Shown piece by piece: positions 1-64,000 of a DNA stretch of 64,000 nt. Position 1 is the first letter of the stretch, and each line of letters starts with the position of its first letter. Position numbers and translations under genes: made by a program. Location of the stretch: assembly GCA_947561395.2 (NCBI GenBank), contig OX387194.1:29460036-29524035 (forward strand), written 5' to 3'. The DNA is from Buxus sempervirens. Lineage: Eukaryota > Streptophyta > Magnoliopsida > Buxales > Buxaceae. The notes under the pieces are model-generated. The model was given only the letters and a program-made list of their open reading frames with translations, had not been told where the DNA came from and did no database searches.

Positions 1-1085
1 TAAATCCTACTTGTACATTGGTTGCATTCAAATAAAAACAATCCGTAGTTTGATTTGTGCTAAAATCCAAAATTTCCTAAAATCTGTCCAGGGCGCTTGA
101 AGGCGCGCTCGAGTGCTAGTTCAGGTGCTCGGCTTAACCAAACTTGACAACTCTTGGTTTCTGAGTTTCTAAAAAAGCACAGACGAGTCGCTCACGTTCA
201 CGCTCAAGCGGCAATGAGCGGCTAGCCTACAATTAAAATGTTATATGGGAGCTTGACATTGCGCTCGAGAGTTGGTTCGGGCGCCCTGGAAATTTTACAG
301 GTCGCGAATTTCCGAACCTTGCGATTTTTCTAGGGTTTTTAGTCTTTAATTTGTTTCTAGCATGTGTGGATACTCATCACCTATTAAACTCCCAACAAAA
401 TCCTCTCTTATTTGCATGGAAAATCAAATTTGCACTCAAACCCCCAAATCTCCACATTGCATACGAAAATGGGGAAAAACGAAAATCTAGGTTAGGGTGG
501 TGTTGCTTACCTCTAGCAATCAACTAAGGAAGTCTTCTTGCTCCTAATGCAACCCATGAGCAACACTTCTTGTACTTTTTGAAGGCTTTTCACAAATCTC
601 CAAGCTTCCAAATGAAAATCTCCAAGCTTTGCCTCCTTCTTCTTCTTTTCAAGACTTCCTTCAAGTAACTCAACAAAGTAATAGGAAGATAGTGAAGAAG
701 TGAAGAGAGTAGAGAATGAGGGAAGGAGTGGAAGAAGAGAGGGGAGGGTTTGCTCACTTAAGACACTTTCCCCATTCCCAAACTTACCCTTCTCCCATCA
801 AGACACCAACTATCACCATCTTGCCATTCTCCTCCTATTGCACACAACAATTTACCACTTAGCCATTCTCTCTCATAGTAATAAATTTATTTAATATTCC
901 AAGGAATTGCTTGAATGAAGGATAACTCACCTAGGTGCACTTTTGGACAAGCTTTGCCACTTGATTGGCTTCAAGTTTAGATTTCTCCAACTTCACCTTC
1001 ACAATATAAAATACAAATTTGTTAGGATTTGCTAATTACCCCTTAGTCGGCACTTAAGCAATTGGGCAAAATCTGGGGTTTCACA
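1..1085 (-). repeat. Probable gypsy-type LTR fragment, continuing off the left edge
   Basis: No gene is visible here. The right edge ends in CA exactly where copia gag sequence begins. Read on the minus strand, the block starts TGTGAAACCCC, a plausible LTR start. It then runs through an AT-rich TATA-like stretch (about 880-895) into a CT-rich, exon-like leader (about 600-780). Two diverged GC-rich segments sharing a GCGCTCGAG core (about 88-145 and 248-292) look like an internal repeat. No polypurine tract lies to the right, so this is either the 5' LTR of a minus-strand element extending left or a solo LTR. Family and orientation are inferred. A plus-strand LTR end is the alternative. Confidence 0.45.
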
Positions 1086-1694
1086 CATGAAGCTCATAAT
1101 GATGCACAATGAAAGTATTAAGACTTTGACTGATTTGTCACATCATCTATAGCTGGAAGCAAAGAGGTGGACTACAACAGCCGATCAATTTGTTTCTTTA
1201 GCTGAACCGGCACAGCGTAAAGGCTATAAACCTAAGCTCAAGTGCGGAGGTAATGTCTAGAATAAGGTAAGAATTCGAACTCCAAGAGGGTGGTTGGAAG
1301 AGGAAAGCAACGTCGAGGCAAGCGACGAAGGAAAGACATCTCAAAGATCAAGTGCTTCAACTGCAAGACCTTTGGCCACTTCACTTGGAATTGTCCTGAG
1401 TAGAAGAAGGTTAGAATTGACTCTTTCTCTTGTCTACAAGTATATACTGAAGTGCTAGTTGCTCATTCACATTCTGTGTGGATTGTGAATTTAGGAGCAA
1501 GCAGGCACATAATGAGAGATCAAGGAGGGTTAGTAGACTACAGGCAATTACTATCTGAAAGTCAGAAGGTCTACATGGGGAACAGTTCGAGTGCAGATGT
1601 GCTTTGTGTTGGTATATACCTACTCAAGACTGGAGATGATCATTCGTTGATGCTCCATGATGTTCTCTATGCACTTGAGATTCGCTGTAGTATG
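1086..1694 (+). mobile_element. Ty1/copia fossil, left part: gag C-terminus and protease region
   Basis: This is the left surviving part of an old copia element. It begins in gag, where the translation around 1089-1150 resembles the copia gag motif ending in an HL.LE-type helix. A CCHC zinc knuckle (C-x2-C-x4-H-x4-C) lies at 1353-1394, preceded by a basic stretch. The protease region follows from about 1476, with a W..-GAS-H-like core and the downstream strand ending in VLYA. The coding frame is degraded with several breaks. The rest of the element resumes at 49190, because Ogre element A is inserted between the two parts. No copia 5' LTR or methionine-tRNA type primer site is visible to the left. 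Confidence 0.8.
1690..1694. repeat. Target-site duplication GTATG of Ogre A, left copy
   Basis: GTATG here is repeated at 49185-49189. The copies sit directly outside TG at 1695 and CA at 49184. This 5-bp duplication is what a Ty3/gypsy integrase makes. It fixes the outer limits of element A inside the copia element. Confidence 0.9.
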
Positions 1695-4572
1695 TGTGCG
1701 CACGTCAGGGGAATGCGACGTGAGGGTGCACGCGATGAACGGGGGATTTAGGAGTCGCCACTGCCTGATGGGGTGCAGGCAGATACCTGGGTGCCCTAAG
1801 GATGTCTACTTTGGTTTGCGGCTTGAGATTTCCGCTAAGGTCTCGATTACGGTCCGGGGAAGTCCGTAGACACCCCGGTCCGCCCCCGTCGGTTGACGGG
1901 TCCCATGTGTTTCCCTGGTTCGAGTCAATCTTGGTTCCACTCACCCTTATGTCCTAAACCAACATGCTCACTTATTAAGTCTAAGTGGGACCTTCAAAGG
2001 TGTGGGTCCCTTTTATTTTAATTGATTTTATCTTTTTATCCATATGATGTTGGTCTGATGTGGGCCCCGTTGGAAGGCCCATTGGGTACCAAAGAGGGCT
2101 TAGGTCAAGCCCAATTCCCATTTGGGGTTATGTTGGATAACCCCATTTATTGGATTTGGTTATTTGATTTGGGAGTTGCTTATTTACACAAAATTGATGG
2201 GTTTACTGGGCCTAACCGCAGAACAGATGTGGTTTGGCTTCAACCGCACACGCAGTGCGGTTGAGGCCAAATCGCTCTGTGTGTGTGGTTCCGGCCCATA
2301 AAACCCGAAAGGGAACTTTTCCTGGGGGCTTTGGATTCATGGGTCTCTTGTGATGTTTCAGGAGTTGTGTGGGCCCCTGTGTGGGCCCACAGTGGTTTTG
2401 CGAGAGGGGAAGACCTCCTTTTTGGCCTCTTTTGGAATTCTTCGACAAAGAAAAAGGGGGGGGGGGGGGGGAGGGAGAAGGCATTGGGGGTGCTGCCCCT
2501 CATTTATTTTCAGCAATATACAGTAGTGAGACAGGGGTCTTGGCACCCCTATCTGGGTGTTTTTACTTCACTAATCAATAAATAATCCAGAACCAACAAC
2601 AAGACACATCATATGGCATCACTGCAAACTTCACGAAATAAATAAAGGGGAACTTTGCTATAGGTACAGTGGAGTAGCAGCAAATAAATGGTAAGACATG
2701 CTAGGTAGAAATAGGGCATTGCATGTGGGCTAGGTGGAGGGTGGCACGCATGCTTAGGGCTAAATGGGTTGGGCTTGGGGGTGCAAGCAGGTAGTTAAAC
2801 CTGCTGGGTACAGTAGCTGAACCACAGGGAGTTTATGCATGCCAAAATCAGCAAGTGTAAAAATTGGGTAAGCATGGAGGCATTTCGACAATCTCAGGAC
2901 AACCGCTGTTGAGAGGATGGACCATGATATGAAGGCCTAAAATGGTGAGGAAAAGGAAGGATTTGCTGCTGTCCCCGGCAGCAACCTTCACAGGTTATGA
3001 CAAAGGGGATTATGGGGTAAAGGGAATATGCTCATCAACCCAAAACAGTAAGCTAGGGGGGGGGGGGGGGGCATACAGGGGGAACATATTAATGACTCAA
3101 AAACAGCGACCTAGACATGCAAAACAATAAAGAAAATAACACCACATACGTGCATGTGTGTGTTCATCATACCCTTTTTCAAGAAGATTTGGAAATCAGA
3201 AACGACACCATTAGATAGGATGATGTAAAAACAATAAAGGGGGCTGCATTCTCACATCCTACCAGCAAGGTATGTCGTGTACCCTTCTTGGTAACAAGCC
3301 AGCATAGTATGAGGGAAATCCGCAAAGCCATATTCATACAAAAAAAAAGGAAACAGAAATAATCTAGCATGGATGATCTCTCATCCTCATCCTCTCCCTA
3401 GAGTTACAAAAAAGAACCAAAACAGTAGCTTAGATGACACAAAATGCATGAACGATTTCTCATCCTCTCCCTAGAGTTACACATACCCTACCTTTTACCT
3501 TGGAGACTTCCATATAGCAAGATGTCAAGCAAACATGCAAGGGTAATCTAAAAGAAAAAGTTCCAAGTGAAGGAGAGAATAAGCTTCTCCCAAAACATCA
3601 TTTTCATATATATGGTACAAAACACCACAAGAAACAATAGTTGGGGGTGAGGAGGTCCTGGAGCAGTGTATGGGACTCCTTTGAAGCAAAACCAAGTGCT
3701 GGGAGGCTCGCTTTCAGCAGCAACAACAACTCAAACCCTCTTCTTTAAGCTTGGTAGTGGAGGAGAAGAAAGGTGGAGGGCTTAAGAGGCCTTGGGAGTG
3801 GGTTTGGTAGGTGTTGGAGGCAAAAGAGATGGGAGAAATGGGGTTTGGAAGTTCAGTGGGTAGGGGAGAAGGAACAGTGGAAGTCAGCCATCCTTAGTCC
3901 CATGCTTGGATTTTGCTTTTATAGCACATTGAGACAAAACCGCATACTTAGAGTGGTTTTGCCAAAAGTGAACAGTAACCGCACATATTGTGCGGTTTGG
4001 TCGAAACCGCAGCGTATGTGCAGTTTTGGCACTGTTTTTTAAACATTTAATAGGGGACAAATTGGTCAGTGTAGTCTGGCGCGCCATGCAACCGCACTGT
4101 AGACGCAGTTGCCTTTTCGCGCGCCGCTTGCGCTGATTGGTTGGCGCAAGCGGTGGCCGAAAAAATCGACTGCACTTCACATGCAGTCGTGGAAAATCTT
4201 TCAGATGTGCCCTTTTTTCCCTCTTTTTTTGGTTGTGTTATGGTTGAGGTTACTCAGCCGCTCACTCGGACGATTTGGACTTCCCCAATTTTTATTATTT
4301 TCCATTTATCTTAATTAGTTTAATTAAAATATTTTAACTTTGACTGATTTGCCCCTGGGACTGTTTTGCTCATATCTTCTTCATCCGGCCTCCGATTCCT
4401 ACAAACTTAATTGCGTTGGAACCATGTCGGGATGCTCTACCCATTGGGATAGGGTATAGCAATCAATTTGGGGTCAGAGAGAAAATTATCTTTTGCTATT
4501 AAGGGTTTAGACCTGTCTTTGAGGGTTTTGCTTTCGGGCTTTTTAGAGGGATGCAAAAATGAGGTGCTTACA
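1695..4572 (-). repeat. Element A 3' LTR
   Basis: On the plus strand the LTR runs from TGTGCGCACG at 1695 to CTTACA at 4572. On the coding strand it starts TGTAAGCACC and ends GTGCGCACA. It matches 46449-49184 along its length but with clear divergence. Reading in the element's direction there is a cluster of short palindromes built on AACCGCA/TGCGGTT (about 3938-4190), then a TATA box (TATAAAAGC, about 3913-3921), and a further palindrome of the same type at 2238-2262. A G homopolymer of about 16 lies at 2455-2470 and another at 3057-3070. Confidence 0.9.
3938..4190 (-). promoter_or_regulatory. AACCGCA-type palindromes upstream of the element A TATA box
   Basis: Several short inverted repeats occur here: ACCGCACA with TGTGCGGT at 3979-3999, AACCGCA with a diverged partner on each side of it, GCAACCGCACTG with a diverged partner at 4086-4111, and GACTGCA with TGCAGTC at 4169-4188. 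On the coding strand they lie immediately before TATAAAAGC. In the other LTR of A the last one reads GACCG with CGGTC, so both arms changed together. The same arm type recurs once about 1.7 kb downstream in the LTR. The function is unknown. They could be binding sites for a dimeric factor or RNA/DNA hairpins. Confidence 0.6.
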
Positions 4573-4588
4573 GCTGCCCCTCTTTGCC
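4573..4588 (-). other. Polypurine tract of element A
   Basis: On the minus strand this reads GGCAAAGAGGGGCAGC and abuts the 3' LTR start TGTAAG. The same core, CAAAGAGGGGCAG, precedes the 3' LTR of element D and borders LTR E. It is the expected plus-strand DNA primer of the family. Confidence 0.88.
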
Positions 4589-6640
4589 GGAATCACTTTG
4601 TTGATGAACGGCAAAGATTAAAAGAACTTCGTTTTTGCATTTTGCATTTCTGTCGACATTATTGACAAGCTAAGTCCTTTTGATGTTTTCAAAGAAGGCG
4701 AAGCGCCGTTGCAAGTTCTGCGTTGCTTTGGTGTCACTTCCAAATTCGGGGAGTTTTCCATGCCATTGGGCGTTTGGAAAGATTTCCTGTGCTTTAGTTT
4801 AAGTTAAGAAGATGGGGTTGGACTTAGACTCGCCGACTTGTTTTGGCGTTGCTGCAAAAGTGCTCAACGGTGTTCTTTTCTTATTGTTTGCTCCATTAAA
4901 GCTTTTTAGGTGTTTTTGGCTTTTGATTCCTTTTACCCTTTTAGACTTATTCTCTTTGGATTTTTGGGAGGCTTTTGTATCTTGGGAGGAAGGAAGGAGG
5001 TGCTCTTGCTGCTGTCCGGTGCTTCAAAGGAGCTCGCACACCTAATCTAGTCTATTTACAGAAGTGGAAAATAAAAAATTACAATATGAGAGCGAATTTC
5101 GCCCGCAATTTCTTTTTCTGTTTCTTCATGCATTGAAATCTTCTTTTGTTCTCCTTTTTCTTCAGGTCTTCTTTCTCGGGATGATTCCTTTCCTGCTTTG
5201 GGTGAGAGTTCTCTCAGTTCAAGGATGACTTTGCCGGGGACTTTTTGGAAAAGCCTTTCATCGATCTCCTTCATCCAAGTGAAAATATGATGCCATCTTT
5301 TCTCTTGTTGGCCGTTGCTCTGGTGCCGCTTTATGTCCTTCTCGCCTTAGGCTTCATTCCCTAGGCAATGGAGCTCCACTGGGGATTTGACGGAAGATGT
5401 CCCTCTTTCCTTGGGAGGGCTCTTGCCTTCTTTTCACTGGTTCACTTGGGTCGAGCCATGAGTGTTTCCGGAGTGAGCGGCACTTCAGATTTGGAAGAGA
5501 CCGCGCTGGAGATTTGTTGAGAGGAGTCTTCTTTTCCACTTTCTCTTTCTCTCACCTGATTGTTCCTAAAAGGAAATAAAAGAAAACCCTTCAGTTGTGA
5601 CCCACTGGGGAGTATCATCAACAAATCCTTTTCGATTTCTTTTCAATGATCATTGCCTGCTACAGAAATATGGGGCCTTTTATCTAGGTCATGAACCTTG
5701 TATACTCAGATTAGTAGCACAAATTGAAATTGGTTCAAAAACGGTTAAACCGAGATAAGTAGAAGAAAAGCAGACGTGTTAGTGTGTGCAAGTGTTTGCA
5801 CTTTCGAGAGGATTGGTCCTAGGATCAGATGGGATTAAGTGTGCTTGGTGTTATCAGTAGCATTGTCATCACAGGCTAGTGGTCCTTTGGCTCAGACGCA
5901 GTCTGCCGGTTTGAGCCCTTTCCACTTCACCTATTTCATCCTTTGTATCTCTCAAATTTTCTTGATTTACCGCTTTGTTTTGCTTTTGACTCATCTTGTT
6001 TTCTGCTCTGCTCAATCCAAACTTGATCATTTTTATGCCTTTTCCTTTCCTTTCTCTTCTTTTACCACGACTGGTCATTTTTGCCCGCAGCGCCCTTTTT
6101 TCGGGTTTTCATTGTGTCCGATCTTTCTGAAAGCCATGGATCCCGTCATCACCAACCAATGCAAACTGGATTTTTACCAAGATCATCATTCTTGGGATCC
6201 GAGAGGTCTTAAAGCTAAGACGAAATGTAGGCTAAGTTCCGGGTTATCAAAAAGGAGACAAATGGCTCAAAAAGGCCTGATTTGTAGGGTTTATTCTCTT
6301 TTTTTTTTTTAGTGTTTCTACCTTCTATTGATTTTGGGGGTTATAACCTGTTTTTTCATTTTTCTTTGTTTTTGTTGGATACTCATTATGCAAATTTTTC
6401 ATCTTTTTTTTTCTTCTATTTTTTTTTGTTGGGGTTTTATTCTCCAGGAATGCCCAATTTGCTGTGTAGAACACGTGCATAGGGTTGAAAGAATTTATTA
6501 AGGCTAAATAGTGTCTGACTAGGGTTAAGGATTCAAGGTGTTTGAAGGGATGTATGGTTTAAGGGAAAGTCAAAATGGCCTATCTTCATTTCTCAATCAG
6601 AATGATCCTAAGCATAGTATAATTTGACAGCGTCTGCATT
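4589..6640 (-). other. Long 3' UTR of element A
   Basis: About 2 kb lies between the integrase end and the polypurine tract, as is usual in Ogre elements. It is T-rich on the plus strand and holds no gene I can support. A block at about 6175-6275 is recognisably conserved with the 3' UTR of element D (about 24270-24365), although the surrounding sequence has drifted. Confidence 0.7.
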
Positions 6641-7829
6641 TATTGGCTAAGGGAAAATGGCTCCGTCCATCTCTTGTAGGATTAATGCTCCTTTGGACAG
6701 AACCTTGTGAACTACGAACGGCCTTTTGTAGTTTGACTTGAACTTTCCTCTGTTGTCTTCTTGGTGAGGAAAGATTTTTTTCAACACAAGGTCTCCCACC
6801 TTGAAGTGTTGTGGCTTGACTTTCTTATTGTAGGCCCGTGCTATTCTCTGTTAATAGAGCTGACCATGACACAATGCTTTGACTCTCTTCTCATCTAGCA
6901 GCTGAAGGTGATCGTATCTGGATTGCTCCCATTCGATGTCATCAATCTCGGCTTCTTTTAGGATCCAGAGTGAAGGGATCTGTATTTCCACAGGAAGAAC
7001 TGCTTCCATTCCATATACCAGAGAGAAAGGACTTGCCCGAGTGGAGGTTCTGATCGATGTCCGATATGCTTGTAATGCATAGGGTAACTTCTCGTGCCAG
7101 TCTCTGTAAGTAATAGCCATTTTCTCCAGTATTTTCTTTAGATTCTTGTTGGCGGCCTTTACTGCTCCATTCATCTTAGGCTGATATGCTGTGGAGTTCA
7201 GATGTCTGATCTTCAGATCTTCACACATCTTGTCTATGTCTTTATTATTCAGATTCATCTCTTTGTCCGTGATGATAGCTTCAGGCACACCGTAGTGGCA
7301 CACGATGTTGTTTTGATGAACCTTAAGACATGAGACTTCTTCACCTCTTTGAAGGACATGGCTTCTACCCATTTGGTGAAGTAGTCAATCACGACCAAGA
7401 TGAATTGTTGCCTGTTAAAAGCATTCGGATGAATTTGGCCTATCATGTTGATTCCCCATATAGCAAATGGCTACGGTGAGGTCATGGAGTGCAATGTGTT
7501 AGGCGGTGCATAGATGTTGTCTCCATAGATCTGACACAGATGGCACTTTCGGACATGGGTGTAGCAATCTGTCTCCATTGTCATCCAGTAATAACCCATC
7601 CTCAGGATTTTTCTCGCGAGCATGTGGCCATTCATGTGTGCGCCGCACAAACCTCCGTGTACCTCATTGATCAAGTTCTGAGCTTCATCCTCCTTAACAC
7701 ATAGTAGCAGTGAATCATTGAATGACTTCTTGTAGACTCTGCCTCCACTAAGAAAGTTCTGCCCTGCAAGCCTTTGTATCGTTCGTCTCTCTGCAGCCGT
7801 GGCATCATCTGACAAAGTTCTATCTCTTA
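6640..7829 (-). pseudogene. Integrase region of element A
   Basis: Minus-strand translation gives a Ty3-type integrase closely similar to that of D. It has the H2C2 zinc region (HGGLCGAHMNGH, then CHLC), the catalytic core with DYFTKWVEAMSF and a STAYQPKMNGA segment, and a C-terminal domain ending near AIFP. The role in the family is to insert element cDNA into the genome. Element D is inserted at the right edge of this block, with GGTAT duplicated, and separates it from the RNase H region at 29274. The frame is broken more than once and the copy is a fossil. Confidence 0.88.
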
Positions 7830-7834
7830 GGTAT
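7830..7834. repeat. Target-site duplication GGTAT of element D, left copy
   Basis: GGTAT is repeated at 29269-29273. The copies lie directly outside TG at 7835 and CA at 29268. The flanks are consecutive pol sequence of element A, which confirms that D inserted into A. Confidence 0.95.
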
Positions 7835-8370
7835 TGTAAGCACCTCATTCTTGCGCCCCCGAAAGAGCCGGAAATGCAAACCCTGGTTAAAAAGTCAAAC
7901 CCTGATGGGTCAAAATTTGACCTTTTGATCAAGTAATAAACTTCCACCTCGCTTCATCCCATTGGATAGAGAATCTCGACACGATTCCAACGCAACTGGG
8001 TTTGCAGGAATCAGAGTCCAGATAAAGGTTCTAAGGCCGGTCAAACTTGAGGGAAAGCCAAGAGTTGACTTTTCCTCGATTTCCGTGCCAAATACCTTAC
8101 TTTAGCCCAATGGATAGAGAATCCCGACGCGGTTCCAGCGCAATTGGGTTGGCAGGAATCAGAGTCCGGATGAAGATTCTAAGGGCGGTCAAACTTAAGG
8201 AAAAGCCAAAAGTTGACCTGTTCTCGGGATCCGTGCCAAGTGCTTAGCCCCATGTCATTAAATAGAGGGCTCCAATACGAGTTTAACACAATTGAGTTTG
8301 CTCAAATCGGAGTTCGGATGAAGGAGATGTGATCTGTCGAAGTTTCCGAGTAGCAGAAGCCGGAAACTGC

Positions 8371-8399
8371 ACACGTGGCGCAAGAACTGCACACGTGGC
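8371..8399 (+). promoter_or_regulatory. Doubled ACACGTGGC (G-box/ABRE-like) in U3
   Basis: ACACGTGGC occurs at 8371-8379 and 8391-8399, exactly 20 bp apart, within a repeated ACTGCACACGTGGC context. The CACGTG core with GC flank is the classic plant bZIP/bHLH G-box and abscisic-acid response element. The pair recurs at the same spacing in the 3' LTR of D (26659-26687; the first copy has one changed base just upstream) and in solo LTR B (33805-33833). It lies about 400 bp upstream of the TATA box. Regulation by stress or ABA is inferred. Confidence 0.65.
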
Positions 8400-8541
8400 A
8401 GCCAACGCATCAAAATATCTCAGGAACTAAATCTTAAATATAAAATTTTCGTACGGGCGATCCGTAGATATCAAAAAAGGTCAAATCGGTCGAGTCAGTC
8501 GAATCGGTCAAGTCGAGGGGCAAATCCGTAAATTTTCGATT

Positions 8542-8808
8542 TGTATCCGGTTACCTATACCGGATACACTGCCTCCCCTTCTTATCCGGACTTGAAGACC
8601 GGATACATCAAGATATTCGCGCGAGATCCGCGCCGATCGCCCGACAAATTCGCGGCGGCATTTAATTTTCGAATGATTATGTCTTGTATCCGGACTAGAA
8701 GACCGGATACAAAGGGAAGCTAGGGTATCCGGACTTGAAGTCCGGATACGAAGAGGCCTTAGTGTATCCGGCCTGAGTTGCCGGATACATTAAAATTTCT
8801 ATAAATAG
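8542..8808 (+). promoter_or_regulatory. Five GTATCCGG palindromes ending at the TATA box
   Basis: There are five inverted repeats. TGTATCCGG with CCGGATACA lies at 8542-8568, TATCCGG with CCGGATA at 8583-8605, and TTGTATCCGG with CCGGATACAA at 8684-8712. GTATCCGGAC with GTCCGGATAC lies at 8725-8749, and TGTATCCGGC with GCCGGATACA at 8763-8789. TATAAATAG begins 11 bp after the last one. Loops are 6-10 nt and mostly differ. The position suggests promoter elements, but the arms would also fold as hairpins if transcribed. Confidence 0.75.
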
Positions 8809-9829
8809 CAAACCAGCAGCTCATTTCCGGGGTTGGGCTTTTCTTGGCTGTCTTGAGCTTCCTCCCTCCACTCTTCTCCCACACGAATCCCCACCCCTTC
8901 AACCCCTTTTGGCCCCCATACCATCCCAAGCCCTTCCCCCCTTCTCCTTCTCCTCTCTATCCCCACTGAAAGAAGAAGGACTTGAGCGGCTGTTGGTGTT
9001 CCAAGGAGGCCTCCAGGAGCTGTACCACCCCCAAGGCATGCCACCACCTTGCACAAGAGGTCAAGGACCTCAGGTATCACTCCTCATCACTTTATCTTCC
9101 ACATATATTAAATGTAGATTTTTCGGTGAGATTTCCTTTTTTTAGTTTTCTTGTCCAGCATGGCTTCCCTTTAGTATGGTTTAAGCATGTACTCTTCGTC
9201 ATTCGCATGGCATGAAGTCACCACCAGCATGAGGGTCACGTAGGCTTCGTTAAGGAAGCCTGGGATTCTTATCCAAGCATGTCCTAATCCCTTTTAGCTA
9301 CGGTGCATAGATGTATATTAAGTGGTTTCCAAAGGGAGCATGTCCCATCTTATGATCGAATGTACCCCCATAAATCCCCCTCCTCTTTCCCTTCTCCGAA
9401 GGTTTCACGATGGGCCACCAGCCTAGGCCCACACCTAGCCGGATACCTTCACTTTGCTGGGATGTCTTGTTGATTTTCACATAGGATGCATAAGAGCATG
9501 TGTATGCATTTTTGTATGTGGGAATGTGTTTTTTTGTTTTGTTTGTCATCTTAACATGTTGACTCATGCATGCAGTCGTGAGAGCCTGGAGACCGAATGG
9601 GGATACATTGGTCCCCATTCCCATGGCTGGCTTGACCCAGGATGACAGGGAGGGCAGCAGGCCCCCCATTGGCTTTGCCAAAAAGTCCAAGGAGAGAGGC
9701 CAAAGGTGGCTCCTCCCACAATCTGAACATACGTGGGCTCATCCAGGAGCCCACAAGACCCTTAACATGCCCCTGGAACCCCCTGGGATCAGTCCCAAAA
9801 GGCCAAAACCCAAAAAGGCCAATTCCAGA

Positions 9830-9935
9830 GTGATCCGGATACTCAGACCGGATCACCTATGGCCTCTGTGTATCCGGATACACTGACCGGATCACCCTCA
9901 GACCCTGCATATCCGGCCTGAGTTGCCGGATACGC
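9830..9935 (+). promoter_or_regulatory. Second cluster of the same palindromes, downstream of the TATA box
   Basis: GTGATCCGG with CCGGATCAC lies at 9830-9856. A self-complementary TGTATCCGGATACA sits at about 9869-9882. TATCCGGC with GCCGGATA follows at about 9911-9933, with the loop CTGAGTT that is also used in the palindrome next to the TATA box. The cluster is about 1 kb downstream of the promoter, so it should be in the transcript. One palindrome has TGATCCGG arms in which both sides differ from the GTATCCGG type together. Confidence 0.7.
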
Positions 9936-10983
9936 ACAGTAGCATGTCTTTTACATATCTTGTTCCTTTGCCGAATTTTGAAGTGATTTGTGTACAAACC
10001 AATGAACCAGCTGGGTTTCCGGGCCACCCGGAAACCCAAGAAGGGACTTGGACCAACCGGTCCAACCAGGCACACTTTTGGGCCTTCCAACGGGGCCCAC
10101 CAAGCCCAATGAACCAAATGCATGCTAATTAAACAACCTAAGTAAAATGAACCAATTTAAGCGGACGGGCCAAGCCCAATGCGGCCCGCCCGAACCTTGT
10201 GATGTGTATGGATGCATAAAATGCCTGGTTTGGCCGAGACCATGGGCTAGGGCCTGTCGGGCCCACCAAAGCCCGCTAACCGAACCAAGTTAGGTAAAAA
10301 CCCTAAGCTTTGAAGCACCGGGCTTTCAAAGCCCGAAATCTGGATCATGGGCCCCAAGCCCAGTGACCAGCCCACTTTGGCAAGACTAAAATGAGATAAC
10401 AGAAAATCACTTGGCCACCAAGTGGGCCTGCCTAAGGGGCCCACAAACCAATCCGGCCCACCACCTGCATGAAAATAACTCAATAATCAAACTGGAACCC
10501 CCATGTAAAATCAATACATTAACCAAAGCCCCCAGGGCCTCCTAGGATAGGCCGAGGCCCACAAGGGCACACGGGCCAACTCAAGCCCATTCAGAACACC
10601 GGTTGGGCCTTCCAACGGGGCCCACCCAATCAGACTCAGAAAACCCTAAAATGAAAGATAAAATCAACTAAAGGGACCCACACCAACTCAGGCGGTCCCG
10701 CCAAGACTCAATCCGAATTACATGCGGGATTAGGAACCGGGTGAGAACCAAAGCGAGAAAGCTGACTCAAAGTAGGGAACCCACGGGACCCGTCATCCGA
10801 CGGGGTGGACTGGGGTGTCTACGGACTTCCCCAGACCACAACCGAGAACCGACTCAGAATCTCAAGCCGCAGACCAAAAGTCTTAAATAGACAAGATTAG
10901 GCACCCAGGTGTCCGCCTGCACCCCATCAGGCGGGTGGCGACTCCGAATTACCCCGTGCCGCGTTTCCCACGCGCGCACAGCC

Positions 10984-11002
10984 TGGCGACTCCACTGGGG
11001 AC
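10984..11002 (+). other. Primer binding site of element D
   Basis: TGGCGACTCCACTGGGGAC begins 3 bp after the 5' LTR. This is the position and type of primer site found in Ogre-group elements, for which priming by an arginine tRNA has been reported. The tRNA assignment is from family knowledge and not checked here. The first ten bases also occur inside the LTR at 10936-10945. Confidence 0.82.
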
Positions 11003-12527
11003 TTTCGACCCGATAGAACCCTTGGTTAGAATGAGTCAACACAAGAGGGATTTAGTCGGTTTTAGGGTCTTTACTATCTTTTTAGTAAGACGTAGAATAC
11101 GCGTAACTACGTATTCTGGGGAGTCCTGACAAACGGACATGATAATCGCCTAAGGTAAGTGGTTTTTAATGGGACCATTGTGACCCTTCCACTTACCTGG
11201 GGACTCTCCCAGAACCTCGTATTGCGTGCCATTCTGCACCTTACTAGGAAAGACGGTGAAAATTCCTTTATCAACTAAATCCAAACAAAACTCACCCGTA
11301 TAGGCACAGCACGCAGCCCAACTGCACACACGGACACACCACCACACCGTGGATGGATGATGGCATAGATGTAAATCTTAAATTCCCGCATTTTGTGTGA
11401 TAAAACTGCGTGGGGTGACACGCACGAGGGAGGATGCGTGAATGATCCGACCTTTGATAGATGAGCGAATCGGATACTGCAACTTCTTTACCAAAACCTA
11501 GACCTCTCTAGCAGCTTACCCTTCTTATTACTATAAACTGATCTTTGGGATGGTATTAGCACCTACGCTCCCGTGGCTTGCCGGGGAAAGCAGGGTAAAC
11601 CCATCCCCCCAGTTTTCTGGAGTCCATTAGCACCACTGGTTTCTTGCCGTGGCACGCGAGGATCCAGTACTGGTCCAGACCCTTGTAGGCTTATGTCTCG
11701 GGCTGGGTATCCTTCCCCACCTAACATTTCTGAATGAACTTTACGTTGAGCATGAGAGGGTGAGTAGGATGTGAATGATGATTAGAATTGAAATAAAATC
11801 CGGAGTCCATTTGGGGCAGCAACCCCCGTTCTTTGCATCAAATTGAGTAAACCCTAGATACTGGGCTACCTCGGCCCTAGCTTAGGAAGCTCACCTAATT
11901 CTTGATCAGGGGAACCACCCCAGATCCATGCATGGAGTCCTGTATGCTATGGGTCTTGACCCATTAGAGTCCGCTGGGAGCACTTTAAGTCCAGATTGGT
12001 CTTTTAGAGCAGACGAAAGCCGGCCAGATCAGACAAACAGATGAAAGCATGCCAGATCAAAACATGGGCACTAAACCCTAGATTTAGGATTTTTAGCCTA
12101 CCCACTTTGAAAGCAATTTGTATCCTCCCTTTTGGCTCCCAACAGCCTTAAGGATGAATTCTTTGCAGCTTTTGTAAATATCTTGTAAAAATTCGCCCTC
12201 GATGGCAAGCTGTAATTTTGCTATGGTCTGACACTGAAAGCAGATGAAAGAACAGATGAAAGATAGAAAGACTGATCGGGACTTGAATGTGCTCCTCTAC
12301 ACAAGTATGTCTAGGAGTCGCGCCTTAACTGGCGCCAACCCCTAGGACCACACACCATGTGTGCTCGAGTTAAATTCCGCATTGCTTTGTTCTTTCTCCA
12401 TTTGGTGAAGCATGTTAGAACTGCTAATGGTTATCTCCTTTGCTTAAGATTATGCATGTCTTAGGACTAACTTAGAGTCTTGGTGTGGAACCCTAATTTG
12501 ACTCGGAACTTTGATCGGATAGTTGGT
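11003..12527 (+). other. Leader (5' UTR) of element D
   Basis: About 1.5 kb of non-coding sequence lies between the primer site and ORF1. It is partly conserved with the leader of A (45142-46427, minus strand), for example in the block on LTR-distal cysteine-free sequence around 11540-11720 and 11810-11960. No gene is seen. In Ogre elements this region carries packaging and splicing signals, but none can be named here. Confidence 0.7.
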
Positions 12528-13961
12528 ATGGCATCTTCATCCTCATCTGAGAGAACCCGTTTCCCTAGGATAGAGAAGTGCGCCTGGGATACCCCCTGGA
12601 TCCGTTCTTGGACAAGGCAGCTCCAAGGGAGTGAGCAGATTGAATGGGAGCACAAATACCACATGGGACAGACTTTGTCCCTGTTAAATGTGCCGATTAA
12701 CTGGGATATGATCCAAGCAGCCCTGCTTTTCTGGGATCCCCAGCTTTCAGTGTTTCGATTCGGGGTCAATGAGTTGACTCCCACAATTGAGGAACTTGAC
12801 CTGTTCCTCCGATTCCGTGACTTAGGAGAACCCGCTAGGCCAAGTCTCAAAGAAAGTTACAAGAATGAAGCTTGTATTTTCTTTGGCCTCTCAAGGGGAG
12901 AATTTCAGACCTTAGGAGGTGACAAATCATTTACTCGGGTCTCTAAAACATTCCTAGCTGAGAAAATGAGAAACAAAAAGCAGGAAAGACCCCGGGCTTG
13001 GTTTGACAACTTCACCCTTGTGGTTCTGTCACAAATCTTCTTTCCAACTGGGGGAGACACCATTAATTTGGCCCTCATGGAAATTGTGGATCAACTCAGG
13101 GCAGGATACCGAATCATGCCATTGATCCTAGCTCAACTGTTCCATTCCCTGACTTTGTCCAAAAACGGAACTCGGAGGTTTCAAGGGTGCGCTCCCCTTC
13201 TCCACATTTGGCTGCAAGACCACCTGATGGTGTCATCACCAGTCAGTGCATATTACAAGGCAACTGGAGACAACATCCATTGGTTGGCTCAAAGAGAGAT
13301 CAAACCAGACCTACCCACTCGTGAGGATTGGTTTAACCACTTTCTCCACCTGAAAGGAGAAACGGACATCAGATGGTGGGGTACATACAACATCCCCTAC
13401 ACCCCCATCATAGCTTTCAAGAAAAGAGAGGGACTTGACTTGATAGGCCTCACCCATGCCATGCCGTACTATCCGATTCGGGTTCTGAGACAGTTTGAGA
13501 AACCGCAGGGAATCCCAGTCAAGGACGACATGAGCAGTTTGATTGGTCCACTCACCAAGGGACTAAGGACCCAACTGTTGACAGAGTGGAAGACAGTTTG
13601 CATATATCGAGAAGATGTCTTCATCGAATCGCACTTTCGAGACTACGAGCAATGGATAGCTCGGGAATTTGGCCATGACGGCCCCCCACCTCTTCAGTCT
13701 GTCGCATCAGGCGACATTCCAGTTCCACCCCCTAACACATATAGGGACAGGGTGGCCGAACTGCAAGAGACTCACTCCCGTATCCATTCAGCTTATGTGG
13801 ATTCAGAACGGGAGAGTAGGCAGGCCAATACGGCCTTGCAACATGAAATGGAATTAGTGCGCAAGCGCGCTGAGGAGGACCGACGTCTGCGGAACAAGCT
13901 TCTGCGAGCCTTGAGGAGGCAGGACGTGTCCTCCCACTATGATGATGACCAACCTAGCTAG
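12528..13961 (+). CDS. Ogre ORF1, DUF7745 / plant-mobile-domain-like protein (477 aa)
   Basis: This is the extra ORF that lies upstream of gag in Ogre elements; its role is unknown. I chose the ATG at 12528 (MASSSSSERTRFPR) because the older copy A has the equivalent methionine and serine run. The open frame continues upstream without an ATG. Residues about 55-100 carry PINWDMIQAALLFWDP and FRFGVNELTPTIEELDLFL. These match the pattern of the DUF7745 / plant mobile domain family, in which an FWDP motif precedes an L.PTIEE motif. The C-terminal 80 residues are charged and probably coiled-coil (RVAELQETHSRI to RRLRNKLLRALRR). The frame is intact. The sequence shows no catalytic motif. The family name is recalled and not searched. 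Confidence 0.82.
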   Translation: MASSSSSERTRFPRIEKCAWDTPWIRSWTRQLQGSEQIEWEHKYHMGQTLSLLNVPINWDMIQAALLFWDPQLSVFRFGVNELTPTIEELDLFLRFRDLGEPARPSLKESYKNEACIFFGLSRGEFQTLGGDKSFTRVSKTFLAEKMRNKKQERPRAWFDNFTLVVLSQIFFPTGGDTINLALMEIVDQLRAGYRIMPLILAQLFHSLTLSKNGTRRFQGCAPLLHIWLQDHLMVSSPVSAYYKATGDNIHWLAQREIKPDLPTREDWFNHFLHLKGETDIRWWGTYNIPYTPIIAFKKREGLDLIGLTHAMPYYPIRVLRQFEKPQGIPVKDDMSSLIGPLTKGLRTQLLTEWKTVCIYREDVFIESHFRDYEQWIAREFGHDGPPPLQSVASGDIPVPPPNTYRDRVAELQETHSRIHSAYVDSERESRQANTALQHEMELVRKRAEEDRRLRNKLLRALRRQDVSSHYDDDQPS

Positions 13962-14307
13962 ACTTTGGCTTTGTTGTATTTTGCCATGAATGATGATGTA
14001 CTTTGTGCCGTGACGGCGCCTTTTGATTAAAGCATGAATTTATTTCTACTTTGCTACATATTGTGCAAACTTAATAAGAACAAGAGATAAAATAATTAAT
14101 TCCCTCCAATAGGGCAAATCGGTCTCCGACAGACCACCTCTCTCCAGATAATTGCAATGTGCTTGGTCGCTGCGACCACCTAATTTCCTTTGATTGCATC
14201 TCTCTCATTGAGATCGCCAAACCCGGCAAGTGTTTAAAAACACCTGAGACTTTGAGCTCAGATCACACCCGTCTGCATCTTTTCAAGATCATACGGTCAA
14301 GCCTGTA

Positions 14308-14887
14308 GGGCACCGAAGCCGCCGACGGATGAGTCGGATATTGGTGGAGGAGCGTCCTGGCATAGCCTACCCCTTTCAGTGACACCAAAGCCGCCGGTGA
14401 TTGAATCGGATATTGGCTGCGGAGCGTCCGGGTACTACTAGCCGAATTCTTAGGGCACCGAAGCCGTCGACGGATGAGTCGGATATTGATGGAGGAGCGT
14501 CCTGGCATAGCCTACCCCTTTCAGGGACACCAAAGCCGCCAGTGATTGAATCGGATATTGGCTGCGAAGCGTCTGGGTACTACTAGCCGAATTCTTAGGG
14601 CACCGAAGCCGTCGACGGATGAGTCGGATATTGGTGGAGGAGCGTCCTGGCATAGCCAACCCCTTTCAGGGACACCAAAGCCGCCGGTGATTGAATCGGA
14701 TATTGGCTGCGGAGCGTCTGGGTACTACTAGCCGAATTCTTAGGGCACCAAAGCCGCCGACGGATGAGTCGGATATTGGTGGAGGAGCGTCCTGGCATAG
14801 CCTACCCCTTTTAGTGACACCAAAGCCGCCGGTGAGTGAATCGGATATTGGTTGCGGAGCGTCCGGGTACTACTAGCCGAATCTTTG
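14308..14887 (+). repeat. Tandem array, four copies of a 145-bp unit
   Basis: Units start at 14308, 14453, 14598 and 14743. Each is itself a dimer of two related halves of about 73 bp that share AAGCCG, TGA.TCGGATATTGG and GGAGCGTC. The array lies between ORF1 and gag. Element A has a related array in the same place (about 39776-40140) with a different unit but the same GCCGACGGATGAGTCGG-type core. It is non-coding; short open frames in it are by-products of the repeat. Confidence 0.9.
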
Positions 14888-15021
14888 TATTGCCGAGACC
14901 CCCGACGAGTGAGTCAGGATTTGGTTAAGGCAACCCTGAGTGCTGTTCTTCAGTCCCCTTTCTGAGACCTTGATTGGTCCAACCCTGTGATTCTGAGCTC
15001 AAACAAAACCCCTTGAATTGA

Positions 15022-15400
15022 AGGTTCTCTTTCCTTGCCTAAACAGCTAAAATAGATTAGTTCAACCGGGTTCTCTTTCCCAGTCGCTTCCAAGCGACTA
15101 AAATAGATCAGCTTTCGAAAAAATAGGGTTCTCTTTCCCAGTCGCTTCTGAGCGGTTGAAATAGATCAGCTTCCAAAAAAAAAGTAGGGTTCTCTCTCCC
15201 AGTTACCTGCGGGTAGCTAAAATAGATTCGATCATTAGGGTTCTCTTCCCCGGTCGTCTTAGGATAGCCAAAATAGATCAGTCTTCTAAATTCCTTAAGG
15301 TTCTCTTTCCTTGTTACCTACGAGTAACTAAAATAGATCATTTGATTCGAAACCAGGTTCTCTTCCCTTGTTGCCTTAGGGTAGCTAAAATAGACCAGTT
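15022..15400 (+). repeat. Tandem array of about seven hairpin units (period about 58 bp)
   Basis: Each unit has GGTTCTCTTTCCC, an inverted repeat, then CTAAAATAGATCAG. The stems differ between units but stay paired. Examples are AGTCGCTT with AAGCGACT (about 15089-15106), GTTACC with GGTAGC, and GTTAC with GTAAC. Element A carries about 14 units of the same design (38990-39775) with AGCCAC/GTGGCT stems. Paired change across units and across elements suggests that an RNA structure is kept, just upstream of gag. Confidence 0.8.
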
Positions 15401-15570
15401 AGTCAAATCATATCATAAAACAAAAAAATAAATAAATGAATAAATTCAATCAGATAAAATTGTGTAATCAATTTGTGTAATATTGCACTAATGCCTGCGA
15501 ATTGTCCCATCAGGTACCAAAAATTGCTTTCAGAAGTCCGTACCTGTTAAGATCGAGGAGAAGACTCGAT

Positions 15571-18500
15571 ATGGAACAGCAAGGAGAGCAGACGCCACCA
15601 GGGCAACACCCGGCAGAGTCCAGTCATGCCCAAGTGGTCAATGAGATGCAGCAAAGGATGGACAGTATGGGTTCCATCATCCAGGAACTGATGACAGAAC
15701 TGAGGGAATTGAGGCAGGCCCCACCGGCAGCACCAGTTGCCCAGCAGCCGCAGCCACCGTTCCCACCACAGGCAGAAGTGGCGCCACCGCCGCGTCCAGC
15801 GAACCCCCCTCCCCTAGCACCACCACCACCACCGGCGGTGCCATTCCATGTTCCCCAACCAGATCAGTTTCTGCCTATCCATCTGGGACAGGGTGATGAG
15901 GACTGGTACAGAACCCAGGAAATGCAGTTTGAGGAGAAGCTGACAGCGGTAAGGGAGGAGAATAGAACGGAAATGGCTGCCCTGAAGGAGCAGCTCAAAC
16001 AACTCCAACCTAGCACAGTGCAGAGCGAGGCTACTCTGGAAAGCCTTTGTTTCTTTTCAGATATCCAACTCCCGGCTAAGTTCAAATGCCCTGAGTTGCA
16101 CCAGTTCGACGGCACCGGGTGCCCCCTGAACCATCTGAGGTCCTATTCTGGTGACATGTGCCAGTATGCCAAGGAAGAGCGGATTATGGTGCAGTTCTTC
16201 CAGAAGTCACTAGCCGGGGCCGCTTACTCTTGGTTCCTGAGTCTAGACAAGGCTAAGATCAAGACATGGAATGACCTGGCAGCAGTCTTCATCCAGCAGT
16301 ACCACCTGAACAGTCAGATAGTGCAGACGAGGGCAGAATTGCAGAGGCTGGCAAAGAAGAGCCAAGAGTCAGTAAGAGAATACGCCAAGCGCTGGAAGGA
16401 ATTGGCAGCATTAGTACAGCCGCCGTTGCTAGAACAAGAGATGACGTCATTGTTTATTGCGTCATTGGGCCAACCTTTCTTCACTCTGCTGCTGGGGCAG
16501 AGTACATCGAACTTCAATGACCTGATCTTGACCGCAGATCGGATTGAAGACGCAGTAAGGGCTGGAAAGATAGATGGCAGTGGGCAGAGTGCCGCACCAA
16601 GGAGGCCAGTGTCAGGGCAAGCCAGCAGAAACCAAGGGCAAGAGCCTAGGAGGTCAGAACAACAGGCAGTGAATTATGTATACCCCACACAACCCCACCA
16701 TTTCTCCCAAGGACCGGAGGCAGTGGCACCCCAAGGAACCGGACAAGCCGCTTACCAAGGGGTAAGAAGAACAAGGGAAGAGATGGAGGCCAGAATGAAG
16801 CGGGTTTTCACTCCACTCCCGTACGCGCCGGCAGAGTTGCTGCCTACTTTGCTAAAGAAGGGGTACGTGCAAGTCAAACCCCCGAACCCTCGTTTGGTCA
16901 ACGCCAGAAGCTATAACGCTGCAGAGCGGTGCGAGTACCACTCTGGTGCTCCAGGGCACCACACCAATCGGTGCTGGGATTTGAGGCACGATATCCAAGA
17001 CCTGATTGATAGTAAGCGCATCACGGTCGACCCTCCAGCACCACCGGCCCAGACTCCAGCAGCTGGCGTAACCACCAATCCACTCCCAGATCACTCAAAA
17101 GCCTCCACTAGTAGAACGGCAAATCAGGTGAGCAGCGATCAGGGCACCAGGCAGTTCGACCCTTCTACACTTATTGGCCAACCAGGGCAGACAGTGAGGG
17201 TGCAGCTTCGAGCAGGAACCCCCTCGGCAGCAAGGGTAGCTAATGAGAATACAGAGGCCCATGTCTGCACGATTGAGGATGAACCTCAGAGCAGTGAGGA
17301 GGTCTCAGGGCCATGGAACCCGGTACAGTGCGGATGGATCAGTGACTCATCCCCTCCACGTAGGGAAGGAATCGGCAGTTCTGAGGGACCCTGGTTCCGA
17401 AATGGGCCGCCGGACACGGACGCGTCAGTGGGCAGTTCAAAGGTACCCCCGCAGATGTCTACCGGATGGCCACCTGAATATATGTCTGCGACTTCAGAGC
17501 CGGACCTACAATCCCTCTCCGATCTCCTATCAGCGGAGCCAAGTTCAGAATCCTCTTCCCACGGCACGTCAGAGTGGTTCGTCCCCCCTTATGCCACGGA
17601 AGAAGAGGAACCGCCATCCACTCCTGAACCTGCAACCCTGCTTGATCCATATGAGAGTTCAGATGAGTCCCCTGATACGGACCCAGAGGATACGTCGGCA
17701 GAGGAAAGCAGGGCAGTGAACGTCGTTGAAGGAGATGGCAGTGACTTCCCCACGGATCTCCCTCTGGTGCATTTTCACCCACACACAGACCAAGAGTTTT
17801 TCTACCCCACCCCTCTCGCCAACCCCTCCGCCCTTAACATCCATGACATCATGGACTCACCTCCACAAGACCCTTTCTCCCTTTCATTTGAACCACCCAC
17901 CCTAAACCTTTCACAACTCAACCTGGAACCACCCTCGTACAACAGGGTATCCCCACCCTACCCCACTACATCTTTCCGCCTTCAAGCCACCTCTGCAACC
18001 ACCATTGAAGCAGAAATCAACCGAATCACCCGATCTGGTCGATACGTAAACACCGATCCCCCACCCGCACCAGAGGGAGAGGAAGCAGAAGCAGAAGCGA
18101 AAAGGAAAGAAAAAGGGAAGGACGTGGTCACAGAATTGCCACCGACCCTCAAAAGAAAGGGAAGGGCCACAGAGGAGGAAGTCACAGATTTGCACCATAG
18201 TGTGTTCACCCCAGAGTACGACCTCCTCCAGCAGTTGAACAAGGTGCCCGCCCAAATCTCCATAATGCGACTTCTGATTGACTCAGAGAAGCACCGGACA
18301 ATACTGATGAAGGTCCTAGGGGATGCACACGTACCTGCAAGCATTGACCCGGAACAGCTAGGGGCAGTGGTGTCAGTAATCATGACACCCCAAGCCATCT
18401 CCTTCTCTGCAGCAGATTTGCCCCCAGAGGGTTGCGACCATACTGAGCCACTCTATATAACGGTGAAATGTGTAGATCTCGTTGTAAAGCGGGCCATGAT

Positions 18501-19845
18501 CGACAATGGATCGGCACTGAATATATGCCCAATGAGGACCTTCCATAGCCTGCAATTGAATCCTTCGATGATCAAGCCAAGCGCTCACAATGTCAGGGGC
18601 TTCGACAATGCCAGAAGAGACTCACTGGGAGAGGTCACTTTGGTAATCATGATCGCAGATAGGCCATTCACCATGGAGTTCGAACTCATGGACATCAACG
18701 CCTCATTCAACTTGCTGATCGGGAGGCCTTGGCTGCATCAGGCAGGAGCAGTATCTTCCACACTGCACAGAATGGTCCGGTTCGTGTCAGGCAACGAACT
18801 TATAACAGTACATGCCGAGGATCACCGAGAGTTCGAAAGGGTTGGAGTACCCTATGTGGACTATGAGTTGCCCACCACCCTCAATTTCCAAGCTGTGGAG
18901 ATGGTGCAGGTGAATCATATCCCTGAGTCTAAAAGGGGGCGACGACTCTCGAAGAGGCAAAGAAAGAACATGTTTAGTGCCGCTGACTGCGCGGACTGGG
19001 GTCTTAGAGCCGGTGATGGACTTGGCAAGTACAAGCAAGGAATTAAGGCAGCCATCCAACCTTATGAGCAGACTACTGGGTTTGGATTGGGGTTCAGGCC
19101 GCAGCCGGAAGACTACTCCCGACTCCTTGGGAACCGTGCTGAAAGAAAAAGGGCAAGAACAGAAGGAAGAGAGCCCCATTGGCCTATATGCGTGCACGGG
19201 AACTTATATCACCGCTTCGCTAACATGGAGCGTGAGGCGGCCCAAGCCATTGAGAATATAGTCCCCCAAGGATGGGGAGATGAGTTTCTGGACACCCCTG
19301 CCACAGAAGAAGACTACCTACAAGGCCTAGCCCAAATGCTCTGGGAGGAGCCACCGTCTATGGACATAATTGGAGATGCTGTAGAAGTAGACCCGTTGGC
19401 TCCTGAGGGGTCGCCAGATGGCCTACCAGCACTGGTCGCCTTGGACTCAGTTGACGAAGTTACCATGGCCTTCGCCCCACCAGATGAGCAATTCATCCCT
19501 GATGGGGTCCCGATCGACTCTACAATTGTGTTGGAAGTGCCATCACCTGCTCCCATTGAGGAATCCAAAGAAGAAGGTCCGGTCATGTATGTCTGCATGA
19601 TGGAAGGGCGAGACAGCTCAGGAGTGCCAACCCACAGGCCAAGGTCGCCTCCTCCACGCCCCTATATCCCGCACCCTGGAACTCGCGATGGTCTGAACCG
19701 CATGTTCCGTAGCATGCCCCAAGTGCTAGGGCCAGTACCGAAAGAAGTGTACCATGCAGCTTACGGCAAATGGGCACCACCAGCTTACTCTTCTACGGTG
19801 CCAGGGATACCAACTGGAATACCCATAATGTTTGCACCCCCCTAG
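15571..19845 (+). CDS. Gag-protease polyprotein of element D (about 1424 aa)
   Basis: This polyprotein forms the virus-like particle and processes it. The ATG at 15571 (MEQQGEQTPPG) is the first in frame, and A has a methionine at the same place. The frame is open upstream to at least 15502 without an ATG. A glutamine- and proline-rich N-terminus leads into the gag core (about residues 155-440, LESLCFFSDIQLP to PFFTLLLGQ). A zinc-knuckle-like CEYHSGAPGHHTNRC lies at about 454. A long acidic, proline-rich linker precedes the aspartic protease, whose Ogre-type active site IDNGSALN is at about 977-984. A G-patch-like GDGLGKYKQGI follows at about 1147. The frame is intact and unusually long. The start is moderately certain. 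Confidence 0.9.
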   Translation: MEQQGEQTPPGQHPAESSHAQVVNEMQQRMDSMGSIIQELMTELRELRQAPPAAPVAQQPQPPFPPQAEVAPPPRPANPPPLAPPPPPAVPFHVPQPDQFLPIHLGQGDEDWYRTQEMQFEEKLTAVREENRTEMAALKEQLKQLQPSTVQSEATLESLCFFSDIQLPAKFKCPELHQFDGTGCPLNHLRSYSGDMCQYAKEERIMVQFFQKSLAGAAYSWFLSLDKAKIKTWNDLAAVFIQQYHLNSQIVQTRAELQRLAKKSQESVREYAKRWKELAALVQPPLLEQEMTSLFIASLGQPFFTLLLGQSTSNFNDLILTADRIEDAVRAGKIDGSGQSAAPRRPVSGQASRNQGQEPRRSEQQAVNYVYPTQPHHFSQGPEAVAPQGTGQAAYQGVRRTREEMEARMKRVFTPLPYAPAELLPTLLKKGYVQVKPPNPRLVNARSYNAAERCEYHSGAPGHHTNRCWDLRHDIQDLIDSKRITVDPPAPPAQTPAAGVTTNPLPDHSKASTSRTANQVSSDQGTRQFDPSTLIGQPGQTVRVQLRAGTPSAARVANENTEAHVCTIEDEPQSSEEVSGPWNPVQCGWISDSSPPRREGIGSSEGPWFRNGPPDTDASVGSSKVPPQMSTGWPPEYMSATSEPDLQSLSDLLSAEPSSESSSHGTSEWFVPPYATEEEEPPSTPEPATLLDPYESSDESPDTDPEDTSAEESRAVNVVEGDGSDFPTDLPLVHFHPHTDQEFFYPTPLANPSALNIHDIMDSPPQDPFSLSFEPPTLNLSQLNLEPPSYNRVSPPYPTTSFRLQATSATTIEAEINRITRSGRYVNTDPPPAPEGEEAEAEAKRKEKGKDVVTELPPTLKRKGRATEEEVTDLHHSVFTPEYDLLQQLNKVPAQISIMRLLIDSEKHRTILMKVLGDAHVPASIDPEQLGAVVSVIMTPQAISFSAADLPPEGCDHTEPLYITVKCVDLVVKRAMIDNGSALNICPMRTFHSLQLNPSMIKPSAHNVRGFDNARRDSLGEVTLVIMIADRPFTMEFELMDINASFNLLIGRPWLHQAGAVSSTLHRMVRFVSGNELITVHAEDHREFERVGVPYVDYELPTTLNFQAVEMVQVNHIPESKRGRRLSKRQRKNMFSAADCADWGLRAGDGLGKYKQGIKAAIQPYEQTTGFGLGFRPQPEDYSRLLGNRAERKRARTEGREPHWPICVHGNLYHRFANMEREAAQAIENIVPQGWGDEFLDTPATEEDYLQGLAQMLWEEPPSMDIIGDAVEVDPLAPEGSPDGLPALVALDSVDEVTMAFAPPDEQFIPDGVPIDSTIVLEVPSPAPIEESKEEGPVMYVCMMEGRDSSGVPTHRPRSPPPRPYIPHPGTRDGLNRMFRSMPQVLGPVPKEVYHAAYGKWAPPAYSSTVPGIPTGIPIMFAPP

Positions 19846-22800
19846 AGTTGACCCAGCCAACGAAGTCACCATCGCATACGCGCCACCCGAGGACGAGATA
19901 CCATGGGCAATCGCCCTCAGTGGATCATGGGTAAGGGTATCGTCAGAGTCTGGCCCCCGATCAGAAAGAAGCCAGAACAAGCCGGTAGGAGGCGCAGCAC
20001 ATGATCCTATCTACATCTCTTCTGACGAGAGCGCCAACATGGTACTAGCAGGAGAACCAGAGAAGACGATTGCTATCAACAAGGAAGGCGGGGCACCATT
20101 GAAGAATTGGAGCGCCATGCCTTTTGCTATCAGCAAAGCTACTATCCCAAAGGGGGTTTCTATCACCTCTGAAATCTCTGTTGTAGCTACTGCTGAAGTT
20201 TTTAATGAATATCTGAATGCTTCCTACTACTTGCATCTGTTTGAAAATGAAAATAACAAAAATAAGCAGCTCGAGCATCGCAAGCTTAGTGCCAATCCCG
20301 ACGCACACCTGGAAGATCTGGGGCACGGGATAGGTAATAAGATTGCCATAAGTGAACAAAAAGAACAAAAAGAAATTGAAAAGCCAGTCCAGATGGCAAT
20401 AATAAATGAAATGCATGAGCCAGTGTCCAATCCTGAATACGAGCAAGAACTCGACACGTCAGATTGGGGCACTCGCCCATCGCAGCAAGAAGATTCAAAC
20501 ATCGTCCCCTGTGAGCCTTTCGAGCATGAGGACGACGATGAATCATGGGAGACCCCGCTTGAAATCCAACTTGCACTGGAAAGGCACGAAAAGGGTCTCC
20601 AGGCTAACATTGAGGAAACAGAGTCAATTGACATAGGTGAAATAGCACAACCAAGGATCCTCCAAATTGGTAAAAAGCTGTCACCATTATTGAGAAAACA
20701 GATGTTTGATTTTCTTAAATCTTATTCTGACGTGTTTGCATGGTCATACGAGGATATGCCCGGGTTAGACATGGACTTGGTTGTGCATCGGTTACCAACG
20801 AAGTCTGAGGCCGTACCTGTGAAACAGAAGCTCAGGCGCACGAAGCCGGAATGGGCCCTGAAGATCAAGGAAGAGGTCACCAAGCAGTTGGATGCCGGAT
20901 TCTTGCAAGTAACTCATTACCCGGAATGGTTGGCCAACATCGTGCCAGTTCCCAAGAAAGACGGGAAAGTCAGGATGTGTGTTGACTATAGGGATCTGAA
21001 TAGAGCAAGTCCGAAGGACGACTTCCCATTGCCGCACATTGATGTACTGGTTGACAATACTGCAACGCATTCGATGTTCTCCTTCATGGACGGCTTCTCT
21101 GGTTACAACCAGATAAGGATGGCACCTGAGGACATGGAGAAAACATCCTTTATCACACACTGGGGAACTTACTGTTACCGCGTGATGCCGTTCGGATTGA
21201 AAAATGCGGGTGCTACATATCAACGTGCGATGACTCTGTTATTCCATGACATGATACACAAGGAAATGGAGGTGTACGTGGATGACATGATAGCGAAGTC
21301 TTAGGAAGAAGAAGACCACTTGGTGAACCTTGGAAAGATGTTCGACAGACTCAGAGAGCACAAACTCCGGCTCAACCCAAACAAGTGTGTGTTTGGAGTG
21401 ACTTCAGGAAAGCTGCTCGGCTTCATAGTGGGCAAGCGAGGCATTGAGGTCGATCCTGTCAAAGCAAAGGCAATTCTGGAGATGCCTCCTCCATCGACAG
21501 AAAAGGAAGTGAGAGGATTCCTGGGTAGATTGCAGTATATCAGTAGGTTCATTGCGCAGATGACTCCTGTGTGTGAGCCTATATTCAAGCTGCTAAAGAA
21601 AGACAACCCTGTGGTTTGGAATGACGACTGTCAAGTAGCGTTTGATAAGATCAAGGCCTACCTGATGAGTCTGCCAACATTGGTCCCACCTGTCCCAGGA
21701 CGACCCTTGATTATGTATCTGACAGTCTCTGAGACGGCTGTAGGATGTGTGTTAGGACAACACGATGAGAAAGGACGGAAAGAACAAGCAATCTACTGCC
21801 TAAGCAAGAAATTTACCAACATCGAAGTCCGATACACAGTGCTCGAAAAGACGTGCTGTGCCCTAGTCTGGGCAGCTCAGAAGCTCCGACACTATTTGCT
21901 TAGTCACACAGTCCTACTAATCTCCAATCTGGATCCATTAAAGTACATCTTTGAGAAGCCGATCTCCACTGGTAGGGTTGCCAGATGGCAAGTCCTTTTA
22001 TCTGAGTATGACATTGTCTACACAACTAGGAAGGCAATAAAAGGGCAAGCTGTGGCGGATCACTTGGCAGAACATCCACTACCTGACTACCAACCGCTTC
22101 TGACTCACTTCCCAGACGAAGATGTGATGTGTACAGAATCTGCAAATGATACAGAAGAAACCAAGTGGCAGATGTTCTTTGACGGGGCAGTGAATGTGAA
22201 TGGAAAAGGGATCGGAGCAGTGCTAATCTCCCCAGACGGTGTCCATCACCCGATAGCAGCGAAACTTCTGTTTGATTGCACTAGCAACATGGCCGAATAT
22301 GAAGCATGTGTGTTAGGCCTGCGAGCGGCAATTGAGATGCATATACAAGAGCTGAAAGTGTTCGGTGACTCAAGTCTTATTATCTATCAAGTGATAGGAG
22401 ACTGGAAGACCAGAGATGTGAAATTAGTGCCATACCAAGAGCTGATCAAGGAATTAGAAGAGGAATTTGAGAGCGTGACATTTGACTACATGCCACGAGA
22501 CGGGAACCGTTTTGCGGATGCACTAGCTACGCTGGCGTCAATGGCCACCATCACGGATAATGCTTGGGTGCAACCATTGGAGATAGAAATTCGGCGCTAC
22601 CCTGTTTACTGCTTCAGTATCGAGAAAAGCACACCCGAAGAAGAGCCTTGGTACGCGGACATTGAGAGATACATAAGGAACAGAATTTTGCCAGAAGGTG
22701 CCTCAGCTGCAGAGAAGCGAACTATACAGAGGTTGGCAGGGCAATACTTCTACAGTGGAGGTAGGTTGTACAAGAAGTCATACAACGATTCCCTACTGCT

Positions 22801-23900
22801 ATGTGTCAGGGAAGCCGAGGCGCAGAAATTAATCGAGGAAGTCCATGGAGGGTTGTGCGGCGCACACATGAATGGGCATATGCTAGCAAGGAAGATTCTA
22901 AGGATGGGCTATTACTGGATGACCATGGAAGCCGACTGCTACGCTCATGTTAGAAAATGCCAGTTATGCCAGATTTATGCCGACAATATCCATGCACCAC
23001 CGAATACGTTGTACTCTATGACATCACCTTGGCCGTTTGCCGTCTGGGGAATCGACATGATAGGCCAGGTTCATCCAATGGCTTCAAACGGGCATCGGTT
23101 CATCTTAGTGGCAATTGACTACTTTACCAAGTGGGTAGAAGCCATGTCCTTCGTGAATGTGAAGAAGTCTCATGTGCTCAAGTTTATCAGAAACAATATA
23201 GTCTGTCGCTACGGGGTTCCAGAAGCGATCATCACTGATAATGCAAAGAATCTGAATAATAAGGACATAGAAAAGATGTGTGAAGATCTGAAGATCAGAC
23301 ATCTAAACTCCACGGCATACCGGCCCAAGATGAATGGGGCAGTAGAGGCTGCCAACAAGAATCTGAAGAGGATACTTGAGAAAATGGTGGTCACTTACAG
23401 AGACTGGCATGAGAAGCTGCCCTATGCACTGCACGCCTATCGGACGTCAATTAGGACATCGACCGGGGCAACCCCGTTCTCCTTGGTATATGGAATGGAA
23501 GCAGTCCTCCCAGTGGAAGCACAGATTCCGTCGCTCAGAATCCTAAAGGAAGCAGAGATCAGTGACGTCGAATGGGAAGAATCCAGATTTGACCAGTTGC
23601 AATTATTGGATGAAAAGAGGATCAAGGCTTTGTGCCATGGCCAACTCTATCAACAGAGAATGGCGCGAGCCTACAACAAGAAAGTGAAGCCACGACAGTT
23701 CAAAGTGGGAGATCTGGTACTAAAGAGAATTTTTCCTCATCAAGAGGACAACAGAGGGAAATTCAAGCCAAACTACGAAGGGCCATTCGTAGTCCACAAG
23801 GTTCTGCCCGAGGAGCACTCATCCTACAAGAAATGGACGGGGCAATTTTTCCGGAGCCGATAAATGCAGACGCAGTCAAACTGTACTATACCTAAGATCA
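19832..23900 (+). CDS. Pol region of element D: RT, two RNase H domains, integrase
   Basis: This region copies the RNA genome into DNA and integrates it. The RT spans about 20680-21640, with YVDD at 21275-21286. A Ty3-type RNase H / connection follows at about 21650-22110. An archaeal-like second RNase H lies at about 22160-22560 (MFFDGAVNVNGKGIGAVL, NMAEYEACVLGL), a hallmark of the Tat lineage. The integrase has an H2C2 zinc domain (about 22841-22970) and a D-x60-D-x35-E core (23054, 23237, 23345). The region begins in a different frame from gag-protease, which it overlaps slightly. Related Ogre elements remove an intron between protease and RT by splicing. About two small breaks are present in the region. 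Residues of all recognisable domains are well kept. Confidence 0.9.
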
Positions 23901-24471
23901 TTCTGATTGGGAAATGAAGAGGGGCCATCCTTAACTCTCCTTTAGACTGTAAATCCTTCCAAATACCTTAAATTCTCCCCTAGTTAGACAATTTTGAGCC
24001 TTAAAATTCTTTCAACCCATTGCAAGTGTTCTACACATCAAATGGGGCATTCCTGGCAAAGCAAAAAGAAACCGGGCATTCTTGCCCGGAAAAACCTCAA
24101 AAAGAAGAGAAAATGCAACAAGAAAAAAAAAGAGAAAGAAAGAAAAAAGAAAAGAAACAAAGAAAATGGGGAAAAATTTTGCCCCGCCCAAAAACATAAA
24201 TCCAAATAAGCCAGGATGTTAGTCCCACCAACAATAAAAGTAGCACACTTTGCGAACCCAAATAATTAAGCTTTTTTGAGCCATCTATCCTTTCTTTCAT
24301 AACCGAGATCAAGCCTACATTTCGTCCTATCTCTAAGACCTCTCAGATCCCAAAAGGAATGATCTGGGCAAACAGTTAGGTCTGCATTCGTCAGCAATGA
24401 TGGAATTCAGGGTCTCCCAGAAAGGCTAGACACAGTGAAAACCCGAAAAAAGGGCGTTGTGTGGTTAGTCA

Positions 24472-24524
<53 letters not shown>

Positions 24525-26106
24525 GAACTGGTCGCATCTGGATTAAGCAAAGCAAGATACAGACGAGAGCAGTGATAGTGGCAGACAGTAAACTGAAAAA
24601 ATTGCACAGATCTGAGGGGTCCGAACCGGCAGGTTGCGCCCGAGTCAAAGACTCCACAGTGGCCGGTGATGACAATGCTTCTGAAAAAACCAAGCACTCC
24701 AAGTCCCTTCTGACTTTGGGAAATTTCTTTGATATTGCAAACACAAGCACACACTGACACACCTGTTTTCTCTATAATTGTTCTGCTTAACTGTTTTGAG
24801 CTCCACGTTGGGCTACTAACCTGAGTTGATAATCTCTGAACCTTGGCAAAGGCCAGTTCCAGCTGCAATGGGCAAAAGGCTCGGAGCAAAAAGAGAATAA
24901 GAGAAGTGCTTTGCATTCTCCAGCTATTCCACAACTAACATGTTGCTTGTCCTACCTTTACAGGTACAGCGGAAGGGGAATGACGGACATTTTCTCCAAA
25001 ATCCCCAGCGGAGTTCTTTCAGTAAACGGAGAATAATAACCTCCAAAATCCCCAGTGGAAGGCCTTCAGCAAGCAAGGGATGACACCCTTACATCCCTGG
25101 TGATGCCTGATGATGTAAACTTCTCAAGCCTTGCCCAGTCTGAAGAGGCCGGCTTTGCGAAGAAGAGCGGAAAGAGGACAAAACAAGCTCATTTCAATCC
25201 TTGATGGAGCCTCTCGCACTCAACAAGAGCTTGAACGAACATGAAGAATTCGCACCCAAGCAGAGGGAGAAGGCCTTCTGAAGGAAAATGACGGCGTGAG
25301 GAATCCCCACTTATCCCCAGCGGAGCATCCTTCCCCGGGGAACTCCCACGCTTGTCACTAACAAGGCTCGACCCGAAAGAAGAGGCGATAAGAAAAATGA
25401 TTCCTTCCCAATCCCCAGCAACAGTCACTCCAAGCTAGGGAGCCTCCACCAAAGGGAAAGCCAACCAGAAAGCACTGCCAAGACATGGAAAAGAATGAGC
25501 ATAAATAAAGATATCATCGGGCAAGATGGCCCCTTTTGTAATTTTGATTTCACACTTTTGTAAATAGAGTAGAGCAGGTGTGTGGACTCCCTTGAGGCAC
25601 TGGACAGCGCTGGAAGCACCTCCTCACCAACAGCAGCTCCTCCTCCACTCTTCCTTCTTCCTTTCTCCATTCGGTCTACATCTTAACCCAACCTTTGGCC
25701 ACTAAATCCTTAAAAAAAAAAAAAAAAAAAAAAAAATGCAAGCAAGCTTCAAGTAAAAGACACAAAATGGATCAGAAGCTTGGAGTCACCTAAAAGCTTT
25801 AATGGAACAAACAAGAAGAAAAGAATATTGTCAAGTGTCTGGCATCGACGCCGAAACAGGTTGGCGAGCTCAAGTCCAATCTAATCTCTTTCAAACTTAA
25901 GTACATGCTGAAGAGTTGCCCTATAGACACCCGAAAGCAGAGGGTAAGGAAGCTCTGAAGCCAGGAAGTGACGCCACATGATTTGGCCGCTTCCCTTTCA
26001 AAATAAAAATTTCAAAGGACTAAAGCTCGTCGACCATGTCGACAGAAATGCCAGGCGCAAAAATGAGATTCTTTTTCTCTTTGCCGTTCATCCACAAGGT
26101 GACTCC
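23901..26106 (+). other. Long 3' UTR of element D
   Basis: About 2.2 kb of non-coding DNA separates integrase from the polypurine tract. A pure run of 45 A lies at 24475-24519 and another A run at about 25711-25736. A block at 24270-24365 (GCCTACATTTCGTCC, CTAAGACCTCTC) is conserved in A (about 6175-6275, minus strand). Open frames on either strand here are low-complexity by-products. Confidence 0.75.
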
Positions 26107-26122
26107 AGCAAAGAGGGGCAGC
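26107..26122 (+). other. Polypurine tract of element D
   Basis: AGCAAAGAGGGGCAGC lies directly before the 3' LTR start TGTAAG. It is nearly identical to the tract of A (4573-4588) and to that next to LTR E (57703-57718). Confidence 0.92.
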
Positions 26123-29100
26123 TGTAAGCACCTCATTCTTGCGCCCCCGAAAGAGCCGGAAATGCAAACCCTGGTTAAAAAGTCAAACCCTGATGGGTCA
26201 AAATTTGACCTTTTGATCAAGTAATAAACTTCCACCTTGCTTCATCCCATTGGATAGAGAATCTCGACACGATTCCAACGCAACTGGGTTTGCAGGAATC
26301 AGAGTCCAGATAAAGGTTCTAAGGCCGGTCAAACTTGAGGGAAAGCCAAGAGTTGACTTTTCCTCGATTTCCGTGCCAAATACCTTACTTTAGCCCAATG
26401 GATAGAGAATCCCGACGCGGTTCCAGCGCAATTGGGTTGGCAGGAATCAGAGTCCGGATGAAGATTCTAAGGGCGGTCAAACTTAAGGAAAAGCCAAAAG
26501 TTGACCTGTTCTCGGGATCCGTGCCAAGTGCTTAGCCCCATGTCATTAAATAGAGGGCTCCAATACGAGTTTAACACAATTGAGTTTGCTCAAATCGGAG
26601 TTCGGATGAAGGAGATGTGATCTGTCGAAGTTTCCGAGTAGCAGAAGCCGGAAACTGTACACGTGGCGCAAGAACTGCACACGTGGCAGCCAACGCATCA
26701 AAATATCTCAGGAACTAAATCTTAAATATAAAATTTTCGTACGGGCGATCCGTAGATATCAAAAAAGGTCAAATCGGTCGAGTCAGTCGAATCGGTCAAG
26801 TCGAGGGGCAAATCCGTAAATTTTCGATTTGTATCCGGTTACCTATACCGGATACACTGCCTCCCCTTCTTATCCGGACTTGAAGACCGGATACATCAAG
26901 ATATTCGCGCGAGATCCGCGCCGATCGCCCGACAAATTCGCGGCGGCATTTAATTTTCGAATGATTATGTCTTGTATCCGGACTAGAAGACCGGATACAA
27001 AGGGAAGCTAGGGTATTCGGACTTGAAGTCCGGATACGAAGAGGCCTTAGTGTATCCGGCCTGAGTTGCCGGATACATTAAAATTTCTATAAATAGCAAA
27101 CCAGCAGCTCATTTCCGGGGTTGGGCTTTTCTTGGCTGTCTTGAGCTTCCTCCCTCCACTCTTCTCCCACACGAATCCCCACCGCTTCAACCCCTTTTGG
27201 CCCCCATACAATCCCAAGCCCTTCCCCCCTTCTCCTTCTCCTCTCTATCCCCACTGAAAGAAGAAGGACTTGAGCGGCTGTTGGTGTTCCAAGGAGGCCT
27301 CCAGGAGCTGTACCACCCCCAAGGCATACCACCACCTTGCACAAGAGGTCAAGGACCTCAGGTATCACTCCTCATCACTTTATCTTCCACATATATTAAA
27401 TGTAGATTTTTCGGTGAGATTTCCTTTTTTTAGTTTTCTTGTCCAGCATGGCTTCCCTTTAGTATGGTTTAAGCATGTACTCTTCGTCATTCGCATGGCA
27501 TGAAGTCACCACCAGCATGAGGTTCACGTAGGCTTCGTTAAGGAAGCCTGGGATTCTTATCCAAGCATGTCCTAATCCCTTTTAGCTACGGTGCATAGAT
27601 GTATATTAAGTGGTTTCCAAAGGGAGCATGTCCCATCTTATGATCGAATGTACCCCCATAAATCCCCCTCCTCTTTCCCTTCTCCGAAGGTTTCACGATG
27701 GGCCACCAGCCTAGGCCCACACCTAGCCGGATACCTTCACTTTGCTGGGATGTCTTGTTGATTTTCACATAGGATGCATAAGAGCATGTGTATGCATTTT
27801 TGTATGTGGGAATGTGTTTTTTTGTTTTGTTTGTCATCTTAACATGTTGACTCATGCATGCAGTCGTGAGAGCCTGGAGACCGAATGGGGATACATTGGT
27901 CCCCATTCCCATGGCTGGCTTGACCCAGGATGACAGGGAGGGCAGCAGGCCCCCCATTGGCTTTGCCAAAAAGTCCAAGGAGAGAGGCCAAAGGTGGCTC
28001 CTCCCACAATCTGAACATACGTGGGCTCATCCAGGAGCCCACAAGACCCTTAACATGCCCCTGGAACCCCCTGGGATCAGTCCCAAAAGGCCAAAACCCA
28101 AAAAGGCCAATTCCAGAGTGATCCGGATACTCAGACCGGATCACCTATGGCCTCTGTGTATCCGGATACACTGACCGGATCACCCTCAGACCCTGCATAT
28201 CCGGCCTGAGTTGCCGGATACGCACAGTAGCATGTCTTTTACATATCTTGTTCCTTTGCCGAATTTTGAAGTGATTTGTGTACAAACCAATGAACCAGCT
28301 GGGTTTCCGGGCCACCCGGAAACCCAAGAAGGGACTTGGACCAACCGGTCCAACCAGGCACACTTGTGGGCCTTCCAACGGGGCCCACCAAGCCCAATGA
28401 ACCAAATGCATGCTAATTAAACAACCTAAGTAAAATGAACCAATTTAAGCGGACGGGCCAAGCCCAATGCGGCCCGCCCGAACCTTGTGATGTGTATGGA
28501 TGCATAAAATGCCTGGTTTGGCCGAGACCATGGGCTAGGGCCTGTCGGGCCCACCAAAGCCCGCTAACCGAACCAAGTTAGGGTAAAAACCCTAAGCTTT
28601 GAAGCACCGGGCTTTCAAAGCCCGAAATCTGGATCATGGGCCCCAAGCCCAATGACCAGCCCACTTTGGCAAGACTAAAATGAGATAACAGAAAATCACT
28701 TGGCCACCAAGTGGGCCTGCCTAAGGGGCCCACAAACCAATCCGGCCCACCACCTGCATGAAAATAACTCAATAATCAAACTGGAACCCCCATGTAAAAT
28801 CAATACATTAACCAAAGCCCCCAGGGCCTCCTAGGATAGGCCGAGGCCCACAAGGGCACACGGGCCAACTCAAGCCCATTCAGGACACCGGTTGGGCCTT
28901 CCAACGGGGCCCACCCAATCAGACTCAGAAAACCCTAAAATGAAAGATAAAATCAACTAAAGGGACCCACACCAACTCAGGCGGTCCCGCCAAGACTCAA
29001 TCCGAATTACATGCGGGATTAGGAACCGGGTGAGAACCAAAGCGAGAAAGCTGACTCAAAGTAGGGAACCCACGGGACCCGTCATCCGACGGGGTGGACT

Positions 29101-29268
29101 GGGGTGTCTACGGACTTCCCCAGACCACAACCGAGAACCGACTCAGAATCTCAAGCCGCAGACCAAAAGTCTTAAATAGACAAGATTAGGCACCCAGGTG
29201 TCCGCCTGCACCCCATCAGGCGGTGGCGACTCCGAATTACCCCGTGCCGCGTTTCCCACGCGCGCACA
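26123..29268 (+). repeat. Element D 3' LTR
   Basis: This copy has the same length as the 5' LTR, 3146 bp. It carries the same doubled ACACGTGGC (26659-26687), palindrome cluster, TATAAATAG and downstream cluster. One base in a palindrome arm differs from the 5' LTR (GTATTCGG near 27013). The match extends cleanly to CA at 29268, followed by GGTAT. Confidence 0.95.
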
Positions 29269-29273
29269 GGTAT
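29269..29273. repeat. Target-site duplication GGTAT of element D, right copy
   Basis: This matches 7830-7834 and is followed directly by minus-strand pol sequence of element A. Confidence 0.95.
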
Positions 29274-31336
29274 CTCTCAATGTCTGCATACCATGGTTCA
29301 TCCTCAGGCCTGTTCTTTTCAATAGTGAAACAATACACTGGCAAGCGCCGCACTTCTATCTCTAGAGGCTGCACTAGGGACTTGTCCGTTATGCTCATCA
29401 TGGAAGCAAGCGTTGCCAAGGCATCGGCGAAATGATTCTTGATTCGTGGCATATAGTTGAATGTCACGCTCTCAATCTGCTCTTCCAGTTCTTTGATCAA
29501 TTCTTGGTATGGAACCAGTTTCGAGTCTCTCGTCTTCCAATCTCCAATTATTTGATAGATAATGAGGCTTGAATCTCCAAATACTTCTAACTCTCGTACA
29601 TGCATCTCGATCGTTGCTCGCAAGCCTAAACACATGCTTCATACTTTGCCATGTTATTAGTGCAATCGAACAAGAGTTTAGCCGCTATCGGGTGATGGAC
29701 ACCTTCTGGGGAGACTAGTACAACTCCAATTCCTTTTCCACTGACATTGACTACCCCATCAAAGAACATTCTCCACTTGGTTTCATCTATCTCTTCAATC
29801 GCCACTGCACACATCACATCTTCATCCGTGAAATGTGTTAGAAGTGGTTGATAATCTGGCATGGGGTGTGCAGCGAGGTGGTCTGCTACTGCTTGACCTT
29901 TTATCGCATTCCTTGTTGTGTAAACAATGTCATACTCAGATAACAGGACCTGCCACCTTGCTACCCTTCTAGTCGAAATTGGCTTCTCAAAGATGTACTT
30001 CAATGGGTCTAAACTTGAGACGAGTAAGACTGTGTGGCTGAGCAGGTAATGCCGGAGTTTCTGTGCTGCCCAAGCTAGGGCACAACACGTTTTTTCAAGC
30101 GTTGAGTACCTTGTCTCATAATCGGTGATCTCTTGCTCCTTTCTTCCGGTTTCATCATGTTGTCCTAGCACGCATCCTATAGCCGTTTCAGAAACAGTTA
30201 AATGCATGATCAATGGTCGCCCTGGCACTGGTGGGATCAGCACTGGTAGACTCATCACGTATGCCTTGATCTTGTCAAATGCTCTCTGGCAGTCCTCGTT
30301 CTAGAGCACAGGTGTTGTCCTTCTTTAGCAGTTTAAATATCAGGTCGCACATGGGAGTCAGCTGTGCAACGAACCGATTGATGTATTGCAATCTGCCTAG
30401 GAAACCTCGAACTTCCTTTTCTGTCGACGGAGGAGGCATTTCTAGAATCGCCTTTGCTTTGGCGGGGTCAACTTCAATCCCGCGCTTGCCAACAATAAAA
30501 CCGAGCAGCTTTCCTGAGGTAACTCCAAATACGCACTTATTTGGATTAAGTCTTAGCTTAAACTTTCTGAGTCTGTCGAATAGCTTTCTGGGGTTCACCA
30601 AATGATCTTCTTCCTCTTTTGACTTCGCAATCATATTATCCACGTACACCTCCACCTCCACCTCCCAGTGCATCATGTCATGGAACAACAGAGTCATTGC
30701 ACGCTGATATGTTGCGCTCGCATTCTTTAGTTCGAACGGCATCACACGGTAGCAATAAGTGCCCTAGTGTGTGATAAAGATGTTTTCTTCATATCTTCAG
30801 GTGCCATCCTTATTTGGTTGTAACCAGAGAATCCGTCCATGAATGAGAACATTGAATGCATCGCAGTGTTGTCGACCAAAACATCAATATGTGGCAACGG
30901 AAAGTCATCCTTCGGGCTTGCCCTATTTAAATCTCGGTAGTCAACGTACATCCTGACCTTTCCCTCTTTCTTTGGAACTGGCACAATGTTGGCTAACCAA
31001 TCCAGGTAATCAACCACTTCCAAGAACCCAGCATCTAGCTGCAAGAACCCAGCATTCTGCGTTTTTGCTTCACAGGAGTGGCCTTAGGCTTTGTTGGTAA
31101 CCGATGCACAACTAGGTTTGTGTCTAATCCGGGCATATCCTCATACGACCACGCAAACTCGTCAGAGTAAGATTTTAAAAATTCAATCATCTGCTTTTTT
31201 AACGTTTGAGACAGCTTTTTACTGATTTGAAGAATTTTGGGTTGTGCTGGTTCACCTATGTTAACAGGTTCAGTTTCCTCAATATTAGCCTGGAGACCCT
31301 TTTCGTGCCTTTCCAAGGCGAGCTGAATTTCAGGTG
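29274..31336 (-). pseudogene. RT and double RNase H region of element A
   Basis: On the minus strand this holds the RT (about 30300-31060, including VPVPKKEGKVRMYVDYRDLN), the Ty3 RNase H/connection (about 29880-30260, with LRHYLLSHTVLL) and the second, archaeal-like RNase H (about 29380-29790, with MFFDGVVNVSGKGIGVVL). Its N-terminal end carries EIQLALERHEKGLQANIEET, almost the same as in D. Several breaks make it a fossil. D separates it from its integrase on the left, and solo LTR B interrupts the segment upstream of RT on the right. Confidence 0.88.
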
Positions 31337-32373
31337 GGGTCTGTGCGCACCCGATTTCGGTCGCACGGCGAGGTGCACGCAAAGCGATGCGTGCCTCGGG
31401 ATTTGTTTGGAGTCGCCACTGCCTGATGGGGTGCAGGCAGACACCTGGGTGCCTAAGTTCTTCTACTAAGGCTTTTGGTCTGCGGCTTTGAGATTCTAAG
31501 TAGGTTCTCGGTTGCGGTCTGGGGAAGTCCATAGACACCCCAGTCCACCCCGTCAAGTGACGGGTCCCATAAGTTTCCCTGGTTCGAGTCAACTCAGTTG
31601 GTCTCTCACTCACCTGATTCCTAATCCAGCATTCGATTTAGTTAAGTCTGGTGGGACTGCCAAAGTGGTGTGGGTCCCTTTACTTGATTTTATCTTTTTA
31701 ATTAGGATGATCTGGGTCTGGTGGGGTGGGCCCTGTTGGAAGGCCCACGGTATCCCTTGGTGGGCCAAGTGTGGCCCTTTGGACTTTGGTTCAATTTTGA
31801 ATTGATTTTATTTTGAAGTTCAAGTTGGATTAGTTAAGTGGATTTCATGTCAATAGTGGGACGGGATTGCTTTGTGGGCCCTTGAGTGGGCCACACAGTG
31901 GGTTGCCAAGTGATTTAATTTATCTTTGATTTATCTTCACCAAAATGGGCCAGGCATGGGGCTTGGGGCCCTTTACCTGGGCTTGGGCTTGAAAGCCCAA
32001 GACGGCTTGAGTTAGGGTTTGGAAACCCTAAGTTGGTTGGGTTCATGGACTTAGTGGGCCCGATAGGCCCAACCCATGGTCTCGGTCAAACCACAACCTG
32101 CTTTAAGCATGCATGGCCCAAACAGGGCTTGGGTGGGCCTCAAGTGGTCTGGCCCACTCAAATCTTTTATTTATTTTATTTAAGCACATATAGGTTGGTC
32201 GGGCTTGGTGGGCCCTGTTGGAAGGCCCACCGGAACTCAATTTGGACCGTGTCGATCCATGGCCCCTCTTGGGTTCCCGGGTGACCCGGAAACCCTACTG
32301 GTTCGACCGGATTTGATCAAACAAGCCAAAACATAGCATAAGATCAGAAAATGGCTCAAAATGATTTCTGACA

Positions 32374-32520
32374 GTGTAGCCGGCCTGAGATGCCGGTTAC
32401 ACACAGGTCTCGGTGTATCCGGTATCTATTACCGGCTACACATGGGCTTCTGTGTATCCGGTATCTATTACCGGCTACACATGGCCTTATGTTGATCCGG
32501 CCTGAGTTGCCGGATCAGCA
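32374..32520 (-). promoter_or_regulatory. Downstream palindrome cluster of solo LTR B
   Basis: There are four inverted repeats. A TGTAGCCGGC type comes first, followed by two copies of TGTATCCGGTA paired with TACCGGCTACA. The last is a perfect TGATCCGGC with GCCGGATCA, whose loop CTGAGTT is shared with D. On the minus strand this cluster lies about 0.9-1.0 kb downstream of the TATA-like box, as in D. Confidence 0.65.
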
Positions 32521-33406
32521 CACAGAAGCTGTTTTTTGGGTTTTCAGCAGTGGGGTTGGGTTTTTATGCCTCTTGGGAGGTTCCAGTGATCATGTGGGCT
32601 CCTGTGTGAGCCCACGTTGGTTCAGGTGATGAGGAGTCACCTTATCTTGGTCATTCTTCGGGGTTCCTTAATAAGGACAAAGGGGAAAATGGAGGGGGCT
32701 TCCCCCTTTGATCGTTCCCTTGGGTAGAAACCAGCAGGGGAACAGAGGTCATGTGCCTCTGTTCCGGTTGTTCACGGCCACAAATGGCAACCCAACACGC
32801 ATGGTCACAACAATGCTCATGTACACGAAAGTAAAAAAAGAACAAATGCATCACATGCTGCTCAAACCACAGCCATGCAAGATCAAATCACGCCTTGCTA
32901 AACAAGGTGTCTACAGAAGGGAATAGGGGGGTTACATAGGGGTTACATGGGATCATACGCGAGGAAACATGCTTCCTCTTAAGATACCAAACACATGTCA
33001 AGGCAATGGCAAGAGGAGAATAACACATGCTAACATACCATGAAGACAAATTTATGCTAAGGAAGAAAGCAAGCTGGGCAAACTCTTCAGAAAATTCTCA
33101 TTTTAATATATGTACAATAAAATGTGAGGAGGAATCATACATGGGGGTTCTTGAACCCCGGAGTGGTGTAGAGAACTTCCTTGAAGCCGGAATAGTTGCT
33201 GGAACAGCCCCTCCAAGCACCAACAGCAAGCTCTCCTTCTTCCCTTGAGGTTTGAAGTGGACAAGATGAGGGAGAAGGTCAACGATGGTTTTAGGTTTGA
33301 GGGAGCAAGAGAGGGTTAAAGTGGGAGATTTCGGAGCTCAAACAATGGGGGAAGAAAGGGGGAGAACAGGTAAGAAGAGGCCCCCCCGGATATGAGCTGC
33401 TGTTAG

Positions 33407-33675
33407 CTATTTAAAGACACGTTAATGTATCCGGCAACTCAGGCCGGATACACTGAGGCTTATTCATATCTGGTCTTCATGACCGGATACACTAAGGCTC
33501 CTTTGTATCCGGTCTTCAAGTCCGGATACAAACACAATCATTTGAAAATTAAATGCCGCCGCGAATCTGTCGGCCAAGTGGCGCGAATGTCGCGCGAATA
33601 TCTTCATATATCCGGCCTTCATGTCCGGATATGAAGGAGAGGCAGTGTATCCGGTATACATGACCGGATACAAAT
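33407..33675 (-). promoter_or_regulatory. Upstream palindrome cluster and TATA-like box of solo LTR B
   Basis: Five palindromes lie at 33426-33452, about 33474-33490, 33502-33532, about 33606-33636 and 33645-33675. All are built on GTATCCGG/CCGGATAC or a close variant. On the minus strand the last is followed after about 10 bp by TTTAAATAG. This is the same arrangement as in element D. Confidence 0.7.
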
Positions 33676-34226
33676 CGAAAAATTACGGATTTGCCTTCGA
33701 CTTGACCGATCTGACCGATTTGACGCTTTTGGATATCTACGGATTGGCCCGTACGATTGTTGATATTTAAGATTTAGTCCCTGAGATATTTCGCTGCGTC
33801 GGCTGCCACGTGTGCAGTTCCTGCGCCACGTGTGCAGTTTCTGGCCTTTGCTGCTCGGGAACTTTGACAGCTCATATCTCACTCATCTGAACTCCGATTT
33901 GAGCAAACTCAACTGCGTTGAACTCGTATCGGAGCCCTCTATTTAATGACATAGGGCTAAGCACTTGGCACCGGGTTCGAGGAAAAGTCAACTTTTGGCC
34001 TTCCCTCAAGTTTGACCGCCCACAGAACCTTCATCCGGACTCCGATTCCAGCAAATTCAGTTGCGTTGGACTCGTGTCGGGATTCTTTATCCAATGGTAT
34101 AAAGCAAGGTAGTCAAATTTCACTTGATCAAAAAGTCAACTTTTTGTCCCCTCGGGGTTTGACTTTCTGCCAGGGTTTTTATTTTCAGCAATTGCAGGGG
34201 TGCAAAAATAAGGTGCTTACAGGGTC

Positions 34227-35584
34227 TCTAATGATTCATCGTCGTCCTTGTACTCAAAGGACTTGTCTTGGTCCATATCAAGGACGACGTCTAAATCCTT
34301 TTTTTGCAGCGTGCATGTGACCTAGTCCGGCCTATTAAGGCTTTGTTCTTTTTCTGCATTGAGTACTTGCTTGCACTCTTCCATTATTATTTCTGCATGT
34401 TCAATTGATTGTTTAATGCCAAAGTTTGCAGTTGCTTCCGTTATAACCTTATTGCCTATCTCGTGCTTTGGCCCATTTGTGTGTTCGTCGAGATCAACAT
34501 TAGGATTACAGGGTTTAGCATGGTTATGTTTGTTTTTACTTTCATTTCCAGACACATGCAAATAGAAGAATTGATTTAGATATTCATTGAAAAGAGCAGA
34601 GTTCTCTACAACAAAAGCATCATAAGATGTGGTGGGAACTCCTTGTGGAAGGTTAGCCTTGCTGACTGCAAAAGGGGTGGAACTCTAGTTCTTGAGCGGC
34701 TCAGCATCTTTCTCTTCAGCTGCATTCATCTTCGATTAAGCATCACCCACTTCGACCATACCAGTGAACTCCTCTTGGTCACTTTCATCGCTTGATAGGT
34801 AGATGATCTCATCAGCTGCATAGGTGGGCTCCCCCTGGCTTTCTTCTGAGTCAGATATGTAGATGATAGGTGGGGGAACAACAACTGGGACTTGTTGCGG
34901 TGAACCAGGCTTTGGCAGAGGTACGACAACAGGGGATGGTGGAGGTGAGTTTTTTGAAGACATACAGTCGGGAGGCCACTCAGTAGACAACTGGGGGGAA
35001 CCTTTGAGGATCCAGTGCATGGGTCTAAGACATGTGGCATGCCTTGAAACATCTGTGCCAATCCTCCAAAGTCACCCATTCCTTCTCGGCGAGGGGGTGA
35101 TGGAGACTCACTGAGCCATCCACATTCCATTGGGCGCCAGGGCCTCTGGACTTCCTCACTTCTTTAGGACTCATTGCTGATCACACAAATGTAGACATCC
35201 GGATTTTCTTCAGTTTTGGATTCTTTAGCATGAGCAAGTGGTGGGATTTCCTCAGTGGTGATCATAAAATCAGTGAGCAACGGTACAATAGCAGGTGGCA
35301 GTGGTTCAACAACTTGTTCATTCATTTCGAATATTTCTAGTAAGTCTTCAGGTGACCAGTCAGGGGATGGTATTTCAGTTTCCAGGACCATCTCCATCGA
35401 GTCCAGAGCGGGTGGTTCTTCCCAGAACTTCTGTGCTATCCCTTCCAGGTTGTCCTTATCTCTCTCCGGTGAAGGTGGGAACTCATTGCCCCATCCTTGG
35501 GCAACTAAATTCTCCAGGGAGTTGGCTGCCCCTCAGTGCCTCATTGGTGAAGATCTTGTACAGGTTTCCATGTATGTAGATAGG
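34227..35584 (-). pseudogene. Protease-RT linker region of element A
   Basis: On the minus strand this holds the segment that follows protease and precedes RT in D (19100-20560), rich in acidic and proline residues (for example VVPPPIIYISDSEESQGEP). In Ogre elements the spliced intron falls in this interval. No separate gene is seen. The coding frames are broken. Confidence 0.6.
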
Positions 35585-38500
35585 CTACTCTGGTTCCCTT
35601 CCTTCCATCTTGGCCCTTTTAAGTTCAGATTGTCTCCTAAAAAGTCTTGCACAATCTTCAAGCGCTGGATCATAGCCGATTCCGAAACTGATTGCTTCCT
35701 CAGACACTTGTATGGCCATCTTTATTCCTTGCTTATAACGGCCCAATCCTTCTCCAGCCCGCAATCCCCAGTCGGCGCATTCAGTAGCGCCAAACACTGC
35801 AGTTCTCCTTCTTTTCTTGGACTGTTGCCTCCTTTCATGTTCAGGGACATTGACTACATTGATCATTTTGACAGCTTGGAAGTTCAATGAGGTGGGCAGC
35901 TCATATTCAACGTGGGGTACTCCTAACCTATCGAATTCTCTGTGGTCTTCGGCATGCACCGTTATCAGCTTATTCCCAAAAATGAACCTTACTATCCTGT
36001 GTAAAGAAGAGGGTACTGCTCCAGCATAATGTAACCAGGGTCGTCTGATCAGCAGGTTGAAGGAAGCATTGATGTCCATCAGTTCAAACACAAGGGTGAA
36101 GGGTTTTTCAGCTATAATTATGGTCAAAATGACCTCCCCAAGGGATTCCCTCTTCGAGTTGTCAAATCCTCTGACATTGTGGATACTTGGCTTAATGAGA
36201 GAGGAATTGAGCTGTAGACTGTGAAAAGTCCTTATCGGACAAATGTTCAAGGTAGATCCATTGTCTATCATAGCTCTTTTCACTATCATATCACAACACT
36301 TGACAATGATGTATAAAGGTTCAATATGATCACATCCTTCTGGCGGCAGGTCTTCAGCTGAAAAAGAGATGGCCTTTGGTGCCATGATTGGGGAGATGAT
36401 AGCTTCCAATTGTTCTGGCTGAGTGTCTTCGAGTACATGTGCATCCGCAAGGACTTTCATCAATGCATCTCTGTGCTTGATAGAATCCACAAGGAGACGC
36501 ATGATGGAGATTTGTGCTGGTATTTTATTAAGTTGTTGGAAGAGGTCATACTCATGTATGTGGATACTGTTGTGTAGGTCAGTGATCTCTTCCTTAGATG
36601 CTCTGCCCTTGCCTTTATGGGTCTGTGGCTTCTCGACTTCCACTTCCTTCCCCTTTTCTCTCTTTTTCCTTTCTTCTTCTGTCTTTCCCTCGGGTACGGG
36701 TAATGGGTCAGTGTTGACATATCGACCAGATCGGTGATCCGATCGACCTCAGCTTCAGTGTATATGGGAGTGGTTTGGTAATAGGAGGGGTCAATGGTAT
36801 AAAGGAGGGGGACTGTGTGATATGTTGGGGGCTCAAGGTTAAGTGTTGAAAGGTTCAAGGTAGGTGGTTCAAGTGGGATAACTGTGGGCTCTAGTATGGG
36901 AAGGTCTCCTATGTTGAAAGGATTGTTGGCGGGGTCTCTTATGGTGATGTACAATGATGGGACAGGAGGGGCAGATAGGTTTAGGTTGGGTATGGGTGAG
37001 GGAAGGAGGTGTTCGATGTTGATTTCAGGGCGAAGGTGCACCCGAGGGAGATGCAGGGGATTTCTTGCATTGCCTTCCTCCTCCACAATATTCAACTCCT
37101 GCCTGTCGACCCCAAATTGGAGGTGTACTCCTACTATTTGTCCTGGTTGTCCAATCAAAGTAGAAGGGTCGAATTGCATGCTACTGATACTGACGTGATT
37201 CGTTGCCTTGCTTGTGAAGGCCTTGGAGTGGTCCGGGAGAGGATTAGTGGTTACACCAGCAGCTAGGGCTGGTGCCGGTTGTGCTGGCGGATCAACCGTG
37301 AGGCGCTTCTGGTCAATGAGGTCTTGGATGTCATGCCTTAGATCCCAGCAACGGTTGGTACTGTGCCCCAGTGCCCCAGAGTGGTATTCATACCGCTCTG
37401 CAGGGTTGTAACCCTTTGCCAGGGTCATCCTGGGATTTGGCGATTTTAGCTGTACATATCATCCCTTCAAGAGTGTCGGCAACAGTTCTGCTGGAGAATA
37501 TGGAAGTGGCGTAAACACCCTCCTTAGCCTTGCTTCCATCTCTTCTCTGGTTCTCTTGGGGGGTCCCTGGTATGGTGCCACCATCTGTCCCAAGTTCTGT
37601 GGTACTGTTGCTACAGGTCCCTGAGACATGTGGTACGGGTGTGTTGGCTGCACATAATTGACCACTTGGCCCTCATTTCTTTTCGGTTCTTGCCCCTGAA
37701 TCCTGTGACCTTGACTTCCCATTGGCTTTCTCTGAGTTGCACTCTTTCCATTACCGTCTATCTTTCTCGCTCTCACGGTGTCTTCGATTCTATCTACTGT
37801 TAGGATCAAATCATTGAAATTCAAAGAACTCTGCCCCAGTAGCAAAGTAAAGAAAGGCTGTCCCAGTGAGGCAATAAATAGGGACGTCATTTCCTGCTCC
37901 AGTAACGGGGGTTGGACTAATGTTGCCAATTCTTTCCACCTCTTGGCACAATCTCTCACAGTCTCTTGACTTTTCTTTGACAACCTTTGCAGTTCAACCC
38001 TTGTTTGCACCATTTGACTGTTCAGACGATATTGTTGGATGAATACTGCAGTGAGGTCATTCCAAGTCTTAATCTTTGCTTTATAAAGACTCAGGAACCA
38101 TGAGTAAGCTGCTTTCGTTAATGACTTCTGAAATAACTACACCATAATCTTCTCGTCCTTCACATATTGACACATGTCGCTAGAATACGACCTTAAGTGA
38201 TTCAGAGGGCAGCCTGTACCATCAAAGTGTTGGAGTTCGGGACATCTGAATTTAGGTGGTAATTGTATGCCAGAGAAGAAGCAAAGGTTCTCCAAGGTTG
38301 CCTCATTCTGTACCGTACTCGGTTGTAGCTGCTTCAACAAATCTTTTTTCATGGTTGCCAAACGAGCCTCAAACTGTGCTTCCTGTGCCCTATACCAGTC
38401 CTCTTCATCTTGCCCCAGCTAGGCAGGGATTGGTGCCACAGGTGCAAACTGCTCGGGTTGCTGAACGGGGTAGCCAGGGATGACTATGGGTGGTACGAGT

Positions 38501-38850
38501 GGTGCAGCTTGCTGTGGTGGAGGAGGTGGTGCTGGGTGTGCGTGGAACAGTGGTAATGGTGCAACTGGTACTTCTGCTTCTTGTGGTGGCGGTGGCTGGG
38601 GAGCGACATGAATGGCTGGCGGAACTTGCTTCAAGTCACTGATTTCCGCAAGAAGAGATTGAATCAGTGTTCCCATGGTTTCAACCTTGTGTGTTAGGTC
38701 ATTGATCAATTGGTCCTGATTGGACTCAGCTGCATGTTGAACTGGGGGTGCTTGATTTCCTTGTGCATCCATATCGAGTTTCCTGTGTGATCTCAGCAAG
38801 TAAGGGCTCATGGGAGCAATTTTGGTACCTGTTTGATCATTTGACAAGCA
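35585..38850 (-). pseudogene. Gag-protease region of element A
   Basis: On the minus strand this begins with the proline/glutamine-rich gag N-terminus (MDAQGNQAPPVQHAAESN). It passes through the gag core (FRCPELQHFDGTGCPLNHLRS; PFFTLLLGQSSLNF) and the zinc-knuckle-like YEYHSGALGHSTNRC. The aspartic protease site IDNGSTLN and the G-patch-like GEGLGRYKQGI come last. The order matches D. The linker between gag and protease is shorter and different from D's. Multiple breaks are present. Confidence 0.88.
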
Positions 38851-38989
38851 TTAGTGCAATTTATTGACATTTAATTGAGTTCAGAAATTTTTTTTTTTGG
38901 AACTTGTTTGCAGATTCTTGTGAGAATTTCCTCTTTGCCGTGGTCAAATTGCGGCCGGATTTCTGATCTGGTTTAGATGCTTAAAAGCA

Positions 38990-39775
38990 AGAAGGGAAGA
39001 GACCCCCAGGTTAGAAGACTGATCTATTTTAGCCACTTGGAGGTGACTGGGAGAGAGAACCCTATGAATCTGATTTGTTTTAGTCACTCGTAGGCAACTG
39101 GGAAAGAGAACCCGGATTTTTGTGAAACTGATCTGTTTTAGCCATTGTAAGGTGGCTGGGAAAGAGAACCCTGATTTTTTTGAAAGCTGATTTGTTTTAG
39201 CCACTGTAAGGCGGTTGGGATAGAGAACCCTGATTTTTTAAAGATAGATCTGTTTTAGCCACTATAAGGTGGCTGGGAAAGAGAACCCTAATGTTTGAAG
39301 ACTGATTTGTTTTAGCCACTGTAAGGTGGCTGGGATAGAGAACCCTAATTTTTTGAAAACTGATCTGTTTTAGCCGCTGTAAGGCGGCGGGGATAGAGAA
39401 CCCTGATTTTTGAAGACTAATCTGTTTTAGCCACTGTAAGGTGGCTGGGAAAGAAAACCCTAATGTTTGACGACTGATCTATTTTAGCCACTGTGGCTGG
39501 GATAGAGAACCCTAATTTTTTGAAAACTGATCTGTTTTAGCCACTGTAAGGTGGCTGGGAAAGAGAACCCTAATGTTTGAAGACTGATCTGTTTTAGCCA
39601 CTGTAAGGTGGCTGGGATAGAGAACCATAATTTTTTAAAACTGATTTGTTTTAGCCACTGTAAGGTGACTGGAATAGAGAACCCTGATTTTTTTTGAAAA
39701 CTGATCTATTTTAGCCACTGTAAGGCGGCTGGGAAAGAGAACCTTAAAGTGCTAACCTATTTTAGCTGCATCAAA
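38990..39775 (-). repeat. Tandem array of about 14 hairpin units in element A
   Basis: The period is about 57 bp. On the minus strand each unit has AGGGTTCTCTTTCCC, then AGCCACC-TTACA-GTGGCT, then AAAACAGATCAGT. Most stems are AGCCAC/GTGGCT. One unit (near 39370) has GCCGCC with GCGGC, a paired change. It is the counterpart of the seven-unit array at 15022-15400 in D and sits in the same place, between ORF1 and gag. Confidence 0.82.
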
Positions 39776-40140
39776 GCAACAAGGGAAGGGAACCTTGGTT
39801 TGGACCTCGTCAAGTCTCTGCAGGGGGTGAGCTAAACAGCAACACCCGGGCTCACCTAAGCCTGTCTTCGACTCATCTGTCAGCTGCTTCGGCGCCACCA
39901 ATTTTGGACCGTGTCGGGTCTCAGCAGGGGGTGAGCTAAACAGCAACACCCGGGCTCACCTAAGCCTGTCTCCGACTCATCCGTCGGCTGCTTCGGCGCC
40001 ACCAATTAGGATTGTTAGATCCAAGTCTAAAAGAAATATTTACCGAGCTCACCTAAGCCTGTCTCCGATTCATCCGTTGGCTGCTTCGGTGCCACCAATT
40101 AGGTTGTTAGATCCAAGTCTAAAAAGAAACATTGAAGTGT
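39776..40140 (-). repeat. Degenerate tandem repeats, counterpart of the 145-bp array
   Basis: Two to three repeats contain AGCCGACGGATGAGTCGGAGA and GGTGAGCCCGGGTGTTGCTG on the minus strand. The GCCGACGGATGAGTCGG core matches the 145-bp array of D; the rest of the unit differs. It is non-coding. Confidence 0.7.
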
Positions 40141-40646
40141 GGTATCACCTCATTCTTGGGTGTTCTAAGAAACACCTGCCAGGTTGTTCATGCCATTTAG
40201 TCAAGATGATTGGTTTGACGAAAAGGGGTCTAAGGTGACCAAAAAACGCGATCTTGCATGATCGGAAAGAATGGGGGTCTGTCGGAGACCCAAAAAGCAA
40301 CTTTTCACGAGGAACTGCAAACTCAATTCATTGCTTACATCATGTTCATGTTTTGCCAATTAAAACTGCATTCAAGTCAAACTATTCAAAAAAAGAAACC
40401 TCAGGTTCAAGATACATCAAAAGTCTGACACAACATCAAAGTACATCAAGATCCAGATTAAAATACAACACAACCAAGTCTAACTATGTGGGTCATCATC
40501 ATAATGGGAGGACACGTCTTGCCTCCTCTAGGCACGCAGAATTTTGTTCCGCAGACGACGATCCTCATCGGTGCGTTTGCGCATGACTTCCATTTCTTCC
40601 TGTAGAGCTATATTAGCTTGTCTACTCTCCCACTCCGATTCAACAT

Positions 40647-43600
40647 TGTGAGACATGGAAAATCAACTCAAATGATTCCCAAATGATCATACGGGCTCAA
40701 CAAAAAGGGAGGAGTCGCCACCATTCCTTTTAGGTGTGAATGGACACCAAAAAGATTAAATCAAATGAAAAAGATAAATTAGAGTAAAAATAACCCTAAA
40801 AATAAAATAAACCAGAGATGGGTAAGGGGATTAGATTATGAATAGAGGAAGGTGTTAGGCACCCCTATTCATCCACACAAGGTGGTTGCCAAGTGTTCAT
40901 GCTCAAAATAAAGAAAGCTTGCTAATTAAAACAATAAAAAGGCTTGAAAAGAATCAAACACATGTATGATTCCTCCACATGAATAGTCTAATGAATCTTA
41001 GACCCTCTCTATGGAGGTATCACTTCTAGGACATCACCATTTTGCAAATCAAAGTAAAACTTGAATACAAGCAAGTTAAGGCAAATCCGGAGAGTTCGGT
41101 AGAAGATGGAGCCATTTGAGCATAAATCATTCCAATCAAATTCAAATTGAATGAGACCAAAGCCATTTGAAAGATTACGTTAAATATAAGACTCATGAAA
41201 ATTTCCAAGTAAATCCGATTAAAATCCTAAGAGATATGCTTGTTTGAAATCTACTGTTATAAGTTGATAAACATGACAAGTAGGCAACTTTGAAAACCTA
41301 TTTGTGGAGATTGGCTCCATATAAATCCTTGAAAACTTGCATGAATGAAGTATAAACTGCCATATTTCACATGAAATAGGCCCCACACAAAACTTAATTC
41401 GAATGTGACTTGTGTGACCTCCCGAACACGCTCAGAGGATCACAGATTAACCCAGAATTCTGCTATTGAGCAGTTCTGAGTAAATCAGACACACAAGACA
41501 CAAATGAAAGCAAAAACATTTGAAACCAATTGGATTTGAAAGTATATTCATAAGGGAAAACACAGAAATTAAAACCACTTAAATCTGACTTAAAACGAGC
41601 AAATGGTGCTCAGTCAAAGTGACAGGTTCAGCAATCTGACCTGAACTGACCTGTCGACTTTGATCAAATGGTGTCAAACATTCACTCAATAAAAATTGCT
41701 GAAATTTTACAGACAAAGACTAGACAATCTCACCTTTCCCATGTATTTGGAATCACTCAAAAATTCATCTGAATGAGGAAGTTATGAGTGTTCTAAGATA
41801 GGGTATAGGTGCTGTCCTGATTTGAAACGTTTAAGTAAAATCAACCCAAAACAGTGAGCAAGTGTGTGTGATCTGAACCAAAATCATTTGGAAAAATGTT
41901 GGAAAACCTCTAGAAAGATACAGGGCATGAATTTGGCTCAAAAGTCTCATTAATTGGAGAGAAAATACCAAAACCCCCAAAATAGAGCAAAAATGCCCGA
42001 AACAGAGAGACTAGACCATAAGGACTTCTCTAGTCTTAGAGGAACTTGCTTGTAATCTTTGAAAATCATTAGGAAATGTCCAAAAAAGATTTAGGGCAAG
42101 GAATCGGTTCATATATCTCATTGATTAAGAGATTGAACCGAATATGCCCGTTTTAAGACAAAAATCCCAACTTGAGAGGTTAGACTATGAAAGCCTTCTC
42201 TTAAAGTTGGGATCACTTGAAAATCATCTAAAACAGTGAGAAAATGCTCAAGAAACATCTAGGGTAAAGATCCGATTCATGAATCTTATAGATTAAAGAA
42301 AATGAATCGAATGTACCCGCATTGAAACGAAAATCCCAACTTGAGAGATTAGGCTATGAAAGCCCCCTCTCAAAGGTAGGATAACATGAAATCCATTCAA
42401 GGATCACAAAAATTGATCTAAGGCCATTTATTTCAAATCTATCATAATGAATACGATAGATCCAAAATACAAGCCTATTTCTCATCAAAATAAGTGAGAT
42501 GTGTGCATGTGTAAAAATCATCTTTTTTCGGAGGGAATGAAGATCCAATGCTATAAAGAGCATGGATCTTAGTATTCTCTCCAGAAAACAAAATCAAATT
42601 CATAAAATTAATCAACACATCACAACATGTAGCATTCAAAGTATATCAATCAAATGGGGGTTCTATAACTAGGGTTCCATTCCCATTCTCGTTTCCCTTA
42701 GTTTTCTCTTCACGTTTTACGGCTAGAGATAGTCTTGAGGTACTTTGAGACAGGAATGGGGTTCCAAACAAACTTAGGCCATTACTCTAAAGAAAGGAAG
42801 AATGAGAGACTAATTTTAGAATTTAAGAACAGAAAAGTAAAAGAAGGCTTAAGGCTTACCTGGGTTTCTGGGAGCAATGAAGCAGAGGTTTCCTTCTTCA
42901 CTTGGAGCTCATAGATCTCCAAATTTTTGGCCATTTGCTTGAGGAGAGGCCTCCTATTTATAGGCAAAGGCTAGGGCAAAGGGGAGCCCTAATGGTAGAC
43001 ACAAAGATGTGTCTAGAATCCCTTCACTTAACCCTAAGGCTAAATTTGGGAATTCCTCCTCCTTAGACAGGGATAAAATAGTAAATAGTGAAAACTCTCG
43101 AAATTTTCCAATTTTGAGCAAAACACTTGTATCCGACAACTCAGGTCGGATACAAGTAATGACCTTTGTATCTGACACAATCCATCGGATACAATAAAAA
43201 TTATTTGTATCCGACGAGTTCTGTCGGATACAAAGAAACAAGTTTTTATCCGAATTTTTATTTCGGTTCAGAGCAAAAATGACTCTCTGCACAGCTTCTG
43301 CATGTCACTGACCCTTATCTGCACAGGCAATACTTATTTACATGTAATATCATTTAAGTAAATGTCATCGTATTTTTTAATCTCAATTTACTTAAGATAT
43401 TACATGTAAATAAGCAAACACCCCCCCCCCCCCCCCCAATTGAATCCATAAAAAATAGTTCTAGACCCAAATTCCAAGTGAATAAAAAGTCAACTTTTCA
43501 GTTCAAGGCAAAATTCCGATTTTTCAGGTCCGGTAAAAAGATTCAACATGTTAATACCAAGGTATTTGTCAAGATTTAAAGGCTCAAAAAATTCATTTAT

Positions 43601-43872
43601 GCAATAACATTGCTAAAAACCTAATTACCGGGAAAAATTATCTTGAAATCTTGCCTTGAAAAATATTTCATTTTTTGGGGTCAAAAGTCAACAAAATTCA
43701 ACCAGAAAAGTTTTACTTTGCACAAAAGATTGAATTTGGGCCTTTTCCTTTGGGGTTTTGGGTTCAAATGGGTTAAGGATCTCAAACCCAATGCTAAGAA
43801 TTGAAAATTCCAATAAAATATTTCTTTCCTTCAAGGTTTATCAAAAAATCGTGCAATTTTGGGGTGTTTACA
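40647..43872 (-). repeat. Solo LTR C, a second Ogre-like LTR family
   Basis: This single 3226-bp LTR runs from TGTGAGACAT at 40647 to GTTTACA at 43872, flanked by AACAT at 40642-40646 and 43873-43877. Read on the minus strand it starts TGTAAACACC. Its family is shared with LTRs F and E at 53898-57702. It carries three GTATCCGA palindromes (43125-43234), a TATA box (TATAAATAGG, about 42953-42962), and at least three diverged repeats of about 150-170 bp around 41930-42330. A run of about 17 C lies at 43421-43437. No internal region remains. Confidence 0.9.
43125..43234 (-). promoter_or_regulatory. GTATCCGAC palindromes of LTR C
   Basis: A perfect pair, ACTTGTATCCGAC (43125-43137) and GTCGGATACAAGT (43145-43157), flanks a 7-nt loop. 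A second, less perfect pair lies at about 43165-43193 and a third (TTTGTATCCGAC with GTCGGATACAAA) at about 43205-43234. On the minus strand they precede TATAAATAGG by about 165 bp. The loop CTGAGTT on the minus strand is the same as in D and B, while the stem pair differs (GAC/GTC in place of GGC/GCC). Confidence 0.7.
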
Positions 43873-45141
43873 AACATAAGTTGAATGGATACGGGAGTGG
43901 GTCTTTTGCAGTTCAGCCACCCTATCCCGGTAAGTGTCAGGGGGCGGAATTGGGATGTCCTTTGGTATGTCGGTTTGGAGAGGTGGGACGCTTCCATGGC
44001 CAAAATTCCTCACCATCCACAGCTCATACACTCGAAGGCGACTCTTCAAGAATATGTCTTCCCTATATATACGTATGGTTCTCCATTCTGCCAATAATCT
44101 CTCTCTCAACTGCTTTGTGAGTGGGCCTGTCAAATCTGACGCATCATCCACAACGGGGATTCCCTGTCGTTTCCCAAATTGCCTTAAAACCCTAATCGGA
44201 TAGTAGGGTACACCATGAGTGAGACCAATTAAGGCTAGGCATCTTTTGTCCTTGAAGGCCAGGATGGGGGAGTAATCATACTCAAAAGTTCCCCACCACC
44301 TGATGTCACGATTCCCATTAATTTGGCCGAAATGGTTCAGCCAATCATCCCGAGTGGGCAGGTCTGGGCATATATCTCTCTTAGACATGTGGGTGATGAT
44401 GTCATGAGCTAGCCCGTACTTGGTAGCACAAGGTTCAGCTACCTTTAGGTGGTTTTGCATCCATGCAAGATGGACACAGCCTTGGAACTTTCTGACTCCG
44501 TTCTTAGCCGACGAAGTCAAGGAGTGATACAATTGAGCTAGAATCAATGGCATGAGTTTGCGTCCCAAAAGGAGTTGATCCACAACTTCCATGAGGGCCA
44601 AATTAATGGTGTCTCCCCCAGTTGGAAAGAAAATCTGTGCAAGGACCACGAGGGTGAAGGTGTCCCACCAAACACGGGGTCTTTCCTGCTTTTTTTCCTC
44701 ATCTTTTCAGCCAGGAATTTCTTAGAGACCCCGTGTGAATGATGTTTCACCTCCAAAAGTTTGGAATTCTTGCCTTGACAGGCCAAAGAATTTACAGGCC
44801 TCATTCTTATAGCTGTCTTTGAGGTTTGACCTGATTGGCTCCCCGCGGTGCTCAAACCTAAGGAGTAGGTCTAACTCTTCAATTGTGGGTGTCAACTCCG
44901 TGATCCCAATTAGGAAACTGAAAACTGGGGATCCCAGAACAAAAGGGACACCTGAATCATGTTCTAATCAATTGGCACATTTAACAGGGACAGAGTTTGT
45001 CCCATGTGGTATTTCATTTGCCACTCAATTTGCTCACTCCCTTGAAGTTGTTCAGTCCAAGAACGGATTAAGGGAGTGTCTAAGGCATGCTTTTCCAGTC
45101 TAGGGAATTTAGTCTTTTTAGATGATGAGGACGATGCCATT

Positions 45142-46427
45142 GCTATACTATCTGATTTGTTGTTTTAGACCATTTGGGCAAGTCAAAGGGGAGCTTGGTA
45201 TAAGTGCAAGAAAATCCAAGAAAAGTGGTTAATCCGATTAAACCCACTAAAAAGAGAAAGCAGTTATGACCAAGGGCTATCATCCAGTTGTAATTCCTGA
45301 AAAACCATGGCAAATAGTCAAATTGAATCAAAGGAATGTACAAGTGTGTGCAATCCAAGGGGTTGGTGCCTATTGAGGCACGACTCCTAGACATACTTAT
45401 GTATGGAAGTACGTCCAAGTCCAAACTAGTCTTTCTTTCATCTGTTTTTTCATCTGCTCTGATTTCTGGTGCCTGACCAAACAGAAAACTTGCCATTGAG
45501 GGCGAAAAATACATGATGTTTGGAAAAGCTAAAAAATGAATCATCTTTAGGGTTGTTGGGAACCCTAAAGAAGGATACAACTTTGCTTCAATTGGCAGGG
45601 TAGGTTAAAAAGGCCTATCCCTAGGGATTATTGCCCTTGTTCTGATCTGATGTGCTTTCATCTGTTCATCTGTCTGATCTGCCCGGCTTTCATCTGCTCA
45701 AAGACTGACTCGGACTCAAAGTACTTCCAGTATACTAGAATGGGTCAAGGCCCATGGCTCGAAGGACTCAATGCATGGATCTGGGGGAGTTCCCCTGATC
45801 AAAGTTAGGTTGGCTTCCTAATTTAGGACTGAGATAACCCAGAGTATAGAGTCTACTCAATTTGATGCAAAGAGGGTAGGGGGTTGCTGCCCTAATGGAC
45901 TCTTGGATTTTAGATTGATTTTACTCCTCTTGTATTATCATTCACAATCTCATTCAACACAAAGGTTCATCAAAACGCTGGGTGGGAACAGGGTACACAG
46001 CCTGAGACAAACACCTACAAGGGTCTGTGCCAGATCCAAGACCCCTCGCGCATCACGGCAAGAAACTAGTGGCGCTATAGGAATCCCGTAACCTGGAGGG
46101 ATGTTTTACCTTCGCATCTCCCCGACAAGCCAGAGGCGCGTGAGGCTAATATCATCCCAAAAGTAGTTTATACGGTTAAGAAGGGTGGCTGCTAGAGAGG
46201 TCTAGGTTTTGGTGAAGAAGAACATTCACAATTCCAATCACAAATTCATTCAAGTCGGATCATCCACACAGACTCCCTCGTGCGTGTCACCCTACGCAGT
46301 TTATCTCAAAAGCAATAAGACATCCACGGTGTGGTGAGTGCATGTGATGTGCCTGTGGTTCGGTGCTGTGCACTAAACTAGGCGAGTTGACTCCTTTTTC
46401 CTAACCAGAGATTCTGGGTTGAGCAAA
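45142..46427 (-). other. Leader of element A
   Basis: This is the non-coding minus-strand sequence between the primer site and ORF1, about 1.3 kb. It shares blocks with the leader of D, for example around 45600-46000. No gene is seen. Confidence 0.65.
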
Positions 46428-46445
46428 TCCCCAACGAAGTCACCA
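46428..46445 (-). other. Primer binding site of element A
   Basis: On the minus strand TGGTGACTTCGTTGGGGA begins 3 bp after the 5' LTR, with the same GCC spacer as in D. It is related to D's site (TGGCGACTCCACTGGGGA) and differs at a few bases. Confidence 0.75.
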
Positions 46446-46448
46446 GGC

Positions 46449-49184
46449 TGTGCGCACGTCGAGGGAATGCGATGCGAGGGTGCACGCGATGAACGGGGGG
46501 TTTAGGAGTCGCCACTGCCTGATGGGGTGCAGGCAGACACCTGGGTGCCCTAAGGATGTCTACTTTGGTCTGCGGCTTGAGATTCCGGCCAAGGTCTTGA
46601 TTACGGTCCGGGGAAGTGCGTAGATCAAAGGTGTGGGTCCCTTTTATTTTAATTGATTTTATCTTTTTATCCAAGTGATGTTGGTCTAATGTGGGCCCGG
46701 TTGGAAGGCCCATTGGGTACCAAAGAGGGCTTAGGTCAAGCCCAATTCCCATTTGGGGTTATGTTGGATAACCCCGTTTATTGGATTTGGTTATTTGATT
46801 TGGGAGTTGTTATTTACACAAAATTGATGGGTTTACTGGGCCTAACCACAGAACAGATGTGGTTTGGCTTCAACCGCACAAGCAGTGCGGTTGAGGCCAA
46901 ACCACTCTGTGTGTGTGGTTTCGGCCCATAAAACCCGAAAGGGAACTTTTCCTGGGGGCTTTGGATTCATGGGTCTCTTGTGATGTTTCAGGAGTTGTGT
47001 GGGCCCACAGTGGTTCTGTGAGAGGGGAAGACCTCCTTTTTGGCCTTTTTTGGAATTCTTCGACAAAGAAAAGGGGGGGGGGGGGGAGAAGGCATTGGGG
47101 GTGCTGCCCCTCATTTATTTTCAGCAATATACAGTAGTGAGACATGGGTCTTGGCACCCTTATCTGGGTGTTTTTACTTCACTAATCAATAAATAATCCA
47201 GAACCAACAACAAGACACATCATATGGCATCACTGCAAACTTCACGAAATAAATAAAGGGGAACTTTGCTGTAGGTACAGTGGAGTAGCAGCAAATAAAT
47301 GGTAAGACATGCTAGGTAGAAATAGGGCATTGCATGTGGGCTGGGTGGAGGGTGGCACGCATGCTTAGGGCTCAATGGGTTGGGCTTGGGGGTGCAAGTA
47401 GGTAGGTAAACTTGCTGGGTATAGCAGTCGAACCACAGAGAGTTTAGGCATGCCAAAATCAGCAAGTGTAAAAATTGGGTAAGCATGGAGGCATTTCGAC
47501 GATCTCAAGACAGCCGCTATTGAGAGGATGGACCATGATATGAAGGCCTAAAATGGTGAGGAAAAGGAAGGATCTGCTGCTGTCCCCAGCAGCAACCTTC
47601 ACAAGTTATGACAAAGGGGATTATGGGGTAAAGGGAATATGCTCATCAACCCAAAACAGTAAGCTAAAGGGGGGGCATACAGGGGGAACATATTAATGAC
47701 TCAAAAACAACGACCAGACATGCAAAACAATAAAGAAAATAACACCACATACGTGCATGTGTGTGTTCATCATACCCTTTTTCAAGAAGATTTGGAAATC
47801 AGAAACAACACCATGAGATAGGATGATGTAAAAACAATAAAGAGGGCTGCATTCTCGCATCCTATTAGCAAGGTATGCCGTGCACCCTTCTTGGTAACAA
47901 GCCAGCATAGTATGAGGGAAATCCGCAAAGCCATATTCATACAAAAAAAAAAAAAAGGAAATAGCAATAATCTAGCGTGGATGATCTCTCATCCTCATCC
48001 TATCCCTAGAGTTACAGAAAAGAACCAAAACAGTAGCTTAGATGACACAGAATGCATGGACGATCTCTCATCCTCCCCCTAGAGTTACAAATACCCTACC
48101 TTTTACCTTGGAGACTTTCATATAGCAAGATGGCAAGAAAACATGCAAGGGTAATATAAAAGAAACAGTTCCAGGTGAAGGAGAGAATAAGCTTCTCCCA
48201 AAACATCATGCTAAGAATTCATTTTCATATATATGGTACAAAACACCACAAGAAACAATACCTGGGGGTGAGGAGGTCCTGGAGTAGTGTATGGGACTCC
48301 GTTGAAGCAAAACCAAGTGCTGGGAGGCTCCCTTTCAGTAGTGACAGCAACTCAAACCTTCTTCTTCAAGCTTGGTAGTGGTGGAGAAGAGAGGTGGAGG
48401 GCTTAAGAGGCATTGGGAGTGGGTTTGGGAGGTGTTGGAGGCAAAAGAGATGGGAGAAATGGGGTTTGGAAGTTCAGTGGGCAGGGGAGAAGGAACAGTG
48501 GAAGTCGGCCATCCTTAGTCCCATGCTTGGATTTTGCTTTTATAGCACATTGAGACAAAACCGCATACTTAGAGCGGTTTTGCCAAAAATGAACAGTAAC
48601 CGCACATACCGTGCGGTTTGGTCGAAACCGCAGGGTATGTGCGGTTTTGGCACTGTCTTTTCCGCATTTAATAGGGGGACAAATTGGTTAGCGCAATCTA
48701 GTGCCCCATGCTGTGCGGTTGCCTTTTCGCGCATCGCTTGCGCTGATTGGCTGGCGCAAGCGGTGGCCGAAAAATCGACCGGACTTCACATGCGGTCGCG
48801 GTGCGGCAAATCTTTCAGATTTGCCCTTTTTCCCTCTTTTTGGTTATGTTGATGGCTGAGGTGACTCAGCCGCCCACTCGGACGAGTTGGAATTCCCCAA
48901 TTTTTATTATTTCCCATTTATCTTAATTAGTTTAATTAAGATATTTTAACTTTGACTGATTTGCCCCTGGGACTGTTTTGCTCATATCTTCTCCATCCGG
49001 GCTCTGATTCCTGCAAACTTAATTGCATTGGAACCGTGTCGGGATGCTTTAACCATTGGGATAGGTTATAGCAGTCAATTTGGACTCAGAGGGAAAGTCA
49101 TCTTTTGCTCTTAAGGGTTTAGACCTGTCTTTTAGGGTTTTGCTTTCGAGCTTTTTAGAGGGGTACAAAAATGAGGTGCTTACA
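46449..49184 (-). repeat. Element A 5' LTR
   Basis: This is 2736 bp and matches 1695-4572 with clear divergence in sequence and length, consistent with an old insertion. It has the AACCGCA/TGCGGTT palindromes near 46870-46890 and 48555-48800 and the TATA box TATAAAAGC on the minus strand near 48535-48543. A G run lies at about 47071-47085. The right end CA is followed by GTATG and then copia sequence. Confidence 0.9.
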
Positions 49185-49189
49185 GTATG
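49185..49189. repeat. Target-site duplication GTATG of Ogre A, right copy
   Basis: This matches 1690-1694. Copia coding sequence resumes directly after it. Confidence 0.9.
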
Positions 49190-52100
49190 GTCTCAATAGT
49201 TGAATTAGCTAGACTTGATTTTGATATTTCTTTTAGTAGAGATCCCTTTGTTATTAGTTTTGGTGGTGTAGTTTTTGTTAAGGGTTTGTGACTGATGGAT
49301 TATATTGTTTGAATACAGTTTCAGATTTTAATTCTTCTCTCTATTTGGCTCATTCTGATGATGATGTGATATCTCAGTCTTTATTGTGGCATGCTAGACT
49401 AGGCCATATTAGCCAAGATAGATTGAACAGGTTGGTTCAAGCAGCTCTTTTGGGATCGCTAGCCAAAGTTAATCTTCCTCTTTGTGAGGATTGTCTAGAA
49501 GGGAAGTCAAGTTGAAAACCATGGCAAAGCAAAAAGAGCTACAAAACCCTTAGAGTTGATCCATTCTAATGTGTGTGGACCAATCAATGTCAAACCCTAG
49601 CGAGGAGAATCCTATTACATCACATTCAGATGACTACACTCGATATAGATATGCTTTCTTGATCTCGCATAAGTCAAAAGCATTAGATTGCTTCAAGCGT
49701 TTCTTAGTTGAGGTCGAAAATCAGTTGGAATCCTACTTCATCACATTCATAGATGACTACACGTGATATGGATATGTTTTCTTGATGTCGCATAAGTCAG
49801 AAGCATTAGATTGCTTCAAGCGTTTCTGTGCTGAGGTTGAAAATCAGTTGGAATCCTACTTCATCACATTCATAGATGACTACACGTGATATGGATATGT
49901 TTTCTTGATCTCGCATAAGTCAGAAGGATTAGATTGCTTCAGGCATTTCTTGGATGAGGTCGAAAATCAGTTGGAAAGGCACATTAAGTGCTTAAGGACT
50001 GATAGAGGTCGCAAGTATTTATTTGAGCTTTTCTAGGAACCCTGTGAGGAAAAGGAATCATGAGGTAGTTAACAATGCCAGGTACTCCACAACAAAGTAG
50101 CGTTGTAGAAAGGTGGAACCGAACTTTGCTGAATATGGTGAGTTCAATGATGGCGCAGACAAACCTTCCTATAAGCTTTTGCAGAGATGCATTAATGATT
50201 GTAGCCTATATCCTTAATTGAGTTCCTACAAGGTCAATTCCCCTTACTCCGTATGAATTGTGGACGGGAAGAAGACCTGGTCTTGATCATTTGAGACCGT
50301 GGGGATTAGCAACATATGTTCATGTATCTTCGCATCAGGTTGGGAAATTAGACCGAAGAGCCTTAAAGTGCATCTTTGTTAGGTACTCTGAGCACTCTAA
50401 AGGCTACATGTTTGTACGTGAATGCGCCAATCGTGGTTTGGCAGAAATTGAGTCTCAAGATGTGGATTTCATTGAGAATGATTTCCCAAGCAGGAAGAGA
50501 TCCGATGACAGTCTTGAGCTCTACGAAACAAACCTGGACTAACTCCAACAGACATTCCTAAAGAACCTACTGAAACACCTATGGTAACTTCTCCAACTAG
50601 GGATGGAGATAACCAACGTGTTGAAGACAATGGGAGGTATCGTTTACCCAGTGGGAGCTTTTAGTTTGAAACAGAGTCGGATACACTGAGCTTAAGGAAA
50701 AGTAAGCATATGAAGATTCCTCGACGTCGATTTGACATAGAGGGTGAATCTTTCATGATCGCTTCTTTGGAGGATGACGAGTCCGGTTCGTACCAAGAGG
50801 CTTTGTCATCTCCCACATCCCATTAATGTACACCATAAAAGATGAGATTGCTTTCATGGAGAAGAAATAAGTTTGGGAACTTATAGATCTTCCGCCTGGA
50901 CATAAGCGTATTAGGAAAAAATGAGTTCTCAAGATCAAATGCAAGGCTGATGGGAGCATTGAAAAGTACAAGGCTCATTTAGTGGTGAAAGGCTATACTC
51001 AAGGAATGGGTATAGATTATGAGGAAAAATTCTGTCTAATGGTGAGATTTGCCTCCATTTGCCTAATTCTGGCAATAGTGGCCTGTTTGGATTTAGTGCT
51101 TTTCCAAATGGATGTGAAAATGACATTTTTTTAATGGAGAATTGGACGAAGAGATCTACATATATTAGCCTGAAGGCTTTGTATGTGCGAGCTTAAGTGT
51201 TCCATTTATGGCCTTAAATAGTCGTCCAGGCAATGGTATCTATGATTTCATAGAGCTATCATTGAGTACGGGTTCATGATGACCGAGGAAGACCATTATG
51301 TGTACGTTAGACACAAGCTTCTTAATCCTGTTGTTATCTATTGATGACATCCTACTGGCCAAAAATGACATGAGGTTGATTGTCGCCACTAAAGAGTGGT
51401 TGTCCTCAAATTTTGAGATGAAGGACATGGGTGAAGCAAGTTACATTCTAGGAGTTAAGATCCATAGAGATCGCGATAAGAGGTTTCTTGGTTGGTCTCA
51501 AGAAACTTATATAAAGGAAACTCTTGAGCGCTTCAACATACAGAATGCTAAATCCATTGAGACGCCTGTTGAGAAAAGGCTTGTACTACATTCGGGTCTT
51601 TGTCCACAAAGTGAAGTAGAAAGGACACAGATGGCCCGAGTACTTTATTCAAGTGCCGTGGGCTGCTTGATGTACACAATGGTGTGCAGTAGACTAAATA
51701 TCAGTTATGTTGTTAGGTTGGTCAGTAGATTCTAAAGCAATCTCGGTGTTAAGCATTGGAAGGTCATTAAAAGGATATTCTGGTACCTGAGAGCTACAAC
51801 CGATTATATGTTATGCTATTGAGGAGCAAACTTGCGGCTAGCTAGATTTGGTGACACTGACTGGGCTAGTAGCACAGATGATCCTGTGTCGACGTTTGGA
51901 TATGTTTTCATGCTAGGTGGCGGGGCCATCTCTTGGTGTAGCAAGAAACAATCATGTGTCATGTTGTCAACCATGGAATCAAAATATATTGTATGCAGTG
52001 CTGCCGTCTAAGAAGCCGAATGGTTGAAACGGTTTTTGAGAGATCTTACAGTGATAGCCAATTCTGAAAGATCGATTACTATCAATTGTGATAGTATGTC

Positions 52101-52311
52101 AACATTGGCTTATGTGAAAGATTCCAAGTATCATGGAAGTACGAAACACATTGACATTAGATATCACTATATTAGAGAAAGAGTGGCGCAAGGAGACGTG
52201 ATACTGACTCATTTCCCCACAAAACACCTAATTGTTGATCCATTGATTAAGCCAATTCCTAGAGAGGCTTTCAAGTCACATGTTAGGGAGATGGGATTGA
52301 CTCGGTTGTAA
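49190..52311 (+). pseudogene. Ty1/copia fossil, right part: integrase, RT, RNase H
   Basis: This continues the copia element interrupted at 1694. It starts with the pre-integrase zinc region (WHARLGHISQDRL, then CEDCLEG; 49288-49515), followed by integrase core pieces (about 49560-50240, with RSIPLTPYELW). RT follows at about 50860-51480, with YKAHLVVKGYTQGMGIDYEE and IDDILLAKNDMRL. RNase H lies at about 51830-52311, with STKHIDIRYHYIRERV. The domain order (integrase before RT) is diagnostic for copia; the sequence resembles Tnt1-like Pol proteins. Many breaks are present, so it is an old fossil. Confidence 0.9.
49605..49973 (+). repeat. Three tandem copies of about 124 bp in the copia integrase region
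   Basis: Copies begin at about 49605, 49729 and 49853 and share GATGACTACAC, TTCTTGAT.TCGCATAAGTC and GAAAATCAGTTG. They probably arose by local duplication within this copy, since one integrase normally has this segment once. Confidence 0.8.
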
Positions 52312-53449
52312 TTTATTAGTTTCCTTAAGTTTACTTGAGACATTTTCTTTATGATATGAGAATACATTTTGATTCATCTACTTGTGTTGTTTTGATGAAT
52401 TATATGCATATAAACATTTATTGGATATGTCACTAGGCTAATGGATCGGCCACTCACACCGCGATTTGCGCTGGAGCATATTTTGTGAGCGAGATGAGGC
52501 TTATGGAGGACTTATGCCTATTAGGGAGGCATTTAGAAGACTTTGAAGGACATATCATGGGATATTGTCCATATGTCGCCTTAGATTTGTTCCAAGATAA
52601 GATTCTTAAGGAATCGAGCATTTTTGTTTGAGTGGAAGACACATAGAATTTGCATAGCCTGATAGCTGTGCGTGAGCACTTTAGCCTAACCGCAGTACAG
52701 GTGTGACTTGGGCGAAGCACTCAGGTTAGTTGCATACGTTGTGACTAGACTAAGGCTCGTATGGCGTAGAGGAGTTGACATACTAATTTAAATGAGCTCC
52801 ACTGTAGTATGTATTCATATTGCATGTGCTTTGATGATTTACGTTTGGAGGGCAAGTGAATGAATCCCTGCTTCCTTGTCATGTGAGCCCAAACTAGAAT
52901 CCTTTCAAGGAACCAACTTGTGCCCTTATGGATCGATGACAATGTCATAAAGCAGAGATTTGAAGATTGCTACTTTAGATTCTCCCTATGACCATGATTG
53001 ATTCAGCCTAATGGGCAATATCTAGGAAAGAATTCGGATCAAAGTGGAGTGGCATGTGGCATTGGGAAGACCTTATGATATCACTTCTATGAAATAAAGA
53101 TGGAAATGTGCTCAGTATAAACAAATTGTTTTTTGTAGTTATCTATCCATCTATATATATGGAATATATAAGGTATTTACATATTCATATTTTTATGAGC
53201 ATTATTTCAGTGAGGTTGAACTTGGAGCCTAAGTTTAGTACTAAAGAGGGATTAGGAGAGCTCAATCCAATGTGGTCACATGGGTCTAGGGCATTTGCGA
53301 GATTTTCGAGTGTATCTCTATGTTGGTTGGATGGAACTTGGTATAGTGTCACTTACCCTGCAACACTCTCGTTAGCCGCACGACCTATTTCCTAGTATGA
53401 CCTAGAAGATCGTCGTGGAACACTTGTTGAAATCCTCATATCTGGGCAA
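52312..53449 (+). other. Copia 3' non-coding region
   Basis: About 1.1 kb lies between the end of RNase H and the polypurine tract. No gene is visible. It is longer than in many copia elements. Confidence 0.6.
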
Positions 53450-53459
53450 GTGGGAGATG
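53450..53459 (+). other. Copia polypurine tract
   Basis: AAGTGGGAGA directly precedes the LTR start TGTTATAC. This is the usual arrangement in plant copia elements. Confidence 0.8.
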
Positions 53460-53897
53460 TTATACTTTGTGGGTTCCACCCGTGGGAGGTACGGGTCCCA
53501 TGTGTGGTTGACCCGATCCACTTTAAGATGCCCAGTATGAGGGGGCCAGGTAGTTAGAGATAGAGATGGAGTGTAGATAAGAACCCCATATTGTGGGACT
53601 CTATCTCTTGCTCTCTCCATAACTAGCACCACATGGCTCCCTATTTGTGTGATCGTGTCATTTGTGAGAAGGAGCCAAAGCCCAGAGAAGAAGTGTTCCA
53701 GCATGAATAGAAAGTTCTACTTTGTAGAGAATAGTGGTTCTATCCTAGAAGATCTAGGGTCCCGTCCATTCTAGGGAAGGATTTACATTGTGGAAAGAAA
53801 AGAGGATCCTGTTTAATCAAGTTCTCTAGAGATGTGGGTGTAATCCAGTTTGTGATCCGTTGATTTTGCTGTGTATTTCGGATTTGGATCTGTTACA
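53460..53897 (+). repeat. Copia 3' LTR (about 438 bp)
   Basis: The LTR starts TGTTATACTT after the polypurine tract and ends CTGTTACA at 53897. The right end is inferred from the CA terminus and the change to LTR F sequence. No matching 5' LTR is present in the window. Confidence 0.7.
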
Positions 53898-55240
53898 GGT
53901 ATGTATCTAAAACCCAACAAATCAACACACTTCAAATGAAATAAAAAAGATGTAGAAACATTTACGGCAAAGAATGGCTCAAATTTCTCATTATTTGGAG
54001 GGTTAGAGCCTTGCATAGCCCGACTTCACTTTGAATTGTTTAGATCTAAGGAGATTTGGCCATGAGGCTTGCTCCAAGAGATTAAAACTACTTAAAAATC
54101 ACCAAAAGAGTTATGAGATGTTGAAACATTTATGGCAAAGAATGGCTCAAATTTCTCATTATTTGGAGGGTTAGACCCTTGCATAGCTCGACTTCACTTT
54201 GAATTGTTTAGATCTAAGGAGATTTGGCCATGAGGCCTACTCCAAGAGATTACAACTACTTAAAAATCATCAAAAGAGTTATGATATGTTGATTTAAGGT
54301 TGAATCCTCAGATCTACCATATTGAGCATGATAGATCTAAGGATTCATGCCTAGAATTAAAGAAAAAAACACAAGTGGATGTCTGTTTTGTGTAAAAGTA
54401 TGAAAACTCAGTAATTATGGAAGAATTACATATCTGAGGCTATGAGGTTGCTTAGATCCACGAAATTCCTCTTAATTGGAAGAGCAAACTCCAATAAAAC
54501 AACACCCAAAGCTCACGCAAGAGAAACAAATCAACAAAATACAATAAATGAGTTATAAACCTAAAGGATCCATCCCTTAGATCATTTCCTCTGGCCTTAT
54601 CTTCACGTTTAACGACTAAAGAGAGGCTTAAGGTACTTTGACCTAGGTTTGGAGTTTCATACACACCAAAGCTCTAACCTAAAGAAAATTAGAAGAGAGA
54701 GATTACTCAAATGTAAAGAAAATTGCAAAATTAGAAAAGGAATTATACCTTAGGATGCATTTGGAGACCTTGGTAGCTTGAGAAGACACTTGGACAGAGT
54801 TTATCCTCCTCTAGCAAGAGCTCTTGAGCAACAACTTTCCAGCCCTTTGCAAGAAGGAAGGACTCTCTATTTATAAGCAAGAGTAAGGGTAGAAGAGTGT
54901 CCCAAGGGCATGCACAAAAGATGCTCTTGATCTTCCAATTGAAAACCAAGGCTTGCATTGGAGGGAATTGGACAAATTTCGGAGGCCAATTTAGGGGAAC
55001 CAAGCTTTATAGAAAGAGGTTTCAATGTAAATAAGAGGTAGCTTGGGGAAAATTCAAATTGATGATTTTTGGGTTGAACCAGAATCTCAGACCGGTCACA
55101 AATAAACATTGTATAATTGGTGAAACAATTTGGTCACAAAGAAATAATGAGTAACCGATATTATATTTTGGTTATACTTATTTTATTTGTGACCGTTACA
55201 TCATAACAGTTAACAACCGATATTTGTTTGACTGACACAT
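53898..55240 (-). repeat. LTR F fragment, family of solo LTR C
   Basis: This is part of a minus-strand LTR related to C and E. It has two tandem copies of a 168-bp unit (from about 53958 and 54126; CATTTA.GGCAAAGAATGGC, TCATTATTTGGAGG), a TATA box (TATAAATAGAG, about 54865-54875) and a diverged palindrome region with GGTCACAAA and TTTGTGACC (about 55090-55200). Both ends are cut: on the left by the copia LTR, on the right by LTR E starting at 55241. Confidence 0.7.
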
Positions 55241-57702
55241 TGTGAGACCATAGAAATCACCTACGTGACCTCCTAACCATCACACTGAATTCATACAAAA
55301 CAGAAGTCACCACCATTCAGATTTAAGGTGTAAATGGACACCAAAGTGAGCATAAAAATGAAAATAGAGCTAAAGTAGCTCTACTTTATGGTTTAGTCCA
55401 GAGATTGGGTAAGGGGGTTAGGTTATGAGTAGGAGAAGTGTTAGTCACCCCTAATCATTCACACAAAGTGGTTGCCATATGCTATTCATGCTTCAACTTG
55501 CTTGTAAACAAAGATCACTCAAAACATGTAAATTAAACAATCATATGTATGATTTTCCTCATGAGATGTCCAATGGATTGTAGACTCTCTCTGAGGAAGT
55601 ATCACCTTTAGGACTTTATGATCCAAGTAAAAATCAAGGTAAAACTTGAAGAAAAGCAAATTAAAGAAAATTGGAAAGGTTATGCTATTTGAGCTGAAAA
55701 TTTTCAATCAATCATAAATCATTCAACTCAAACTCAAATTGAGTGAAACCAGAGCCATTTGAAAACTTGAATGAAGTAGATGTTCAGTAAAAATTTCAAT
55801 TGAATTTGATTAAAATCAAAGAAGATATACTTGTTCAAAGTTGCTGTTGTAAAACAGTAAAAGCGATGAGTAGCCAACTTTGAAAGCCTATTTGTAGAGA
55901 TTGACTTCATATAAATCCTTGAACATTGGTGTGAATGAAGTATGAGGTGCCATCTTTCGAATAAAATAAGCCTCACTTAAAACTTCATCCATTTGTAATT
56001 TGTGTGTCCTCTCAACATGCTTAGAGGATCATAGATTGACTCTGTAATCTGTTACTGAGCAATACAGAGTCAATCAAGCACACATAGCTCAAATTAAAGT
56101 AAAAAATTATGAAAATAATTAGATTTGAAAATAGACTTATAAAGGAAGATCAAAAATTGAAATCACTCAAATCGGAGTTGAAATGAGCCTTTGGTGCTCA
56201 ATCAAAGTGACAAGTTCAACAATCTACTTTGATCTAAATCATCAACTTCAATCAAATGGTTTGAAAAATAGGCTCAATATAAATTGCTCAAATTTTAGAG
56301 GATTAAACTAGACATCCTCACCTTTCACATGTCTCTAAAATCAATAAAAAATTCATCCATATGATAAAGTTATGAATGATCCAAGACAAGGTACAGGCTC
56401 TGTCCAAATCTGTAGAATTGAGTGAAAATCAAGCCAAAATAGTGTGTGTGTGTGTGTGCTTGATCCATACGATCTGATTTGAAATCACCTAAAATGAGTT
56501 GAAAACACCTTAGAAACATTTAGGGCATGGATTTGGCTCAGATCTCTCATTATTTGGAGAGGAAGAGCCAAATTTACCCAAATTAGATGATAAGATAGTA
56601 CTTGAATTGAAATAAAAATGAGAGAGAAGGGATAAGATCTCACCTTGGTTGTTTGAGAGGCCTGAGTGGAGAATTGGGCAGAGGTTCCCTTCTTCAAAAT
56701 CACTCAATCTTCAAAATTTTAGCCATTTGCTAGAGGAGAGACCTTTTATTTATAGGCAAGAGCAAGGGCAATAAAGTCCCAAGGGTAGACACAAATGTGT
56801 GTTTAGATCCTTCCAACTCAAGTCTAAGGCATGAATTAGGGGAATTTGGCCAATTTCGAAGGCCAATTTAGGAAATTCAGGCTTCCCAGAGAAAGGTATG
56901 GATGTCAATAAGTGAAAGCTCGCGGGGTTTTTCAATTTGAAATAAATCACTTGTATCTGAAAACTCAAGTCGGCTACAAAGATAAACTTTATAACCGAAA
57001 TTATATTTCGATCATAATCAAATATATGTATATCCGAAATAAAATTTTGATTATAAATAAAAAAAATTCATGACCGAATCATTTATACATAAAATTGAGT
57101 TTGACCGAAATAAGTTTTAGTTTCAACGTAAAAACACAGCTTCTGCATAGCCTTGACCCTTACCTGCAAAGGCAATACTTATTTACATGTAATATCATTT
57201 AAGTAAATGTCCTCGTATTTTTTAATCTCCATTCACTTAAAATATTACATGTAAATAAGCAAACACCCCCCATTTAAATCCATTAAAAATAGTTTCAAGC
57301 CCAAATTCCAAATGAATAAAAGGTCAACTTTCCAGTTCAAGGCTAAATTCCGGTTTTTCAGGTTCAATAAAAAAAATCAATATGTTAATGCTAGGGTATT
57401 TGTTAAGATTTAAAGGCTCAAAAAATTCATTTATGCAATAACATTGCTAAAAACCTAATTACCGGGAAAAATTATCTTAAAATCTTTTATTAAAAAATAT
57501 TTCATTTTTTGGATCAAAAGACAACAAAATTCCATAGGAAAAGTTTGAGTTCGCGTAAAAGATTGAATTCGACCCTTTTCCTTTGTGGTTTTGGATTCAA
57601 ATGGATTAAGGATCTCAAACCCAATGCTAAGAATTGAAAATTCCAATAAAATATCTCTCCTTCAAGATTTACGAAAAATCATGCAATTTTGGGGTGTCCA
57701 CA
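55241..57702 (-). repeat. LTR E, family of solo LTR C, with adjoining polypurine tract
   Basis: The block runs from TGTGAGACCA at 55241 to GTCCACA at 57702 (about 2.46 kb). Alignment with C by eye shows many shared blocks. Examples are the start, a TTATTTACATGTAATATCAT segment near 57178 (43330 in C), TATA on the minus strand near 56747-56755, and the LTR start GTGGACACCCC. It is followed on the right by a polypurine tract, so it is the 3' LTR of a minus-strand element whose internal part is gone. No duplication is visible. A short (GT)n lies near 56441-56458. Confidence 0.82.
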
Positions 57703-57718
57703 ACTGCCCCTCTTTGCT
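57703..57718 (-). other. Polypurine tract next to LTR E
   Basis: AGCAAAGAGGGGCAGT on the minus strand directly precedes the LTR start. It is one base different from the tract of D, which places the C/E/F family in the same Tat/Ogre group despite different LTR sequence. Confidence 0.82.
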
Positions 57719-57729
57719 GGAGTTGTAAC

Positions 57730-60700
57730 ACAATGAACAGAAAAATGACTAAGATTCCTATAAATGGTCCACAATTCACACGGTCGAATGGGCAGCAAGG
57801 TTTCCACCGTATTTCTGAGAAGTTAGATTGGGTTTTTGCTTCAACAGATGTGTATGATATGTTCCCTCACTCCAACTGTTTTTTGCTCAACTGATCATTG
57901 CGTCCGATCACTGTCCGATAGTGGTCAATCTTCTCCATATTAATAAATGTTGATCAAGACATTTTAGATTTGAGGCTTTTTGGGCCCAGGAGGAAATGTG
58001 CTATCAAACAATTGAAACTTCTTGGAGAACATCTTTGGCTTGGGGGGATGTCTGCCTATTCAGAAACACCTAACAAATTTGAAATTGGATCTCAAAAAAT
58101 GGAATAGAGAGGTTGTTAGAAACATGCATACCAAGAAAAGTGAGCTTCAAGAAATAATTTCTGTTCTGTAGTACACTATTGCAATCTCATGCTTTGATTC
58201 GTTGATTCTAGTGGAACGAAAGCTTTAGAAGGAACATGCAAAATTCTCAGACAACAAGAGACTTTCTGGGCTCAAAAATCTCGTATCCTATGGCTGAAGG
58301 AAGGTGATCAGAATACCAGTTTTTTCCACAAGACTACTTTGGTAAGGCATCGAAATAATTTCATTCACTCTTTAAAAGATGAGTCCCTTAAGGAGATATC
58401 AACTAAGCCACAGTTAGAAAAAATGGTAGTGTTTCATTTCCAAAAGATAATTGAAGCAAAGCCACAATGATCTGATTTGGAGCTGCCTTGGTTGATTCCG
58501 AAGAATATATCTACTGAATATAATTCTTGTATCAATCAAGTGTATCCCCTCAGACATTTTGGAATGTAGCCCAATCAATGGGGCCACTCAAACTGCCAGG
58601 TCCTGCCGAGTTCCAAGGCCTTTTTTATAAGTCTTATTGGAAATAGGTGCCAAGGTGGTGGAGATAGTCCAAGATTCAGATACGGTATTATTGGAAATAG
58701 TGGTTCATATTCTAGGTCCATAAGGTAAACGGTATTTTTTGGGATTTCAGAAATATTTGGTTTAAGGTTGGTATATATACATTGATGTAATCCTAATTGA
58801 CCTTTTTTTTTCATAGTGGAAATTTTGCTGTACATAGTGGACATAGGCACATTACCGAACCACTTGAATCTTGCGTGTTCTTGTTCTTCTTCTTTATTTC
58901 TTTTGCTATTGAAATTGCAAGATTCTTAACAGGTACTTTGCCCTCGGGGTTGAATCACACTTATATATCCCTCATCCCTAAGACTCATCACCCTAGAACT
59001 CTAAATGATTTCCGGCCTATAAGTTTACGTAATTTCCTATATAAGATCATTTCTAAAATTTTGGTAAACAAAATTAGGCCTCTTTTATCTGATATGGTTT
59101 CCCCCCATCGGAATGCTTTTGTTCAAAGTTGGTCCATTAAGGACAATGTTTTAATTAACCATGAAGTGGCTCATTGTTTTAGAGATAAACACAAGAAAAA
59201 GAAGAGGACTAAGTCCAAAAACAATAGGCACTCTAGAAAAGGTATGTTTGCATTAAAGCTTAATTTTTCTAAGGCCTATGATCGCTTGAGTTGGTCCTTT
59301 CTCAAATCTGTGTTAATTGTGCGTAGTTTTCAAGCTAATGTGGTTGACCAAATCATGGAATGTGTGACCTCAGTTACAGCATTTTATTGAATGGCAAACC
59401 CGTGGGACTTTTCCCTACGGGATGTGGTGAGCACCAATGTGATCCTCTCTCTCCTTATTTATTATATGCCAACAAGTTCTTTCCTCTGCTATTAGTCATG
59501 CAGAAGTTGATGGAAGATTCAAACGATATAATTTGAAGAGAGGGGGTATATCTACAACTCGTTTAATGTATGCTGACGATGTTTATGTCCATGCCCGCAC
59601 CACTGATAGAGGGACACGCTATTGCTAGAATTTTGCACAAGTACTGTATTGAGTCAAGTTAGTCCACTAACAATACTAATCCTCTTTACATTTCAGCAGC
59701 AATACTAGCTACCAGAGAAGAATTCAGGTAAGCCAATCCTTGGGGATACAAATGGGCAGAGTGGGGTTGATACAATCCGTTTGATGTGCCCAACCTCTCT
59801 ATTTTATGAACTGTTTTTTGCTTCTGCAGGAATCTGTAAATAAAATGGACAAGTTGGCCTGACAGTTTTTTTTGTAAAAAAAAAGGGATGGTACCCAGGC
59901 CATGCACACCATTTGCTGGAAAAGGATCTCCTTCCCTTGGAGGAACAGCGGCCTAAACATCAAAAGAATAAGTCTGACGAATAAGGCCTTGATCCTAAAA
60001 GCTGCATGGCAACTGACATCCCATGACAAAGGCCTTCGGGAGAAATTAATGAAAATACCTGTTTTCCTCACATTCCTAGAGGCATATTTTTGTAGAAAAC
60101 AATCATTCGTTTGGTATCAATTGAGAACCATGGCAGAATGGATTCAACAACGCAGCATTTGGTCTATAGCCAATGGGAAAGACATCAACATCCTTCAAGA
60201 TATGTGGGTCCATGGAGTAGATCGACCTCTCAATGTCCAAAAGAGTAATGATCAATTCAATCTTACAAGCATTTATCAGTTGCTTCTTCCACCGTCAAAT
60301 TCATGGGACTTGTCCTTGCTGTAAAAATTTTGGAATTGAGAGACAATTCAAGCCATTGTTTCGACTCAGGTAAGCACCTCCCTGAGGAAGGATATCTGTC
60401 ATTAGAAAGGTACGGCTCAAGGTAAATTCTCTGTTGCCTCTGCCTACAGAATGTTTCTAGGTTCTCAAGCTAACTCCACTAATTCTGTTTGGTTAAAATG
60501 TTGGCACTTAAAATGTTCTGCCAAGGTCAAATTCTTGTTATGGAAGTGTCTTAATGGAGGCTCCCTACGGCTGACCTGATAATTTCTAGAATTGCTAGAG
60601 TGGAGAGCAATTGCTTTTTGTGCAATGAACACAAAGAATCTCTTGAACATCTGTGGCTGCATAGCCCTTTTTAAGGGCAGTATGGTTTAAAGCTTTGGGT

Positions 60701-61466
60701 GGAATTGCACAAAATCTGGGTCCTCAGAACTCTTTCTTCCAATGGTTTGAACCCACATTGTCTTAATTAAATCTCATAGGACTGATTTCAATTCCTTAAT
60801 AGATGTAGCTAATTTTGGATGGACCATATGGAAAAAACGAAATGGGGCTATTTTTGAAGACAAGTTGCAATCTGATGAAGAAGCATGTACCTTTCCCGCT
60901 AACATGCAAGAGGAATCAAATCTAATCAGGCTGCAATCTACCTCTACAGAGAAACAACGGACACAAAGCCTTATCAATTGGCAAGGACCGAACCATCCTT
61001 TCATGAAGATTAATTTTGATGGAGCATGGAGGCAACTGGTAAAGCAAGCTGCTGTGGGAGGTGTACGCAGGGACCATTTGGGCAGATTTTTGGGAGGTTA
61101 TTCATCGCGTGTTGGGGCTGATTTGGCAATTCAAGCAGAGGATGTGGGTGCACTTGAGGGTATCAAATTAGCAAAAGCATAGGCTCCTTTCTCGGTGAAA
61201 TTTGTGCTACCCTTGGGGAGTTCGGGGGTACTAATGGAATTGTTAGAACTTTGGAACAACTTTCAGATGGTTATCTTCACTCATAGATGCATAGAAGGGA
61301 ACCAGGTTACAGATCTTTTGGAAAACTTTGCTCTAGACAATTATTCTTGTACTTGGTTACATTCTCCTGCTCCTTTCATCTTGTATTCTTTTTTGGATGA
61401 CGCCCAAAATGTTTCCTTTGTTCATCCTTAATTAATACTAGTGTGTTTTCCAAAAAAAAAAAAAAA
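57730..61466 (+). pseudogene. L1-type LINE, 5'-truncated, with C-terminal RNase H
   Basis: This non-LTR retrotransposon copies itself by target-primed reverse transcription. It begins inside the endonuclease (INGPQFTRSNGQ, EKLDWVFAS; SDHCPIVVN at about 57903). RT follows: LIPKTHHPRTLNDFRPISL and KLNFSKAYDRLSW at 58930-59390, and the catalytic YADD at 59569-59580. Next come a zf-RVT-like region (about 60120-60660; SVWLKCWHLKCSAKVKFLLWK) and an RNase H domain (about 60990-61430; KINFDGAW, then NQVTDLLENFA). It ends in an A tail at 61452-61466. ORF1 and most of the endonuclease are missing. The frame changes several times, for example within the endonuclease, and stops lie between the RT blocks. 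It is dead. Confidence 0.88.
58644..58908 (+). repeat. Insertion of about 265 bp in the LINE, possible small solo LTR
   Basis: LINE RT sequence is interrupted between FQGLFYKSYWK and EIARFLTGTLPSGLN. The inserted stretch ends with GTGGACATAGGCACATTACC, GAACCACTTGAATCTTG and a T-rich tail. This resembles the 3' part of many short plant copia LTRs. ATTGGAAA on the left and ATTGAAA on the right may be a degraded target duplication. The exact ends are uncertain. Confidence 0.4.
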
Positions 61467-61571
61467 TTTATCTGGCTGGTAATGATGACATTGTTATCGA
61501 CAAGTTATTATAAGAACGATGAAATTTGTTTATTTTTATTGACTAACTAGAATAGGTGGAGATTTATTAAT
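61467..61571. other. Short AT-rich spacer
   Basis: No feature is seen between the LINE tail and the SINE duplication. Confidence 0.5.
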
Positions 61572-61828
61572 CATATCTAAGTTTTTTTTGTTTTTTTGGA
61601 ACTCAAGGTATCCGGCCCGCTTACACTCAACCAACTAATTCCTGAGGGCCATGCAAGACTCTGCAACACACATGGCCCAGGTAAGTGCCCATAGGCTTTA
61701 TGCAGGTAGTCCCAAAGAATTGATAGCACCTAAGGTTTTGAACCTTAGACCTTGGAAGTAGCACACCCCCAGACCCCAAGCCTTGACCATTAGGCCAACC
61801 CTTATGCAGGTAGCCCCATATCTAAGTT
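61572..61828 (-). mobile_element. tRNA-derived SINE with 12-bp target duplication
   Basis: The SINE occupies 61584-61816 on the minus strand. CATATCTAAGTT lies on both sides (61572-61583 and 61817-61828). The 5' end carries RNA polymerase III promoter boxes: a box A-like TTGGCCTAATGG (plus 61787-61798) and box B GGTTCAAAACC (plus 61734-61744), about 42 bp apart. The 3' end is an A-rich tail (TTTTTTTGTTTTTTT on the plus strand, 61584-61597). It is short, non-coding and would have moved with LINE machinery. The perfect duplication suggests a fairly recent insertion. Confidence 0.85.
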
Positions 61829-64000
61829 GATCGACCATTAAAAAAAATAAACCAAGGGATCATCTTCTTCCAATCTTTCTGTAGCCGCTGATCCCAATCT
61901 CTCCCATTGGCTCTTTCTTTTTTTTTTAGTTCTTCTTTCACATGCATGAACCCCACTTTCACCCATCTCTCATCACTGCACCCCGTTCACCTCCCAATCA
62001 GCTCTCCCATATAATCATATATTAGTTATTTTATTGCCAAGTGTAAGGAGGATTGGCCAACTTATGCGTGTTTTGTTGTATAAAATTTTGTAGAAAATTC
62101 TTTGGAGGATTCAAACTTAATAAGTTAATGATTTTTTTCTTCCTAGTTTTAGAGGTTTTAGACAATCCTACTTTCGCCTGTGAGATTTTTTAAACACCAG
62201 TTTGCCAAAGGTTTGTTATTTGTAATAGTCTCCCTCTTCTAGAGTTGTGGGCGTTAAAATTTTAATTGTGTGGATGAAATGGCAAGGAATAATATATATA
62301 TTAACAATTTTGTGCCTTTCTGTCCAAGTTCTTTAAAATTAAATAACAAGAGTTAGCAACCTAATTTTGCACGGATTTGGAAATTGAAGGTACACTAGAA
62401 GTCTAAATCAAAAAGAAAAAAAAACCACAGGAAAGGGGAAATTAATCAAATATATCACAATATGGTCATTTTGGCAATGGAATTTTTTTATAAGTCTTAA
62501 TATAAATTCAAGGTTTATCCTCAATTGGCGTAAATGCAAAGTTTCTCCGCTATTATCTTAAATTCATACGAGACTTTTAGAAATCCTTTAAAATAGACGA
62601 GTCATCAATTAAGAGTGCACAAAGTACCACCCACATAGGGTGCCACATGTCATGATCTCATTATGGCGTGTGGCACACGGTTTTAGAGGATTTCAGGTGC
62701 CACGTATCATCTTTTTGGTCACACATATCATGCACATGAAGCACCAAGTCGGACCAAAATAGTATGCCATGTGTCACATGTAATTTTTGAGACCATGATA
62801 AAGCAAAAAAATAAAAATAAAAATATTTTAACAAGAAAATGAAAAGGAGATAATAGAATGACGAAGATAAGAACTAACTCTCTCTCTCTCTCCCTCTTAT
62901 AGAAAGGTAGTTTTATCTAGTAAAAATTCAAATTCAAAAGGGAGTTTGAATTGGAGAGATAAGAACTCTCCCAAGAAGAGAGTTTGAATTGGAGAGGGAA
63001 CTCTCCTCTGAAAAAAGGGAGGCCCTATTTTTTTTTTTTTTTTTTCAGACTTCTCGTGGGTATCCATTGAAAGCATTTGTTGGGTGATTCTTGGTACTTT
63101 GGGTAGGATCGATGGGAAAAATTTTCCTTCATCAACTTCTTCGTCAGAGAGCAACAGAGGAAGAGGTAAGCTTAAAAATAAAATTAAAAAAAGAAAGCAG
63201 GTTGTTGTTTGGATGCTCCAAATCCTATTTAGACTACTACATCAACTGAGCAATTTTTAGAAAAGAGGGAAAAAAAAAGTATTTTTAATGTAATAAAAGA
63301 ATTATTTTTTTTAAAAATTTTCAATAACAAGAAAAGAATATTTATAAAATATTTTTTCAATTAAAATTTCAATTTAATTGTACTCATTATGAAATATTTA
63401 TAAATCGATATTTCTAAACAAACTAAGCACATTTTAAATAGGTCACCACTACTTTTATACATAGAAAGACATCAGAATAATAAGAAACGCCCAAAAATAT
63501 TTTAAAACAACAGTTAATAAACTTTGTTATCAAAACACTAGGAAATGCCCATAAATCTAAAACAAAACTATAGATATACTAAATTTTATATGTTAATAAA
63601 CTAAATATATAAAATTTCTGTAAAATATAACAACAGTTAATTAAGAAAATTAATTTTTTGATTAAATTATTAAAAAAAATACACTTTAAAATATTAAAAA
63701 AAAAAAAGTAAGGTCCCATGAAAAACTAACTGGACCAATATAGTGTGCCGTTGTCCAAGAGATAATTCATACCCGTTTGGTTAATTCCTTTCGCTCGCTT
63801 CCTTCATCACTTCTATTATACCATGGAAGTTTTAAGATGAAATAAGTATACAAATTAAAATAAATGAGAGACACATATGATCCACAATCCTGCAAAATTA
63901 TCATACAAGCAGCAATATGATAGGGCTGGGACGAAGCTGAAGCAGAAAGAATGAACAATATCTTTTAACCAAAATTAAGAATTACAATCAGAAAGAAACA
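61829..64000. other. AT-rich region with no supported gene
   Basis: No protein domain, RNA gene or element could be recognised. A (CT)n tract lies at about 62879-62895. A pyrimidine-rich stretch and a T run (about 63030-63047) are followed by AGAGGTAAGC at about 63160-63169, which would suit a plant splice donor. Several copies of a GCCACATGTCAT-like motif lie at about 62640-62790. From 63190 on the DNA is mostly A/T runs. It could be the upstream part of a host gene beyond the right edge or degraded repeat. Confidence 0.4.

Follow-up and report, generated by a model that had tools for sequence, protein, structure and literature searches.

Fixed-geometry palindromic arrays in LTR retrotransposons of Buxus sempervirens: candidate DNA sites for a dimeric protein

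Introduction

In 64 kb of plant-like DNA from Buxus sempervirens (the window), packed with nested LTR retrotransposons, palindromes of a single geometry, CCG-N11-CGG, recur in the LTRs of three families, with arms that differ by family. These palindromes are probably DNA sites for a dimeric protein, and their most likely role would be to control how active the LTR promoter is. Direct observation covers the sites themselves, their geometry, the paired arm changes specific to each family and the better preservation of the arms between lineages; the case is built on seven LTR copies from this one window. Promoter recognition in plant retrotransposons, and its family specificity, constitute a largely open field, and an array of fixed geometry, with a half-site that differs by family and agrees at both of its locations, would offer a defined bait for the protein.

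Nested retrotransposons of the window

The elements and sites are summarised in Table 1. Element D is flanked on both sides by the target repeat GGTAT (7830-7834 and 29269-29273) and its two LTRs are 99.6% identical. Its genes occur in the order: an ORF with a plant mobile domain/DUF7745 (ORF1), gag, RT, and an ORF with two RNase H domains and integrase. RT, double RNase H and then integrase, together with the gag and plant mobile domain (PMD) ORFs, rule out a Ty1/copia Sirevirus, the order RT, RNase H, integrase being that of gypsy elements. The last ORF combines RT_RNaseH, RVT_3 and integrase, and we take RVT_3 to be the archaeal-type RNase H (aRH) domain. In excerpts of PMC6317226, aRH is a mark of the Tat clade and a 5' extra ORF with a plant mobile domain is present in 57% of Ogre elements; D carries such an ORF, and by these criteria its domain set places it, as far as predicted domains can tell, in the Ogre/Tat clade of Ty3/gypsy. 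A primer-binding site (PBS)-like sequence, TGGCGACTCC, lies at 10984. The RT ORF and the RNase H-integrase ORF of D are separated by a stop codon (21302-21304), despite the near-identity of the LTRs.

D is inserted in the RNase H-integrase region of the older element E, which likewise carries an ORF1 with a plant mobile domain. Two solo LTRs, S and F, also lie within E, and a 12-base polypurine tract precedes the LTR G, identical to the one found before the 3' LTRs of D and E. Several tandem repeats were observed. Near the start of the D LTR a 148-bp unit occurs twice in tandem (7946-8241, 83% identical), while alignment offsets with D suggest a single copy in S. Between ORF1 and gag there are arrays in D (14306-14882, a 145-bp unit in four copies) and in E (39014-40133, units of 57/115 bp and about 100 bp). 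A 123-bp unit is present three times at 49607-49976 (91% matches), and its consensus, judged by eye, presumably resembles copia integrase coding sequence.

Table 1. Elements, palindromic sites and other mapped features of the window
Feature	Position	Strand	Remarks
Element D	7835-29268	+	Ogre/Tat-type Ty3/gypsy retrotransposon
5' LTR of D	7835-10980	+	TGTAAGC...GCACA
3' LTR of D	26123-29268	+	Paired with 5' LTR 7835-10980
D upstream palindrome 1	8543-8567		GTATCCGG-N9-CCGGATAC
D upstream palindrome 2	8582-8606		TTATCCGG-N9-CCGGATAC, 39 bp after palindrome 1
D upstream palindrome 3	8686-8710		104 bp after palindrome 2
D upstream palindrome 4	8725-8749		Symmetric across entire 25 bp
D upstream palindrome 5	8764-8788		Spacer CCTGAGTTG, end 11 bp from TATA box
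D TATA box TATAAATAG	8800-8808	+	
D downstream palindrome 1	9831-9855		TGATCCGG-N9-CCGGATCA
D downstream palindrome 2	9870-9894		Mixed arms, 6/8 paired, 39 bp after 1
D downstream palindrome 3	9909-9933		Left arm ATATCCGG, 7/8 paired, 39 bp after 2
Palindromes in 3' LTR of D (starts)	26831, 26870, 26974, 27013, 27052, 28119, 28158, 28197		
ORF1 of D	12528-13961	+	Plant mobile domain (PMD, E 7.1e-19) / DUF7745; candidate recogniser
Element E, older	LTRs 46452-49184 (5') and about 1695-4572 (3')	-	Target repeat CATAC
E 5' LTR upstream sites	48557, 48596, 48624, weaker 48775		AACCGC type, upstream of TATAAAAG
E 5' LTR downstream sites	46842, 46870, 46898		Cluster about 1.6 kb beyond upstream set
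E 3' LTR sites	2212, 2240, 3936, 3975, 4003, 4088		Partly decayed
Solo LTR S	31342-34221	-	Diverged D relative, target repeat GACCC, within RT region of E
S upstream sites	33427, 33466 (damaged), 33505, 33608, 33647	-	
S downstream sites	32376, 32415, 32454, 32493	-	
Solo LTR F	40647-43872	-	Separate family, target repeat ATGTT, within ORF1 of E
F sites	43129, 43168, 43207, weak 43246	-	GTATCCGA arms
LTR G	about 55237-57703 (by alignment to F)		Relative of F
Second palindrome type	D 10078-10101, 10603-10626; S 31725-31749, 32207-32231; E about 46690-46715		

Palindromic arrays of D and their counterparts in other LTRs

A preliminary description, made from the sequence of the window, had described in D a set of five palindromes that stops 11 bp short of TATAAATAG and another three about 1 kb downstream; all were located, and the distance is 1.07 kb. 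All eight sites are 25 bp long, consisting of an 8-bp arm, a 9-bp spacer and an 8-bp arm in CCG-N11-CGG geometry, and their starts are 39 bp apart within the clusters, except for one step of 104 bp. Both arms are perfect in four of the five upstream sites (the exception is 8582, through its left arm), and the counterpart of upstream palindrome 4 in the 3' LTR (27013) has one arm base changed. Both clusters carry ATCCGG and a partnerless half-site occurs at 9439. Positions 9910-9933 are identical to 8765-8788 in 24/24 bases, spacer included, so duplication links at least one pair of upstream and downstream copies. The N11 spacing, the 39-bp period and this identity go beyond the preliminary description.

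The arms are GTATCCGG in D and S, GTATCCGA in F, and AAACCGC, partly AACCAC, in E. When relatives were checked for loss of the palindromes, the divergent S was found to retain both clusters, with one upstream site damaged. E carries its own half-site, AACCGC, in both its upstream and downstream clusters, although in the 5' LTR two of the three downstream sites (46842 and 46898) show CCA/TGG rather than CCG/CGG, giving the AACCAC half-site. Between the TATA-proximal site and the TATA box the distance is 11 bp in D (TATAAATAG) and in S (TTTAAATAG), and 12 bp in E (TATAAAAG). In F, one of the three main sites has a damaged arm and the last site is 166 bp from the TATA box; no downstream cluster was seen in that LTR. 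G has lost nearly all sites and retains traces only.

Counts, geometry and spacing of the sites

The sequence GTATCCGG occurs 37 times in the window, both D LTRs and their relatives included, against 0.61 expected, and none of 100 shuffles reaches 37. For each LTR, inverted repeats with 8-bp arms, a 9-bp spacer and at least 7/8 bases paired were counted and compared with 200 dinucleotide shuffles. The 5' LTR of D has 10 (shuffle mean 1.4, maximum 5), S has 14 (1.4, maximum 6) and the 5' LTR of E has 7 (1.1, maximum 4), while the 6 in F (2.1, maximum 8) are not significant on this measure. Thus the unusual density claimed in the preliminary description holds against shuffled LTRs for D, S and the 5' LTR of E, and fails to do so for F.

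Across the whole window, 38 CCG-Nk-CGG pairs were found with k from 3 to 29 and at least 7/8 arm bases paired, and k is 11 in 27 of them. These 27 fall in the LTRs of D (5', 7; 3', 6), S (8), E (5', 3; 3', 1) and F (2), and are not independent, as D and E each contribute two LTRs. Of the 21 intervals between neighbouring sites in the D 5', S, F and E 5' LTRs (the weak sites 43246 and 48775 included), 18 measure 39 or 28 bp and the others 104, 103 and 151 bp; the linkers between sites are mostly 14 or 3 bp. The two spacings differ by about one helical turn, and neither corresponds to whole helical turns.

Pairing and family specificity of the arms

For the analysis of pairing, 25 sites were aligned; D and E contributed their first LTR copy only, and the duplicate Sd3, the two weak sites (43246, 48775) and LTR G were set aside. 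In this alignment 93.2% of the arm cells are paired, a figure that falls to 16-40% when the partner is shifted by 1 to 3 columns. Cells changed on both sides number 29, compared with a mean of 7.0 in shuffles that ignore relatedness, and none of 500 reaches 29; the number of varying pairs and that of pair types lie within the shuffles (reached by 52/500 and 55/500). Columns A3, C5, C6, G21 and T23 are invariant.

Family specificity is evident at arm position 8. In 26 tabulated sites all 34 half-sites of D and S have G there, all 6 of F have A and all 12 of E have C; outside that table, the weak site 48775 of E breaks the rule with G on one arm. Site 43129 of F shares the spacer CCTGAGTTG with D, and both arms differ by the paired change G8-C18 to A8-T18. 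In a same-strand blastn comparison of the LTRs of D and F (E up to 0.01), the palindrome is also the sole similarity, extending over 27 nt at 92.6%, and it is matched from the downstream cluster of D as well.

Duplication and constraint

The arrays grew by duplication of related 39-bp units and therefore the sites are not independent; part of the concerted change of the arms could be homogenisation. A neutral origin would take this further, with a 39-bp palindromic unit multiplied by tandem duplication, through slippage or template switching in reverse transcription, and having no role. The 39-bp units and look-alike 14-bp linkers of D and S agree with it, as does the copy at 9910-9933 described above, spacer included. 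We nevertheless consider it unlikely. In each of the seven arrays the arms are more alike than the spacers (mean identity 0.71-0.97 versus 0.30-0.50; 0.97 versus 0.39 in the D upstream array), where for F and the upstream set of the E 5' LTR the first three sites only were used. Moreover, arm changes occur on both sides, and E combines 28-bp spacing and other arms with an unchanged N11 geometry.

The arms also outlast their surroundings between lineages. In the one such comparison made, D against S in the upstream cluster, 76/80 arm positions are identical (95.0%) versus 433/518 other positions in the region (83.6%; Fisher p=0.006). No such excess occurs between the two LTRs of E, which are presumed to have decayed without selection since insertion and served as a control (arms 102/112, 91.1%; rest 2455/2596, 94.6%; p=0.14). 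The stretch that separates the TATA region from the downstream cluster has diverged to 54.5% identity between D and S (39.5-43.8% in five shuffles), yet the cluster is present in both.

DNA sites, RNA structures or a CpG island

The preliminary description had proposed that the upstream set acts in DNA and the downstream set in RNA. This division appears too simple: by general LTR biology, transcription also includes the U3 copy in the 3' LTR, and the downstream set may be intronic, with a candidate donor at 9073 in D. The splice-donor-like motif there is CAG/GTAT, and CAG/GTAT or CAG/GTAA is found 100-290 bp past the TATA box at about 9073 (D), 48262 (E 5' LTR) and 42860 (F), the S equivalent being CAT/GTAT. 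These motifs hint that the downstream palindromes might be spliced out with a leader intron.

Palindromes acting as RNA would form stem-loops in the U3 3' end and in the leader of the genomic RNA, with roles in dimerisation, packaging, 3'-end formation or small-RNA production. The predicted folding energies of both D clusters do lie well below those of shuffled sequences (z -9.7 and -5.0) and the concerted change of the arms would suit paired stems. Strong folding is, however, expected of any repeated palindrome, and the predicted upstream fold pairs arms across different palindromes rather than forming five hairpins. The imperfect pairs are also informative: among 208 arm cells 15 are non-Watson-Crick, comprising 1 sense-strand G-U, 5 A-C and 9 other, and the absence of G-U bias (1/15) speaks against hairpins. 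The fixed 11-bp core spacing and the 28/39-bp site spacing are unexpected for RNA loops. We regard a role in RNA as quite unlikely.

A further explanation, and a very improbable one in our view, is that the CG/CCG-rich boxes form a CpG island which keeps the promoter open or draws silencing, with no site-specific dimer involved. The CpG observed/expected ratio is indeed 1.43 over 8543-8788 against 0.66 for the entire LTR, and Sirevirus motifs form predicted CpG islands, as stated in PMC2829016. But a CpG island needs neither dyad symmetry nor N11 spacing nor paired arm changes, and CpG retention in the arms, sought as a sign of hypomethylation, is not significantly better than elsewhere (9/10 versus 22/34). 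The term "palindrom" has no occurrences in PMC4029996, which deals with CpG islands of Del LTRs.

DNA sites of a dimer fit better than RNA hairpins because the core spacing is fixed and the site spacing quantised, the place before the TATA box is nearly constant in D, S and E, and the arm changes are symmetrical and lack G-U bias. The dimeric factor of the preliminary description, proposed there for the upstream set, thus stands as the best explanation, in the form of a prediction from geometry and paired arm changes.

Such a dimer would read the half-site A(T/A)CCG(N) on each arm of double-stranded DNA, and two CCG triplets 11 bp apart, in the outward order CCG-N11-CGG, would seat one dimer. 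Several dimers would then lie side by side adjacent to the TATA box, and D, S and E would carry a second such row 1 to 1.6 kb beyond the TATA-proximal cluster. The array would serve either as an activator or as a switch, the protein in the latter case occupying the downstream cluster too, and the reader could be encoded by the host or by the element. Binding, dimerisation, promoter control and the use of one protein at both clusters are all predicted from sequence patterns. A single recogniser had also been suggested earlier, and it is the best reading of the present data because within each family the half-site is shared by both clusters: ATCCGG in D and AACCGC in E, the latter with the AACCAC variant noted above. 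Duplication of sites between clusters would be a partial alternative to one shared reader.

Relation to known systems

The claim that such a density of one palindrome type is not explained by known LTR parts did not survive comparison with the Sireviruses, copia elements whose LTRs have repeated palindromes, built around a CGG-CCG core, in the region before the TATA box. Their repeated palindromic motif (RM) is the closest precedent. In the portion of Bousios et al. (2010, PMC2829016) considered here, it is present in many copies per LTR, mostly upstream of TATA, is CpG-rich, and has element-specific sequence around the CGG/CCG core; extra copies are located mostly before the env-like gene. 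A repeated palindrome cluster upstream of the LTR TATA box is found here too, and the Citrus Sirevirus RM, AATCCGGCTWRCCGGATT, has ATCCGG/CCGGAT arms in common with D (PMC2829016, same portion).

There are also differences. Sireviruses belong to Ty1/copia, unlike D, and the same portion of PMC2829016 reports the motif as absent from the classic retrotransposons compared there; Sirevirus cores are CGG-CCG with short and varying intervening bases, as against CCG-N11-CGG in the three families described here. Core order gives a mixed picture: D and S hold CCGG-N9-CCGG, which includes CGG-N9-CCG, while E and F have the outward CCG-N11-CGG only. The 39/28-bp site spacing, and the second cluster downstream of TATA in D, S and E, also set these arrays apart from the RM. 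The kind of feature is thus known from Sireviruses, and D-type arrays would appear to add fixed spacing and another LTR superfamily, to which the palindromic promoter boxes of Sireviruses would be extended.

A second parallel is provided by the VANDAL elements of Arabidopsis, which are DNA transposons. Their VANC-target motifs are, in the excerpts of PMC5735166 and PMC10398659 considered, family-specific short tandem motifs in noncoding DNA that differ between related families, and the recogniser is element-encoded, has been tested and acts in anti-silencing, whereas the reader in the present case is only a candidate. By analogy, an element-encoded reader of family-specific motif arrays has its model in VANDAL (PMC5735166, PMC10398659, same excerpts), although the excerpted text of PMC5735166 holds 0 occurrences of "palindrom" and "inverted". 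The plant mobile domain proteins MAIN/MAIL1 share a domain with ORF1 of D and E but, in excerpts of PMC7156037 and PMC9899485, the "DOWN" motif of the MORC1 promoter, CATGCAGTTT, bears no resemblance to these palindromes.

Among the open-access literature matches listed, no report of palindromes in Ogre/Tat LTRs was apparent from title or start of abstract, and for GTATCCGG as a literature string the titles of the matches listed gave nothing on plant LTRs. The exact D palindrome occurs in eight stretches of viral contigs, with one self-complementary site each, which were taken as chance. In collections of viral and non-plant genome sequences, patterns from the RNase H-integrase ORF of D matched 1 viral and 16 genome stretches, and tblastn showed no relative among these; two PBS patterns gave 0 and 0 matches. 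Relatives outside the window were thus not found in these collections.

ORF1 and the candidate reader

Ogre-type elements might encode their own sequence-specific dimeric regulator, with ORF1 as the natural candidate; the arms of each family would then co-evolve with it, and related families sharing a genome would not cross-activate. We consider this more specific proposal doubtful but worth stating: if true, it would represent a retrotransposon counterpart of VANC/VANDAL and provide a function for an unexplained plant mobile domain ORF. More generally, any element-encoded reader would suggest a role for the plant mobile domain ORF of Ogre elements.

A domain search of ORF1 matched PMD and DUF7745 alone. 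The sole PDB match, to a BEN domain, was rejected as not significant (E 0.9), and an AlphaFold model made without an alignment was poor (mean pLDDT 38.5), with a confident C-terminal helix only, at about residues 421-460. Between D and E, ORF1 is 64% identical over its main 350-aa stretch, and 47% and 78% in two others. The RT and RNase H-integrase pieces are 79-89% identical in eight of nine cases (41% in the ninth), while the gag pieces, at 33-68%, are as diverged as ORF1. The divergence of ORF1 is compatible with a fast-evolving regulator, though gag has diverged equally. Among possible host readers, LOB-domain proteins are CGG-reading dimers; the literature matches listed for them held nothing usable.

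Other palindromes in the LTRs

A second palindrome type, GGGCC-TTCCAAC(N)-GGGCCCAC, recurs in D, S and E, whose other palindromes differ; in each case it lies in the 3' half of the LTR. D has a variant of it at 10422-10445. Another palindrome, GGGTTTCCGGG..CCCGGAAACCC, lies about 80 bp past the downstream cluster; it is found in both D LTRs (10013-10037 and 28301-28325) and, with one mismatch, in S (32271-32295).
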